Positions 1 to 64,000 of a DNA stretch of 64,000 nt are shown piece by piece. A program made the translations under genes and the position numbers. The DNA comes from Thysanoteuthis rhombus (Eukaryota; Mollusca; Cephalopoda; Oegopsida; Thysanoteuthidae). Each line of letters opens with the position of its first letter. Within the stretch, counting starts at the first letter, position 1. The notes beneath the pieces were generated by a model that searched no databases, had not been told where the DNA came from, and saw only the letters and a list, made by a program, of their open reading frames with translations. The stretch is taken from the NCBI GenBank assembly GCA_963457665.1, contig OY735205.1:25695191-25759190 (forward strand), written 5' to 3'.

Positions 1-1764
1 CATTGCTACGAGAATATTGCCAACTGCAGAATATATTGAATATTTTCAATGGACAATTTTATTATTCTTCCGTGAACGGCATTTGGATATACTGAAATAT
101 AGTAGTCGGATATGGTTTGCTCTATTGTAGTGAAGCATTGGATGGTAGCGGGAAAAAAGGCGGTGATAACCAATCATGAATTTTCTGTCTACTTCTGTTC
201 ATTGATTCGTCTGCAATGCATAGAAAGATTGCTGCAGCCTGTTACACTCCATGGAGTTGTTTGAAAAGATATGGCCATATTGTTAAAACAATAAGCAGTA
301 AAGTAAATATTCGCCAATCCATGATTATAAAACGCAATAAGTATCCATTACTGTAATTCTCTGCAACGTGCATACAGATACTATATCCTGTTTCTAAGCA
401 GAATTTCCCGGGTACGTCACTTTCATCCTAGGTAGAGAGCACATAAAATCTCTGATCCTAAGTAAAAGTGCCGACTCTCTCGTCAATATTACTGTCATTC
501 TTTTACAAGTACTATGAATTTTTCTAATCGCTACTTGTTTATGAAATGATGCCTTCTAATAACTAGATAATGCCAGTGAAAAATCACGGATATATTTTTA
601 CTAATATAAAACTATTTTTTAAGAGAAAGAAAATTAATATGTTGTAGTCAGAGAATCCATAGTTTACAATAGTGAATAGCTTTTTCTATTAGCAAATTCT
701 AAGTGGAAGTGTCCAGTGTTGTATACAGAAAAGAATACGTTGCACTGTTCATTACATTTATACTTATAAACAGCATAATTTATTTCTGAGTATCACCGAA
801 TCAGTCACTCTGAATTTACGCTCATATGTATGTTGACCAGCTACAATTTTATACTCTGAAAACGTATTACCAAAACTTTGCCGGAACTTAATGGTTCAAT
901 AAAACGCAGATTTGTGTAATTGAAGCAGATTTTTGACTCTTTTGAAACTTTTGTATTCAAAGTGGTAGAACGTCTTTCTATTGTTATGAATTAGTAAAGC
1001 ATTCCCCGTGATTGATGCATCTTAGCATCATATGTTCTTGAACCTAAGGGAGATCTATTTTCCTCCATTATGAGACACGAACTGATCTCTCCATGATTTA
1101 TACATCCATATATATAATGATTCCAGTGACAAGTTCGTAGACCAGATATGCATTTCAATTTTTTAAGCAAAATACCTAAAATTACATATGGATGAAATGG
1201 TATGAAAACAAAACTAGTTTTCCCCATTAAAATGAACCCCTTACCAATCATCTTCAAACAGGTTTATTCGCAAAAAAATTTTTGATCTTAACCATCTTTT
1301 CAAACAAATACGTTTGTGTCAAATGATTTGCATGAATCTTGTTTGTTTTTTTCACCTCCATTCCTAATTTGAAAGGAAATACTTACCAATTTATTATACA
1401 TTCAAATATATTTCAGAGCACTTAAAACAGGTCTAAAACTGTCTCTATATCCTCTGTACTTGAATTTGGGGGTCAATATGAAGGGGTTATTCATACTTAT
1501 ATATCGTTCATGACCTTGCAACTCTGAAAGCAAGTCAGTTTCATATTATCATGCGTGTACTCTAATATATTCCCATAAAATAACACTCATGTATTTAGGA
1601 CTTGATTCGAATCGGTCAATTCATTAACTGATGAACTGAATTTTAGAAAGATTCTTTAGAAATATTGTGAGAATACATTTGATCATAGTGTGTGCCCTTT
1701 ACCTGTAAAATATTTTATTGTAAAGTTAATGTTGCTTCAATTGTTCTTAACCATGAGCAATTAA

Positions 1765-1816
1765 AGCCCATTTCAATCTACGTACTGATATCATAGCCCA
1801 TTTCAATCTACGCACT
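1765..1816. repeat. Two 22-bp direct repeats
   Basis: The motif AGCCCATTTCAATCTACG plus four bases occurs at 1765-1786 and again at 1795-1816, a 30-bp spacing, with one mismatch in the last four bases. It looks like a small local slippage duplication. Confidence 0.85.
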
Positions 1817-4800
1817 ATGTCACTGCTGAATATGGATGGTCGTAAAAAGAGAAAACTTGATTTTTTCAAAATGAGTATATCCCAAGAATCAAGACACTGT
1901 CATATAACGGGTAATACTCTAAAAAGTATCCATTAAGTTAGCATGAGTTGGTATCAGACCAGCTATACTGAGAGATCAAATGAGGATTGGAACCAATGAC
2001 TACAGTCAAATACAAATACTGAATTTGTTCGCCAGGAAAATTCATATCTTGAAACGATAGGTAGGAAGTATTTCTCCAGCAAACTTTCAGCACTCCCTCA
2101 TACCCTAGTAGATGATTGCAGTGTTACGACCAATGAACAAAAAACTAACCTGTACATTATTAAAGTAAATTCCAACTAATTTTTTTTTGCTTTTACATTG
2201 TTTTTCACCACAGTGTTTTCTATAATAGGGTCTTTAGCAGTGTAAATTCAGAATAAAGAAGTAACTTTCATGGAGACTCAGAACCATATCTTTACTCTAA
2301 GCAATTTCTCTTAGATGGACAACAATTGAAATATTTCGGCTACATCATAGATACACAGATCCACTGGAGGAAGTTTGCTATCCGTTCTTTCCTAACAGAA
2401 CAAAAACAAATATGGGTCGTCGTTATTCCCAAACCCTCAAAAAGCTAACTTCCATGATTTTGACGAACAAAAGCTCATCTTTATATAGTCTTGCTTTATT
2501 TTGGCATCTTTCAACTCCTAAAAAATTGGAAAATAATATCTAATCCATGAAATATAATCGAAATTTATTTTAACAAACTCCATGATTATTGTTTGCTCAA
2601 AATTCATTACTGATTAGTATATTTCCTTGGGTGACTTACATCTTATGTCCATCATAGCTCACCTGATGGACAGTGATCTGGAGTTGATTGTAATAAAATT
2701 CAAAATGATAACAAGATCTATCACCTGTTACGCTTTTAATTGAATACTTATCACCTGCAATCATTTTACGATCTTCTCTTCTCTCTGTCATAGCTAATTG
2801 TCAGTGAGAGACCAAGCAACTCTCTGTCAACAGCTTGAAATGTATTACAACTAATACAAAAGCTACTTATGAAACAAGATAAAACAAACTAATCTGATGA
2901 TTTTACCCAAATCAAAGTTAATCTTTGTGTCTGATATTGAGATGCAAAAGTCAAAATTAAACTCAGTGAGGCAAATGATTTGCAATAAATATTACACATC
3001 ATCTAATAGAAAGAGACCAAGGGAGGGTATAGCTTCCATTTTATCCAAATTGACTGCTTTTAGGAACCTGCTTCTTCCTCGAAGAAGAACAAACTATCAC
3101 ATTCACTTTGTAGTTAGCTTCATCGGCAGAGATTCTAGTAATCAACGAAATCACTTTATTTTACTTTTCTCCCTAATAAAAATAAACGTGACACTGAGGC
3201 ACGAGCTGAGATTCCATTTGCAGAATAGGTAGAATTTTCATAGTTTATTGAATGTCCTACTTGTCTGTCCATTAACTGATCATACTCTTAAGCAGATGAG
3301 AGAATGTCTAATGTCTGATACATTTAAAGAAGAGAGAGTGAAGAAGTCTCGTGAATATATATTTACATTGCTCAATATTGGTATGTTGGAATAAGAATGA
3401 AGATATAAAGAAGATCAACTTCGAGTTTAGTTATTATAGAAATTTAGATTACGTTCGAAGATTGTTGTTCCAAGATGCAATAGGCACTTGTATTCAAATG
3501 AATTAAAAATCAGATCCAGGATCATATTTTGTTCATCGATTTTTTCTATATGCATAGGCAATTCATAATTGTCTAATGAGAAGAAAAAAAAATGTTAATC
3601 AAGAACCTGATTTTCTCTCTAAGGAATAATATTTTAAACGGTGGTCATTACATTTGGAACCAAGCTATTTATTTGTTGACTATCACTATGGATGGCATCG
3701 ATTACTACTTTTTTCCCGCACTTTCCTCAATGTTTCCATTGAATCGAATCATGGCTATGGTTAAAATATCCTGTTTTTCTCAATCGTCAGATTCTTTAGA
3801 TCTTCAGTTCGTTCTGCATTTTAGTAACTTTATTCAGTATCGTGCAATCGTCAGTGTCATTTTCAGGTGATCTGACAAAACACTCATTTTACATTATCTT
3901 TGCATGTGTCGTAACTTTCTGTTCTATGATTGGTTTATGATGGCTATACCTTTTCCCGAGCAAATCATATATTGAGTCAATCAAGCAAATTAAAAATTAT
4001 AGTAAAAAATTAAAGAATACTGCAAGCATATTGAATTACGACCGGAAAATTAAATATATGGCTGACAAATTAGAAAGACAATCGAAGTAAATCAATTGAC
4101 ATGAGTCATTACTTACATACTTACAGTCACAGTGACAGCAAAATTTAATTTTCTAAAAAAGTAATTGAACTTCTCTTAATATTATTTTCCTCAAATGATA
4201 ATTCCTTTTTAGTTCCGACTACAGTTTCAGATTTACTCGGTTTTCAGATTCACTGAATTCAAATTTTGATGCCGATCAGTCAAATTTCAGATGGTGACTC
4301 ACTGAATATTGAAAATGTGCATATGTATTTCGTATATTCATTGATTCTGTTCCCTTGTCTTATCAATTTGCTGACCATATTTTTAAAGAACCTCTCATAA
4401 AAATTCAGTCCGTCTGTAAATATATACCACGATGTTTTTTTTTTTGCTCGGGGGGATTACTCCAGTGGTAAACACCAGTGTCATTTCTGTAAAGGCTCTG
4501 TTATGTCGTATGAAGGCCTCCTACCTGAAAACAGTCAGTATCTCATGACTGACACAGCCATTTTCTTCGGTAACTTTTTTTGACTGATTAATGTAGTTTT
4601 TCTACGTAGGTGTTATCACGTTTTTTCCTATATTCATTAAACGCTTTCCTTTATAATTGACTTGATTTTCTCAACCTATTCAAAGTTTTATGATAGCATT
4701 ACTATTGACGCCATCTTCGTTGTATCAAATAAATCACGTGAGCATAAAATGAGCTTAAGAGTATAACTACCTCAAGTATGAAGATTGTGGTTGGAATATT

Positions 4801-5455
4801 TCCAAGTACTTTTTCACTAAAACTATTACAAATTTTTAGGTTCAAGTGTGAGTTCGATCCTCAGTGGATACACCAGTAAGGAGGCTCATTGCTAAATCAG
4901 ACGGTATATAGTAAACAACCAAATTGTTAGACTTAAGGCCATTGCTGACAAGCTATCCTTGAAGTTTTTTTTCCCATGCAAGGAGTTTGATCATCACTGC
5001 TTAGTGGACACCGTTATGTCTCTGTGAAAATCAAGCCTCATGAATATCCATATTTTATCTATCCTGTCATTCAGTGTTTAGTCATTGGGGCAACATCGAT
5101 GATTTCATCATAGGCTTGTCAAGGATTTGTTCAAAATCAGACTTCCCTTAGAATGGTTGTTAACCATGGTTATGGAATCCAATCCGTCCAACAATATATC
5201 CATATCTGCAGGAAAAGAGATGGATGACATATTTTTAAGATCCAGCCAAAGGAACATATATCTGTCCTCTGGAAAGCACCTTCGCATTTTACAACGATTG
5301 GCAAGGTTATGTGTGTATGACCGGGAATTCAGTTATTTTCAGCACCTATCTGCATTGTATTTTGCAAGTTGGATTATTTGATATATATTACTTGAGGTCA
5401 TGATTTTTGACACGTTCATAACAACTGTATGAATTATCCGTTTGTTTTTTCCTGG

Positions 5456-5557
5456 TTTCTTCTATAATGTCTGAGGCATGGGCCCCCTGAGCATACCCCG
5501 TTACTCCCAGCAAGGTAAGAGAGAATTCGAGAGGAAAAAGTTTGGGAACCATTGGTT
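5456..5557. mobile_element. Possible hAT-type MITE terminus
   Basis: The stretch ends in GTTTGGGAACCATTGGTT (5540-5557), whose reverse complement resembles the CAGTGGTTCCCAAAC terminal inverted repeat common to hAT elements. The GC-rich piece just upstream (GGGCCCCCTGAGC) resembles the interior of such elements. The matching left inverted repeat is not seen, so this would be a truncated copy. It could also be chance. Confidence 0.25.
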
Positions 5558-6111
5558 GAAAGAATTCACAGCAACATGCTCTCGAAGAATCCGAAAAAGC
5601 ACAAAAATATTTGCCGGTTGATATTTATTTATAAATAAATGTTTCGTTTCTGAGTAAATAATCAAATCCTCAAGAGGCGTTTCGTATATTGAATCGAAAG
5701 AAAACTTTTCCGAGCGGTCTGCAGCCTCTCCTATTCGAATGTAGGTGTTGCCTTATCAAGAAAAAACAAAACAAAAACATATGCGGCGAGCCGAGGCATA
5801 AAAACGTTGATAAGAGGCCCAAACGAGCAGACAGACATTTACAAACGGATTTTATCGCTTATTTTGTTGTTTTGCCCGCAATGGACGGGCATTCTGGCAC
5901 AGTTAGAGGCAGGTAGGCTTTACGAAAAGCTGTTTGCAACGATCCCACGGAGGATTCACAGGCTGCTGACGTTCCCTGGGGATGTATTATTGAAAGGCTT
6001 GCAGTCGAGATTAGGCAGGCACTGATAGGAAACTAAATAAATAAAAACAATGGGGCGGTATGGGATATCTAGGTCAGGACTCAGTACAACAGTGGCCAGT
6101 CTGCCAAAGAT

Positions 6112-6356
6112 CTCGTTCTGATCTATAGCAAATGCATATCACTGTTGATAGCGATGGAAAACAAATGGGCCAATTGTTTTAGGAAAAGATCAAACCTAAT
6201 TGCATTTTCAGCGATTGATTTGCTTGCAATCTGCAAACTGTTTTCGATAACACATTTCAGATTTTATGAATGTCTGTATTTTGTATTTTTTTTGGTCTGC
6301 ATTTTGTATCATGGTAGGCTTTATCAACACAAGAAAATGAAATAATATGGTGTATA
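6112..6356 (+). repeat. Dispersed repeat, copy A
   Basis: This block aligns with 7869-8121 over its whole length at roughly 65-75% identity by eye. Shared landmarks in order are a CTATAGCAAA/CTATCGCAAA start, CACTGTTGATAGCGATGGAA versus CACTATTGATAACAATGGAA, AAAGATCAAACC versus AAAGATCAAACG, GCGATTGATTTG versus GCGATTGTTTCA, and GTAGGCTTTATC versus TTGGGCATTATC. Both copies are in the same orientation. No protein is encoded. It is likely an old interspersed repeat of unknown family. Confidence 0.75.
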
Positions 6357-6711
6357 TATTTGTATGTATCTATACAAGTATAAACTTAGATACACGTGAT
6401 GATTTCTTTCATGAACGCTTAATTCGTATTATCGTCATTGCTTGGTCCCCAAAGCCGGATTATATTTTACATAGCCATTGCGTGTTTCCTTCTGCTAGTG
6501 TGAATACATTTATTCTAAGAAGTTTATTCAGTGGATTAATTCCTATAATTTAAAATTAAATCTTCCTGCGTTTTTTCCGAACAGTCGCTTTGTATAACCA
6601 GTGATAAATAGATTAGTATTGCAACATAAATCTTCATTTAAACGCATATGAAATACTTTTCTAGTAATGATACTGTATAACCACACGTGCAAACTTTCAT
6701 TACATGCAGGC

Positions 6712-6760
6712 ACAGACACACACACACACACACAGACACACATACACACACGCACACACT
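6712..6760. repeat. (CA)n microsatellite
   Basis: Interrupted CA dinucleotide tract with AG and AT interruptions. A (TG)n tract lies about 500 bp downstream, so on one strand the two are complementary. Confidence 0.95.
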
Positions 6761-7225
6761 CTATCTCACTATTACATGTTCAAAGTTTGCTTTAAAAGTA
6801 ATACTCCAATTAATATCTACGGAAAATTGCCTACCGAGTCAATTGTGCCAAAATTTTCCTCAATTCTCTCTATGAATCTTCACACACTTATTACAGTGAC
6901 TCTTCCACTTTTGGAATCACAAGCAGTTTTATCGTTGAATTTTCTTTGATCTTGTCCGTTGTCCCGTATCGTCAGCTTTTCTTTTGAGATTTTAGCTTTG
7001 GGGGAAGCCAGAAGTTATATGAATCTAGGCCTGGACTTTTGAGATGGCAGTTATTTACAGTGCTATGTTTTACTGAAAACCTCTGTAACAGCCATGTAGA
7101 ATTGGCACTGAAAATATGACTGTCACATTACACAAAATCGTTCGACAGCATGCCAAATTACATCAACATCGTGACACTAAACATGGGTAAATACTTTGCC
7201 GACAGATCTGGTATGACATAAACGT

Positions 7226-7296
7226 GTGTGCGTACGTGTGTGTGTGTGCGTATGTGTCTGTGTGTGTGTATTTGTCTATATGTGTGTGTGTATGTT
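7226..7296. repeat. (TG)n microsatellite
   Basis: Interrupted TG tract with GCG, TCTG and TATG interruptions. It is complementary to the (CA)n tract near 6.7 kb, which would allow a hairpin with a ~0.5-kb loop in a transcript across both. Confidence 0.95.
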
Positions 7297-7868
7297 TTGT
7301 GCCAGCAGCTTTTTTTTTCACATATTTGTTACTTCTATCTTTCAAAAGAGCAATGAAATGAAATTTCATATCAGAAAGTCTTGCCTTGTCAGACAGAAAA
7401 ATGAAGAACTGTTGCAATTATATAACTTCTTATTGAATTAAAATCATCATTTATGAAACTCTGTCGTCTTACGTTTCGTCATTCACACCTGCATAATTAC
7501 TATTAAAAATGTCCCTGTTTTGTAAAATGAACATTTGTCCTGCATATAAATGCAATTTGTAGTTGGTAGGTTATTTTAGATTTATCTATTTCCTAATGAT
7601 CAAATTAAAAAATCGACCTCTAAACTTTGGGTAAATCGGCGAAAATGTTTATTTTCGTTGTTTTAGTGGTAGAATCAGTCATGCACTTTTTAAATGTTGT
7701 CGAAGCTATTTTCAAACGAATTCCAATTAGGTATCATTGAAATAAAGATTAACTTTACATTTTATTAGTTCACTGATAATACTGGTTTTTATCTTTCAGT
7801 ATGTAAAGGAACCTATTACTCCGCAGAAAAAAAAAGACAATACAAAAATACAGGTCGTATTTCCTTTC

Positions 7869-8121
7869 ATCTTATTCTAATCTATCGCAAAAACGCATCA
7901 CTATTGATAACAATGGAATTTCACAGAACAAATCATCAGATTATTTCAGAAAAAAAGATCAAACGATTTAATTTTTTCGGCGATTGTTTCACTTGAAATC
8001 TGAATTGCTTTCGAAAAGCATATTTCGAATTTTTATGGACATTTAGACTTTGTATTTATTCATGTATGTTTTGCAACTAGTTGGGCATTATCGAAACAGA
8101 AATATCAAATAGTGCGATATA
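7869..8121 (+). repeat. Dispersed repeat, copy B
   Basis: Second copy of the element at 6112-6356, in the same orientation and starting about 1.76 kb downstream of it. Homology starts near TCTAATCTATCGC and fades after the GATATAAATT stretch. The intervening 1.5 kb holds the two dinucleotide tracts and nothing recognisable. Confidence 0.75.
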
Positions 8122-8329
8122 AATTATCCGACAGATTCTGGAATATCAGGGAGGAAACAGCAACTGGCACAGTCGATAGTATTCTAGAACACCAAATCGC
8201 AAACCTGAATTTATACCCTGATTTTGACGTGGGTTCACTGTTGATCCTGATAATTTTTCTTTCTATCCTAGTTAAACAAGCAAAGGAAGTGAGCTTTATT
8301 ATATATTTTGCTTCATAATCCTTGACCCA

Positions 8330-8480
8330 CGTACAGGTGGACGTCTGTGCTAGTCCCAGGGTATACTTTGATGTATAATTTTGGCTTGTTTACACATACA
8401 TGCACACCGTAACCACTGAACCGATTTAGACGAACCCTTTCAGGCATATGTAACATGATTCTGCGAATATTATAGGCTTT
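8330..8480. mobile_element. Possible Helitron-end-like sequence
   Basis: The block has CCACTGAACCGATTTAGACG followed by a short TA-rich step, resembling the 'ACTGGACGGATTTCGATGAA' type module often found near the ends of invertebrate Helitrons. A CTAG lies upstream at about 8351. A second related motif, CCATTGGACGGATTTCG, is at 12,565-12,581. Without a hairpin plus CTRR end this stays a weak call. Confidence 0.25.
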
Positions 8481-11400
8481 CCATTATTGTGTAATATAAT
8501 CTAACTCATTTTTCAATTCGAAGAATTTTTCCTTGGGGCCATGACAAATCCAAACCAGTACCTTGGTGGACTATATTTTCTGAATTAGCAGAGGAGTGAT
8601 TTGATTATGTAAAACCTTGTTAAGTTCCACGTCTTTCGAGATGAACTGCCTTGGCCACTTGCAAACACAAGTTCAACTGCAAATCAACTCAATTCGTTGC
8701 GTCTCAATGATAAGCACAGAACATAATGCTATACGTGTCTATATCAATAAACTCTGATTTGTAGAGAAAACTTATATTTCAGAACGAGCGCAAATATCGT
8801 ACAAGGTAACAAGTTTCCAAATTTTGATATTTCTTTTTTATTTCAGGGTCTTTATTTTCAAGCAAAGTGTTGCCAATTGCCAAATATTCAGTCTTTTTTT
8901 TTCTTATTTAGATAGCGTTTTTCTTTTTGAATTTAGGAGTGATTTCTACATTCGAATAATTGAAAATAATGTAAATTGGCAACTCTGTAACGGAATGATT
9001 GACTGATCACATTGAGAGGTCGCATCATAAACCCGATCCTGTCATTTGTTATGTTTCTCGTCACAAATAATTAAGGTCCTTAGGTCACCATTCGATTGAC
9101 TGCAAAGATCAATCATTTAAGAATATTTCAACGTTAAGTGCAAAACGAAAAGTGTGAAAAGAAAATAAATTTACTGATTCTAATCTCAGAATTGATGTGA
9201 CGATTTATCAAAGTACGTCTATTGATTTCCTCTTAGAAATCTGTCATACGAGTAAAAAAAAACAACAAAAAAATATCCAAGAACATGACAATGAAGTCGT
9301 TTGTACATCTTGTTCTCTCTATATAGTCTTTGTCTTTCGAGCCCAGATCAAATGAATGCTGTCATCGCTTGTAGGAGAATATTTCGTGAGTATGAGAAAA
9401 ATGAATGCCTAAACATTGATGTACTTATCGGCTTCTTAAATGAATTTCACTGCAATGTCGGAAATACTTTTTTTCTCTTTTGTCACTTTTCACAGCTCTG
9501 TGTTCAATCATTTAAGACTTGATCGTAAACAAGTCGCAGATGCCTTGCAATGTTTCCGACCGTTTAGCGAATGCAGTGATTTGACATCAAATTTAATTAC
9601 CGTCGAAATATATTGTTTATCTTGACAGAACACGTACCTTTCGCAAAATTTAATTAATTTTTGTGGAAACCGTACGTCTTTCAATCTTTAATATTTTAAT
9701 TTATAGTTCTTACTTCGTCAGTAGTCAACGCATGATAGGGGACCTGTGAGTAACAGGTAGCTGTTTTTCTTCATTCCCAGGTAGGCTTCAATGATTTCTA
9801 CGGTGAGCCACAACGGTAGTAAATAATTGAATAATGTTATGATGTTGAAATCAGCACAAAATCAGATGCCCACAGTCAAGTGTCGATCGGCGCCGTATGT
9901 ATCGGTGTATAAAACTGAATCAGTGGAAAATTTCGAATTTAAGCTATGATAGTGATTGTGTATATTTATTTTGAACTAGTGCCCTTTGAAAAATATGATT
10001 TGATTATACTACATAATCTGTCTGATCGCTGGGTGTCCTTGCTGTTCTCTATTTATATCCTAACCACACTATTTAACTTTGGAGAATACTGTTCACCGTA
10101 TTTTAGTTAGCTGAATTAATATAAAAAAAGATTCCAGTAATATCAGCAAGCCGGCGTTATTATCTTATCAAGAAAGTAACCTTACGTTTAGGGTTCGAAT
10201 CAGTCAGTTAGTCAATGAGGACAGTGTTCAGTCCCTAGCACAATATTTTATCAATGAATCAAATCAACTTAATTAAAATATCATAATGCTGATTGCTTCA
10301 AAGTTTCAAAATTGGAACTGGTCAAGAAAATAGACAGGTGTTCCATTATATTATGATTAGTATACTGGAACAATCGATCGCATGAAAACTGTCCGTGGGG
10401 GTTAAATAAGCGACAGTTATATGGATGTACAAATCGAATTGTCTTTGAGTGTCCGGCAGTGCTGTCAACATTGTTATGTAAGTTGAATCCGTCAGTACCT
10501 GACCAGCAAGAAGATCGTGAGTGGACTACATTGTCCAGACGTTCGTCGAACCCACGTCATATTAACCAACATTCATAGTGACGAGTTGCTTCTCTCCTTT
10601 CACAATTTATCCCATCTTGCCGACGCAAGGCGTTGAATATATTAACAATGAAAGACTGATTATACTGAATTTCATTGATTCCAAAGAGATTCCTTTCTTT
10701 AAATTCTGGCTTTATTCCAAATTCAGGTTCACCTTATCAGCCACTTCCGAAGAATCGGTTTGTCATCCAGTCAGTAATTCCATGTTGGACTTTTGAGGCT
10801 AATTATCGTTGATGCCGTGGTTTTGATAACAGGTTACTACTAGCTTATTAAAAAGCGCTGACAAACAATTAGAATTAAGAGCTGATAAAAATTTCAAAAG
10901 TGAGAGTGCCAGTGGCTAAGCAAAATCAGCTATTCAAGTTCAAACTGTGTCTTAAACAATGTGCACTTTCATGTGACCGGGAAATTGCAAACCCTGCGTT
11001 CAGCTCTGTGAGAGACTGGAAAACAGACAGAGTGGGGAAGGTCTCCCTGAAAATTACCACTAACGGTGATTTGATGGAGCTTCGACAAACATTCACTGGT
11101 TCAACATTTTCAATATTCTTTCTGGCCAGCTTCTACTCTAAGCCTTATCAGATTATCAAAATAAAGAAAAATCAGTCGGCATAATCTAAGCTTTTACTAA
11201 TCTGGCGTAGGTGTTAGGGAGATATTGTCTTGCTGCTACCAACCAAATGATTCAGACAAGGGTGTCCGGTGACACTTTCACAGGGATAAATAAATAGATA
11301 AATGAAACATTTCCAGGATGTTTGTGAAAATATGATCTATTTATACGTGGGATGGGCAAAACGATATATTTTAGATATATCCAAGCAGAGACTATTTGTA

Positions 11401-11764
11401 CAATAATTTGGGGATACATAAAACAGTTATACAACCCCATTATCTTTTATTGACAACAAGCAGAGGGCCAGGTTTGGCTGGTGTTGAAGATATCAGAGCT
11501 TTTATTTCGTGCTAAACTCACATAATTTAACTTATAGTATTTTTTAATGCGAATCTTTTTGTAAATAATTGTATGTTCAAATATTTTCATTAGAATTCAA
11601 ATAAACCTCTACAGTTGATTCTTCCATTCTGCTATGATATGTGAAGCTGTGTGAGACTGTTTATTGTTTATTATTTATCTGGTTCCTCTGCTAGTTTGAT
11701 ATATTGAATTAAAATACAATATCTCAAATTTTCACTTCCTGTATTTTGTCTAAATTCTAAATTG

Positions 11765-12133
11765 TTATGCAAAACACAGAACAGAAATCCTAGTAACAAA
11801 TTTGCTCAAATCAGGAAGAGCTCTTGGGTAGAAAACATTGCTTGTTATGTGATTTGGTGATCCGATGAAAAGTTGATTGCTTGATTCAACACACGGGAAT
11901 GCGACCTTGAGCTGGATATGAAAGAAACATGTACATGTCAGATCAACCTTTACAATCATGAAAGACTGTCCCTGAGCAAATGATTCTCTCATTTGAAATT
12001 GAAGGTGCTTGAACTGAAATGGCACATCTGCAGGGATGATGGAATCCATGAAATAAAAACACTTTCCCCTGAGCACCAACAGCCACTCTATATAATAAAC
12101 GTGGAAGTTTGAAAAAGAATTAAAAGAAATCAA
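11765..12133 (-). pseudogene. Helitron PIF1-like helicase C-terminal relic
   Basis: The minus-strand reading frame (122 codons, no stop) resembles the extreme C-terminus of the PIF1-family helicase domain of Helitron Rep/Helicase proteins. Matches in order are 'IPADVPFQFKHLQFQMR' (family: IP-DVPFEFKR-QFPVR), then AQGQS, the core of SF1 helicase motif VI, then 'VESSNQLFIGSP' (family: SRV-S..NLFI.AP) and 'NVFYPRAL' (family: N-VYPEAL). The residues between QFQMR and AQGQS are shortened relative to the family, so motif VI is damaged. The rest of the >1000-residue protein is absent. In life the family unwinds DNA during rolling-circle transposition; this fragment cannot. The relic covers about 11,815-12,082. 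Confidence 0.7.
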
Positions 12134-13010
12134 AATGACAATACCCGGAGTTTAGAGGTAAAACTACAATTTCAATATATAATCTAAACAACAAATTGTG
12201 AAAGTCTGTCAGTATCTTTTAATTTTCGATCATTGTGTTCGGCTTTTCGTAAATGCAAAATCAGTCCAACATTCGTAAGTGAATTTATTTTTTTATAATA
12301 CAGAATATAAGTAAAATATGACCGTTATTACATGTTAAATTCAGTAAAAGGCATTAAAGATATGAAAAGAATAACATGAAAAATGAAACCTAAATAGCGA
12401 TAGCTGATGTTATGAACAAAGTAGAATTAAATTAATTAGGTATGATATTTATCACCTTATGACATAATTAGCCCGTTTACATTCAATGTTAAGTAATTAC
12501 TTACTTACATATAAATTCTATGGCTGTTTCTATAAACAGATTAATTTCTCTCGAAACCCAAAATCCATTGGACGGATTTCGTGAACAATTGTAAAAGCAT
12601 ATTGAAATGAACCGATGATTAAAAATAAGATAATACCCTCTGCTTGCATGATCAGAAGATGCTTCCTAAAAATCAGTACTTCTTGTTGAAAATAACTTGA
12701 TAAAAAATATTATTTGTTCACATCAATGGAAATTGTGTGCGCATCTGTTTTTAAATCAACATTAAGACCTCGAAGTCAAAACTCTACAAATGGTACAGTT
12801 GGGATCCAGTTGGAGTGATAATTCAATTTAAAATAGAATTAATTGAAAATTGAACGGATTGAAAATTAACCATTTCACAAACTACGCCCAATATACCCCT
12901 ATGGGGAATGATTTAATGTTATGAGAAAAATTCAGCGTCCAACATACAAGATTGTAGTCGACAAAGTGGAACAGGCAGAGAGACAGCTTTTGATTAGGAA
13001 ACTTTTAAAT

Positions 13011-13125
<115 letters not shown>

Positions 13126-14295
13126 TTTCAACCTTCTCACCCGATGTGAGAAGGCCTGACCGAGCAGATCTGCATGGAGTGGGTACCCATCGAGGGAGGA
13201 CTTCATGTATTGTAAATCACATTTCCGAATTCTAGCCTTGAGGCTCTGTCATCGACCACTGATGCCGGTCAAAATACGAAAATATCTGCCTTGTAGATTT
13301 GTGTATGCTATGAAGAACAGAGACGGAATGAGTTTTGCTCTATAAGATTCTGACAGCCTTACCGCATGAGCTAGAAAGAAATCGGCACAAAGTATTCGGG
13401 AATCTTTTCAACAAATCACTTTGTTATTTCTGTTAGTTTGGATCAATGAAAAATAGTATGAATATAAGCAGAAAATAGATTCAGGATTCAAGATCAGAAG
13501 TTCCATGGTGAAGAAATGCAAACAGCCACCCGACAGTGAACTCTGCAGCATTCTCAACAATGCTACCTCTAGTTACACATTTTTATCTATGGTAACAGCG
13601 CTCAATGAAACTCTATTCTCACGAGCAGACTCCTTCGATGCTTAAATATCACCTTAGGCCTCACACTGATAGCAACATTACACTAGATGTAACTAGCAGT
13701 ATATGAATCCATTTGCTACGATTTTCATTTTCGTATACTTCTCTTCTTATTTACGTACTGAATAGGACGTGTGAACTGTATACTAACTACTAACAACTAC
13801 AACAAAGGCAAATCTAATTTTATAATGCAAAGCACATTGTAACACGTTCATCCACAGTGACAATAAGTAGATGACTCCTCTAAGAGAAATGAACAGAATA
13901 GAATAAGTTTCACCTTATCTCCTGTTGGTGTTGGTTCGAACTTGTGCCTTGCATGTCCCATACAAGAAAAATATCAACGACTAATCAGTACTGGACGTTT
14001 AGACATGCTGAGCAATAAACTCACGGATGATATATAACTTCGATTAACACAACTCTTAATTGTTGACCCTAGTTGCCATAGCTTTTACACAAATTGAATA
14101 CGCCGACATAGGACGGCAATAAGTTCTACAATCCAATTAAATCAATTAACCTTTATTGAATATGCTATAGAGAAATAGCACGATCTTTCTGACTAAAATG
14201 ATGTCCAAAAAAGACATGGAAATATAGATAAATGGAAATCAGATAGAGTTTGATTCAATTTTGATTTAAAATCAATCTAATACTACTTTTTACAC

Positions 14296-14740
14296 ATTTA
14301 TAATGGGGGTTGATGTTGAAGAAGTGGGTGCCAATGTAGAGAAAAGTTATTTGTCTAATGTTGAAAAAAGATTCGGCAAATGTAAGGAGGGGGACTACTG
14401 TGAAAAAAGTAGTTAATAATCAAAAAAGAGTCATGGGGCGTAGTTGGTGATAAAAAAAAGTAGGGCTAATCACCAAGAAGGAGGGTGACTGATATAAAGA
14501 GCAAAAGGGTCAGATGTTAAAAGATAGTACATAGTTTTAAAGGAGAGGTATAATGTTAAAAATTGGGGCTTAATAGTAAAGAAAATAGGAGAGAAAAGGT
14601 TAAGAAAAAGGGTGCTATTGTTAAGAAGGGGGTGTAAGGTACAAAAAAAATTTGCAAATGGTAAAAAAGGGCGTTTGGAGTAGATGTTGGAGAGGGGAGA
14701 GTGTTAATGTTGAAAAGGAAGAAGAGTTCCAACTTTATTT
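14296..14740. repeat. Degenerate purine-rich tandem repeat
   Basis: About 11-12 imperfect units of 25-40 bp follow a consensus close to GGGGGTGTAATGTTAAAAAA. Examples are near 14,305, 14,388, 14,432, 14,480, 14,506, 14,543, 14,565, 14,608 and 14,628. The plus strand is strongly purine-rich, with G runs at the start and A runs at the end of each unit. The short open frame inside (14,652-14,837) is a by-product. Confidence 0.7.
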
Positions 14741-14839
14741 TGAGCCCATAAAATTTCCACTTGATTTGTTTTCTAAAATTGAAGATGAATGTTTTCTGTC
14801 GACTGTGACAAACGAGGGTGGCATTTATTTCCTCTAAAA

Positions 14840-15175
14840 CAAGATCAAAGTCTCCGTCATTGATTTTGAAAGTAAAAAAAGAAAAAAATCATCCCAGTCA
14901 ATTTTTAGCCCTTATGTGGGAAAACAATTTTTTTGGATACTGTCCCCAAAAGGGAAAATATATCCTTCTCAATATTTACACCTGAAAGTAAAAAAAAAAA
15001 AGTCTCTTGCATTTCAACCTAAAACAACGTTCACCCTTTGATTTAAAAAAAAATCACACTCAAGAAAACGTTGACCTTTACACCAGAAGATAGAATTACT
15101 TTTAATTTTAACTGCTATTAGTGAAAAAAATATTCATCTTCAATTTTGACCCCTTACAGTAGAAAGGATATCTCT
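14840..15175. repeat. Second degenerate tandem repeat, different consensus
   Basis: Six or seven imperfect units of about 40-60 bp resemble CAATTTTGACCCCTTA, then AGTNNAAAAAA. Clear members are near 14,900, 14,970, 15,060, 15,105 and 15,148. It abuts the purine-rich field but has a distinct unit. Confidence 0.55.
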
Positions 15176-15734
15176 TCAGCAGTGCTTACATGATTCTGTT
15201 CATAATCACAAAATATTGGGTTTGAATCCATCCGGGAGTGACACTTATTCTTTTTCTTCTACTTCGCTTCCAAAGTCAGTGGCCATTTACACATCAAACT
15301 GAGAAGCCTCTCCTTACTTTATTTCTGCCACACTTTCGGAGCTTGTTGCAGATAATAAATCACACGTTTCTTTGTCTCTTTTGTCAAACACATTGACGTA
15401 CGCTAAGAATGATGAAAACTTCATTTCCCATTTCTGAAACCCACCTCAGATCGACTTGTATTGTCAAAGTTTGTAAATCCCATTTACAGGGACTACAAAT
15501 AAAAGAGTCGACATGGGACACGTAGTTTTGGAATGATAAGATATGGAGATATGAATTCTGTCTTGATTATCTTTTAGATTTATTGATGCAAGGGAGTTCG
15601 ACCCCAGCGTTACCAAGTTTGACTCCACATGACTAGACTAGATAATTTATTTTTCAAGTTTTGCATTCATCCAGTTACATCAAGATTAGATTAAATTATG
15701 AAAAACATAAACACGTATGCATAGATCTAACGTA

Positions 15735-16575
15735 CGTCTTGGTGTCTAGGGGTGGTCTATTATCCTTGCAACATGTCGAGCCGATAGCAATTGAAGTCTT
15801 TTTCATGGATTCTTTATCTTGGACTCCTGTTTTTCCTCAAACATATCATGCTGTCATATATTTATGTAAGGTTGTGCATAATTCTATCTTTTGCATAGTG
15901 CGTGGTTCCGAGTTTAAGCGTCAGTCTATTGGTTGGGGTCCGTGTTTCAGCTCCATAGGTGACTATTGGGGGTTGCATTGGTTGCATACCCTTCTTTCAA
16001 GCGGATTTTTTTGTTCCTAAAGTTTGAGCTTGCCCTGCCGAACACTTGCCAGTCTTTAGAGATTCTTTGCTTGATTTCTTCTTTGTTTTGAGGATTGTAT
16101 GGAGCTCCGTTGCCCTATGTAGATATAGTGGTTTACTTTCTCTAATTCTCCTCATTAGCTCTGCTAAAGTTATGTGGTGACCAACTTTGTTTTCTTCATT
16201 CGGTTAGTCCAACATCAGCAGGAGGTCATTAAGCCTTTCAGCAGAAAGGATGATGTAATCTGCAAATCTGTTCGCCGTCTATTCTGACTCATTTTTTTTT
16301 CTCGTAGGTGTTCTCGACGATCATCTCGGAGCAGGCTGTGAAGACTTTAGGCGAGCTGGTATCTTTTCGTCTTACCCTTTTTTCAAGCCGTAGGGGCTCA
16401 AAGTCTCAATGTGGCCTGAAGAAAGAACTGCTGACGGTATGTAGGTTGCTATACAGTCTACACTTTGGATGAACTGGTATTTACTTGTCTTACCCCTTTC
16501 CTGAGCTGCGAGAGGTTCAAATTTTTATGAAGCCTGATGATGGAAATCCGACAAAACTTTACTGAATTGGATTGT
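15735..16575 (-). pseudogene. RTE-like LINE reverse-transcriptase relic
   Basis: Read on the minus strand with several frameshifts, this carries RTE-type reverse-transcriptase landmarks in the right order. They are KGVRQ followed by a degenerate GDTSS-K (motif B; about 16,520), 'VFTACSE' (about 16,345), 'ADYIILSAERLNDLLLML' (motif C, where ADD is now ADY; about 16,210-16,265), 'RRVCNQCNPQ' (family VFNQCVLP; about 15,980) and 'SARHVAR' near 15,790 (family GHVAR). Motif B appears twice (about 16,500 and 16,380), so the copy is internally duplicated or a composite of two. No frame is open for more than about 60 codons. It is dead. Confidence 0.65.
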
Positions 16576-17770
16576 CTTATTGTCATGTTCCTAGCGTACT
16601 CAACGACATAAGGCTTGAATACAGTTGGGTAGCAGTGTTTGTGTTTGTTTTGAGCCATAGATCGCTTACAAAAATGAAATTAAAATGCAAGAATATCTAT
16701 AAACTTTTCCTTTGCCCAGAACAGCAGTACAGTGCGTCACTTGTTTGTTTTGGTTACTGGAGAGAATCATCGAATTGATTCCTCTTGTGATTCATCACTA
16801 TAACGCCATTTTCACATCACGTTCTTGGAACATTTATCATTCGGATGAACCACAGTTTGCACAGTGTTATGTGGTAAAAGAAAATAGAGGGAATGCAACA
16901 ATATTTTGCATAATCTTCTTCATAATCTTCTTTCTTGCTTGGGGAAGAAGTTACTCTTGAAATACTCTGGGATCCGTTGTTCTAAAGCAATAACCCTTGT
17001 CATCATTGGACGTCCTCAGTAATCTTTATACAAGTTTGACGAAATTTTTGCTTGATATAAGTTTTATCGTGTTACTTATACTAAAAGATATACAAACTGA
17101 ATTTCTGTGTGCAGTCAACTGCAGCGCCCAGCAAAACGCCTCAGCTTGCTATATAACTCAAACCTTCCAATTGGTGAACTGGAGGAAAAAAAGTTCCGGG
17201 GTCCTTAGTCTCGATTGTTCGGCATTTATTGCAATTTATAAAGTCTGAGTCATCCCCGTTGGTGAACACATGATCAATGAATATCGCTCAAAAACGGTCT
17301 TAACATTGAAACAGCTGCAGCGATTTAATCAGATTTAAAAAAAATGATTCAATTTCTACATTTTACGAAATTCCGTATGGGAGTTGAACTTACCATATCA
17401 GTCACCGCCGTTAAGTTTCCATTCCAGTATCACAGTATACAGGGATGTATAATGAAACCTTCTGCCTCATAGCAGAACTCTGTTTATATTGAGCCAACTC
17501 TTTGGAGACAGGGTGGCCGTTCCGCATCAACATCAATCAGGTTTATTTCATTGTTGCAAAAATAATCAACGAAAAAAAGAACTGGTAAAATGTTCTATGC
17601 TCAGTTGCTCTAATTTGACAGGGTTTGACAATCAAATCCTTATTCCTCTGATACATTTTCCTTCCGCTCAATAAAGAAGCATGCCTTTTATTTCGCTTAT
17701 CTTTTTTATATGTTTTGGTTACTGCTAATAGAAACCTTCATTCTCTAGCCAACACTGAATATATTTCAGC

Positions 17771-17830
17771 AAATCTACATATGCTGTTTTTCAGATTCTT
17801 TTCATGTCAGTCGGAAACTGTGAAAGCGTA
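17771..17830 (+). repeat. 60-bp direct repeat, copy A
   Basis: Matches 18,199-18,259 at about 85% identity, same orientation. Both contain AAATCTAC, then TTCATGTCAGTCG or TCTCATGTCAGTCG, and end in TGTGAAAGCGTA. Start-to-start spacing is 428 bp. Confidence 0.85.
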
Positions 17831-18198
17831 TTTAGGTTACGCGCACGCGTAATGCTAACGTAATTATTCTATAATCGAAAGTCGAATGGCGTTTCGGGAC
17901 TACTGCGGATCAGAGCAAGCGAAATAAAATGAACAGGGTGATAATAAGGTGGTTTCTGATGTATAAAAGGTATTTCAAGGTGAATAAGATAACATACATT
18001 CAAAAGTGGCTCCCGCAAACTAACGCCTCTCTGTGACGTTGCTCTACGGCAAACTCACACCATCAAGTCAAAATAAGACAAATGCCAACGTCTACTATAT
18101 AATGTGTCGTCTGACACAAGGCCCTAAGAGTGTACCTCCCTTGAAAGTCGAACTTACTTACAACGGTCTCTGAGAATAAAAAACTTCACTCTGCTTAC

Positions 18199-18259
18199 AA
18201 ATCTACGTATATTGTTTTTTCAAATTCTTCTCATGTCAGTCGAAAATTGTGAAAGCGTA
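18199..18259 (+). repeat. 60-bp direct repeat, copy B
   Basis: Partner of 17,771-17,830. It lies 35 bp before the R4-like LINE fragment. The pair could be the remains of a small terminal-repeat element or a local duplication; nothing between them encodes a protein. Confidence 0.85.
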
Positions 18260-18294
18260 ATGAGGTAAAACTGTGAAAGCATATACAGAAAAAA

Positions 18295-18604
18295 GTACTG
18301 GGAATATGAGACCTCAAACCTCAGCTCTTACCAGTGGCCTAACAGCCAAGGAGAAGGTATGGCGGAGTTAATACAAACTTCAGCGCTGCAGTGATCGTAT
18401 AGGACGATACGAAAGGAGGGATGGAGACCTGCAGGGACTTATTGACACTCAGCCTTCAGCGATAACCACCAGGTAAATGGCGTGAAACTACAATCAACAG
18501 TACTGCTGTGGACTGTGAGAGTGTAAAGAAAATGTTTGGTGACTTGAAGAGACCTGCTCTCATTCAGTCTCCAGCGAGATTATTGCTAAAAATGATAATA
18601 ATCT
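18295..18604 (+). mobile_element. 3' end fragment of an R4-like LINE
   Basis: This aligns with the last ~300 bp of the relic ending at 27,723. Shared landmarks in order are AATATGAGACCTC versus AATATGAGATCTA, CAGTGGCC, the GATAACCAC step, GGCGTGAAACTA versus CTCGTGTGAAACTA, and AGTACTGCTGT. It ends in a short AT-rich (GATAAT) tail rather than a long (AAT)n. Only non-coding or decayed 3' sequence is left, as expected of a heavily 5'-truncated insertion. Confidence 0.75.
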
Positions 18605-20211
18605 ATCATTTTATTTCGAAAGAGAAAAAAGTTTAAAAAAAGGAAAATATATTGATTCATATCAGATTTGTATATCTGAAATTCGATATAGGATTTCATA
18701 TGTGGTTAAACCGCTTATGTCAGAAAGCAAAAAAATGGTGTCAGTTTTATGCCTGACATTAAATATCTTAAGAGAGATTTTCTTTTTATTTTTGATTTGA
18801 AACAAAAATCTTAAAGTCGGTTTTGATTTCATTTGTTTGTCAGTCTGCTTTCAGTTCTCTTCATCGCAGTGTTGTATTTATTTTCTCTCTGATTTTTCTC
18901 CCGACAGCCATTCGCCAGAATTATTGATTGCATAATTGAATAACAGTTTTGCAAGTGAATTACAAGAATATTCTTCCAATCTGTCGATTTTCCTTAATGA
19001 CAAATACACGATTTTTGTGATAACTTCATTTTCGATTCGTTGTAAACAAGCAAACACATTCATATAAAATCAGAGGATTTTATCGTTTTTCGTCGGTTTA
19101 TTTATTTCCTTCCTTATAGGTTTCAAGTTTTTTGTTCGATTTCTTGGGGGTCATTTAGAGCACTTCTCCACTTTTTTTACTTGGTCAAATTATTAAAGAA
19201 ATTTATGTTGAATGTTTCAGCCTCTTTCTGTCCTTCTTTCTTTTTCCCTTTCCTTTTTAGGAACCGTCAAATGAAGTGTCACCAAAGCTGGGAACATAAC
19301 TTTCTTCAGTTTTCGTGTTGGTCTGGCTTATAACGCGTACTCTTCGCACCAATGTGTAGAAGAAGATTTGTTTAACACCTCAACCCTAGGTTTTAATGGG
19401 GATGAGATCAAGGATGTATGTCCGACAACATCCACGCTTTTTTGTTTTTTTAAAAATTCATACATTGTTATTGATCACTGCCCAACAAATTACCATAGAA
19501 GTTATTCATTTATTTGTCATTCTTTTTTCTATTTCTTTAATTGTTCAGCCCAAACACCGCTTACTACCCAATGCATTGGTCATGTGACGGTCTCTAGTAA
19601 GTGACCTCTTTTTTTCCTATTTCATGTATATATATTTTCGTTTAGACTCTAGCGTAGATTCCTCTCTCCCGGCTTATTTATCTTCCTTTTGATAGCTTCC
19701 TGATTCTTTAATTCCTATTACACTATTACACTGTATTTCTTGTTTTAACATGAGAAACCCCTTCCGCTATTTTGTATTAAATCAAATTTTCCCGACGTAA
19801 TTGTCAGTAATACCGTAAATTACTCATCAGCATTTTCAATTTGACGGATAGTAACAACACAAGTAGCACAGATTCTAACTTGAATGTTAGATTTTCTAAA
19901 AGCACATCGGGTCAGAGAGATAGCAAAACATTGAAACAGATACAATTGACTACAACTCTAATTTAATCAAAAGAACTGATGTTTTCCTAAGGAAAACAGA
20001 AAATTGTTTCCTGTAAATGAAATAAAAATAGATGTATTTGGTGCAGGCTCGTTTATCATCTGATTTTAAAGGAGACTCGATATGTGTGTGACTCAAGTTA
20101 ATTGCGTCTCTTTGAGCGGTTTTTTGGTTAAAATAATGCAGAGGTAGATATAACCACTGCAAACCTTCCTGCTTCGAAATCAATTAATAGACTTCAATTC
20201 AAGTAATAATT

Positions 20212-20364
<153 letters not shown>

Positions 20365-22109
20365 ACTTATCTTTTCATTTTTTTATACTTATCCCAAAGT
20401 TTACAAAAATCAAAGAAGACTGTTGATTTAGAGAGGGAATTGAAGATAGTTTCCTGTGTTATTTTCATTTTTCATTTTTTTTTTGTCGTAGTACCTTTAA
20501 TTGGTACTTCTACAGAAATCTAAAACAAATTATTGGCCTTTACAGAGATGCGAACTCGGAACTGATTCCACGGGAACTTGAAAGCTTATTTTGAAATGCG
20601 TGTGCTACAATAGTCAGTGAAAGCATTTCAGGGACAAAAGGATGTATCCGCATGAAATATTACTATCGAGAGCAACAAAATTTAAATATTCTGAAAAATA
20701 TTCATGAACTTTTGAGAATAAATACTTAATTGCTGAACCACAGGCTTGAATATTCCGCTGTACAAAAATAATTGCAAATTCTAATAACCAATTAATTCAA
20801 GTAGTGGAATCTCCCGGAGGTCTTTGCAGATATAGTTGCATTTAGTAATCGGGACATTTTACTGAGGACCATGCATACATTAATCAAATTCGTTTGACCA
20901 ACATTTTACAGTATGCAATAATGTTTCCGTTACAACAAAACAGGTCAATAACGTTTCTCTCTGGAGTATTCACTGGAAAAATTAAGTCACTTTTATTATA
21001 TTTCGTCGAATGACAAAGTTTCAAAAGCTTGTATAAATGAAACATCTTATTTCAAACACTCCTCAAAGCCGATGCATAATACTATCAAAGCTAGGATTAT
21101 GTCCGGATCGTATCTCGGTGAAGGCAATTGACCTTCTGGTCTTCATGAACTCAACATTATCTATGGAACGGATTTCTTTGTTCCATCTTGTTCTCTGCCC
21201 TTTTTCATCAGCTTGTCCAATGAAATTGTCCTCTTTGCCAGATTCATATCTAGAATGGAACCGATCTGAAATTGCCATCAAAATGTCGGCTTTAGGAACT
21301 GCCGAAAATGTCGCCTTGGATTCTCTTTTATTTCCCAGGTTTTATTGCAATATTTTTGAAAATATTGTTTTTCTGCGTTTGGTCATTTTTCTGATTCCAA
21401 GGCCGATAAACTAATCGGTGTGTCGCATAGTTTGGTAGCAACAACATCATACAATCAGAGTACGAAGAAGTGAACAAACCCCATTTGCGAGAGTTCGTCG
21501 TCTGTGGCTCAGTCATATGGTCATCGGAGACGATGTGGTTGAACAAATGAGTTTGTCTCGCCTGGAATTAGATCGATTTTGCTTCCGATTAATACAAGTG
21601 TTTTGGTCAAGATTCATTCTGTAACAATTTCCAGGATTCTTTGAGATTCATCAGCTCTACACCATTTATATTTTATCTACATTCATTCTTTCATCGTGAA
21701 AAATATGTAAACAAATGTCACTGTGACCATGCCTACGAAAAGAAAGTGCATACATCTCCAGTTGGCAAATGTCTATGCATCAATGATTTTTTTCACTCAC
21801 ATAAGTCACTTTACGAAATAAATGAATTTCATTTTTTTATCTTTTTAAGTGAATCAAGAAAATTCACTCCTTCATAAATTTCATGTACTATTTTGACCAG
21901 TTTTTTCATATATATCAAGGTCTATACATAGATACCTGCACAAACGCATATATGTATGCATGTATTTACGCTTGCTCATAAATTTATCAATCTGTTATAG
22001 TCTGTTTTCCATCCCAATCTATCAAATTATAGGCAGTATTAATCCAACTACCCGACTGATCCTAATTATCTATCAATCTATCCGTTTATCAAACTCAGCC
22101 TGGTCTCAC

Positions 22110-22155
22110 AACTCTCTCTCCCCCTCTCCCACTCTTCATCTCTCCCTCTCTCTCC

Positions 22156-22204
<49 letters not shown>

Positions 22205-22222
22205 CATAAAAACACACACACA

Positions 22223-22268
<46 letters not shown>
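22110..22268. repeat. (CT)n, (TA)n, (CA)n compound microsatellite
   Basis: An imperfect CT-rich tract to 22,188, then a short TA tract, about 6 CA units, then a longer TA tract. Confidence 0.95.
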
Positions 22269-22270
<2 letters not shown>

Positions 22271-22900
22271 ATGTATGGATGTATTCATGTAACTAGGATG
22301 AGGAACTGTTAAGTCTTGGAAGTTTTACTTCCATAGGTAAACAGTTATATTGTATTCTGGTAGAGTTTATTTCTTCCCAGAATCATCAGTGAGAGTGCTT
22401 GATGACTGTTCATAGTAAAACCTGAGTTTTCAAATAGATTTCGTCAGAGCAAATAAAAAAAGAAAAGAGACTTAAGAAAACCTCTGAATACGTTAATTCG
22501 ATGTCTAAAACATCTTTTCAGGAAAGTGGATTGATCCGTCCCTTGGTTTGGTTTAGTGAAAAACAGTTTTCTTTTACCGAAATGGGATCGATAATGTTTT
22601 CTTCGTATTTCGAAATTTTTTGCCTATTGTGTTGATTAGGTCGTAGAAAAAAAAAATATGAATCAAAATTGTTTATAAGCGTATATTGTTGTATAACCTA
22701 CACAACAAAATACGAGAATGAAGATGGGATATAAGTCTTAATATTACTGTTGTCAAAGATTGTGAGAGTTTAATTTTTAGTATGACTTTGTTTAAGAATC
22801 AACCATGTTTATATTTACGGTATGGCAGTTTTTAGTTTGATTCTATACAATTCAGTTTTCAGTCATTTTAATATTTCAAAATCGGGGTTTACCCATCCAT

Positions 22901-23130
22901 TCTTCTTCTTCTTTTCTTGTTCATGTTCTTGTTCTTCTTGTTTTTCTCCTTCTTCTTCTTCTTCTTCTTCTTCTTCTTTTTCTTCTTCTTCTTCTTCTTC
23001 TTCTTCTTCTTTTTCTTCTTCTTCTTCTTCTTCTTCTTCTTCTTCTTCTTCTTCTTCTTCTTGTCCTTCTTCTTCTTCTTGTTCTTATTCTTGTTTTTCT
23101 TCTTCTTGTTCTTCTTCTTGTTCTTCTTCT
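22901..23130. repeat. (TTC)n trinucleotide tract
   Basis: About 230 bp of nearly pure TTC on the plus strand (GAA on the minus), with TTT and TTG interruptions. Polypurine-polypyrimidine mirror tracts of this length can form triplex DNA. Confidence 0.97.
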
Positions 23131-23134
23131 TAAT

Positions 23135-23136
<2 letters not shown>

Positions 23137-23203
<67 letters not shown>
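23137..23203. repeat. (ATT)n trinucleotide tract
   Basis: About 22 ATT units begin 6 bp after the TTC tract, making a ~300-bp compound trinucleotide block. Confidence 0.97.
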
Positions 23204-23479
23204 GTATCTTCCTCGTTTGGGTTTCGGTATCAAAACTATATTGGCGTCGTATTAGTTAATCGGGGTTCAGTTTGGATCTTAGTTGATTGAAGCATCGCTA
23301 ACCAAACATTCATACTGATGATTTTGGAAAACAATCATTACCACTAATCAACTACATAACTGATTACCCATTGATATAACATCTCCTGTATTTGACTGCT
23401 ACTTATTCCACATATCTTAGCTCCTATCATTCCTGTGGTTCAGCACTTTTAGCCAATTATCTGGTCGCATAAATAACAA

Positions 23480-25400
23480 ATGGAGCAGGAAATATTGAAC
23501 TGCACTCTGGAAAATATTCTATGCCCTCCAGTGGATTTTGTGAAAGAAGAATATGATAGAAAACGTCTTCAATGGCCTGTCCTATGCATTTGTAGCAGAA
23601 CTGGTGGATCATGTAATGCCTCGTCCAGAATGCATGAAATAACGATAGACCAGTTGGACCGGGTAGTAATGAAAGACGATGCGGCAGTAGACGGACCACT
23701 TGTTCATGGCGCTCGACCGATACACTCAAATGTTTATGCACTCTCTCGAGACAGGCAAGGCAGCAGCATCATGTGTTAAAGCTGGAATGGCCATAATCAC
23801 CACGCATGGCACTACATACACCAACGGCGTGAATCATGCATGACCTGACTGTTCAGGATTAGGATCGCAATGTTTCTGCTGCAAAAAAAAACGGATCTCA
23901 TATCGTTGGAGTGTCAGGGAAATGCGATGATACAAAGGACATCAATGCCAGCCTTTTGCCTTGAATAAATGTACACACGGCATCACCAGTGATTGCAGTT
24001 CAAGTCAATGGAAGGTTGTGTAGTTCATTAATCGACTCGGTTGCTTGCAGTCGATAGTAAGCAGGGAATTGTGCCGGTCATGGAAGAGACGGTCTTTGGG
24101 CGTAACGATTATCAACTCTGTTAAGGTTAATGTGTTAATGGCTCGAGAAAAGCGCCTGAGGTTCGACGCCTAGGTCAGCGTAAACACCATCAGGGCGTGG
24201 GGAATTGAACAAATACGTGGATGCATTCTAGGACAATGCAGATGACTGCGAGCACAAGTTAAGAAAATGGCGCTGGTGAGGCCCCAACGTGTCCCAAAAT
24301 GGACTTGAAGGAGGCTTATTTGCAGGTACACGTCAACAAGGCGCTGTGATCATTTCAAATTGTGCTGCTTGGGAGTCGAAGACTCTGTTTCACTCAGCTG
24401 GGTGTCGGCCATAACGATGCACCTCTGATAAAGGGATCAATTATCGAGTAAGTGATGTCCCAGGATGAATCCATGCAGCTTGTTACATCGACAAATATCG
24501 ATGATGTTCACGTCAACAAAAGAATAGTTTCAGTTGTACATACTAAGGAACACCTATCTGTTTATAAACAGGTTTCGTAGGACTTGGACAGACCGAATGA
24601 TCAGGCCAAAGTACAAGGTTTGCATGTCTTGGGGGAATGCAGCACGTTCCAAGGGAAGCTGGTCAGTGAGTTCCCAGACATTCCAGATGTCATCACTCGC
24701 TGGAACGTGTCCCTTCTATATGATAAGCTTGTGGGGTATTTTGCTGTGCGTGGAGGACACAGAGTGGCAACAGCGTTCCTGGAATGAAGAGCAAATGCAA
24801 TAACCAAAGGACGGAATGATAACATTACTGATGCCACCCTCAAATGCATAAGAGCAGAAATAGTAACCAGAGTGTCTCAGAAGGATTCTGTATGTGGGGA
24901 AATATGTGTGCTTGGCCAAAAATTGAAGCCAAGGGTTAATGCAACTTCCAAGGGCACAGTAGTAACACTGAAAGTGAATGAGAAAGTCGTAGGTTGGTTG
25001 TGTCCGGCGGATACGCTAAACACATCAAATCGGCTGGGCTGGACACAACAAAAAAGGTTATCAACCAAGATATCTGACGAAAAATATCAATATGGCATCT
25101 GGTGACTGATTCGAGTCTCTGCGTTAGGGATATCCTTACCAGAAAGACAAGTGCGTGAATACGAACATAGCAAAGGAGATACTGAGTGGACATCGGTTAG
25201 AAACCTTTTCAGGTTGCTAGTCGAAAAGTATACCCTGACTTAAGACGTGACGCCGTTGGATCCATCGAGCAGACCAACTTACTCAAATGCTGCAAAGATG
25301 GCCAAACCCACACAGTCGATGAACATAACTGCTACGGGCAAGGTGGATTCCAATCAAGAAGCTAACACCTTCCAACAGATGCATTTAAATGCATTGGTTT
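23480..25400 (+). pseudogene. Decayed Ty3/Gypsy-like gag-pol
   Basis: Pieces of an LTR retrotransposon polyprotein appear in canonical order. There is a gag segment (23,480-23,779) running into two ruined zinc-knuckle-like steps. Next is a retropepsin remnant near 23,994-24,056, 'VQVNGRLCSSLIDSVACS', where the catalytic D-S/T-G is now DSV. Then come reverse-transcriptase pieces: 'PKMDLKEAYLQV' at about 24,290 and 'IDDVHVNKRIVS' at about 24,495-24,530, the [YF]-DD motif with its first residue lost. RT-thumb and RNase-H-like pieces follow to about 25,100. Stops and frameshifts break every domain. No LTRs were identified on either side. Assignment to the Gypsy group rests on overall resemblance and is moderate. 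Confidence 0.65.
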
Positions 25401-25593
25401 AAATATTGTCCAACATAAAAGTTGTAATTCCTTCGATGGTTCCCTAAACACTTGCAATAATAAAATTTCCTTCCACAAAAAGCATCATTGGCGAGCAGAA
25501 AGAATTGTATCATAATGTCTTGAAAAATGAATTGAAATGTATAGAAAACATAGATTTCAGCACCAATAAGAACAACAACAAGGCAAGGAGAAA

Positions 25594-27722
25594 AATAGAA
25601 TCAGTCGTGGAAAATCCTAACCGGACAAATAGCGGATAAAATGTATATATCAGTGGAAAGAAGAGGACTATAGCCAGAAGAACAGGAAGGATACAGGAGA
25701 GAAACCAAGGGGACGGTTGACTTGCTCTACTTCGACCAGATGATCTTGAAAGAAATGAATCCCCCCCCAAAAAACATTGCAATGGGATGGATAACTACAA
25801 AGATAAGTATACGGCAGCTTGGCACTGGAATGCTTCGGAATTTTCAGGATCAGTGAACCAGTGGTGAGATTCATTGTCAACTTTATGAAAAACTGGAAAG
25901 TAAATTTGACAGCAACAAAAGAAAATTTAACAGAGTTTTCTGGCAGACTCGTTGTCTATATTACTATTTGTTCAATAAAACAAATCAACAAAATCTCGGA
26001 AAACAGAAATGGATACCTATTCTCCGAAACAGGGAAAAGTCAACCACGTAATGCACATGGACGACATAAAATTATTTGCAAAGAACAGGGTAGAACTCGA
26101 GACACTCTTCAATAAAATGAAGGAATACAGTGATGATATTAGAATAGAGAAAATGTGCACTAATGATAATGCCCCAAAGGAAGGCATGCAGTAGCAGAAG
26201 GAATCGAACCCCTGGACAGCAGGAAGATTAGAGCACTGATGACACAAGACCGATATAAGTACCTGGAACTTCTCCAATGTATCATGAGAAAACAGGAAGA
26301 AATGAAAGATAATATAGGAAGAAAATACTATAGAAGGATAAAGAAAACATAATAGATCAAACTAAACAGCAAAAACTGTGGAAAGGTATCGGTAGTAAGA
26401 TACATAGGACCATTCCTTGGATGGACAAAGAAAAACATCCAGCCAATGGACCGGCGAACTAGGAAGCTTCTGACAATGTACAAAGCCTTACATCCCAGAA
26501 ATAATGCAAATAGACTCTGCATCGAGAGAAAAGAAGACGGCTGAGGCCCCATCATTATACAGCACTGTGTCTAGTGGGCCAAAGTAGGTCTAGAAAAGTA
26601 TGTGCAAGAAAGCAGTGAAGACATCATAAAAAGTGCTCGAAGCAACGCAATGGGAAACAAAAGAATAGAAATGAAAAGAGCAGCACAGCAAACAAGGAAA
26701 CAAAAATGGAAAGAGAGGAAATTATACGGAGAAATCAAAAGATAGACACAGGATGTGGTAGATGAGAGATCATGAATATGGCAACAAAAAAGGAAACCTG
26801 AAGAGAAAAACAGAATCGTTCCTTACGACAGCCTAAAACAAATGCATCAGGACAAACTATATCAAAATAAAAATTGACAGAACATTGACAAGCGGCAAAT
26901 GTGGTGGAAGAAATGAGACCGTAAACTGCATAACCAGTGAATGTAGTCAACTAGCCCTCAAGGTTTATAAATACAGACACAATAGAGCAGTAACGGTGAT
27001 ACACCTGGTACTGAGTAAACGAATGGGATTTAAGCGTTAGGAAAATTGACACAAACTGGAGACAGCCTTGGAGAATGGAAACAACAATAATTTGGGGATT
27101 TTGACCTCCGAACGGACCACCCGATCCAAGCAGAATGACCTGAGCTAGTAATCATAGACAAGAATAGGAAAACCTGTCAAATGATAGACGTGGTCATACC
27201 TGCAGACCATAGAGTAAAGTGGAATGAGAGTGGAAAACTATAAACTGGCAAGAGAGCTGAAGAAGGCATGGAGAATGAAATTTCGGATTGTATGTGAAAC
27301 AAAAGATGCACTCATAACTGTACCTAGGACACTGAAGGTGAGATTGGAGGAGCTAAGGATAAAATGAAGGATGGAGACAGTGCAGCCCACAGCACTGATG
27401 GGAACTGCACGAATACCGAGGGAAGTGCTAAAAATATGAGATCTACGACCCTAGCTGTTTGCAGTGGCCCAAAATAGAAAGGGGGGAACACCCAAATAAT
27501 GGTGGAGGTACGAAGTACAGCACTGGTGTAAGAGTTGGAGGAGAGATGAGATAAAAGGAAAGCTGAAGACCTGAGGACACTCACTGTCATTAAGCCTACA
27601 GCTATAACCACGGCGCAACTCGTGTGAAACTATTAACCATAGTACTGCTGTCGACAATGAGGGCGTGGAGAGGAGGGTCTTACTCTACCTCAAGCGGTAA
27701 TTACTGGGCAACTGGTGTGCAT

Positions 27723-27723
<1 letters not shown>
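25594..27723 (+). pseudogene. 5'-truncated R4-like LINE relic
   Basis: It begins abruptly inside the reverse transcriptase, where it matches 63,534 onward of the better copy at the window end (TGGAAAATCCTGACC versus TGGAAAATCCTAACC). Later landmarks are 'HMDDIKLFAKN' (motif C, about 26,055), 'DRRTRKLLTMYKALHP' (about 26,450), a C-terminal Cys-His cluster 'CGGRNETVNCITSEC' (about 26,900), and a restriction-like-endonuclease remnant 'PELVIIDKNRKTCQMIDVVIP' (27,137-27,212; family PD-X12-14-D with a downstream K). Frames change many times, so it is dead. The endonuclease type places the family in the R2/R4/NeSL superfamily rather than the APE lineages. The 3' end is followed by an (AAT)n tail. 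Confidence 0.8.

Positions 27724-27797
<74 letters not shown>
27724..27797 (+). repeat. (AAT)n then poly(A): 3' tail of the R4-like LINE
   Basis: About 14 AAT units then about 30 A, directly after the end of homology with the related fragment. This is a typical LINE tail. Confidence 0.85.
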
Positions 27798-27800
<3 letters not shown>

Positions 27801-27909
27801 TATATGTATATTGTCTCAATAATAATAATAATAACAATAATTTTAATTATAATTATAAGTGGTAGTTGTAACATTTGGACCGCAGGCCCCTACCCTGAAT
27901 GAGCCCTGT

Positions 27910-28175
27910 GATGATTTTCGAAAGTTCAAAGGATATTTTACTTTAGGCTTTAAGAATGATTATTCTTGATATTTTGATGATTTTCGAAGGTTCAAAAGAT
28001 ATTTTACTTTAGGCTTTAAGAATGATTATTCTTGATATTTTGATGATTTTCGAAGGTTCAAAAGATATTTTACTTTAGGCTTTAAGTGATTATTCTTGAT
28101 ATTTTGATGATTTTCGAAGGTTCAAAAGATATTTTACTTTAGGCTTTAAGAATGATTATTCTTGACATATTGATA
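27910..28175 (+). repeat. 66-bp minisatellite, four copies
   Basis: Units start at GATGATTTTCGAA at 27,910, 27,976, 28,042 and 28,106. The third unit is 64 bp because it lacks two A residues; the last ends near 28,175. Copies 2-4 are nearly identical and copy 1 has two mismatches. No coding capacity. Confidence 0.95.
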
Positions 28176-28533
28176 TTTCTACTTCTGAGAAGGTTTTCTT
28201 TGCGATTCCGATAAGTTTTCACCTGGATGAATTGCCCACTGCCAAATTCTACCTAATGAAAAAGACAAAAAAAAAAAAAAAGTTGAGAGAGTGGTCTGTT
28301 GTTTCTTGGAACTGCACGTGGGTAAGTGGAATTAAATTTATAATTTATAATTTAAAATTAATAACTCTCCACCCCCCCACCCCCACCGAGATAAGAGGTG
28401 TCTTATGGGAAAGTAATGCCTAGCTACCCCTCCCCCGAGTATGAATGAATGGAGTCTGTCCACCACTGACCGTTAGGACCCCTCAGTAGATATAAGCTAG
28501 CAGGGGGAAATCCACCGTGGGCGAACAGCACAA
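28176..28533. other. Left flank of the retrotransposon array
   Basis: No gene is seen. It has an A15 run near 28,268, an AT-rich step, C-rich runs (28,369-28,385), then mixed sequence running straight into the first unit. This sequence does not recur at any internal junction. It may be ordinary flank or an extra leader kept only by unit 1. The last bases before the unit, CACAA, resemble the CACAG that precedes every internal unit. Confidence 0.6.
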
Positions 28534-28748
28534 ATCGCTCGACGGGATTACTGTTACATTTTTTGGCAAAAAAAAAAAGACAAGTTTCCTGCGACCACAC
28601 CGAACAAGATTACGGACTAGTAGGACCCCCTTGAAACTCTAGTTCGAAAAGATAAGCCCTTGTTGTTTTTTCGATTTGATTCGATTTTTTTTTTTTGTTC
28701 CGATTTTTTTGTTGTTTGTCTTGATTTTGTATTTTTTTCTTTTCCTTC

Positions 28749-31058
28749 ATGGCCGACGAGGCCAGGAGGGCCTTGTTTGCTTCCCCCGATAAGGGGGAGG
28801 GCGGGGGCACATCCACACCCCCTAAAATAGGGAAAAAAAACAAAAAAAACCAAGAAAAAATGTCTACAACACAGACAAACAGTCCAGTTAAAAAGAATAC
28901 AGACATGAAAAAATCCCCCGTCCATGAAGGGAGGGGGGAAAATACAGACTCGCCGATTCCGGCGGGACAACAACAGCAACAAGAAAAGACAAGTGGGGAC
29001 TCTCCTAACGTTTGGTCATCCCCTCCCGTAATAAATACAGTCAATGTGGCGGAATTCGTCAAGCGTTGCCAGACATACAGTCACCTTGTAAAAGAGGACG
29101 GCTTACTGGTGGACTTGGTCGAATTGAAAGACATTGAGAAAAAAATGGTGTCCGTCTTTTTGGTCGACAAGAAGTCAAACCGAATTGTCCGATCAAACAA
29201 AGACATAGTGTTGAAAGCACTGGCTAGCTTAGGAATCAAAGCCAAACAAGTTGTTAAAGGCGATGGCTTTGCGATGTGGGACGTACTATTGCCCACTGAA
29301 CAGGACTGTTCAGATCTCCTGCGCCGAGAGCTCCAAACGAAGGAGCATTACATTCGTGTTGAGTATCTCGGCCGGAGAAGGACCCGGGTAATAGCACATG
29401 AGGTGCCCAGCTTCGTACTCGGGGAACATATCGGGGCTTTTCTCCTGAAATACGGAGAAATTGTCTCGGTTGACTCCGAGGCGATGCGTGGGGAGTGGCG
29501 TTTTGATCTTATGATCGACAGGAAGGCGTTCCTGGCCATTCCCAACTATTTGGACATAGGTGGTCGGAGGCGACTGCCTCTTATCGTAAAAGGTAGGAGG
29601 CCAGTCTGCTGGATATGCGGGGAGGCCGGTCACCTCGCCGCTATCTGCAAAAAGAAACCGTCCAGCCTGACGCAAGACCCTTCCCACTCAGTTTCTGTGA
29701 CCGCCCAAAAGGAGGCTCCCGTAGTCTCGCCTACTGCCATGACTGGAGGAATCCAGTCAGATGCCGGGAGAGGTAAAAGTCTCCCCTCACCTAAACCGTC
29801 GACTCCGTCACCAAAGGTGGTGGCACAAAAAGAGAAGACGGAGGGGGAGTGGCAGGTAGTAGGTCGTAGTGGGAAGAAGGCCCAAATAGAAGCACCCCTG
29901 TTGCCACATATCCTAATGCGAACCGACACCGACAGTCCCCAAGGAGAGACCCCGCAGTCTTATGCGGAACGGGCTAGAGTAGGGGGTTATGCTAGTCCGA
30001 GTCGTGAAAAAAAAGAAATGGCGGCGGCGTTGCTCATAAAACTTAAGTCCAGGCAGCCAGCAGAGAGGGTTACCCCTCCACCCTCTCCCCGAACAATACA
30101 CAGTCCTTCAATCAAAAAATCACCCCCCAAAAAAACAGAATTGACAGTTTTAAAAAAATCACCCCCCAAAGAAACACAATTGACAGTCCTAAAAAAATCT
30201 TCCCCCCAAAAAACTGAAATAACAACTTTGAAAAGATCCCCCCCAAAAAAAACAGAACTGACAACATCTCCCAGACACACACCCAGACACACACCAAAGA
30301 AAAACCAGACAGTGCCAGAACCTACATCTTCTCCAACTCCTCCATTGCCGCCCACTCTACTGTTATTTTCACAACCTCCCCCGCCACCGCCGCCGCCGCC
30401 GCCGCCATCACCGCCGCCGTCGTCGTCCCCCCCATCAACACCATCAACAACAATATCAACAACAACAACACCTACACAAACACCAACACAATCGGCCTCA
30501 CAAAAGAGGCCGAGAAGCCCAGCCGGGGGAGACGCCGGCGAGCCTACCAAAAAAGAAAAAAAAGTACGACACAAGAGAGGGGTCCACATCTGCCGTGTCG
30601 ACCCGGACATTATAGAAAAATCGAAGCTTCAGCAGCAAGCCCTAAGGAATTTAAAAGTCCTCCACAGTTTCCGGTTCGTCGAGCCCGGAAGACGCGACGT
30701 GGAGGACCCCACCTTGTTCCCAGGGCTTAAAAAGCTGCTAACAGTAGTCCGGGTCGGAGACACCTCGCGGCAGGTGTGGGATATGCTCCGGGAGGCCAAT
30801 GGGGCCTTCCAAATGACCACACCACTGGCTGTCTGGCATCATCCAGACTTACAGAAACTAAAGAACTTTTGCTCTGGGAGGGTCCCCGTCTTCATGCACC
30901 CCTCCCTTTATAGGGCAGCAAAACTAACATTCCCTAGGCACGTCGGCGGCGTGTCCCTGGATGGCACCATCAGAACTGAGATGGGCACTGATCCTATGGG
31001 ACCCGCTGTCGGTGTGCTATCACCGGCAATGTTCGCGTCAGGAGGGCAACGCCAATAG
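28749..31058 (+). CDS. ORF1 of unit 1: RNA-binding gag-like protein
   Basis: 769 codons. The start is the ATG giving MADEARRALF, shared by all five units; the frame is not open upstream here because of T-run length. Residues 1-100 are Lys/Ser-rich with QQQQQ. Residues ~100-200 are a conserved globular region, and ~205-275 resemble an RRM-like fold ('RVIAHEVPSFVLGEHI', 'KYGEIVSVD'). A CCHC zinc knuckle (C-X2-C-X4-H-X4-C) lies at 287-300. Four ~13-residue repeats built on KKSPPKK lie at ~453-508, a poly-Pro run at ~544-560, and a conserved C-terminal domain at ~607-769 that I do not recognise. By analogy with L1/Tx1 ORF1 proteins it should coat the element RNA and help carry it to the nucleus. 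It stops 9 nt before ORF2. Confidence 0.9.
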   Translation: MADEARRALFASPDKGEGGGTSTPPKIGKKNKKNQEKMSTTQTNSPVKKNTDMKKSPVHEGRGENTDSPIPAGQQQQQEKTSGDSPNVWSSPPVINTVNVAEFVKRCQTYSHLVKEDGLLVDLVELKDIEKKMVSVFLVDKKSNRIVRSNKDIVLKALASLGIKAKQVVKGDGFAMWDVLLPTEQDCSDLLRRELQTKEHYIRVEYLGRRRTRVIAHEVPSFVLGEHIGAFLLKYGEIVSVDSEAMRGEWRFDLMIDRKAFLAIPNYLDIGGRRRLPLIVKGRRPVCWICGEAGHLAAICKKKPSSLTQDPSHSVSVTAQKEAPVVSPTAMTGGIQSDAGRGKSLPSPKPSTPSPKVVAQKEKTEGEWQVVGRSGKKAQIEAPLLPHILMRTDTDSPQGETPQSYAERARVGGYASPSREKKEMAAALLIKLKSRQPAERVTPPPSPRTIHSPSIKKSPPKKTELTVLKKSPPKETQLTVLKKSSPQKTEITTLKRSPPKKTELTTSPRHTPRHTPKKNQTVPEPTSSPTPPLPPTLLLFSQPPPPPPPPPPPSPPPSSSPPSTPSTTISTTTTPTQTPTQSASQKRPRSPAGGDAGEPTKKEKKVRHKRGVHICRVDPDIIEKSKLQQQALRNLKVLHSFRFVEPGRRDVEDPTLFPGLKKLLTVVRVGDTSRQVWDMLREANGAFQMTTPLAVWHHPDLQKLKNFCSGRVPVFMHPSLYRAAKLTFPRHVGGVSLDGTIRTEMGTDPMGPAVGVLSPAMFASGGQRQ

Positions 31059-31067
31059 ATTAACAAG

Positions 31068-34000
31068 ATGGCTCTCTATTTAGCAAGTTTGAATGGTCGT
31101 GGTTGCCGGAATGAGTCGAGAAGAGCTAGACTCTGTCGTCTCCTCCGGCACCTCGACGTGAGTATTTGTTGTTTACAGGAGACTCATTTTATTTCGAGCG
31201 ACAATGAGAGTGTGCTGTCTCGAGATTTCCGTCTCTTTTCAGCATATTTTGATTACCGCTCCAGAGGTGTCTCTTGGCTAATAAGCCATTCTTTGAATGC
31301 GGTGTGTTCCCTTGTGTATGCAGACCCGGCGGGCAGATTGTGCGTCGTTGATGTTACCATAAGAGGGGAGGCTTTTCGTCTGATTGGGGTTTATGCGCCC
31401 AACGGCCAGGGTGAGCGAATCAACTTCTTTCGGCAGATCGATCAGTTCGTAGTTCCGTCGAGACGGCTAGTGTTAGCGGGTGATTGGAATGCCGTCCTTG
31501 ATCCCGATATAGACCGAGGGGTAAATAGGGGAACTAACAACGGTGACGTGATTCCGTTTCGGGATTTGATCAACAGGCTTGACCTGGTGGATAAATTCCG
31601 AAACGAACACCCCCGCCAAGTAGTATGGACTTGGACTAATAGTGGCGACCCGAGTTCGGTGCAACGTTCCAGTTACATCGATCGGGTCTTAGCTAGAAGA
31701 GTCGACCATAAGTTTTTGGAATGTCCAAGTTTCCATAGCGTCCCCTTTTCGGACCATAGATTAGTAAGGGCCCGAATGAATTTAGGTATAGCTAAGCCCT
31801 TCAAGTCTGGTTACTGGAAATTCAACACATCCCTCGTGGATATGGAGGATTTTCGGGACCAGCTAACATCACTAATCCAGCGGGAACTGACGGGGGCTAT
31901 CCTGGGTAATAAATTCTGGGGGAACCTCAAAAACAAAATTAGGTCTTTTGCTGCCGATTACAGTAGGCGACTCAACCTAGTGAGACTAGCGGCACAAAAG
32001 GCACTAGAAGATCGGATCGAGCGGGCGGTGGAGGGAGGGGACTCTAGCCAGGTTAAGATAGCTAAGGCAGAGTTGGCCTCCTTGCATGCCAAGAAGGATC
32101 AAGCTCTAGTAGTTAGAGCTAGATTAAAAAGAATGTCCCCCGAGGCAACGAATATGGCCGATGAGCTGAGGCTAGAAGAAATTAGGAGTGCGTCTAGTCG
32201 GTATATCTCCAGCGTCACATCGCCGGACGGACGTCTTGTGACCACAAACGAAGGTATCTGTGAGGTGTTTCGTGCCAATTTTCAGGAACTATTCACCAGG
32301 GAAGCTAGACTGAATTCGGCTCAGTTCGACACCTATTTAGCTGACTTCCCTCGCCTTGAGGCGACTGAAGCAGCTGGGTGCGAGGGGCCCATAACAGAGG
32401 ATGAAATCCGGGAAGCGTTAAAGAGCACCGAGAAGGAGAAGACACCGGGGATCGATGGTTTACCTTACGAAGTGTATTTGAGGCTGTCGCCCATTTTTGT
32501 TCACTTGCTGGCTTTGATCTTTAACCACTGGTTAAAGCAGGGGAGAATCCCCAGCCGCTTTACCAGAGGGGTAGTGAAATTGCTATGCAAGGAAAAAAAT
32601 GGAGGGGACGGGGTAGATAACTTCAGGCCCATAACTCTGCTCAATACAGAGTTAAAGATTTTGGCCAAGGTCCTCGCCAACCGACTGCAGACTGTGCTGG
32701 AGAGTCTGATTGGCCCCGAGCAGACTTGCTCTGTAAAGGGTCGGACTATCCAAGACAATCTGCACACGGTGCGCACGATCATTGAGAAAGTCGACAATGG
32801 AGCCGCGCTGATCAAGTTAGATCAGTCCAAAGCATTCGATAGGGTCGACCATCGTTTTCTCGAGTCCGTCTTATCCGCGTCTGGCTTCGGTGAGATCTTT
32901 CGCTCCTGGATTCGTCTCTTGTATGCATCCCCCAGCTCGGTGGTGGAAGTGAATGGAGTGAGGTCGAAAGCCTTTCAGTTGTCCAGATCAGTTCGTCAAG
33001 GTTGTCCACTTTCGCCGATGCTGTACATTCTTGCGCTGGAACCTTTCCTGCGCAAAGTAAAGGCGAATCCGGTCCTGCGCGGGCTAACCTTGCCTGGTGG
33101 TCACACGCCAGTCAAGTATACCGCCTACGTTGATGACATAACTTTGCTTGTAACGAGCAGTGCCGAGATCAGGGAAATCAGCGTAGAGATCCAAAGGTAT
33201 GAGACGGTGACAGGGGCCAAAGCCAACTGCGGCAAGTCTGAGGGCTTGTTGCTGGACTCGTGGAGAGGGCGCTCTCTCCCTGGTCCCTTTGCCTGGACGG
33301 AAGGGCCGTGCAAGATACTCGGCGTCTGGTTCGGTCCCGACCTCCAGTTGGAGAAAAATTGGTCGGGTGTACTGGAAAAGGTAGAGAAAGCAGTTGATCT
33401 GTGGACTCGGAGGAAGCTCTCCTTCAAGGGTAGGGCCGAGGTGTGCGTCTCTCACATCTACCCCCTTATCCTTTACCGACTTTCAGTGCTCCCTCTTCCG
33501 TGTACCGACCAACAAAAGTTGGAAGGTGCCATGTTTCGACTCCTATGGGGTCACAGGCACCCCATGGTATCTCGCAAGATCTGTCAGCTCCAACCTGCGG
33601 AAGGCGGCCTAGGAATGCCGAACATCAAAGCTCGGCAACATAGCCTACGCTTGACTTTCTTAGGTCGGATGTGTACGCAAGAAGAGCAGAACGGCGAATT
33701 CTGGAAAGAAGACGCCAGGAAGGCTTTCCCAGCCTTAAGAAACGTGCATTCCGACGACGGGGGTGAGGCCCGCCGTAGACCCCGGGCGGAATGCTCTTTC
33801 TATCGAGAATGCCGACACGCTCTCCGAGTTTTTTCTCGGGTGAAGGTATGCCTCAACGACACCCGGTCGTTGTCGAGGAGGGCATTATATCGGGTAATAG
33901 TGAGGGGGTCCGTTCGAGACGAAATGATCGAGGGGCTCGGTTTAACGAAGGCGGAGAGTCGCTCAATCTGGCCTTGGACGCCCGGACTGAGGTGCCTCAA

Positions 34001-34517
34001 TAACAACGAGGCGTCCCTCACCTGGCTAGTCATACGGAATGCTCTCTGGGTCGGCAAACGGCTTTTTGCAGCGGGTCTGGTAGTTTCACCAGAGTGCATG
34101 CGCTGTGGTGGAATGGAGGAGTCTATTGAGCACGCCTTCTTCCACTGCAGCGTGGTGCATCCGCTGTGCAAGCTGGTTGAAGGCCACATGGTTCGCATTG
34201 TCGGGGCACGGTTTTTTGCCTTGGATGCCAGTGTTGTCTGCAGCAATGTGTTCCCATCGTTGGAGAAGGACGCACATATAGTGCTAATGTGCTTACTTGG
34301 CGTGATGCGAATGGTGATTTGGACGACGCGTCAGAAGGAGTTCCACGAAGGAGAGCATTTCACTCCCGAACAACTGATTGCGTTCTTTGGGCACCAGCTC
34401 AAAGTCAAAATCAGGGTCGAGAGGGGGAGGCTCCCTTGGTCGGAATTCAACGGAAGGTGGGTGAGAGTTGCCCGACTGTGTCGAGTGAAAGGTGCTGAAT
34501 TAGAGTGGTTTTTTTAA
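31068..34517 (+). CDS. ORF2 of unit 1: APE endonuclease-reverse transcriptase
   Basis: 1149 codons. The APE endonuclease spans about 1-235, with Asn9, Glu38 in QETHF, Asp139-Asn141 in GDWNAV, and Asp229-His230 in SDH: a full catalytic set. The reverse transcriptase spans about 445-780: 'TPGIDGLPYEVY', 'NFRPITLLN', motif A with Asp585 in KLDQSKAFDRVDH, motif B VRQGCPLSP, motif C AYVDD with Asp689/Asp690, and motif E 'ILGVWFG'. A C-terminal Cys-X2-Cys-X8-His-X4-Cys lies at 1010-1027. It should nick target DNA and copy the element RNA from the nick. Compared with units 2-5, unit 1 alone has Thr422, Thr454, an altered KEKNGG near 508, Arg933, His1031 and Glu1091. None hits a catalytic residue. 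Translation is probably by reinitiation after ORF1. Confidence 0.95.
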   Translation: MALYLASLNGRGCRNESRRARLCRLLRHLDVSICCLQETHFISSDNESVLSRDFRLFSAYFDYRSRGVSWLISHSLNAVCSLVYADPAGRLCVVDVTIRGEAFRLIGVYAPNGQGERINFFRQIDQFVVPSRRLVLAGDWNAVLDPDIDRGVNRGTNNGDVIPFRDLINRLDLVDKFRNEHPRQVVWTWTNSGDPSSVQRSSYIDRVLARRVDHKFLECPSFHSVPFSDHRLVRARMNLGIAKPFKSGYWKFNTSLVDMEDFRDQLTSLIQRELTGAILGNKFWGNLKNKIRSFAADYSRRLNLVRLAAQKALEDRIERAVEGGDSSQVKIAKAELASLHAKKDQALVVRARLKRMSPEATNMADELRLEEIRSASSRYISSVTSPDGRLVTTNEGICEVFRANFQELFTREARLNSAQFDTYLADFPRLEATEAAGCEGPITEDEIREALKSTEKEKTPGIDGLPYEVYLRLSPIFVHLLALIFNHWLKQGRIPSRFTRGVVKLLCKEKNGGDGVDNFRPITLLNTELKILAKVLANRLQTVLESLIGPEQTCSVKGRTIQDNLHTVRTIIEKVDNGAALIKLDQSKAFDRVDHRFLESVLSASGFGEIFRSWIRLLYASPSSVVEVNGVRSKAFQLSRSVRQGCPLSPMLYILALEPFLRKVKANPVLRGLTLPGGHTPVKYTAYVDDITLLVTSSAEIREISVEIQRYETVTGAKANCGKSEGLLLDSWRGRSLPGPFAWTEGPCKILGVWFGPDLQLEKNWSGVLEKVEKAVDLWTRRKLSFKGRAEVCVSHIYPLILYRLSVLPLPCTDQQKLEGAMFRLLWGHRHPMVSRKICQLQPAEGGLGMPNIKARQHSLRLTFLGRMCTQEEQNGEFWKEDARKAFPALRNVHSDDGGEARRRPRAECSFYRECRHALRVFSRVKVCLNDTRSLSRRALYRVIVRGSVRDEMIEGLGLTKAESRSIWPWTPGLRCLNNNEASLTWLVIRNALWVGKRLFAAGLVVSPECMRCGGMEESIEHAFFHCSVVHPLCKLVEGHMVRIVGARFFALDASVVCSNVFPSLEKDAHIVLMCLLGVMRMVIWTTRQKEFHEGEHFTPEQLIAFFGHQLKVKIRVERGRLPWSEFNGRWVRVARLCRVKGAELEWFF

Positions 34518-34740
34518 GATCTATTGGTTAATTAAGGATTTTGCAGTCCTGACACGAACGTGCTAACCCAGCCCAGGTTAGGATAGATTAGATTTTCCTT
34601 TTCTGTTAGCCAACAGTTTCTTAGCTAGGGAGAGAATGATCATCAGCCCCCCTTTTTTTCTGTCCTTCACTTTTTTTCGATTCCCATTCCCTCCCCCTCT
34701 AGATGACAGAAGGTAAAGTTTTCCAGAGGATGTTTGAGAG

Positions 34741-34779
<39 letters not shown>

Positions 34780-35207
34780 CTTCTGTCTCAACATCCATCT
34801 TTTCGTCTGGTTAACTTACTGTTCTGCCATGTTAGGTCTTTTGTGGGGGGTCACATACTAATTTCGTTTTCGTTTTTTTTTTTCTGTAAATATATATCAG
34901 TCATTGGGGTTCATTTTTATTTGTAAATATTCATCATAATTTTATTCCCCCCCCACACACAAAATTGTAAATAGGGGTTTAGAGTAGTTTTTACATCATA
35001 GAGAGAATCTGACTTTATGGTAAATGCAGTATGAAAGAGACCAGGAAAAATGTGTTGTTTTGGTGAATGGATGTATATAGTGTGATTGGGTCAGTGCATG
35101 AGACTAGCTAAGATAAGATTAGGAATAGAGTTGACCAGTCCTTATACCCCATTCCCCCCTTCGACTTCATGTCATATTTCTCTCTTTCAGAGAATAAATA
35201 ATCACAG
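34518..35207 (+). other. 3' UTR of unit 1
   Basis: 690 bp, non-coding. In order it has a hairpin (CTAACC at 34,563-34,568 pairing with GGTTAG at 34,576-34,581), a 37-T run (34,743-34,779), an 11-T run (34,873-34,883), a C8 run, a TATATAG near 35,074, a pyrimidine-rich stretch ending in CAG (35,171-35,190), and the terminal hairpin plus poly(A) signal. There is no poly(A) tail at the end. Confidence 0.85.
35181..35207 (+). terminator. Unit 1 3' terminus: hairpin, AATAAA, end
   Basis: A 5-bp hairpin TCTCT-TTC-AGAGA (35,181-35,193) overlaps the canonical polyadenylation signal AATAAA (35,193-35,198). Nine bases later the unit ends at CACAG and the next unit begins. A signal only 9 nt from the end is close for normal cleavage, so the RNA may be cleaved inside the next unit. 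Confidence 0.7.
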
Positions 35208-35416
35208 ATCGCTCGACGGGATTGTTGTTACCTTTTTTTGGCAAAAAAGACAAGTTTCCTGCGACCACACCGAACAAAATAACGGACTAGTAGGACCCCC
35301 TTGAAACTCTAGTTCGAAAAGATAAGCCCTTGTTGTTTTTTCGATTTGACTCGATTTTTTTTTTGTTCCGATTTTTTTGTTGTTTGTCTCGATTTTGTAT
35401 TTTTTTCTTTCCCTTC

Positions 35417-37722
35417 ATGGCCGACGAGGCCAGGAGGGCCTTGTTTGCTTCCCCCGATAAGGGGGAGGGCGGGGGCACATCCACACCCCCTAAAATAGGG
35501 AAAAAAACAAAAAAAAACAAGAAAAAATGTCTACATCACAGACAAACAGTACAAGTGAAAAGAATTCAGACATGAAAAAATCCCCCGTCCATGAAGGGAG
35601 GGGGGAAAATACAGACTCGCCGATTCCGGCGGGACAACAACAACAACAGGAAAAGACAAGTGGGGACTCTCCTAACGTTTGGTCATCCCCTCCCGTAATA
35701 AATACAGTCAATGTGGCGGAATTCGTCAAGCGTTGCCAGACATACAGTCACCTTGTAAAAGAGGACGGCTTACTGGTGGACTTGGTCGAATTGAAAGACA
35801 TTGAAAAGAAAATGGTGTCCGTCTTTTTGGTCGACAAGAAGTCAAACCGAATTGTCCGATCAAACAAAGACATAGTGTTGAAAGCACTGGCTAGCTTAGG
35901 AATCAAAGCCAAACAAGTTGTTAAAGGCGATGGCTTTGCGATGTGGGACGTACTATTGCCCACTGAACAGGACTGTTCAGATCTCCTGCGCCGAGAGCTC
36001 CAAACAAAGGAGCATTACATTCGTGTTGAGTATCTCGGCCGGAGAAGGACCCGGGTAATAGCACATGAGGTGCCCAGCTTCGTACTCGGGGAACATATCG
36101 GGGCTTTTCTCCTGAAATACGGAGAAATTGTCTCGGTTGACTCCGAGGCGATGCGTGGGGAGTGGCGTTTTGATCTTATGATCGACAGGAAGGCGTTCCT
36201 GGCCATTCCCAACTATTTGGACATAGGTGGTCGGAGGCGACTGCCTCTTATCGTAAAAGGTAGGAGGCCAGTCTGCTGGATATGCGGGGAGGCCGGTCAC
36301 CTCGCCGCTATCTGCAAAAAGAAACCGTCCAGCCTGACGCAAGACCCTTCCCACTCAGTTTCTGTGACCGCCCAAAAGGAGGCTCCCGTAGTCTCGCCTA
36401 CTGCCATGACTGGAGGAATCCAGTCAGATGCCGGGAGAGGTAAAAGTCTCCCCTCACCTAAACCGTCGACTCCGTCACCAAAGGTGGTGGCACAAAAAGA
36501 GAAGACGGAGGGGGAGTGGCAGGTAGTAGGTCGTAGTGGGAAGAAGGCCCAAATAGAGGTACCCCTGTTGCCACATAGCCTAAAGCGAACCGACACCGAC
36601 AGTCCCCAAGGAGAGACCCCGCAGTCTTATGCGGAACGGGCTAGAGTGGGGGGTTATGCTAGTCCAAGTCGTGAAAAAAAAGAAATGGCGGCGGCGTTGC
36701 TCATAAAACTTAAGTCCAGACAGCCAGCAGAGAGGGTTACCCCTCCACCCTCTCCCCGAACAATACACAGTCCTTCAATCAAAAAATCACCCCCCAAAAA
36801 AACAGAATTGACAGTTTTAAAAAAATCACCCCCCAAAGAATCACAATTGACAGTCCTAAAAAAATCTTCCCCCCAAAAAACTGAAATAACAACTTTGAAA
36901 AAATCCCCCCCCAAAAAAACAGAACTGACAACATCTCCCAGACACACACCCAGACACACACCAAAGAAAAATCAGACAGTGCCAGAACCTACATCTTCTC
37001 CAACTCCTCCATTGCCGCCCACTCTACTGTTATTTCCACAACCTCCCCCGCCACCGCCGCCGCCGCCGCCGCCATCACCGCCGCCGTCGTCGTCCCCCCC
37101 ATCAACACCATCAACAATATCAACAACACCAACACCTACACAAACACCAACACAATCGGCCTCACAAAAGAGGCCGAGAAGCCCAGCCGGGGGAGACGCC
37201 GGCGAGCCGACCAAAAAGGAGAAAAAAGTACGACACAAGAGAGGGGTCCACATCTGCCGTGTCGACCCGGACATTATAGAAAAATCGAAGCTTCAGCAGC
37301 AAGCCCTAAGGAATTTAAAAGTCCTCCACAGTTTCCGGTTCGTCGAGCCCGGAAGACGCGACGTGGAGGACCCCACCTTGTTCCCAGGGCTTAAAAAGCT
37401 GCTAACAGTAGTCCGGGTCGGAGACACCTCGCGGCAGGTGTGGGATATGCTCCGGGAGGCCAATGGGGCCTTCCAAATGACCACACCACTGGCTGTCTGG
37501 CATCATCCAGACTTGCAGAAACTCAAGAACTTTTGCTCAGGGAGGGTCCCCGTCTACATGCACCCCTCCCTTTATAGGGCAGCAAAACTAACATTCCCTA
37601 GGCACGTCGGCGGCGTGTCCCTGGATGGCTCCATCAGAACTGAGATGGGCACTGATCCTATGGGACCCGCTGTCGGTGTGCTATCACCGGCAATGTTCGC
37701 GTCAGGAGGGCAACGCCAATAG
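35417..37722 (+). CDS. ORF1 of unit 2, frameshifted near the N-terminus
   Basis: The usual start (MADEARRALF) is at 35,417. The A-rich stretch at 35,501-35,520 reads A7-C-A9-C where the other units have one more base, so this frame ends near 35,575. The second conserved Met (MSTSQT, 35,527) opens an intact 731-codon frame to 37,722 that retains the RRM-like region, the CCHC knuckle, the KKSPPKK repeats, the poly-Pro run and the C-terminal domain. Only about 37 basic, low-complexity residues would be lost. The gene may work from the second Met, be rescued by slippage on the A-run, or be an artefact of homopolymer sequencing. It also differs from unit 1 by Tyr for Phe in the C-terminal 'RVPVFMHP'. 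Confidence 0.85.
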
Positions 37723-37731
37723 ATTAACAAG

Positions 37732-40700
37732 ATGGCTCTCTATTTAGCAAGTTTGAATGGTCGTGGTTGCCGGAATGAGTCGAGAAGAGCTAGACTCTGT
37801 CGTCTCCTCCGGCACCTCGACGTGAGTATTTGTTGTTTACAGGAGACTCATTTTATTTCGAGCGACAATGAGAGTGTGCTGTCTCGAGATTTCCGTCTCT
37901 TTTCAGCATATTTTGATTACCGCTCCAGAGGTGTCTCTTGGCTAATAAGCCATTCTTTGAATGCGGTGTGTTCCCTTGTGTATGCAGACCCGGCGGGCAG
38001 ATTGTGCGTCGTTGATGTTACCATAAGAGGGGAGGCTTTTCGTCTGATTGGGGTTTATGCGCCCAACGGCCAGGGTGAGCGAATCAACTTCTTTCGGCAG
38101 ATCGATCAGTTCGTAGTTCCGTCGAGACGGCTAGTGTTAGCGGGTGATTGGAATGCCGTCCTTGATCCCGATATAGACCGAGGGGTAAATAGGGGAACTA
38201 ACAACGGTGACGTGATTCCGTTTCGGGATTTGATCAACAGGCTTGACCTGGTGGATAAATTCCGAAACGAACACCCCCGCCAAGTAGTATGGACTTGGAC
38301 TAATAGTGGCGACCCGAGTTCGGTGCAACGTTCCAGTTACATCGATCGGGTCTTAGCTAGAAGAGTCGACCATAAGTTTTTGGAATGTCCAAGTTTCCAT
38401 AGCGTGCCCTTTTCGGACCATAGATTAGTAAGGGCCCGAATGAATTTAGGTATAGCTAAGCCCTTCAAGTCTGGTTACTGGAAATTCAACACATCCCTCG
38501 TGGATATGGAGGATTTTCGGGACCAGCTAACATCACTAATCCAGCGGGAACTGACGGGGGCTATCCTGGGTAATAAATTCTGGGGGAACCTCAAAAACAA
38601 AATTAGGTCTTTTGCTGCCGATTACAGTAGGCGACTCAACCTAGTGAGACTAGCGGCACAAAAGGCACTAGAAGATCGGATCGAGAGGGCGGTGGAGGGA
38701 GGGGACTCTAGCCAGGTTAAGATAGCTAAGGCAGAGTTGGCCTCCTTGCATGCCAAGAAGGATCAAGCTCTAGTAGTTAGAGCTAGATTAAAAAGAATGT
38801 CCCCCGAGGCAACGAATATGGCCGATGAGCTGAGGCTAGAAGAAATTAGGAGTGCGTCTAGTCGGTATATCTCCAGCGTCACATCGCCGGACGGACGTCT
38901 TGTGACCACAAACGAAGGTATCTGTGAGGTGTTTCGTGCCAATTTTCAGGAACTATTCACCAGGGAAGCTAGACTGAATTCGGCTCAGTTCGACGCCTAT
39001 TTAGCTGACTTCCCTCGCCTTGAGGCGACTGAAGCAGCTGGGTGCGAGGGGCCCATAACAGAGGATGAAATCCGGGAAGCGTTAAAGAGCATCGAGAAGG
39101 AGAAGACACCGGGGATCGATGGTTTACCTTACGAAGTGTATTTGAGGCTGTCGCCCATTTTTGTTCACTTGCTGGCTTTGATCTTTAACCACTGGTTAAA
39201 GCAGGGGAGAATCCCCAGCCGCTTTACCAGAGGGGTAGTGAAATTGCTATGCAAGGACAAAGATGGAGGGGACGGGGTAGATAACTTCAGGCCCATAACT
39301 CTGCTCAATACAGAGTTGAAGATTTTGGCCAAGGTCCTCGCCAACCGACTGCAGACTGTGCTGGAGAGTCTGATTGGCCCCGAGCAGACTTGCTCTGTAA
39401 AGGGTCGGACTATCCAAGACAATCTGCACACGGTGCGCACGATCATTGAGAAAGTCGACAATGGAGCCGCGCTGATCAAGTTAGATCAGTCCAAAGCATT
39501 CGATAGGGTCGACCATCGTTTTCTCGAGTCCGTCTTATCCGCGTCTGGCTTCGGTGAGATCTTTCGCTCCTGGATTCGTCTCTTGTATGCATCCCCCAGC
39601 TCGGTGGTGGAAGTGAATGGAGTGAGGTCGAAAGCCTTTCAGTTGTCCAGATCAGTTCGTCAAGGTTGTCCACTTTCGCCGATGCTGTACATTCTTGCGC
39701 TGGAACCTTTCCTGCGCAAAGTAAAGGCGAATCCGGTCCTGCGCGGGCTAACCTTGCCTGGTGGTCACACGCCAGTCAAGTATACCGCCTACGTTGATGA
39801 CATAACTTTGCTTGTAACGAGCAGTGCCGAGATCAGGGAAATCAGCGTAGAGATCCAAAGGTATGAGACGGTGACAGGGGCCAAAGCCAACTGCGGCAAG
39901 TCTGAGGGCTTGTTGCTGGACTCGTGGAGAGGGCGCTCTCTCCCTGGTCCCTTTGCCTGGACGGAAGGGCCGTGCAAGATACTCGGCGTCTGGTTCGGTC
40001 CCGACCTCCAGTTGGAGAAAAATTGGTCGGGTGTACTGGAAAAGGTAGAGAAAGCAGTTGATCTGTGGACTCGGAGGAAGCTCTCCTTCAAGGGTAGGGC
40101 CGAGGTGTGCGTCTCTCACATCTACCCCCTTATCCTTTACCGACTTTCAGTGCTCCCTCTTCCGTGTACCGACCAACAAAAGTTGGAAGGTGCCATGTTT
40201 CGACTCCTATGGGGTCACAGGCACCCCATGGTATCTCGCAAGATCTGTCAGCTCCAACCTGCGGAAGGCGGCCTAGGAATGCCGAACATCAAAGCTCGGC
40301 AACATAGCCTACGCTTGACTTTCTTAGGTCGGATGTGTACGCAAGAAGAGCAGAACGGCGAATTCTGGAAAGAAGACGCCAGGAAGGCTTTCCCAGCCTT
40401 AAGAAACGTGCATTCCGACGACGGGGGTGAGGCCCGCCGTAGACCCCGGGCGGAATGCTCTTTCTATCGAGAATGCCGACACGCTCTCCGAGTTTTTTCT
40501 CGGGTGAAGCTATGCCTCAACGACACCCAGTCGTTGTCGAGGAGGGCATTATATCGGGTAATAGTGAGGGGGTCCGTTCGAGACGAAATGATCGAGGGGC
40601 TCGGTTTAACGAAGGCGGAGAGTCGCTCAATCTGGCCTTGGACGCCCGGACTGAGGTGCCTCAATAACAACGAGGCGTCCCTCACCTGGCTAGTTATACG

Positions 40701-41181
40701 GAATGCTCTCTGGGTCGGCAAACGGCTTTTTGCAGCGGGTCTGGTAGTTTCACCAGAGTGCATGCGCTGTGGTGGAATGGAGGAGTCTATTGAGCACGCC
40801 TTCTTCCACTGCAGCGTGGTGCAGCCGCTGTGCAAGCTGGTTGAAGGCCACATGGTTCGCATCGTCGGGGCACGGTTTTTTGCCTTGGATGCCAGTGTTG
40901 TCTGCAGCAATGTGTTCCCATCGTTGGAGAAGGACGCACATATAGTGCTAATGTGCTTACTTGGCGTGATGCGAATGGTGATTTGGACGACGCGTCAGAA
41001 GGGGTTCCACGAAGGAGAGCGTTTCACTCCCGAACAACTGATTGCGTTCTTTGGGCACCAGCTCAAAGTCAAAATCAGGGTCGAGAGGGGGAGACTCCCT
41101 TGGTCGGAATTCAACGGAAGGTGGGTGAGAGTTGCCCGACTGTGTCGAGTGAAAGGTGCTGAATTAGAGTGGTTTTTTTGA
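37732..41181 (+). CDS. ORF2 of unit 2: APE endonuclease-reverse transcriptase
   Basis: 1149 codons, uninterrupted, with every endonuclease and polymerase motif listed for unit 1 conserved. Private difference: Leu927 where the others have Val. It shares Gly1091 and Gln1031 with units 3-5, and Arg1097 with unit 5 only (His in units 1, 3 and 4). It ends in TGA. Position-by-position sharing with different neighbours points to past exchange between units. Confidence 0.95.
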   Translation: MALYLASLNGRGCRNESRRARLCRLLRHLDVSICCLQETHFISSDNESVLSRDFRLFSAYFDYRSRGVSWLISHSLNAVCSLVYADPAGRLCVVDVTIRGEAFRLIGVYAPNGQGERINFFRQIDQFVVPSRRLVLAGDWNAVLDPDIDRGVNRGTNNGDVIPFRDLINRLDLVDKFRNEHPRQVVWTWTNSGDPSSVQRSSYIDRVLARRVDHKFLECPSFHSVPFSDHRLVRARMNLGIAKPFKSGYWKFNTSLVDMEDFRDQLTSLIQRELTGAILGNKFWGNLKNKIRSFAADYSRRLNLVRLAAQKALEDRIERAVEGGDSSQVKIAKAELASLHAKKDQALVVRARLKRMSPEATNMADELRLEEIRSASSRYISSVTSPDGRLVTTNEGICEVFRANFQELFTREARLNSAQFDAYLADFPRLEATEAAGCEGPITEDEIREALKSIEKEKTPGIDGLPYEVYLRLSPIFVHLLALIFNHWLKQGRIPSRFTRGVVKLLCKDKDGGDGVDNFRPITLLNTELKILAKVLANRLQTVLESLIGPEQTCSVKGRTIQDNLHTVRTIIEKVDNGAALIKLDQSKAFDRVDHRFLESVLSASGFGEIFRSWIRLLYASPSSVVEVNGVRSKAFQLSRSVRQGCPLSPMLYILALEPFLRKVKANPVLRGLTLPGGHTPVKYTAYVDDITLLVTSSAEIREISVEIQRYETVTGAKANCGKSEGLLLDSWRGRSLPGPFAWTEGPCKILGVWFGPDLQLEKNWSGVLEKVEKAVDLWTRRKLSFKGRAEVCVSHIYPLILYRLSVLPLPCTDQQKLEGAMFRLLWGHRHPMVSRKICQLQPAEGGLGMPNIKARQHSLRLTFLGRMCTQEEQNGEFWKEDARKAFPALRNVHSDDGGEARRRPRAECSFYRECRHALRVFSRVKLCLNDTQSLSRRALYRVIVRGSVRDEMIEGLGLTKAESRSIWPWTPGLRCLNNNEASLTWLVIRNALWVGKRLFAAGLVVSPECMRCGGMEESIEHAFFHCSVVQPLCKLVEGHMVRIVGARFFALDASVVCSNVFPSLEKDAHIVLMCLLGVMRMVIWTTRQKGFHEGERFTPEQLIAFFGHQLKVKIRVERGRLPWSEFNGRWVRVARLCRVKGAELEWFF

Positions 41182-41403
41182 AATCTATTGGTTAATTAAG
41201 GATTTTGCAGTCCTGACACGAACGTGCTAACCCAGCCCAGGTTAGGATAGATTAGATTTTCCTTTTCTGTTAGCCAACAGTTTCTTAGCTAGGGAGAGAA
41301 TGATCATCAGCCCCCCTTTTTTTTTCTGTCCTCCACTTTTTTCGATTCCCATCCCCTCCCCCTCTAGATGACAGAAGGTAAAGTTTTCCAGAGGATGTTT
41401 GAG

Positions 41404-41435
<32 letters not shown>

Positions 41436-41864
41436 CTCGACATCCATCTTTTCGTCTGGTTAACTTACTGTTCTGCCATGTTGGGTCTTTTGTGGGGGGT
41501 CACATACTAATTTCGTTTTCGTTTTTTTTTTTTTTTTTTCTGTAAATATGTATCAGTCATTGGGGTTCGTTTTTGTTTGTAAATGTTCATCATGATTTTG
41601 TTCCCCCCCCACACACAAAAATTGTAAATAGGGGTTTGGAGTAGTTTTTACATCATAGAGAGAGTCTGACTTTATGGTGAATGCAGTGTGAGAGAGACCA
41701 GGAAAAATGTGTTGTTTTGGTGAATGGATGTATATAGTGTGATTGGGTCAGTGCATGAGACTAGCTAAGATAAGATTAGGAATAGAGTTGACCAGTCCTT
41801 ATACCCCATTCCCCCCTTCGACTTCATGTCATATTTCTCTCTCTCAGAGAATAAATAATCACAG
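41182..41864 (+). other. 3' UTR of unit 2, with an A-to-G cluster
   Basis: 683 bp with the same plan as unit 1. Between 41,483 and 41,692, twelve positions are G where the other four units all have A: 41483, 41550, 41569, 41575, 41585, 41594, 41600, 41638, 41664, 41679, 41688 and 41692. In that stretch I see no other substitution private to unit 2, only run-length differences. The poly(A) signal is at 41,850-41,855. The preceding hairpin here has one T-to-C change. Confidence 0.85.
41850..41864 (+). terminator. Unit 2 3' terminus and poly(A) signal
   Basis: AATAAATAATCACAG, identical to the other units, and followed at once by the unit 3 leader. Confidence 0.7.
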
Positions 41865-42074
41865 ATCGCTCGACGGGATTGTTGTTACCTTTTTTTGGCA
41901 AAAAAGACAAGTTTCCTGCGACCACACCGAACAAAATAACGGACTAGTAGGACCCCCTTGAAACTCTAGTTCGAAAAGATAAGCCCTTGTTGTTTTTTCG
42001 ATTTGACTCGATTTTTTTTTTGTTCCGATTTTTTTGTTGTTTGTCTCGATTTTGTATTTTTTTTCTTTCCCTTC

Positions 42075-44342
42075 ATGGCCGACGAGGCCAGGAGGGCCTT
42101 GTTTGCTTCCCCCGATAAGGGGGAGGGCGGGGGCACATCCACACCCCCTAAAATAGGGAAAAAAAACAAAAAAAAACAGGAAAAAATGTCTACATCACAG
42201 ACAGTCAGTACAAGTGAAAAGAATTCAGACATGAAAAAATCCCCCGTCCATGAAGGGAGGGGGGAAAATACAGACTCGCCGATTCCGGCGGGACAACAAC
42301 AACAACAAGAAAAGACAAGTGGGGACTCTCCTAACGTTTGGTCATCCCCTCCCGTAATAAATACAGTCAATGTGGCGGAATTCGTCAAGCGTTGCCAGAC
42401 ATACAGTCACCTTGTAAAAGAGGACGGCTTACTGGTGGACTTGGTCGAATTGAAAGACATTGAGAAAAAAATGGTGTCCGTCTTTTTGGTCGACAAGAAG
42501 TCAAACCGAATTGTCCGATCAAACAAAGACATAGTGTTGAAAGCACTGGCTAGCTTAGGAATCAAAGCCAAACAAGTTGTTAAAGGCGATGGCTTTGCGA
42601 TGTGGGACGTACTATTGCCCACTGAACAGGACTGTTCAGATCTCCTGCGCCGAGAGCTCCAAACGAAGGAGCATTACATTCGTGTTGAGTATCTCGGCCG
42701 GAGAAGGACCCGGGTAATAGCACATGAGGTGCCCAGCTTCGTACTCGGGGAACATATCGGGGCTTTTCTCCTGAAATACGGAGAAATTGTCTCGGTTGAC
42801 TCCGAGGCGATGCGTGGGGAGTGGCGTTTTGATCTTATGATCGACAGGAAGGCGTTCCTGGCCATTCCCAACTATTTGGACATAGGTGGTCGGAGGCGAC
42901 TGCCTCTTATCGTAAAAGGTAGGAGGCCAGTCTGCTGGATATGCGGGGAGGCCGGTCACCTCGCCGCTATCTGCAAAAAGAAACCGTCCAGCCTGACGCA
43001 AGACCCTTCCCACTCAGTTTCTGTGACCGCCCAAAAGGAGGCTCCCGTAGTCTCGCCTACTGCCATGACTGGAGGAATCCAGTCAGATGCCGGGAGAGGT
43101 AAAAGTCTCCCCTCACCTAAACCGTCGACTCCGTCACCAAAGGTGGTGGCACAAAAAGAGAAGACGGAGGGGGAGTGGCAGGTAGTAGGTCGTAGTGGGA
43201 AGAAGGCCCAAATAGAAGCACCCCTGTTGCCACATAGCCTAAAGCGAACCGACACCGACAGTCCCCAAGGAGAGACCCCGCAGTCTTATGCGGAACGGGC
43301 TAGAGTGGGGGGTTATGCTAGTCCAAGTCGTGAAAAAAAAGAAATGGCGGCGGCGTTGCTCATAAAACTCAAGTCCAGGCAGCCAGCAGAGAGGGTTACC
43401 CCTCCACCCTCTCCCCGAACAATACAAAGTCCTTCAATAAAAAAATCACCCCCCAAAGGAACACAATTGACAGTTTTAAAAAAATCTTCCCCCCAAAAAA
43501 CTGAAACAACAATTTTGAAAAAATCCCCCCCCAAAAAAACAGAACTGACAACATCTCCCAGACACACACCCAGACACACACCCAAGAAAAATCAGACAAA
43601 ACCAGAACTCACATCTTCTCCAACTCCTCCATTGCCGCCCACTCTACTGTTATTTTCGCAACCTCCCCCGCCACCGCCGCCGCCGCCGCCGCCATCACCG
43701 CCGCCGTCGTCGTCCCCCCCATCAACACCATCAACAATATCAACAACACCAACACCTACACAAACACCAACACAATCGGCCTCACAAAAGAGGCCGAGAA
43801 GCCCAGCCGGGGGAGACGCCGGCGAGCCAACAAAAAAAGAAAAAAAAGTGAGACACAAGAGAGGGGTCCACATCTGCCGTGTCGACCCGGACATTATAGA
43901 AAAATCGAAGCTTCAGCAGCAAGCCCTAAGGAATTTAAAAGTCCTCCACAGTTTCCGGTTCGTCGAGCCCGGAAGACGCGACGTGGAGGACCCCACCTTG
44001 TTCCCAGGGCTTAAAAAGCTGCTAACAGTAGTCCGGGTCGGAGACACCTCGCGGCAGGTGTGGGATATGCTCCGGGAGGCCAATGGGGCCTTCCAAATGA
44101 CCACACCACTGGCTGTCTGGCATCATCCGGACTTGCAGAAACTAAAAAACTTTTGTTCAGGGAGGGTCCCCGTCTTTATGCACCCCTCCCTTTATAGGGC
44201 AGCAAAATTAACATTCCCTAGGCACGTCGGCGGCGTGTCCCTGGATGGCACCATCAGAACTGAGATGGGCACTGATCCTATGGGACCCGCTGTCGGTGTG
44301 CTATCACCGGCAATGTTCGCGTCAGGAGGGCAACGCCAATAG
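42075..44342 (+). CDS. ORF1 of unit 3: RNA-binding gag-like protein
   Basis: 755 codons from MADEARRALF. The frame is open for 24 more codons upstream (from 42,003), but that extension is T-run-encoded Phe-rich sequence and is not conserved in unit 1, so I take the shared ATG. One KKSPPKK-type repeat fewer than units 1 and 2, and two tandem RHTP tetrapeptides. It has 'NQTKPELTSSP' where units 1 and 2 have 'NQTVPEPTSSP'. Zinc knuckle and C-terminal domain are intact. Confidence 0.9.
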   Translation: MADEARRALFASPDKGEGGGTSTPPKIGKKNKKKQEKMSTSQTVSTSEKNSDMKKSPVHEGRGENTDSPIPAGQQQQQEKTSGDSPNVWSSPPVINTVNVAEFVKRCQTYSHLVKEDGLLVDLVELKDIEKKMVSVFLVDKKSNRIVRSNKDIVLKALASLGIKAKQVVKGDGFAMWDVLLPTEQDCSDLLRRELQTKEHYIRVEYLGRRRTRVIAHEVPSFVLGEHIGAFLLKYGEIVSVDSEAMRGEWRFDLMIDRKAFLAIPNYLDIGGRRRLPLIVKGRRPVCWICGEAGHLAAICKKKPSSLTQDPSHSVSVTAQKEAPVVSPTAMTGGIQSDAGRGKSLPSPKPSTPSPKVVAQKEKTEGEWQVVGRSGKKAQIEAPLLPHSLKRTDTDSPQGETPQSYAERARVGGYASPSREKKEMAAALLIKLKSRQPAERVTPPPSPRTIQSPSIKKSPPKGTQLTVLKKSSPQKTETTILKKSPPKKTELTTSPRHTPRHTPKKNQTKPELTSSPTPPLPPTLLLFSQPPPPPPPPPPPSPPPSSSPPSTPSTISTTPTPTQTPTQSASQKRPRSPAGGDAGEPTKKEKKVRHKRGVHICRVDPDIIEKSKLQQQALRNLKVLHSFRFVEPGRRDVEDPTLFPGLKKLLTVVRVGDTSRQVWDMLREANGAFQMTTPLAVWHHPDLQKLKNFCSGRVPVFMHPSLYRAAKLTFPRHVGGVSLDGTIRTEMGTDPMGPAVGVLSPAMFASGGQRQ

Positions 44343-44351
44343 ATTAACAAG

Positions 44352-47300
44352 ATGGCTCTCTATTTAGCAAGTTTGAATGGTCGTGGTTGCCGGAATGAGT
44401 CGAGAAGAGCTAGACTCTGTCGTCTCCTCCGGCACCTCGACGTGAGTATTTGTTGTTTACAGGAGACTCATTTTATTTCGAGCGACAATGAGAGTGTGCT
44501 GTCTCGAGATTTCCGTCTCTTTTCAGCATATTTTGATTACCGCTCCAGAGGTGTCTCTTGGCTAATAAGCCATTCTTTGAATGCGGTGTGTTCCCTTGTG
44601 TATGCAGACCCGGCGGGCAGATTGTGCGTCGTTGATGTTACCATAAGAGGGGAGGCTTTTCGTTTGATTGGGGTTTATGCGCCCAACGGCCAGGGTGAGC
44701 GAATCAACTTCTTTCGGCAGATCGATCAGTTCGTAGTTCCGTCGAGACGGCTAGTGTTAGCGGGTGATTGGAATGCCGTCCTTGATCCCGATATAGACAG
44801 AGGGGTAAATAGGGGAACTAATAACGGTGACGTGATTCCGTTTCGGGATTTGATCAACAGGCTTGACCTGGTGGATAAATTCCGAAACGAACACCCCCGC
44901 CAAGTAGTATGGACTTGGACTAATAGTGGCGACCCGAGTTCGGTGCAACGTTCCAGTTACATCGATCGGGTTTTAGCTAGAAGAGTCGACCATAAGTTTT
45001 TGGAATGTCCAAGTTTCCATAGCGTCCCCTTTTCGGACCATAGATTAGTAAGGGCCCGAATGAATTTAGGTATAGCTAAGCCCTTCAAGTCTGGTTACTG
45101 GAAATTCAACACATCCCTCGTGGATATGGAGGATTTTCGGGACCAGCTAACATCACTAATCCAGCGGGAACTGACGGGGGCTATCCTGGGTAATAAATTC
45201 TGGGGGAACCTCAAAAACAAAATTAGGTCTTTTGCTGCCGATTACAGTAGGCGACTCAACCTAGTGAGACTAGCGGCACAAAAGGCACTAGAAGATCGGA
45301 TCGAGAGGGCGGTGGAGGGAGGGGACTCTAGCCAGGTTAAGATAGCTAAGGCAGAGTTGGCCTCCTTGCATGCCAAGAAGGATCAAGCTCTAGTAGTTAG
45401 AGCTAGATTAAAAAGAATGTCCCCCGAGGCAACGAATATGGCCGATGAGCTGAGGCTAGAAGAAATTAGGAGTGCGTCTAGTCGGTATATCTCCAGCGTC
45501 ACATCGCCGGACGGACGTCTTGTGACCACAAACGAAGGTATCTGTGAGGTGTTTCGTGCCAATTTTCAGGAACTATTCACCAGGGAAGCTAGACTGAATT
45601 CGGCTCAGTTCGACGCCTATTTAGCTGACTTCCCTCGCCTTGAGGCGACTGAAGCAGCTGGGTGCGAGGGGCCCATAACAGAGGATGAAATCCGGGAAGC
45701 GTTAAAGAGCATCGAGAAGGAGAAGACACCGGGGATCGATGGTTTACCTTACGAAGTGTATTTGAGGCTGTCGCCCATTTTTGTTCACTTGCTGGCTTTG
45801 ATCTTTAACCACTGGTTAAAGCAGGGGAGAATCCCCAGCCGCTTTACCAGAGGGGTAGTGAAATTGCTATGCAAGGACAAAGATGGAGGGGACGGGGTAG
45901 ATAACTTCAGGCCCATAACTCTGCTCAATACAGAGTTGAAGATTTTGGCCAAGGTCCTCGCCAACCGACTGCAGACTGTGCTGGAGAGTCTGATTGGCCC
46001 CGAGCAGACTTGCTCTGTAAAGGGTCGGACTATCCAAGACAATCTGCACACGGTGCGCACGATCATTGAGAAAGTCGACAATGGAGCCGCGCTGATCAAG
46101 TTAGATCAGTCCAAAGCATTCGATAGGGTCGACCATCGTTTTCTCGAGTCCGTCTTATCCGCGTCTGGCTTCGGTGAGATCTTTCGCTCCTGGATTCGTC
46201 TCTTGTATGCATCCCCCAGCTCGGTGGTGGAAGTGAATGGAGTGAGGTCGAAAGCCTTTCAGTTGTCCAGATCAGTTCGTCAAGGTTGTCCACTTTCGCC
46301 GATGCTGTACATTCTTGCGCTGGAACCTTTCCTGCGCAAAGTAAAGGCGAATCCGGTCCTGCGCGGGCTAACCTTGCCTGGTGGTCACACGCCAGTCAAG
46401 TATACCGCCTACGTTGATGACATAACTTTGCTTGTAACGAGCAGTGCCGAGATCAGGGAAATCAGCGTAGAGATCCAAAGGTATGAGACGGTGACAGGGG
46501 CCAAAGCCAACTGCGGCAAGTCTGAGGGCTTGTTGCTGGACTCGTGGAGAGGGCGCTCTCTCCCTGGTCCCTTTGCCTGGACGGAAGGGCCGTGCAAGAT
46601 ACTCGGCGTCTGGTTCGGTCCCGACCTCCAGTTGGAGAAAAATTGGTCGGGTGTACTGGAAAAGGTAGAGAAAGCAGTTAATCTGTGGACTCGGAGGAAG
46701 CTCTCCTTCAAGGGTAGGGCCGAGGTGTGCGTCTCTCACATCTACCCCCTTATCCTTTACCGACTTTCAGTGCTCCCTCTTCCGTGTACCGACCAACAAA
46801 AGTTGGAAGGTGCCATGTTTCGACTCCTATGGGGTCACAGGCACCCTATGGTATCTCGCAAGATCTGTCAGCTCCAACCTGCGGAAGGCGGCCTAGGAAT
46901 GCCGAACATCAAAGCTCGGCAACATAGCCTACGCTTGACTTTCTTAGGTCGGATGTGTACGCAAGAAGAGCAGAACGGCGAATTCTGGAAAGAAGACGCC
47001 AGGAAGGCTTTCCCAGCCTTAAGAAACGTGCATTCCGACGACGGGGGTGAGGCCCGCCGTAGACCCCGGGCGGAATGCTCTTTCTATCGAGAATGCCGAC
47101 ACGCTCTCCGAGTTTTTTCTCGGGTGAAGGTATGCCTCAACGACACCCAGTCGTTGTCGAGGAGGGCATTATATCGGGTAATAGTGAGGGGGTCCGTTCG
47201 AGACGAAATGATCGAGGGGCTCGGTTTAACGAAGGCGGAGAGTCGCTCAATCTGGCCTTGGACGCCCGGACTGAGGTGCCTCAATAACAACGAGGCGTCC

Positions 47301-47801
47301 CTCACCTGGCTAGTCATACGGAATGCTCTCTGGGTCGGCAAACGGCTTTTTGCAGCAGGTCTGGTAGTTTCACCAGAGTGCATGCGCTGTGGTGGAATGG
47401 AGGAGTCTATTGAGCACGCCTTCTTCCACTGCAGCGTGGTGCAACCGCTGTGCAAGCTGGTTGAAGGCCACATGGTTCGCATCGTCGGGGCACGGTTTTT
47501 TGCCTTGGATGCCAGTGTTGTCTGCAGCAATGTGTTCCCATCGTTGGAGAAGGACGCACATATAGTGCTAATGTGCTTACTTGGCGTGATGCGAATGGTG
47601 ATTTGGACGACGCGTCAGAAGGGGTTCCACGAAGGAGAGCATTTCACTCCCGAACAACTGATTGCGTTCTTTGGGCACCAGCTCAAAGTCAAAATCAGGG
47701 TCGAGAGGAGGAGGCTCCCTTGGTCGGAATTCAACGGAAGGTGGGTGAGAGTTGCCCGACTGTGTCGAGTGAAAGGTGCTGAATTAGAGTGGTTTTTTTG
47801 A
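44352..47801 (+). CDS. ORF2 of unit 3: APE endonuclease-reverse transcriptase
   Basis: 1149 codons, open, all catalytic motifs present. The protein is identical to that of unit 4. Both differ from the other units by Asn777 (Asp elsewhere, after the polymerase core) and Arg1120 (Gly elsewhere). Silent differences in the endonuclease region (for example AGACAG for AGACCG near codon 146) are shared with units 4 and 5 but not with 1 and 2. Confidence 0.95.
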   Translation: MALYLASLNGRGCRNESRRARLCRLLRHLDVSICCLQETHFISSDNESVLSRDFRLFSAYFDYRSRGVSWLISHSLNAVCSLVYADPAGRLCVVDVTIRGEAFRLIGVYAPNGQGERINFFRQIDQFVVPSRRLVLAGDWNAVLDPDIDRGVNRGTNNGDVIPFRDLINRLDLVDKFRNEHPRQVVWTWTNSGDPSSVQRSSYIDRVLARRVDHKFLECPSFHSVPFSDHRLVRARMNLGIAKPFKSGYWKFNTSLVDMEDFRDQLTSLIQRELTGAILGNKFWGNLKNKIRSFAADYSRRLNLVRLAAQKALEDRIERAVEGGDSSQVKIAKAELASLHAKKDQALVVRARLKRMSPEATNMADELRLEEIRSASSRYISSVTSPDGRLVTTNEGICEVFRANFQELFTREARLNSAQFDAYLADFPRLEATEAAGCEGPITEDEIREALKSIEKEKTPGIDGLPYEVYLRLSPIFVHLLALIFNHWLKQGRIPSRFTRGVVKLLCKDKDGGDGVDNFRPITLLNTELKILAKVLANRLQTVLESLIGPEQTCSVKGRTIQDNLHTVRTIIEKVDNGAALIKLDQSKAFDRVDHRFLESVLSASGFGEIFRSWIRLLYASPSSVVEVNGVRSKAFQLSRSVRQGCPLSPMLYILALEPFLRKVKANPVLRGLTLPGGHTPVKYTAYVDDITLLVTSSAEIREISVEIQRYETVTGAKANCGKSEGLLLDSWRGRSLPGPFAWTEGPCKILGVWFGPDLQLEKNWSGVLEKVEKAVNLWTRRKLSFKGRAEVCVSHIYPLILYRLSVLPLPCTDQQKLEGAMFRLLWGHRHPMVSRKICQLQPAEGGLGMPNIKARQHSLRLTFLGRMCTQEEQNGEFWKEDARKAFPALRNVHSDDGGEARRRPRAECSFYRECRHALRVFSRVKVCLNDTQSLSRRALYRVIVRGSVRDEMIEGLGLTKAESRSIWPWTPGLRCLNNNEASLTWLVIRNALWVGKRLFAAGLVVSPECMRCGGMEESIEHAFFHCSVVQPLCKLVEGHMVRIVGARFFALDASVVCSNVFPSLEKDAHIVLMCLLGVMRMVIWTTRQKGFHEGEHFTPEQLIAFFGHQLKVKIRVERRRLPWSEFNGRWVRVARLCRVKGAELEWFF

Positions 47802-48457
47802 AAGTCTATTGGTTAGTAAGGATTTTGCAGTCCTGACACGAACGTGCTAACCCAGCCCAGGTTAGGATAGATTAGATTTTCCTTTTCTGTTAGCCAACAG
47901 TTTCTTAGCTAGGGAGAGAATGATCATCAGCCCCCCTTTTTTTTTCTGTCCTCCACTTTTTTCGATTCCCATCCCCTCCCCCTCTAGATGACAGAAGGTA
48001 AAGTTTTCCAGAGGATGTTTGAGAGATTTTTTTTTTGTCTTGACATCCATCTTTTCGTCTGGTTAACTTACTGTTCTGCCACGTTAGGTCTTTTGTGGGG
48101 GGTCACATACTAATTTCGATTTCGTTTTTTTTTCTGTAAATATATATCAGTCATTGGGGTTCATTTTTATTTGTAAATATTCATCATAATTTTATTCCCC
48201 CCCCACACACAAAATTGTAAATAGGGGTCTAGAGTAGTTTTTACATCATAGAGAGAATCTGACTTTATGGTAAATGCAGTATGAAAGAGACCAGGAAAAA
48301 TGTGTTGTTTTGGTAAATGGATGTATATAGTGTGATTGGGTCAGTGCATGAGACTAGCTAAGATAAGATTAGGAATAGAGTTGACCAGTCCTTATACCCC
48401 ACTCCCCCCTTCGACTTCATGTCATATTTCTCTCTTTCAGAGAATAAATAATCACAG
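47802..48457 (+). other. 3' UTR of unit 3
   Basis: 656 bp, non-coding and apparently identical to the unit 4 3' UTR. The main T-run is only 10 T. It retains the CTAACC/GGTTAG hairpin, the TATATAG, the pyrimidine tract and the terminal AATAAATAATCACAG (poly(A) signal 48,443-48,448). Private to units 3 and 4 are a T-to-C change in GGGGTCTAGAG and in GCCACGTTAGG. Confidence 0.85.
48443..48457 (+). terminator. Unit 3 3' terminus and poly(A) signal
   Basis: AATAAATAATCACAG, preceded by the TCTCT/AGAGA hairpin and joined directly to unit 4. Confidence 0.7.
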
Positions 48458-48666
48458 ATCGCTCGACGGGATTGTTGTTACCTTTTTTTGGCAAAAAAGA
48501 CAAGTTTCCTGCGACCACACCGAACAAAATAACGGACTAGTAGGACCCCCTTGAAACTCTAGTTCGAAAAGATAAGCCCTTGTTGTTTTTTCGATTTGAC
48601 TCGATTTTTTTTTTGTTCCGATTTTTTTGTTGTTTGTCTCGATTTTGTATTTTTTTCTTTCCCTTC

Positions 48667-50922
48667 ATGGCCGACGAGGCCAGGAGGGCCTTGTTTGCTT
48701 CCCCCGATAAGGGGGAGGGCGGGGGCACATCCACACCCCCTAAAATAGGGAAAAAAAAACAAAAAAAACAAGAAAAAATGTCTACAACACAGACAGACAG
48801 TACAAGTAAAAAGAATTCAGACATGAAAAAATCCCCCGTCCATGAAGGGAGGGGGGAAAATACAGACTCGCCGATTCCGGCGGGACAACAACAGCAACAA
48901 GAAAAGACAAGTGGGGACTCTCCTAACGTTTGGTCATCCCCTCCCGTAATAAATACAGTCAATGTGGCGGAATTCGTCAAGCGTTGCCAGACATACAGTC
49001 ACCTTGTAAAAGAGGATGGCTTACTGGTGGACTTGGTCGAATTGAAAGACATTGAGAAAAAAATGGTGTCCGTCTTTTTGGTCGACAAGAAGTCAAACCG
49101 AATTGTCCGATCAAACAAAGACATAGTGTTGAAAGCACTGGCTAGCTTAGGAATCAAAGCCAAACAAGTTGTAAAAGGCGATGGCTTTGCGATGTGGGAC
49201 GTACTATTGCCCACTGAACAGGACTGTTCAGATCTCCTGCGCCGAGAGCTCCAAACGAAGGAGCATTACATTCGTGTTGAGTATCTCGGCCGGAGAAGGA
49301 CCCGGGTAATAGCACATGAGGTGCCCAGCTTCGTACTCGGGGAACATATCGGGGCTTTTCTCCTGAAATACGGAGAAATTGTCTCGGTTGACTCCGAGGC
49401 GATGCGTGGGGAGTGGCGTTTTGATCTTATGATCGACAGGAAGGCGTTCCTGGCCATTCCCAACTATTTGGACATAGGTGGTCGGAGGCGACTGCCTCTT
49501 ATCGTAAAAGGTAGGAGGCCAGTCTGCTGGATATGCGGGGAGGCCGGTCACCTCGCCGCTATCTGCAAAAAGAAACCGTCCAGCCTGACGCAAGACCCTT
49601 CCCACTCAGTTTCTGTGACCGCCCAAAAGGAGGCTCCCGTAGTCTCGCCTACTGCCATGACTGGAGGAATCCAGTCAGATGCCGGGAGAGGTAAAAGTCT
49701 CCCCTCACCTAAACCGTCGACTCCGTCACCAAAGGTGGTGGCACAAAAAGAGAAGACGGAGGGGGAGTGGCAGGTAGTAGGTCGTAGTGGGAAGAAGGCC
49801 CAAATAGAAGCACCCCTGTTGCCACATAGCCTAAAGCGAACCGACACCGACAGTCCCCAAGGAGAGACCCCGCAGTCTTATGCGGAACGGGCTAGAGTGG
49901 GGGGTTATGCTAGTCCAAGTCGTGAAAAAAAAGAAATGGCGGCGGCGTTGCTCATAAAACTCAAGTCCAGGCAGCCAGCAGAGAGGGTTACCCCTCCACC
50001 CTCTCCCCGAACAATACAAAGTCCTTCTATAAAAAAATCACCCCCCAAAGGAACACAATTGACAGTTTTAAAAAAATCTTCCCCCCAAAAAACTGAAACA
50101 ACAATTTTGAAAAAATCCCCCCCCAAAAAAACAGAACTGACAACATCTCCCAGACACACACCCAAGAAAAATCAGACAAAACCAGAACTCACATCTTCTC
50201 CAACTCCTCCATTGCCGCCCACTCTACTGTTATTTTCGCAACCTCCCCCGCCACCGCCGCCGCCGCCGCCGCCATCACCGCCGCCGTCGTCGTCCCCCCC
50301 ATCAACACCATCAACAATATCAACAACACCAACACCTACACAAACACCAACACAATCGGCCTCACAAAAGAGGCCGAGAAGCCCAGCCGGGGGAGACGCC
50401 GGCGAGCCAACAAAAAAAGAAAAAAAAGTGAGACACAAGAGAGGGGTCCACATCTGCCGTGTCGACCCGGACATTATAGAAAAATCGAAGCTTCAGCAGC
50501 AAGCCCTAAGGAATTTAAAAGTCCTCCACAGTTTCCGGTTCGTCGAGCCCGGAAGACGCGACGTGGAGGACCCCACCTTGTTCCCAGGGCTTAAAAAGCT
50601 GCTAACAGTAGTCCGGGTCGGAGACACCTCGCGGCAGGTGTGGGATATGCTCCGGGAGGCCAATGGGGCCTTCCAAATGACCACACCACTGGCTGTCTGG
50701 CATCATCCGGACTTGCAGAAACTAAAAAACTTTTGTTCAGGGAGGGTCCCCGTCTTTATGCACCCCTCCCTTTATAGGGCAGCAAAATTAACATTCCCTA
50801 GGCACGTCGGCGGCGTGTCCCTGGATGGCACCATCAGAACTGAGATGGGCACTGATCCTATGGGACCCGCTGTCGGTGTGCTATCACCGGCAATGTTCGC
50901 GTCAGGAGGGCAACGCCAATAG
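48667..50922 (+). CDS. ORF1 of unit 4: RNA-binding gag-like protein
   Basis: 751 codons from MADEARRALF; 29 further Phe-rich upstream codons are open but not conserved. Near the second Met it reads MSTTQTDSTSKKNS, unlike unit 3 (MSTSQTVSTSEKNS) and closer there to unit 1 (MSTTQT). The downstream part matches unit 3 except for one RHTP instead of two. The protein is thus a mosaic. Zinc knuckle, poly-Pro run and C-terminal domain are intact. Confidence 0.9.
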   Translation: MADEARRALFASPDKGEGGGTSTPPKIGKKKQKKQEKMSTTQTDSTSKKNSDMKKSPVHEGRGENTDSPIPAGQQQQQEKTSGDSPNVWSSPPVINTVNVAEFVKRCQTYSHLVKEDGLLVDLVELKDIEKKMVSVFLVDKKSNRIVRSNKDIVLKALASLGIKAKQVVKGDGFAMWDVLLPTEQDCSDLLRRELQTKEHYIRVEYLGRRRTRVIAHEVPSFVLGEHIGAFLLKYGEIVSVDSEAMRGEWRFDLMIDRKAFLAIPNYLDIGGRRRLPLIVKGRRPVCWICGEAGHLAAICKKKPSSLTQDPSHSVSVTAQKEAPVVSPTAMTGGIQSDAGRGKSLPSPKPSTPSPKVVAQKEKTEGEWQVVGRSGKKAQIEAPLLPHSLKRTDTDSPQGETPQSYAERARVGGYASPSREKKEMAAALLIKLKSRQPAERVTPPPSPRTIQSPSIKKSPPKGTQLTVLKKSSPQKTETTILKKSPPKKTELTTSPRHTPKKNQTKPELTSSPTPPLPPTLLLFSQPPPPPPPPPPPSPPPSSSPPSTPSTISTTPTPTQTPTQSASQKRPRSPAGGDAGEPTKKEKKVRHKRGVHICRVDPDIIEKSKLQQQALRNLKVLHSFRFVEPGRRDVEDPTLFPGLKKLLTVVRVGDTSRQVWDMLREANGAFQMTTPLAVWHHPDLQKLKNFCSGRVPVFMHPSLYRAAKLTFPRHVGGVSLDGTIRTEMGTDPMGPAVGVLSPAMFASGGQRQ

Positions 50923-50931
50923 ATTAACAAG

Positions 50932-53900
50932 ATGGCTCTCTATTTAGCAAGTTTGAATGGTCGTGGTTGCCGGAATGAGTCGAGAAGAGCTAGACTCTGT
51001 CGTCTCCTCCGGCACCTCGACGTGAGTATTTGTTGTTTACAGGAGACTCATTTTATTTCGAGCGACAATGAGAGTGTGCTGTCTCGAGATTTCCGTCTCT
51101 TTTCAGCATATTTTGATTACCGCTCCAGAGGTGTCTCTTGGCTAATAAGCCATTCTTTGAATGCGGTGTGTTCCCTTGTGTATGCAGACCCGGCGGGCAG
51201 ATTGTGCGTCGTTGATGTTACCATAAGAGGGGAGGCTTTTCGTTTGATTGGGGTTTATGCGCCCAACGGCCAGGGTGAGCGAATCAACTTCTTTCGGCAG
51301 ATCGATCAGTTCGTAGTTCCGTCGAGACGGCTAGTGTTAGCGGGTGATTGGAATGCCGTCCTTGATCCCGATATAGACAGAGGGGTAAATAGGGGAACTA
51401 ATAACGGTGACGTGATTCCGTTTCGGGATTTGATCAACAGGCTTGACCTGGTGGATAAATTCCGAAACGAACACCCCCGCCAAGTAGTATGGACTTGGAC
51501 TAATAGTGGCGACCCGAGTTCGGTGCAACGTTCCAGTTACATCGATCGGGTTTTAGCTAGAAGAGTCGACCATAAGTTTTTGGAATGTCCAAGTTTCCAT
51601 AGCGTCCCCTTTTCGGACCATAGATTAGTAAGGGCCCGAATGAATTTAGGTATAGCTAAGCCCTTCAAGTCTGGTTACTGGAAATTCAACACATCCCTCG
51701 TGGATATGGAGGATTTTCGGGACCAGCTAACATCACTAATCCAGCGGGAACTGACGGGGGCTATCCTGGGTAATAAATTCTGGGGGAACCTCAAAAACAA
51801 AATTAGGTCTTTTGCTGCCGATTACAGTAGGCGACTCAACCTAGTGAGACTAGCGGCACAAAAGGCACTAGAAGATCGGATCGAGAGGGCGGTGGAGGGA
51901 GGGGACTCTAGCCAGGTTAAGATAGCTAAGGCAGAGTTGGCCTCCTTGCATGCCAAGAAGGATCAAGCTCTAGTAGTTAGAGCTAGATTAAAAAGAATGT
52001 CCCCCGAGGCAACGAATATGGCCGATGAGCTGAGGCTAGAAGAAATTAGGAGTGCGTCTAGTCGGTATATCTCCAGCGTCACATCGCCGGACGGACGTCT
52101 TGTGACCACAAACGAAGGTATCTGTGAGGTGTTTCGTGCCAATTTTCAGGAACTATTCACCAGGGAAGCTAGACTGAATTCGGCTCAGTTCGACGCCTAT
52201 TTAGCTGACTTCCCTCGCCTTGAGGCGACTGAAGCAGCTGGGTGCGAGGGGCCCATAACAGAGGATGAAATCCGGGAAGCGTTAAAGAGCATCGAGAAGG
52301 AGAAGACACCGGGGATCGATGGTTTACCTTACGAAGTGTATTTGAGGCTGTCGCCCATTTTTGTTCACTTGCTGGCTTTGATCTTTAACCACTGGTTAAA
52401 GCAGGGGAGAATCCCCAGCCGCTTTACCAGAGGGGTAGTGAAATTGCTATGCAAGGACAAAGATGGAGGGGACGGGGTAGATAACTTCAGGCCCATAACT
52501 CTGCTCAATACAGAGTTGAAGATTTTGGCCAAGGTCCTCGCCAACCGACTGCAGACTGTGCTGGAGAGTCTGATTGGCCCCGAGCAGACTTGCTCTGTAA
52601 AGGGTCGGACTATCCAAGACAATCTGCACACGGTGCGCACGATCATTGAGAAAGTCGACAATGGAGCCGCGCTGATCAAGTTAGATCAGTCCAAAGCATT
52701 CGATAGGGTCGACCATCGTTTTCTCGAGTCCGTCTTATCCGCGTCTGGCTTCGGTGAGATCTTTCGCTCCTGGATTCGTCTCTTGTATGCATCCCCCAGC
52801 TCGGTGGTGGAAGTGAATGGAGTGAGGTCGAAAGCCTTTCAGTTGTCCAGATCAGTTCGTCAAGGTTGTCCACTTTCGCCGATGCTGTACATTCTTGCGC
52901 TGGAACCTTTCCTGCGCAAAGTAAAGGCGAATCCGGTCCTGCGCGGGCTAACCTTGCCTGGTGGTCACACGCCAGTCAAGTATACCGCCTACGTTGATGA
53001 CATAACTTTGCTTGTAACGAGCAGTGCCGAGATCAGGGAAATCAGCGTAGAGATCCAAAGGTATGAGACGGTGACAGGGGCCAAAGCCAACTGCGGCAAG
53101 TCTGAGGGCTTGTTGCTGGACTCGTGGAGAGGGCGCTCTCTCCCTGGTCCCTTTGCCTGGACGGAAGGGCCGTGCAAGATACTCGGCGTCTGGTTCGGTC
53201 CCGACCTCCAGTTGGAGAAAAATTGGTCGGGTGTACTGGAAAAGGTAGAGAAAGCAGTTAATCTGTGGACTCGGAGGAAGCTCTCCTTCAAGGGTAGGGC
53301 CGAGGTGTGCGTCTCTCACATCTACCCCCTTATCCTTTACCGACTTTCAGTGCTCCCTCTTCCGTGTACCGACCAACAAAAGTTGGAAGGTGCCATGTTT
53401 CGACTCCTATGGGGTCACAGGCACCCTATGGTATCTCGCAAGATCTGTCAGCTCCAACCTGCGGAAGGCGGCCTAGGAATGCCGAACATCAAAGCTCGGC
53501 AACATAGCCTACGCTTGACTTTCTTAGGTCGGATGTGTACGCAAGAAGAGCAGAACGGCGAATTCTGGAAAGAAGACGCCAGGAAGGCTTTCCCAGCCTT
53601 AAGAAACGTGCATTCCGACGACGGGGGTGAGGCCCGCCGTAGACCCCGGGCGGAATGCTCTTTCTATCGAGAATGCCGACACGCTCTCCGAGTTTTTTCT
53701 CGGGTGAAGGTATGCCTCAACGACACCCAGTCGTTGTCGAGGAGGGCATTATATCGGGTAATAGTGAGGGGGTCCGTTCGAGACGAAATGATCGAGGGGC
53801 TCGGTTTAACGAAGGCGGAGAGTCGCTCAATCTGGCCTTGGACGCCCGGACTGAGGTGCCTCAATAACAACGAGGCGTCCCTCACCTGGCTAGTCATACG

Positions 53901-54381
53901 GAATGCTCTCTGGGTCGGCAAACGGCTTTTTGCAGCAGGTCTGGTAGTTTCACCAGAGTGCATGCGCTGTGGTGGAATGGAGGAGTCTATTGAGCACGCC
54001 TTCTTCCACTGCAGCGTGGTGCAACCGCTGTGCAAGCTGGTTGAAGGCCACATGGTTCGCATCGTCGGGGCACGGTTTTTTGCCTTGGATGCCAGTGTTG
54101 TCTGCAGCAATGTGTTCCCATCGTTGGAGAAGGACGCACATATAGTGCTAATGTGCTTACTTGGCGTGATGCGAATGGTGATTTGGACGACGCGTCAGAA
54201 GGGGTTCCACGAAGGAGAGCATTTCACTCCCGAACAACTGATTGCGTTCTTTGGGCACCAGCTCAAAGTCAAAATCAGGGTCGAGAGGAGGAGGCTCCCT
54301 TGGTCGGAATTCAACGGAAGGTGGGTGAGAGTTGCCCGACTGTGTCGAGTGAAAGGTGCTGAATTAGAGTGGTTTTTTTGA
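50932..54381 (+). CDS. ORF2 of unit 4: APE endonuclease-reverse transcriptase
   Basis: 1149 codons, open, amino-acid identical to unit 3 (including Asn777 and Arg1120), and I could find no nucleotide difference by eye. This is either a very recent copy, recent gene conversion, or an assembly duplication. All endonuclease, polymerase and zinc-binding residues are present. Confidence 0.95.
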   Translation: MALYLASLNGRGCRNESRRARLCRLLRHLDVSICCLQETHFISSDNESVLSRDFRLFSAYFDYRSRGVSWLISHSLNAVCSLVYADPAGRLCVVDVTIRGEAFRLIGVYAPNGQGERINFFRQIDQFVVPSRRLVLAGDWNAVLDPDIDRGVNRGTNNGDVIPFRDLINRLDLVDKFRNEHPRQVVWTWTNSGDPSSVQRSSYIDRVLARRVDHKFLECPSFHSVPFSDHRLVRARMNLGIAKPFKSGYWKFNTSLVDMEDFRDQLTSLIQRELTGAILGNKFWGNLKNKIRSFAADYSRRLNLVRLAAQKALEDRIERAVEGGDSSQVKIAKAELASLHAKKDQALVVRARLKRMSPEATNMADELRLEEIRSASSRYISSVTSPDGRLVTTNEGICEVFRANFQELFTREARLNSAQFDAYLADFPRLEATEAAGCEGPITEDEIREALKSIEKEKTPGIDGLPYEVYLRLSPIFVHLLALIFNHWLKQGRIPSRFTRGVVKLLCKDKDGGDGVDNFRPITLLNTELKILAKVLANRLQTVLESLIGPEQTCSVKGRTIQDNLHTVRTIIEKVDNGAALIKLDQSKAFDRVDHRFLESVLSASGFGEIFRSWIRLLYASPSSVVEVNGVRSKAFQLSRSVRQGCPLSPMLYILALEPFLRKVKANPVLRGLTLPGGHTPVKYTAYVDDITLLVTSSAEIREISVEIQRYETVTGAKANCGKSEGLLLDSWRGRSLPGPFAWTEGPCKILGVWFGPDLQLEKNWSGVLEKVEKAVNLWTRRKLSFKGRAEVCVSHIYPLILYRLSVLPLPCTDQQKLEGAMFRLLWGHRHPMVSRKICQLQPAEGGLGMPNIKARQHSLRLTFLGRMCTQEEQNGEFWKEDARKAFPALRNVHSDDGGEARRRPRAECSFYRECRHALRVFSRVKVCLNDTQSLSRRALYRVIVRGSVRDEMIEGLGLTKAESRSIWPWTPGLRCLNNNEASLTWLVIRNALWVGKRLFAAGLVVSPECMRCGGMEESIEHAFFHCSVVQPLCKLVEGHMVRIVGARFFALDASVVCSNVFPSLEKDAHIVLMCLLGVMRMVIWTTRQKGFHEGEHFTPEQLIAFFGHQLKVKIRVERRRLPWSEFNGRWVRVARLCRVKGAELEWFF

Positions 54382-55037
54382 AAGTCTATTGGTTAGTAAG
54401 GATTTTGCAGTCCTGACACGAACGTGCTAACCCAGCCCAGGTTAGGATAGATTAGATTTTCCTTTTCTGTTAGCCAACAGTTTCTTAGCTAGGGAGAGAA
54501 TGATCATCAGCCCCCCTTTTTTTTTCTGTCCTCCACTTTTTTCGATTCCCATCCCCTCCCCCTCTAGATGACAGAAGGTAAAGTTTTCCAGAGGATGTTT
54601 GAGAGATTTTTTTTTTGTCTTGACATCCATCTTTTCGTCTGGTTAACTTACTGTTCTGCCACGTTAGGTCTTTTGTGGGGGGTCACATACTAATTTCGAT
54701 TTCGTTTTTTTTTCTGTAAATATATATCAGTCATTGGGGTTCATTTTTATTTGTAAATATTCATCATAATTTTATTCCCCCCCCACACACAAAATTGTAA
54801 ATAGGGGTCTAGAGTAGTTTTTACATCATAGAGAGAATCTGACTTTATGGTAAATGCAGTATGAAAGAGACCAGGAAAAATGTGTTGTTTTGGTAAATGG
54901 ATGTATATAGTGTGATTGGGTCAGTGCATGAGACTAGCTAAGATAAGATTAGGAATAGAGTTGACCAGTCCTTATACCCCACTCCCCCCTTCGACTTCAT
55001 GTCATATTTCTCTCTTTCAGAGAATAAATAATCACAG
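54382..55037 (+). other. 3' UTR of unit 4
   Basis: 656 bp, apparently identical to the unit 3 3' UTR, including the 10-T run. The poly(A) signal is at 55,023-55,028. It joins unit 5 directly. Confidence 0.85.
55023..55037 (+). terminator. Unit 4 3' terminus and poly(A) signal
   Basis: Same 15-nt end as the other units, followed by the diverged leader of unit 5. Confidence 0.7.
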
Positions 55038-55257
55038 ATCGCTCGACGGGATTATTGTTACCTTTTTTTGGCAAAAAAAGACAAGTTTCCTGCAACCACA
55101 CTGAACAAGTTTACGGACTAGTAGGACCCCCTCGAAACTCTAGTTCGAAAAGATAAGCCCTTGGTTTTTTGACTCGATTTGACTCAAATTGACTCGATTT
55201 TTTTTATTATTTCGATTTTGTTGTTTGTCTCGATTTTGTATTTTTTTCTTTCCCTTC

Positions 55258-57486
55258 ATGGCCGACGAGGCCAGGAGGGCCTTGTTTGCTTCCCCCGATA
55301 AGGGGGAGGGCGGGGGCACATCCACACCCCCTAAAATAGGGAAAAAAAACAAAAAAAAACAGGAAAAAATGTCTACATCACAGACAGTCAGTACAAGTGA
55401 AAAGAATTCAGACATGAAAAAATCCCCCGTCCATGAAGGGAGGGGGGAAAATACAGACTCGCCGATTCCGGCGGGACAACAACAACAACAAGAAAAGACA
55501 AGTGGGGACTCTCCTAACGTTTGGTCATCCCCTCCCGTAATAAATACAGTCAATGTGGCGGAATTCGTCAAGCGTTGCCAGACATACAGTCACCTTGTAA
55601 AAGAGGACGGCTTACTGGTGGACTTGGTCGAATTGAAAGACATTGAAAAGAAAATGGTGTCCGTCTTTTTGGTCGACAAGAAGTCAAACCGAATTGTCCG
55701 ATCAAACAAAGACATAGTGTTGAAAGCACTGGCTAGCTTAGGAATCAAAGCCAAACAAGTTGTTAAAGGCGATGGCTTTGCGATGTGGGACGTACTATTG
55801 CCCACTGAACAGGACTGTTCAGATCTCCTGCGCCGAGAGCTCCAAACCAAGGAGTACTTTATTCGCGTTGAGTATCTCGGCCGGAGAAGGACCCGGGTAA
55901 TAGCACATGAGGTGCCCAGCTTCGTACTCGGGGAACATATCGGGGCTTTTCTCCTGAAATACGGAGAAATTGTCTCGGTTGACTCCGAGGTGATGCGTGG
56001 GGAGTGGCGTTTTGATCTTATGATCGACAGGAAGGCGTTCCTGGCCATTCCCAACTATTTGGACATAGGTGGTCGGAGGCGACTGCCTCTTATCGTAAAA
56101 GGTAGGAGGCCAGTCTGCTGGATATGCGGGGAGGCCGGTCACCTCGCCGCTATCTGCAAAAAGAAACCGTCCAGCCTGACGCAAGACCCTTCCCACTCAG
56201 TTTCTGTGACCGCCCAAAAGGAGGCTCCCGTAGTCTCGCCTACTGCCATGACTGGAGGAATCCAGTCAGATGCCGGGAGAGGTAAAAGTCTCCCCTCACC
56301 TAAACCGTCGACTCCGTCACCAAAGGTGGTGGCACAAAAAGAGAAGACGGAGGGGGAGTGGCAGGTAGTAGGTCGTAGTGGGAAGAAGGCCCAAATAGAA
56401 GCACCCCTGTTGCCACATATCCTAAAGCGAACCGACACCGACAGTCCCCAAGGAGAGACCCCGCAGTCTTATGCGGAACGGGCTAGAGTGGGGGGTTACG
56501 CTAGTCCAGGACGAATAGGGAAGGAAAAGGCGGCGGCACTTCTTCAACAACTAAAGTCCAGGCAGCCAGCAGGGAGGGTTACCCCTCCGCCCTCCCCGAA
56601 AACATTACAAAGTCCACCGATAAAAAATTCATCCACAGAAAAAACAAAACTAACGGTATTGAAAAAAAAATCTACCCCCCTGAAAACTCCTGAAAAACAA
56701 ATACCATCCCCTACACCACCATTACCGCCCACATCACCGCTACCTCCGCCGCCGCCTCCGCCGTTGATTATGATTCCTCCCTCTACAACAACAACACCAG
56801 CAGCCACTCCAAAACCTTCTCCTAAAACAACACCAGCAGCCACACCAACCTCCAAATTAACTCCATCACCAGCAACAACAGCAGCAACAACAACAACACC
56901 CATGTCACCCACACAATCGGCCTCACAAAAGAGGCCGAGAAGCCCAGCCGGGGGCGATACCGGCGAACCAACAACAAAAAAAGAAAAAAAAATCAGGCAC
57001 AAGAGAGGGGTCCACATCTGCCGTGTCGACCCGGACATTCTCGACAAGACAAAATTACAACAGCAGGCCCTGAGGGATTTAAAGGTCCTCCACAACTTCC
57101 GGTTCGTCGAACCCGGAAGACGTGATGTGGAGGACCCTACCTTGTTCCCAGGGCTAAAGAAAGTACTGACTGTGGTCCGGGTTGGTGACACCTCACGGCA
57201 GGTGTGGGACATGTTAAAAGAAGCCAACTTAGCTTTCAAAATGTCATCACCGCTGGCTGTCTGGCATCATCCAGACCTCCACAAACTGAAAAACTTTTGT
57301 TCAGGGAGGGTCCCCGTCTTCATGCACCCCTCCCTTTATAGGGCAGCAAAACTAACATTCCCTAGGCACGTCGGCGGCGTGTCCCTGGATGGCACCATCA
57401 GAACTGAGATGGGCACTGATCCTATGGGACCCGCTGTCGGTGTGCTATCACCGGCAATGTTCGCGTCAGGAGGGCAACGCCAATAG
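55258..57486 (+). CDS. ORF1 of unit 5: mosaic RNA-binding gag-like protein
   Basis: 742 codons from MADEARRALF. The N-terminal ~415 codons match the other units apart from 'KEYFIRV' (KEHYIRV elsewhere) and Val for Ala in 'DSEAMRG'. After 'GGYASP' the protein changes: the KKSPPKK block is reduced to about one degenerate repeat, and the linker is a different Pro/Thr/Ala-rich sequence. The C-terminal domain stays alignable with conservative changes (for example 'DPDILDKTKLQQQALRDL' for 'DPDIIEKSKLQQQALRNL') and mostly silent DNA differences. After 'NFCSGRVPV' it is again near-identical. This contrast argues that the C-terminal domain is under purifying selection and the linker is not. Confidence 0.9.
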   Translation: MADEARRALFASPDKGEGGGTSTPPKIGKKNKKKQEKMSTSQTVSTSEKNSDMKKSPVHEGRGENTDSPIPAGQQQQQEKTSGDSPNVWSSPPVINTVNVAEFVKRCQTYSHLVKEDGLLVDLVELKDIEKKMVSVFLVDKKSNRIVRSNKDIVLKALASLGIKAKQVVKGDGFAMWDVLLPTEQDCSDLLRRELQTKEYFIRVEYLGRRRTRVIAHEVPSFVLGEHIGAFLLKYGEIVSVDSEVMRGEWRFDLMIDRKAFLAIPNYLDIGGRRRLPLIVKGRRPVCWICGEAGHLAAICKKKPSSLTQDPSHSVSVTAQKEAPVVSPTAMTGGIQSDAGRGKSLPSPKPSTPSPKVVAQKEKTEGEWQVVGRSGKKAQIEAPLLPHILKRTDTDSPQGETPQSYAERARVGGYASPGRIGKEKAAALLQQLKSRQPAGRVTPPPSPKTLQSPPIKNSSTEKTKLTVLKKKSTPLKTPEKQIPSPTPPLPPTSPLPPPPPPPLIMIPPSTTTTPAATPKPSPKTTPAATPTSKLTPSPATTAATTTTPMSPTQSASQKRPRSPAGGDTGEPTTKKEKKIRHKRGVHICRVDPDILDKTKLQQQALRDLKVLHNFRFVEPGRRDVEDPTLFPGLKKVLTVVRVGDTSRQVWDMLKEANLAFKMSSPLAVWHHPDLHKLKNFCSGRVPVFMHPSLYRAAKLTFPRHVGGVSLDGTIRTEMGTDPMGPAVGVLSPAMFASGGQRQ

Positions 57487-57495
57487 ATTAACAAG

Positions 57496-60400
57496 ATGGC
57501 TCTCTATTTAGCAAGTTTGAATGGTCGTGGTTGCCGGAATGAGTCGAGAAGAGCTAGACTCTGTCGTCTCCTCCGGCACCTCGACGTGAGTATTTGTTGT
57601 TTACAGGAGACTCATTTTATTTCGAGCGACAATGAGAGTGTGCTGTCTCGAGACTTCCGTCTCTTTTCAGCATATTTTGATTACCGCTCCAGAGGTGTCT
57701 CTTGGCTAATAAGCCATTCTTTGAATGCGGTGTGTTCCCTTGTGTATGCAGACCCGGCGGGCAGATTGTGCGTCGTTGATGTTACCATAAGAGGGGAGGC
57801 TTTTCGTTTGATTGGGGTTTATGCGCCCAACGGCCAGGGTGAGCGAATCAACTTCTTTCGGCAGATCGATCAGTTCGTAGTTCCGTCGAGACGGCTAGTG
57901 TTAGCGGGTGATTGGAATGCCGTCCTTGATCCCGATATAGACAGAGGGGTAAATAGGGGAACTAACAACGGTGACGTGATTCCGTTTCGGGATTTGATCA
58001 ACAGGCTTGACCTGGTGGATAAATTCCGAAACGAACACCCCCGCCAAGTAGTATGGACTTGGACTAATAGTGGCGACCCGAGTTCGGTGCAACGTTCCAG
58101 TTACATCGATCGGGTCTTAGCTAGAAGAGTCGACCATAAGTTTTTGGAATGTCCAAGTTTCCATAGCGTCCCCTTTTCGGACCATAGATTAGTAAGGGCC
58201 CGAATGAATTTAGGTATAGCTAAGCCCTTCAAGTCTGGTTACTGGAAATTCAACACATCCCTCGTGGATATGGAGGATTTTCGGGACCAGCTAACATCAC
58301 TAATCCAGCGGGAACTGACGGGGGCTATCCTGGGTAATAAATTCTGGGGGAACCTCAAAAACAAAATTAGGTCTTTTGCTGCCGATTACAGTAGGCGACT
58401 CAACCTAGTGAGACTAGCGGCACAAAAGGCACTAGAAGATCGGATCGAGAGGGCGGTGGAGGGAGGGGACTCTAGCCAGGTTAAGATAGCTAAGGCAGAG
58501 TTGGCCTCCTTGCATGCCAAGAAGGATCAAGCTCTAGTAGTTAGAGCTAGATTAAAAAGAATGTCCCCCGAGGCAACGAATATGGCCGATGAGCTGAGGC
58601 TAGAAGAAATTAGGAGTGCGTCTAGTCGGTATATCTCCAGCGTCACATCGCCGGACGGACGTCTTGTGACCACAAACGAAGGTATCTGTGAGGTGTTTCG
58701 TGCCAATTTTCAGGAACTATTCACCAGGGAAGCTAGACTGAATTCGGCTCAGTTCGACGCCTATTTAGCTGACTTCCCTCGCCTTGAGGCGACTGAAGCA
58801 GCTGGGTGCGAGGGGCCCATAACAGAGGATGAAATCCGGGAAGCGTTAAAGAGCATCGAGAAGGAGAAGACACCGGGGATCGATGGTTTACCTTACGAAG
58901 TGTATTTGAGGCTGTCGCCCATTTTTGTTCACTTGCTGGCTTTGATCTTTAACCACTGGTTAAAGCAGGGGAGAATCCCCAGCCGCTTTACCAGAGGGGT
59001 AGTGAAATTGCTATGCAAGGACAAAGATGGAGGGGACGGGGTAGATAACTTCAGGCCCATAACTCTGCTCAATACAGAGTTGAAGATTTTGGCCAAGGTC
59101 CTCGCCAACCGACTGCAGACTGTGCTGGAGAGTCTGATTGGCCCCGAGCAGACTTGCTCTGTAAAGGGTCGGACTATCCAAGACAATCTGCACACGGTGC
59201 GCACGATCATTGAGAAAGTCGACAATGGAGCCGCGCTGATCAAGTTAGATCAGTCCAAAGCATTCGATAGGGTCGACCATCGTTTTCTCGAGTCCGTCTT
59301 ATCCGCGTCTGGCTTCGGTGAGATCTTTCGCTCCTGGATTCGTCTCTTGTATGCATCCCCCAGCTCGGTGGTGGAAGTGAATGGAGTGAGGTCGAAAGCC
59401 TTTCAGTTGTCCAGATCAGTTCGTCAAGGTTGTCCACTTTCGCCGATGCTGTACATTCTTGCGCTGGAACCTTTCCTGCGCAAAGTAAAGGCGAATCCGG
59501 TCCTGCGCGGGCTAACCTTGCCTGGTGGTCACACGCCAGTCAAGTATACCGCCTACGTTGATGACATAACTTTGCTTGTAACGAGCAGTGCCGAGATCAG
59601 GGAAATCAGCGTAGAGATCCAAAGGTATGAGACGGTGACAGGGGCCAAAGCCAACTGCGGCAAGTCTGAGGGCTTGTTGCTGGACTCGTGGAGAGGGCGC
59701 TCTCTCCCTGGTCCCTTTGCCTGGACGGAAGGGCCGTGCAAGATACTCGGCGTCTGGTTCGGTCCCGACCTCCAGTTGGAGAAAAATTGGTCGGGTGTAC
59801 TGGAAAAGGTAGAGAAAGCAGTTGATCTGTGGACTCGGAGGAAGCTCTCCTTCAAGGGTAGGGCCGAGGTGTGCGTCTCTCACATCTACCCCCTTATCCT
59901 TTACCGACTTTCAGTGCTCCCTCTTCCGTGTACCGACCAACAAAAGTTGGAAGGTGCCATGTTTCGACTCCTATGGGGTCACAGGCACCCCATGGTATCT
60001 CGCAAGATCTGTCAGCTCCAACCTGCGGAAGGCGGCCTAGGAATGCCGAACATCAAAGCTCGGCAACATAGCCTACGCTTGACTTTCTTAGGTCGGATGT
60101 GTACGCAAGAAGAGCAGAACGGCGAATTCTGGAAAGAAGACGCCAGGAAGGCTTTCCCAGCCTTAAGAAACGTGCATTCCGACGACGGGGGTGAGGCCCG
60201 CCGTAGACCCCGGGCGGAATGCTCTTTCTATCGAGAATGCCGACACGCTCTCCGAGTTTTTTCTCGGGTGAAGGTATGCCTCAACGACACCCAGTCGTTG
60301 TCGAGGAGGGCATTATATCGGGTAATAGTGAGGGGGTCCGTTCGAGACGAAATGATCGAGGGGCTCGGTTTAACGAAGGCGGAGAGTCGCTCAATCTGGC

Positions 60401-60945
60401 CTTGGACGCCCGGACTGAGGTGCCTCAATAACAACGAGGCGTCCCTCACCTGGCTAGTCATACGGAATGCTCTCTGGGTCGGCAAACGGCTTTTTGCAGC
60501 GGGTCTGGTAGTTTCACCAGAGTGCATGCGCTGTGGTGGAATGGAGGAGTCTATTGAGCACGCCTTCTTCCACTGCAGCGTGGTGCAACCGCTGTGCAAG
60601 CTGGTTGAAGGCCACATGGTTCGCATCGTCGGGGCACGGTTTTTTGCCTTGGATGCCAGTGTTGTCTGCAGCAATGTGTTCCCATCGTTGGAGAAGGACG
60701 CACATATAGTGCTAATGTGCTTACTTGGCGTGATGCGAATGGTGATTTGGACGACGCGTCAGAAGGGGTTCCACGAAGGAGAGCGTTTCACTCCCGAACA
60801 ACTGATTGCGTTCTTTGGGCACCAGCTCAAAGTCAAAATCAGGGTCGAGAGGGGGAGGCTCCCTTGGTCGGAATTCAACGGAAGGTGGGTGAGAGTTGCC
60901 CGACTGTGTCGAGTGAAAGGTGCTGAATTAGAGTGGTTTTTTTGA
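57496..60945 (+). CDS. ORF2 of unit 5: APE endonuclease-reverse transcriptase
   Basis: 1149 codons, open, all catalytic and zinc-binding residues present. It is the consensus of the array at most variable sites: Asp777, Gly1091, Arg1097 and Gly1120. It shares early silent sites with units 3 and 4 and the post-stop sequence with unit 1 (GATCTATTGG). Despite the diverged ORF1 upstream, ORF2 shows no comparable divergence. Confidence 0.95.
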   Translation: MALYLASLNGRGCRNESRRARLCRLLRHLDVSICCLQETHFISSDNESVLSRDFRLFSAYFDYRSRGVSWLISHSLNAVCSLVYADPAGRLCVVDVTIRGEAFRLIGVYAPNGQGERINFFRQIDQFVVPSRRLVLAGDWNAVLDPDIDRGVNRGTNNGDVIPFRDLINRLDLVDKFRNEHPRQVVWTWTNSGDPSSVQRSSYIDRVLARRVDHKFLECPSFHSVPFSDHRLVRARMNLGIAKPFKSGYWKFNTSLVDMEDFRDQLTSLIQRELTGAILGNKFWGNLKNKIRSFAADYSRRLNLVRLAAQKALEDRIERAVEGGDSSQVKIAKAELASLHAKKDQALVVRARLKRMSPEATNMADELRLEEIRSASSRYISSVTSPDGRLVTTNEGICEVFRANFQELFTREARLNSAQFDAYLADFPRLEATEAAGCEGPITEDEIREALKSIEKEKTPGIDGLPYEVYLRLSPIFVHLLALIFNHWLKQGRIPSRFTRGVVKLLCKDKDGGDGVDNFRPITLLNTELKILAKVLANRLQTVLESLIGPEQTCSVKGRTIQDNLHTVRTIIEKVDNGAALIKLDQSKAFDRVDHRFLESVLSASGFGEIFRSWIRLLYASPSSVVEVNGVRSKAFQLSRSVRQGCPLSPMLYILALEPFLRKVKANPVLRGLTLPGGHTPVKYTAYVDDITLLVTSSAEIREISVEIQRYETVTGAKANCGKSEGLLLDSWRGRSLPGPFAWTEGPCKILGVWFGPDLQLEKNWSGVLEKVEKAVDLWTRRKLSFKGRAEVCVSHIYPLILYRLSVLPLPCTDQQKLEGAMFRLLWGHRHPMVSRKICQLQPAEGGLGMPNIKARQHSLRLTFLGRMCTQEEQNGEFWKEDARKAFPALRNVHSDDGGEARRRPRAECSFYRECRHALRVFSRVKVCLNDTQSLSRRALYRVIVRGSVRDEMIEGLGLTKAESRSIWPWTPGLRCLNNNEASLTWLVIRNALWVGKRLFAAGLVVSPECMRCGGMEESIEHAFFHCSVVQPLCKLVEGHMVRIVGARFFALDASVVCSNVFPSLEKDAHIVLMCLLGVMRMVIWTTRQKGFHEGERFTPEQLIAFFGHQLKVKIRVERGRLPWSEFNGRWVRVARLCRVKGAELEWFF

Positions 60946-61602
60946 GATCTATTGGTTAATTAAGGATTTTGCAGTCCTGACACGAACGTGCTAACCCAGC
61001 CCAGGTTAGGATAGATTAGATTTTCCTTTTCTGTTAGCCAACAGTTTCTTAGCTAGGGAGAGAATGATCATCAGCCCCCCTTTTTTTTCTGTCCTCCACT
61101 TTTTTCGATTCCCATCCCCTCCCCCTCTAGATGACAGAAGGTAAAGTTTTCCAGAGGATGTTTGAGAGTTTTTTTTGTTGTCTCGACATCCATCTTTTCG
61201 TCTGGTTAACTTACTGTTCTGCCATGTTAGGTCTTTTGTGGGGGGTCACATACTAATTTCGTTTTCGTTTTTTTTTCTGTAAATATATATCAGTCATTGG
61301 GGTTCATTTTTATTTGTAAATATTCATCATAATTTTATTCCCCCCCCCACACACAAAAATTGTAAATAGGGGTTTAGAGTAGTTTTTACATCATAGAGAG
61401 AATCTGACTTTATGGTAAATGCAGTATGAAAGAGACCAGGAAAAATGTGTTTTTTTGGTAAATGGATGTATATAGTGTGATTGGGTCAGTGCATGAGACT
61501 AGCTAAGATAAGATTAGGAATAGAGTTGACCAGTCCTTATACCCCACTCCCCCCTTCGACTTCATGTCATATTTCTCTCTTTCAGAGAATAAATAATCAC
61601 AG
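60946..61602 (+). other. 3' UTR of unit 5 and right end of the array
   Basis: 657 bp with the same plan as the others. The T-run is 8 T (61,169-61,176). The last bases CACAG (to 61,602) are followed by ACTGCGAGAC, which is not array sequence, so this terminus coincides to within a base with the internal junctions. Confidence 0.85.
61588..61602 (+). terminator. Unit 5 3' terminus and poly(A) signal
   Basis: AATAAATAATCACAG, then the flank. No poly(A) or simple repeat follows, so the element ends without a tail. Confidence 0.75.
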
Positions 61603-61761
61603 ACTGCGAGACTTAGTATAAGTCAAGACTTAAAAGATTTAAGGGAGACGTATGATCCCCAAGGTTGTTAATTTCACCCAGACGAAGGTTAGTGCTAATT
61701 TTTAGGCCTGAATTTAGGAGGGGATGGTCATACCACCAAATAGATATATCTGAGCAGCAGA

Positions 61762-63177
61762 ATGGCCTATCCATGTAAGTTCGTACCATGGGTTGTAAGA
61801 ACTGGTGGAACTTTGAGAATGCCACTGAGCTCATTGCCCTCAACGAACCCACCAAGGTCTGGTGCTACCTTAAAAGAACCAAAAAGAGCTGGTGGGGCTC
61901 TTCGGTTATTTCTGAACCACATCGGTCTTAACCAACCCACCAAGGTCTGGCGCTACCTCAAAGAACCAAAAACCCCTATCATGACAGTACAACCAAACCA
62001 TTTTACCGCAAAAAACGGGGCACAGATCCAAGACCTGTGTGTCGTAACCGGCAGGTGTTCCCTTGTTAGCCACCAGGAGGGACCCGGTCGTCATCCTGTG
62101 ACTGCTGGCCAAAACTCCGGCTCGTGTACCCTTAATGGCCTTCAGGAGGGACACAGTCGTCACATAGCTACTGTTGGCCAAGACTCATATACCACTAACG
62201 ACACCCAGGGAAGGCGCGGTCCTCTCGGAGTGACTGCTATAAAAAACAAGAGAAAGAGATGGACAAGGGAGGAGAATAGGCTAGTTATGTATTGTTACTT
62301 TAAAAGCAAGCCTTCAGTGCGATCTTATAGGGAGCGTATGCTCCAAATATGGAGGGAAAAATCTGATGTGGAAGTATCGAACCAACGCCTTGCTGACCAA
62401 GTAAAGCAAATTCAAAAGAAGAAATGGCTGTCTGAGACTGAACTACTAGAGATTCGCATTAATGTAGAGAGAGGTTCAGGTGACACATCTGAAGAATGCC
62501 CCCCCAGCACAATTAGTACCAATAACAAAACTAGAATAACTCCCCATGAGACCCCCACAGTAAGCTATGTATCAGAGGGTGATGACGAGGCACCAACGGA
62601 AGAAGAGAACACCAAAATACAAGCTTTGAAAGAGATCATGCGAGGAGAGAAAACAACACTCCCCTCCCTAAGAGACAAAGACAGAAAGAAAGTCGGAGAA
62701 GTGACCGAGCAGGTCAACTGCCTCTTACAGCACATAGAAACAAACACCCTCCTAGAACTTAACAACCTAATTTACGCAGGGGCGAAAATGGTAGCACAAA
62801 GCTTTACAACACAAGATAGGAACCCGAGCAATAATAGGGAAGGGAAACCCAACTGGGAGAGAAGGTTACAAAGGCAGATCTCCCAACTACAGAGAGATGA
62901 AGCACTGCTTAGAAATACACCACACACAGACAGACCACGAGTAAGACTTTATAACAAATACAAGGTAACGCAAAAAGGCATCGCAACTGTAGTCGAAGAG
63001 TTACACCAGAAAAGACTAGCTAAAGAGGCAAGACTAAAAAGATACAGACTAAGAACGGCCCAATACACACAAAACCGCACATTCCAAAACAATGAGAAAG
63101 TTTTACCGAGATTTAAATGGGGAAAGAAGGCAGGACATGAAACCAGATGCCACAGAGGCCAAGAACTATTGGAATAG
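61762..63177 (+). CDS. R4-like LINE N-terminal ORF with Myb-like domain
   Basis: 471 codons, open. Residues ~1-75 contain an imperfect internal repeat. Residues ~98-165 are three ~23-residue repeats with QEG...RH..TVGQ steps. Residues ~165-230 resemble a Myb/SANT-like DNA-binding domain ('RWTREENRLVMYCYF', 'RLADQVKQIQKKKWLS'), which in this LINE superfamily binds target DNA. Residues ~285-425 form a charged helical linker ahead of the reverse transcriptase. The last ~28 codons ('VLPRFKWGKKAG' onward) are out of frame: the family sequence 'RKFYRDLNG' continues in the +1 frame from 63,092. So this is one protein split by a ~1-nt shift near 63,090, or a true two-ORF arrangement with overlap; relatives I know of use one ORF. 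The first ATG is used; no better start is apparent. Confidence 0.75.
   Translation: MAYPCKFVPWVVRTGGTLRMPLSSLPSTNPPRSGATLKEPKRAGGALRLFLNHIGLNQPTKVWRYLKEPKTPIMTVQPNHFTAKNGAQIQDLCVVTGRCSLVSHQEGPGRHPVTAGQNSGSCTLNGLQEGHSRHIATVGQDSYTTNDTQGRRGPLGVTAIKNKRKRWTREENRLVMYCYFKSKPSVRSYRERMLQIWREKSDVEVSNQRLADQVKQIQKKKWLSETELLEIRINVERGSGDTSEECPPSTISTNNKTRITPHETPTVSYVSEGDDEAPTEEENTKIQALKEIMRGEKTTLPSLRDKDRKKVGEVTEQVNCLLQHIETNTLLELNNLIYAGAKMVAQSFTTQDRNPSNNREGKPNWERRLQRQISQLQRDEALLRNTPHTDRPRVRLYNKYKVTQKGIATVVEELHQKRLAKEARLKRYRLRTAQYTQNRTFQNNEKVLPRFKWGKKAGHETRCHRGQELLE
61841..61971 (+). repeat. Imperfect direct repeat in the R4-like ORF
   Basis: CCCACCAAGGTCTGG and about 25 more similar bases occur at 61,841-61,885 and 61,933-61,971. 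The first copy has one extra A (TTAAAAGAACC versus TCAAAGAACC), so the two copies are read in different frames. The second gives 'NQPTKVWRYLKEPK', the first 'NPPRSGATLKEPK'. Confidence 0.8.
62055..62262 (+). repeat. 69-bp in-frame tandem repeat, three copies
   Basis: Units begin at 62,055, 62,124 and about 62,193. CAGGAGGGAC, GTCGTCA and ACTG-TGGCCAA are shared by the first two; the third is more diverged. Being a multiple of three, it adds 23 residues per copy to the N-terminal region of the LINE protein. Confidence 0.75.
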
Positions 63178-64000
63178 CATATGGGGGCACCCAAAAAGAC
63201 ATAACGTAACACCGCAATGGTTAGGAAACATGAGAAAAGAACTAGGAGATATAGACAAGGGAGAACCAATAGTACTGAATGAAACCACATTGAAACATAC
63301 TCTTAGGAAAGTAGCCAACTGGAAAGCACCGGGTCCCGACGGGATCCATGGGTATTGGTTCAAAAAATTTACCACGTTACACGGCAGACTCACTCACCTA
63401 CTCCAAAATTGTCTGAATGAAGGCAAAGCACCAGAATGGATGACTAAAGGCAGAACCACCCTCATCCTAAAAGACCCGGGAAAGGGGAACATAGCAAGCA
63501 ACTATAGACCAATCACTTGCCTACCACTTATGTGGAAAATCCTGACCGGGCAAATAGCAGAGAGAATATACATGTCAATGGATAGAAGGGGGCTACTACC
63601 AGAAGAACAGAAAGGGTGTAGGATAGGAACCAAAGGGGCAAACGATTTACTCTACATAGACCAGATGATCTTAAAAGAAGTAAGGAAAAGGAGAAAGAAT
63701 ATCGCAATGGGATGGATAGATTACAAAAAGGCATACGATATGATTCCACATAGCTGGATACTCGAATGCCTTAGAATGTTCAAAATTAGCGAACCGGTGG
63801 TTAAATTCATTGGTAATTCAATGGAAGACTGGAAAGTAGATTTGACAGCCGCAGGGGACAAACTAGCCGAGGTAGGGATAAAAAGGGGGATCTTCCAAGG
63901 GGACTCGTTGTCCCCACTATTATTTGTTCTAACAATGATACCGCTTAACAGAATCCTGAAAAACAGCAAAGGATACCACTTCTCTAAAACAAAAGGAAAG
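63092..64000 (+). CDS. R4-like LINE reverse transcriptase, partial
   Basis: 303 codons are open from ATG 63,092 to the window end with no stop, in the +1 frame relative to the upstream ORF, with which it overlaps by 86 nt. Motifs are 'NWKAPGPDGIHGYW' (residue ~77 onward), 'NYRPITCLP', motif A with Asp210 in GWIDYKKAYDMIP, and motif B with 'RGIFQGDSLSPLLF'. Motif C is not reached. The relic at 25,594 aligns from residue ~148 on. It would copy element RNA by target-primed reverse transcription. It looks intact over this length. The true start is probably the upstream ORF rather than this Met. Confidence 0.85.
   Translation, partial: MRKFYRDLNGERRQDMKPDATEAKNYWNSIWGHPKRHNVTPQWLGNMRKELGDIDKGEPIVLNETTLKHTLRKVANWKAPGPDGIHGYWFKKFTTLHGRLTHLLQNCLNEGKAPEWMTKGRTTLILKDPGKGNIASNYRPITCLPLMWKILTGQIAERIYMSMDRRGLLPEEQKGCRIGTKGANDLLYIDQMILKEVRKRRKNIAMGWIDYKKAYDMIPHSWILECLRMFKISEPVVKFIGNSMEDWKVDLTAAGDKLAEVGIKRGIFQGDSLSPLLFVLTMIPLNRILKNSKGYHFSKTKGK

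Follow-up and report, generated by a model that had tools for sequence, protein, structure and literature searches.

The window analyzed here is a 64,000-bp stretch of contig C8 in the 2.73-Gb genome of the squid Thysanoteuthis rhombus. It is AT-rich up to ~28.5 kb, after which 6.6-kb LINE units follow, and five full units form a head-to-tail array on the plus strand (28535..61603; units 1 to 5 at 28535-35208, 35209-41865, 41866-48458, 48459-55038 and 55039-61603). In unit 2 (35209..41865, plus strand), ORF1 occupies 35527-37722, ORF2 occupies 37732-41181 and the 3' UTR occupies 41182-41865. ORF1 of this unit contains a zinc knuckle that scored slightly below the Pfam cut-off. ORF2, which is 1149 aa long in the LINE units of the window, matched the APE-type endonuclease, RVT_1 and zf-RVT domains of Pfam, and the nearest solved structure was human L1 ORF2p (1e-77), with R2 at 1e-22 or weaker. 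A T run at 41407-41435 and the equivalent positions of the other units varied in length, with 37 T in unit 1, ~29 in unit 2 and ~10 in units 3 and 4.

The window had no Rfam matches and no hits in a tRNA scan. Among 25 of 354 inverted-repeat matches listed for the window, all were microsatellites, at 13.0 and 20.2 kb. Upstream of the array, at 27909-28178, lies a minisatellite of ~66 bp that is present too in the array flanks on C25, where there are about a dozen copies, and on C36, where the flank gave no Rfam match. The sequence after the array (61604-64000) is other than the target flank found on C25 and C36. It includes an open reading frame at 61762-63177 without a Pfam match at 0.001, and beyond this lies sequence that looks reverse-transcriptase-like by eye.

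The A>G patch in the unit 2 3' UTR

A first-pass annotation of this DNA had noted that unit 2 reads G at twelve positions of its 3' UTR where the other four units read A, and had taken these differences as a possible trace of ADAR editing of an RNA template that was then reverse-transcribed into the array. Our 3' UTR and full-unit alignments returned the same twelve sites within 41483-41692 (41483, 41550, 41569, 41575, 41585, 41594, 41600, 41638, 41664, 41679, 41688 and 41692), with A in units 1, 3, 4 and 5 at every one. Apart from differences in the length of T, C and A runs, unit 2 had no other private substitution in this interval, and the 5' neighbors of the twelve sites were T nine times, A twice, C once and never G, all as the annotation had described. 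Compared with its four array neighbors, unit 2 had 26 private substitutions, 16 of which were A>G; outside the patch there were 14, including 4 A>G. Twelve of the 26 fell within 210 bp, while the maximum for any 210-bp stretch in 20,000 uniform placements was 9. As for polarity, the most distant unit, unit 5, read A at 12/12 sites.

We also examined these alleles in a sample of 43 copies representing 34 distinct 3' UTRs. Of the 34, 6 had G at 41569, a CpG-context site, and 7 had G at 41692 (both on the plus strand, unit 2 included in each count); in an alignment of 69 distinct copies, 32 rows read G at 41692. Because each of these two Gs occurs in several distinct copies, we regard them as subfamily alleles acquired by ordinary inheritance and placed them outside the patch. 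The ten other Gs were present in unit 2 alone among the 34 distinct 3' UTRs. The description of the twelve as a set private to unit 2 therefore stands for ten sites and falls for 41569 and 41692, where G is common to other copies.

The ten A>G changes private to unit 2 (41483..41688, plus strand) are located at 41483, 41550, 41575, 41585, 41594, 41600, 41638, 41664, 41679 and 41688, and all private changes in this stretch were A>G (10/10). When homopolymer columns were skipped, the three 3' UTRs nearest to unit 2 differed from it exactly at these ten sites. The 5' neighbor was T at nine of the sites and A at one, against a background of 21 T-preceded adenosines out of 54 in the span (hypergeometric P = 0.0004). 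After polarizing, there were no G-to-A changes within the patch. We rejected a reversed polarity, in which the other copies would have undergone G-to-A hypermutation, because nearly all copies read A, the closest ones included.

Another possible source of the Gs in unit 2 is a set of old subfamily alleles, or conversion from an older copy. The first genome search scored 40 of 502 candidates, and the check for subfamily alleles covered 97 and later 106 alignment rows (70 distinct copies). The ten-G set was absent from every other copy examined, both in the 40 scored and in the wider alignments. A 27-mer with the Gs at 41585, 41594 and 41600 occurred once in the 2.73-Gb genome, and with up to 2 mismatches it was found in two older copies, one on C37 and the other on C33, where it forms one arm of an inverted pair. 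Of the twelve sites, these two copies read G at only four (41594, 41679, 41688 and 41692), and a copy on C47 read G at 41679 and 41688. A 32-mer with G at 41575 and A or G at three sites matched 300 places with up to 2 mismatches, and among the 100 matches listed unit 2 was the only one with 0 mismatches. The 27-mer 41673-41699 matched 175 places; among the 100 matches listed, its three Gs were seen in unit 2, C37, C47 and, with an extra mismatch, C33. At 41664, G was found in unit 2 and in five old copies (86 places).

The joint presence of G at 41594, 41679 and 41688 in the C37 copy and the C33 arm, together with the five old copies reading G at 41664, is what an older source would predict. 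Unit 2, however, lacks the changes at 41631, 41670 and 41740 and the other changes that mark those copies, and the Gs at 41550, 41575, 41585 and 41600 occurred in none of the other copies examined. An origin of the unit 2 Gs from old alleles or conversion is thus extremely unlikely. We rejected subfamily alleles as the source of the ten Gs and accepted them for 41569 and 41692 only, which are also the only two sites where the G alleles can be called those of a normal subfamily. Gene conversion from an older subfamily was rejected because no further diagnostic base of the older copies was carried along into unit 2. As a separate observation, the C33 minus arm (L074), the C37 copy (L075) and the C47 copy (L096) share G at 41679 and 41688, and two of them share G at 41594 too; judged by these shared bases, they perhaps derive from an edited founder that spread.

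We aligned 32 full units from five arrays and, after dropping five near-duplicates, compared private substitutions in 27. The closest relative lay in another array for 14 of the 32 units. In the array of the window, units 1, 2 and 5 were closest to units of other arrays, and units 3 and 4 were near-duplicates with 10 differences. The closest full unit to unit 2 was C36_4, on another contig, at 58 differences. This lends separate support to the RNA-mediated origin of unit 2 put forward in the first-pass annotation, and a separate retrotransposition of unit 2 would fit it. Among the 27 units, unit 2 had 12 private substitutions, 10 of which fall in the 206-bp patch; the remaining 26 units had 12 A>G among 144 private substitutions, and the longest same-type run outside unit 2 was 3. 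Two observations on the full units were counted against the editing explanation. The first was a weaker same-type grouping in unit C36b_1, in which 4/5 private changes in 300 bp were A>C. The second was that the 3' UTR of unit 2 is nearest to C25_1 and the full unit is nearest to C36_4, which makes unit 2 a mosaic of backgrounds.

Further A>G patches and their neighbor context

Out of 20 additional places that we fetched, two older-subfamily copies, both on C12, had A>G sets of their own. L089 (C12:2543700-2544000, minus strand) carried 6 A>G changes, which in unit 2 coordinates are at 41483, 41638, 41655, 41657, 41664 and 41674, and L090 (C12:2620750-2621050, minus strand) carried 6, at 41664, 41679, 41680, 41681, 41688 and 41691. 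When L090 was compared over a wider span with fewer copies, 5 of its 6 changes were A>G, the other being G>T at 41726, which is present in L091 too. Upstream of the patches, over ~250 bp (~41184-41416 and ~41204-41447), L089 and L090 had one A>G each, and these were identical. The fourth patch copy (C46:32438990-32439290, minus strand) was found with a pattern requiring G at 41638 and 41664. Over 417 aligned bp it differed from unit 3 by 17 A>G, all within 121 bp, plus one extra T in a T run and a C>T where a polymorphism is known. The A/G pattern requiring G at 41638 matched two places, unit 2 and the C46 copy, while its control, a T/C counterpart requiring C at 41637, matched 0 places in the genome. 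A joint pattern for 41664 and 41679 matched unit 2 alone; the base at 41671 keeps L090 from matching it.

For a common count we used 70 distinct 3' UTR copies with enough coverage and scored as private any change by which a copy differed from its three closest copies. Low-coverage copies and the homopolymer columns 41520-41540 and 41602-41615 were dropped before counting, and identical copies were collapsed. In the four patch copies, all 34 of 34 private changes were A>G (12/12, 10/10, 6/6 and 6/6). In the other 66 distinct copies, 16 of 100 private changes were A>G, a figure that takes in copies fetched for G at 41679 or 41688 (it was 7/71 before these were added). Thirty-eight of the 70 distinct copies had no private change. 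An assembly or polishing artefact, for example through the use of edited RNA reads for polishing, would be an exceedingly improbable cause of these patches, since they lie at four loci spread over three contigs, every locus has a site set of its own, and most near-identical copies read A.

The changes were A>G in the element sense in all four copies, with unit 2 on the plus contig strand and the other three on the minus strand. This bears on the stage at which deamination took place. ADARs act on DNA in RNA:DNA hybrids, and deamination on the DNA strand of such a hybrid (an R-loop or a reverse-transcription intermediate), rather than on the RNA template, would be expected to leave A>G with an equal neighbor bias too. 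Editing of first-strand cDNA, however, would give T>C in the element sense, whereas the four patches are A>G on either contig strand, and deamination at the DNA level would have to strike the sense DNA strand every time. We consider this route quite unlikely and favor editing of the RNA.

Pooling the four copies gave 39 A>G events at 28 distinct sites. The 5' bases of the 39 events were T22 A13 C2 G2. In random draws from the adenosines of the same patches, 5' T was expected 13.3 times (22 observed, P 0.0003) and 5' G 7.9 times (2 observed, P 0.0012), and 5' G or C, expected 14.9 times and observed 4 times, was as low in 0 of 20,000 draws. The 3' bases, as raw counts, were T16 A12 G11, with 3' A at 2 of 10 sites in unit 2; section 6 of PMC5625713 reports that invertebrate editing sites favor 3' A. 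PMC6651903 describes molluscan ADAR1 as editing TA, CA and AA, and GA weakly.

The same adenosines recurred among the patch copies, with 15 pairwise shared sites versus 7.2 expected (P 0.003), and 41664 carried an edited-type G in 4/4. The search pattern that found the C46 copy had fixed two of its sites in advance; with this copy left out, the overlap was 7 versus 2.7 expected (P 0.012, or P 0.056 with context weights).

The neighbor bias could also come from errors of a polymerase or reverse transcriptase that struck WA motifs in a local burst, with no deamination involved. One error-prone DNA polymerase has a WA preference, and unit 2 and L089 together have 16 events, 13 of them with 5' T, while 35 of all 39 events have 5' T or A. 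Such errors should give A>T and A>C as well, whereas the common count was 34/34 A>G, and the recurrence of the same adenosines across separate copies also argues against a burst of this kind, which we regard as very unlikely.

Candidate duplexes and host ADAR genes

An imperfect hairpin at 41534..41692 (plus strand) in unedited copies is a weak candidate for the duplex, with z between -0.2 and -1.4 in eight copies. In unit 2 the same stretch gave z +0.5, and the hairpin was not formed. Stretches longer than 41534-41692 folded no better than shuffles, and in six predicted folds the pairing of edited adenosines was not significantly higher than that of the others (P 0.12 to 0.39). The C46 patch ends ~50 bp 3' of the hairpin.

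We found no inverted 3' UTR copy within the window. Elsewhere in the genome, a tail-to-tail inverted pair of LINE 3' UTRs is located on C33 (L074), with arms of ~1250 bp that are 93% identical and a 70-bp spacer, and a second tail-to-tail pair is located at C12:4146200-4147300 (L093). Both are palindromes predicted to form long, almost perfect duplexes: their fold energies were -744 and -752 kcal/mol per ~1100 nt, where units 2 and 3 gave -336 and -337. Judged by coordinates, C12 has four more close inverted pairs, near 2105700, 2614550, 3144100 and 3867600, and the third is partly covered by L023. One C12 inverted pair is ~6 kb from L090. On their sequence, inverted 3' UTR pairs are candidates for the duplex source. 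The first-pass annotation had suggested pairing of the U-runs with a poly(A) tail; we found nothing in favor of this, and both the extent of the C46 patch on the 3' side and the existence of long inverted pairs elsewhere point away from it.

A search of the genome with PF02137 gave 12 matches at four places, and the host thus carries genes for deaminases of the ADAR type. An exon on C38 was nearest to human ADAR2 (1e-98) and contains the letters HAE, PCG and SCSDK, which we take to be ADAR motifs. A reflectin gene cluster, in keeping with a coleoid cephalopod host, was located on C45, with 72-77% identity in the best ten matches to an approximate query. The contigs are chromosome-sized up to at least C47, close to the squid number, which PMC9068888 gives as 46.

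Proposed origin of the patches and related systems

Cephalopods stand out for their RNA editing, the products of which normally vanish with the RNA. The explanation that we consider highly probable for the patches is that hyper-editing of LINE RNA by ADAR was followed by reverse transcription in the germline, and that this happened several times. A transcript of the L1-like LINE would have been double-stranded along part of its 3' UTR, and roughly one adenosine in five of the duplex stretch would have been deaminated by host ADAR. The LINE reverse transcriptase would then have used this edited transcript as its template, with I read as G, to yield a new germline insertion, the present unit 2. 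The same route would account for at least three further copies (two on C12, one on C46). The pure and clustered A>G changes, the three further copies, the neighbor bias, the recurrence of the same adenosines, the nearest full unit on another contig and the ADAR-family genes of the host support the original suggestion that an edited RNA template was reverse-transcribed into the array. We infer the template itself, ADAR as the enzyme and its action on RNA before insertion, and likewise a duplex provided by a local hairpin or by 3' UTR copies in inverted or antisense orientation.

With patches of A>G only in at least four copies, the genome seems to have acquired lasting changes through RNA editing. 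When a retrotransposon returns edits to the germline, they become heritable mutations and a record of germline ADAR activity. Since pure A>G bursts can be counted per copy in any assembled genome, the rate at which ADAR encounters LINE RNA becomes directly measurable. Here, 4 of the 70 distinct 3' UTRs carried an A>G burst, one of them found via a G-allele search. We raise more tentatively the possibility that ADAR is a recurrent heritable mutator of this young LINE family and that edited insertions can become sources in their turn. If so, the LINE 3' UTR would evolve partly through a host RNA editor.

A-to-G hypermutated retroviral proviruses arise when reverse transcriptase copies an edited RNA template; these are retroviral, whereas the patches described here are in inherited copies of a non-LTR element. 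The editing of mammalian retrotransposons at the DNA and RNA levels is reportedly the subject of a book chapter. In titles and the beginnings of abstracts we found no report of genomic LINE copies with A>G editing, which is not proof of absence. A 21-species survey of hyper-editing in animal repeat RNA (PMC5625713) describes dense A-to-G clusters much like ours, with 5' G depleted, in repeats that can pair with inverted copies. It places octopus among the two strongest hyper-editing signals and has truncated LINE 3' ends (chicken CR1) pairing as SINEs do; the clusters of the survey are in RNA reads, whereas the LINE patches are in genomic DNA. Single-type mismatch clusters were likewise used as traces of editing, including in retrotransposons returned to the genome, in a study of genomic traces (PMC2873906). 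In its excerpted text, the clusters in mammalian retrotransposons are G-to-A (APOBEC type) and the A-to-G clusters ascribed to RNA editing come from RNA traces. In RNA editing of malacoherpesvirus (PMC6651903), molluscan ADAR1 has the 5' preference seen in the patches, for T, A or C with weak 5' G; its targets are viral RNAs, unfixed in the host genome, and ours is a retrotransposon.

The junction between units was nearly identical in the five arrays that we read; the two visible exceptions were on C21 and C10. An upstream flank is common to the first units on C8, C21 and C36 and to a further copy start on C36. Among the same five arrays, a downstream flank is common to the last units on C25 and C36, and that of C8 diverges after ~8 bases. 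Among the arrays (that of the window and those on C21, C25, C36 and C10), the shared flanks read GGGGAAATCCACCGTGGG...CACAGA ahead of the first unit and TTGCGAGAC behind the last. The 3' terminus of the LINE is CACAGA. Given this terminus and the shared flanks, an insertion may re-create its own target, and arrays may grow in this way. Site-specific insertion of this type would fit the arrays, and from its flanking sequence the LINE may be target-specific.

Some L1/Tx1-type LINEs are target-specific. The squid LINE resembles them in its two ORFs, in an ORF2 whose endonuclease and reverse transcriptase resemble those of L1 most closely, and in its common flanking sequence. Unlike them, it forms tandem arrays with one shared junction; it is called L1-like here on ORF2 likeness. 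At both C36:12406714 and the 3' end of L107/L108, CACAG runs into GCAC, and on C36 a shortened unit follows; these may be one truncation joint at two loci.
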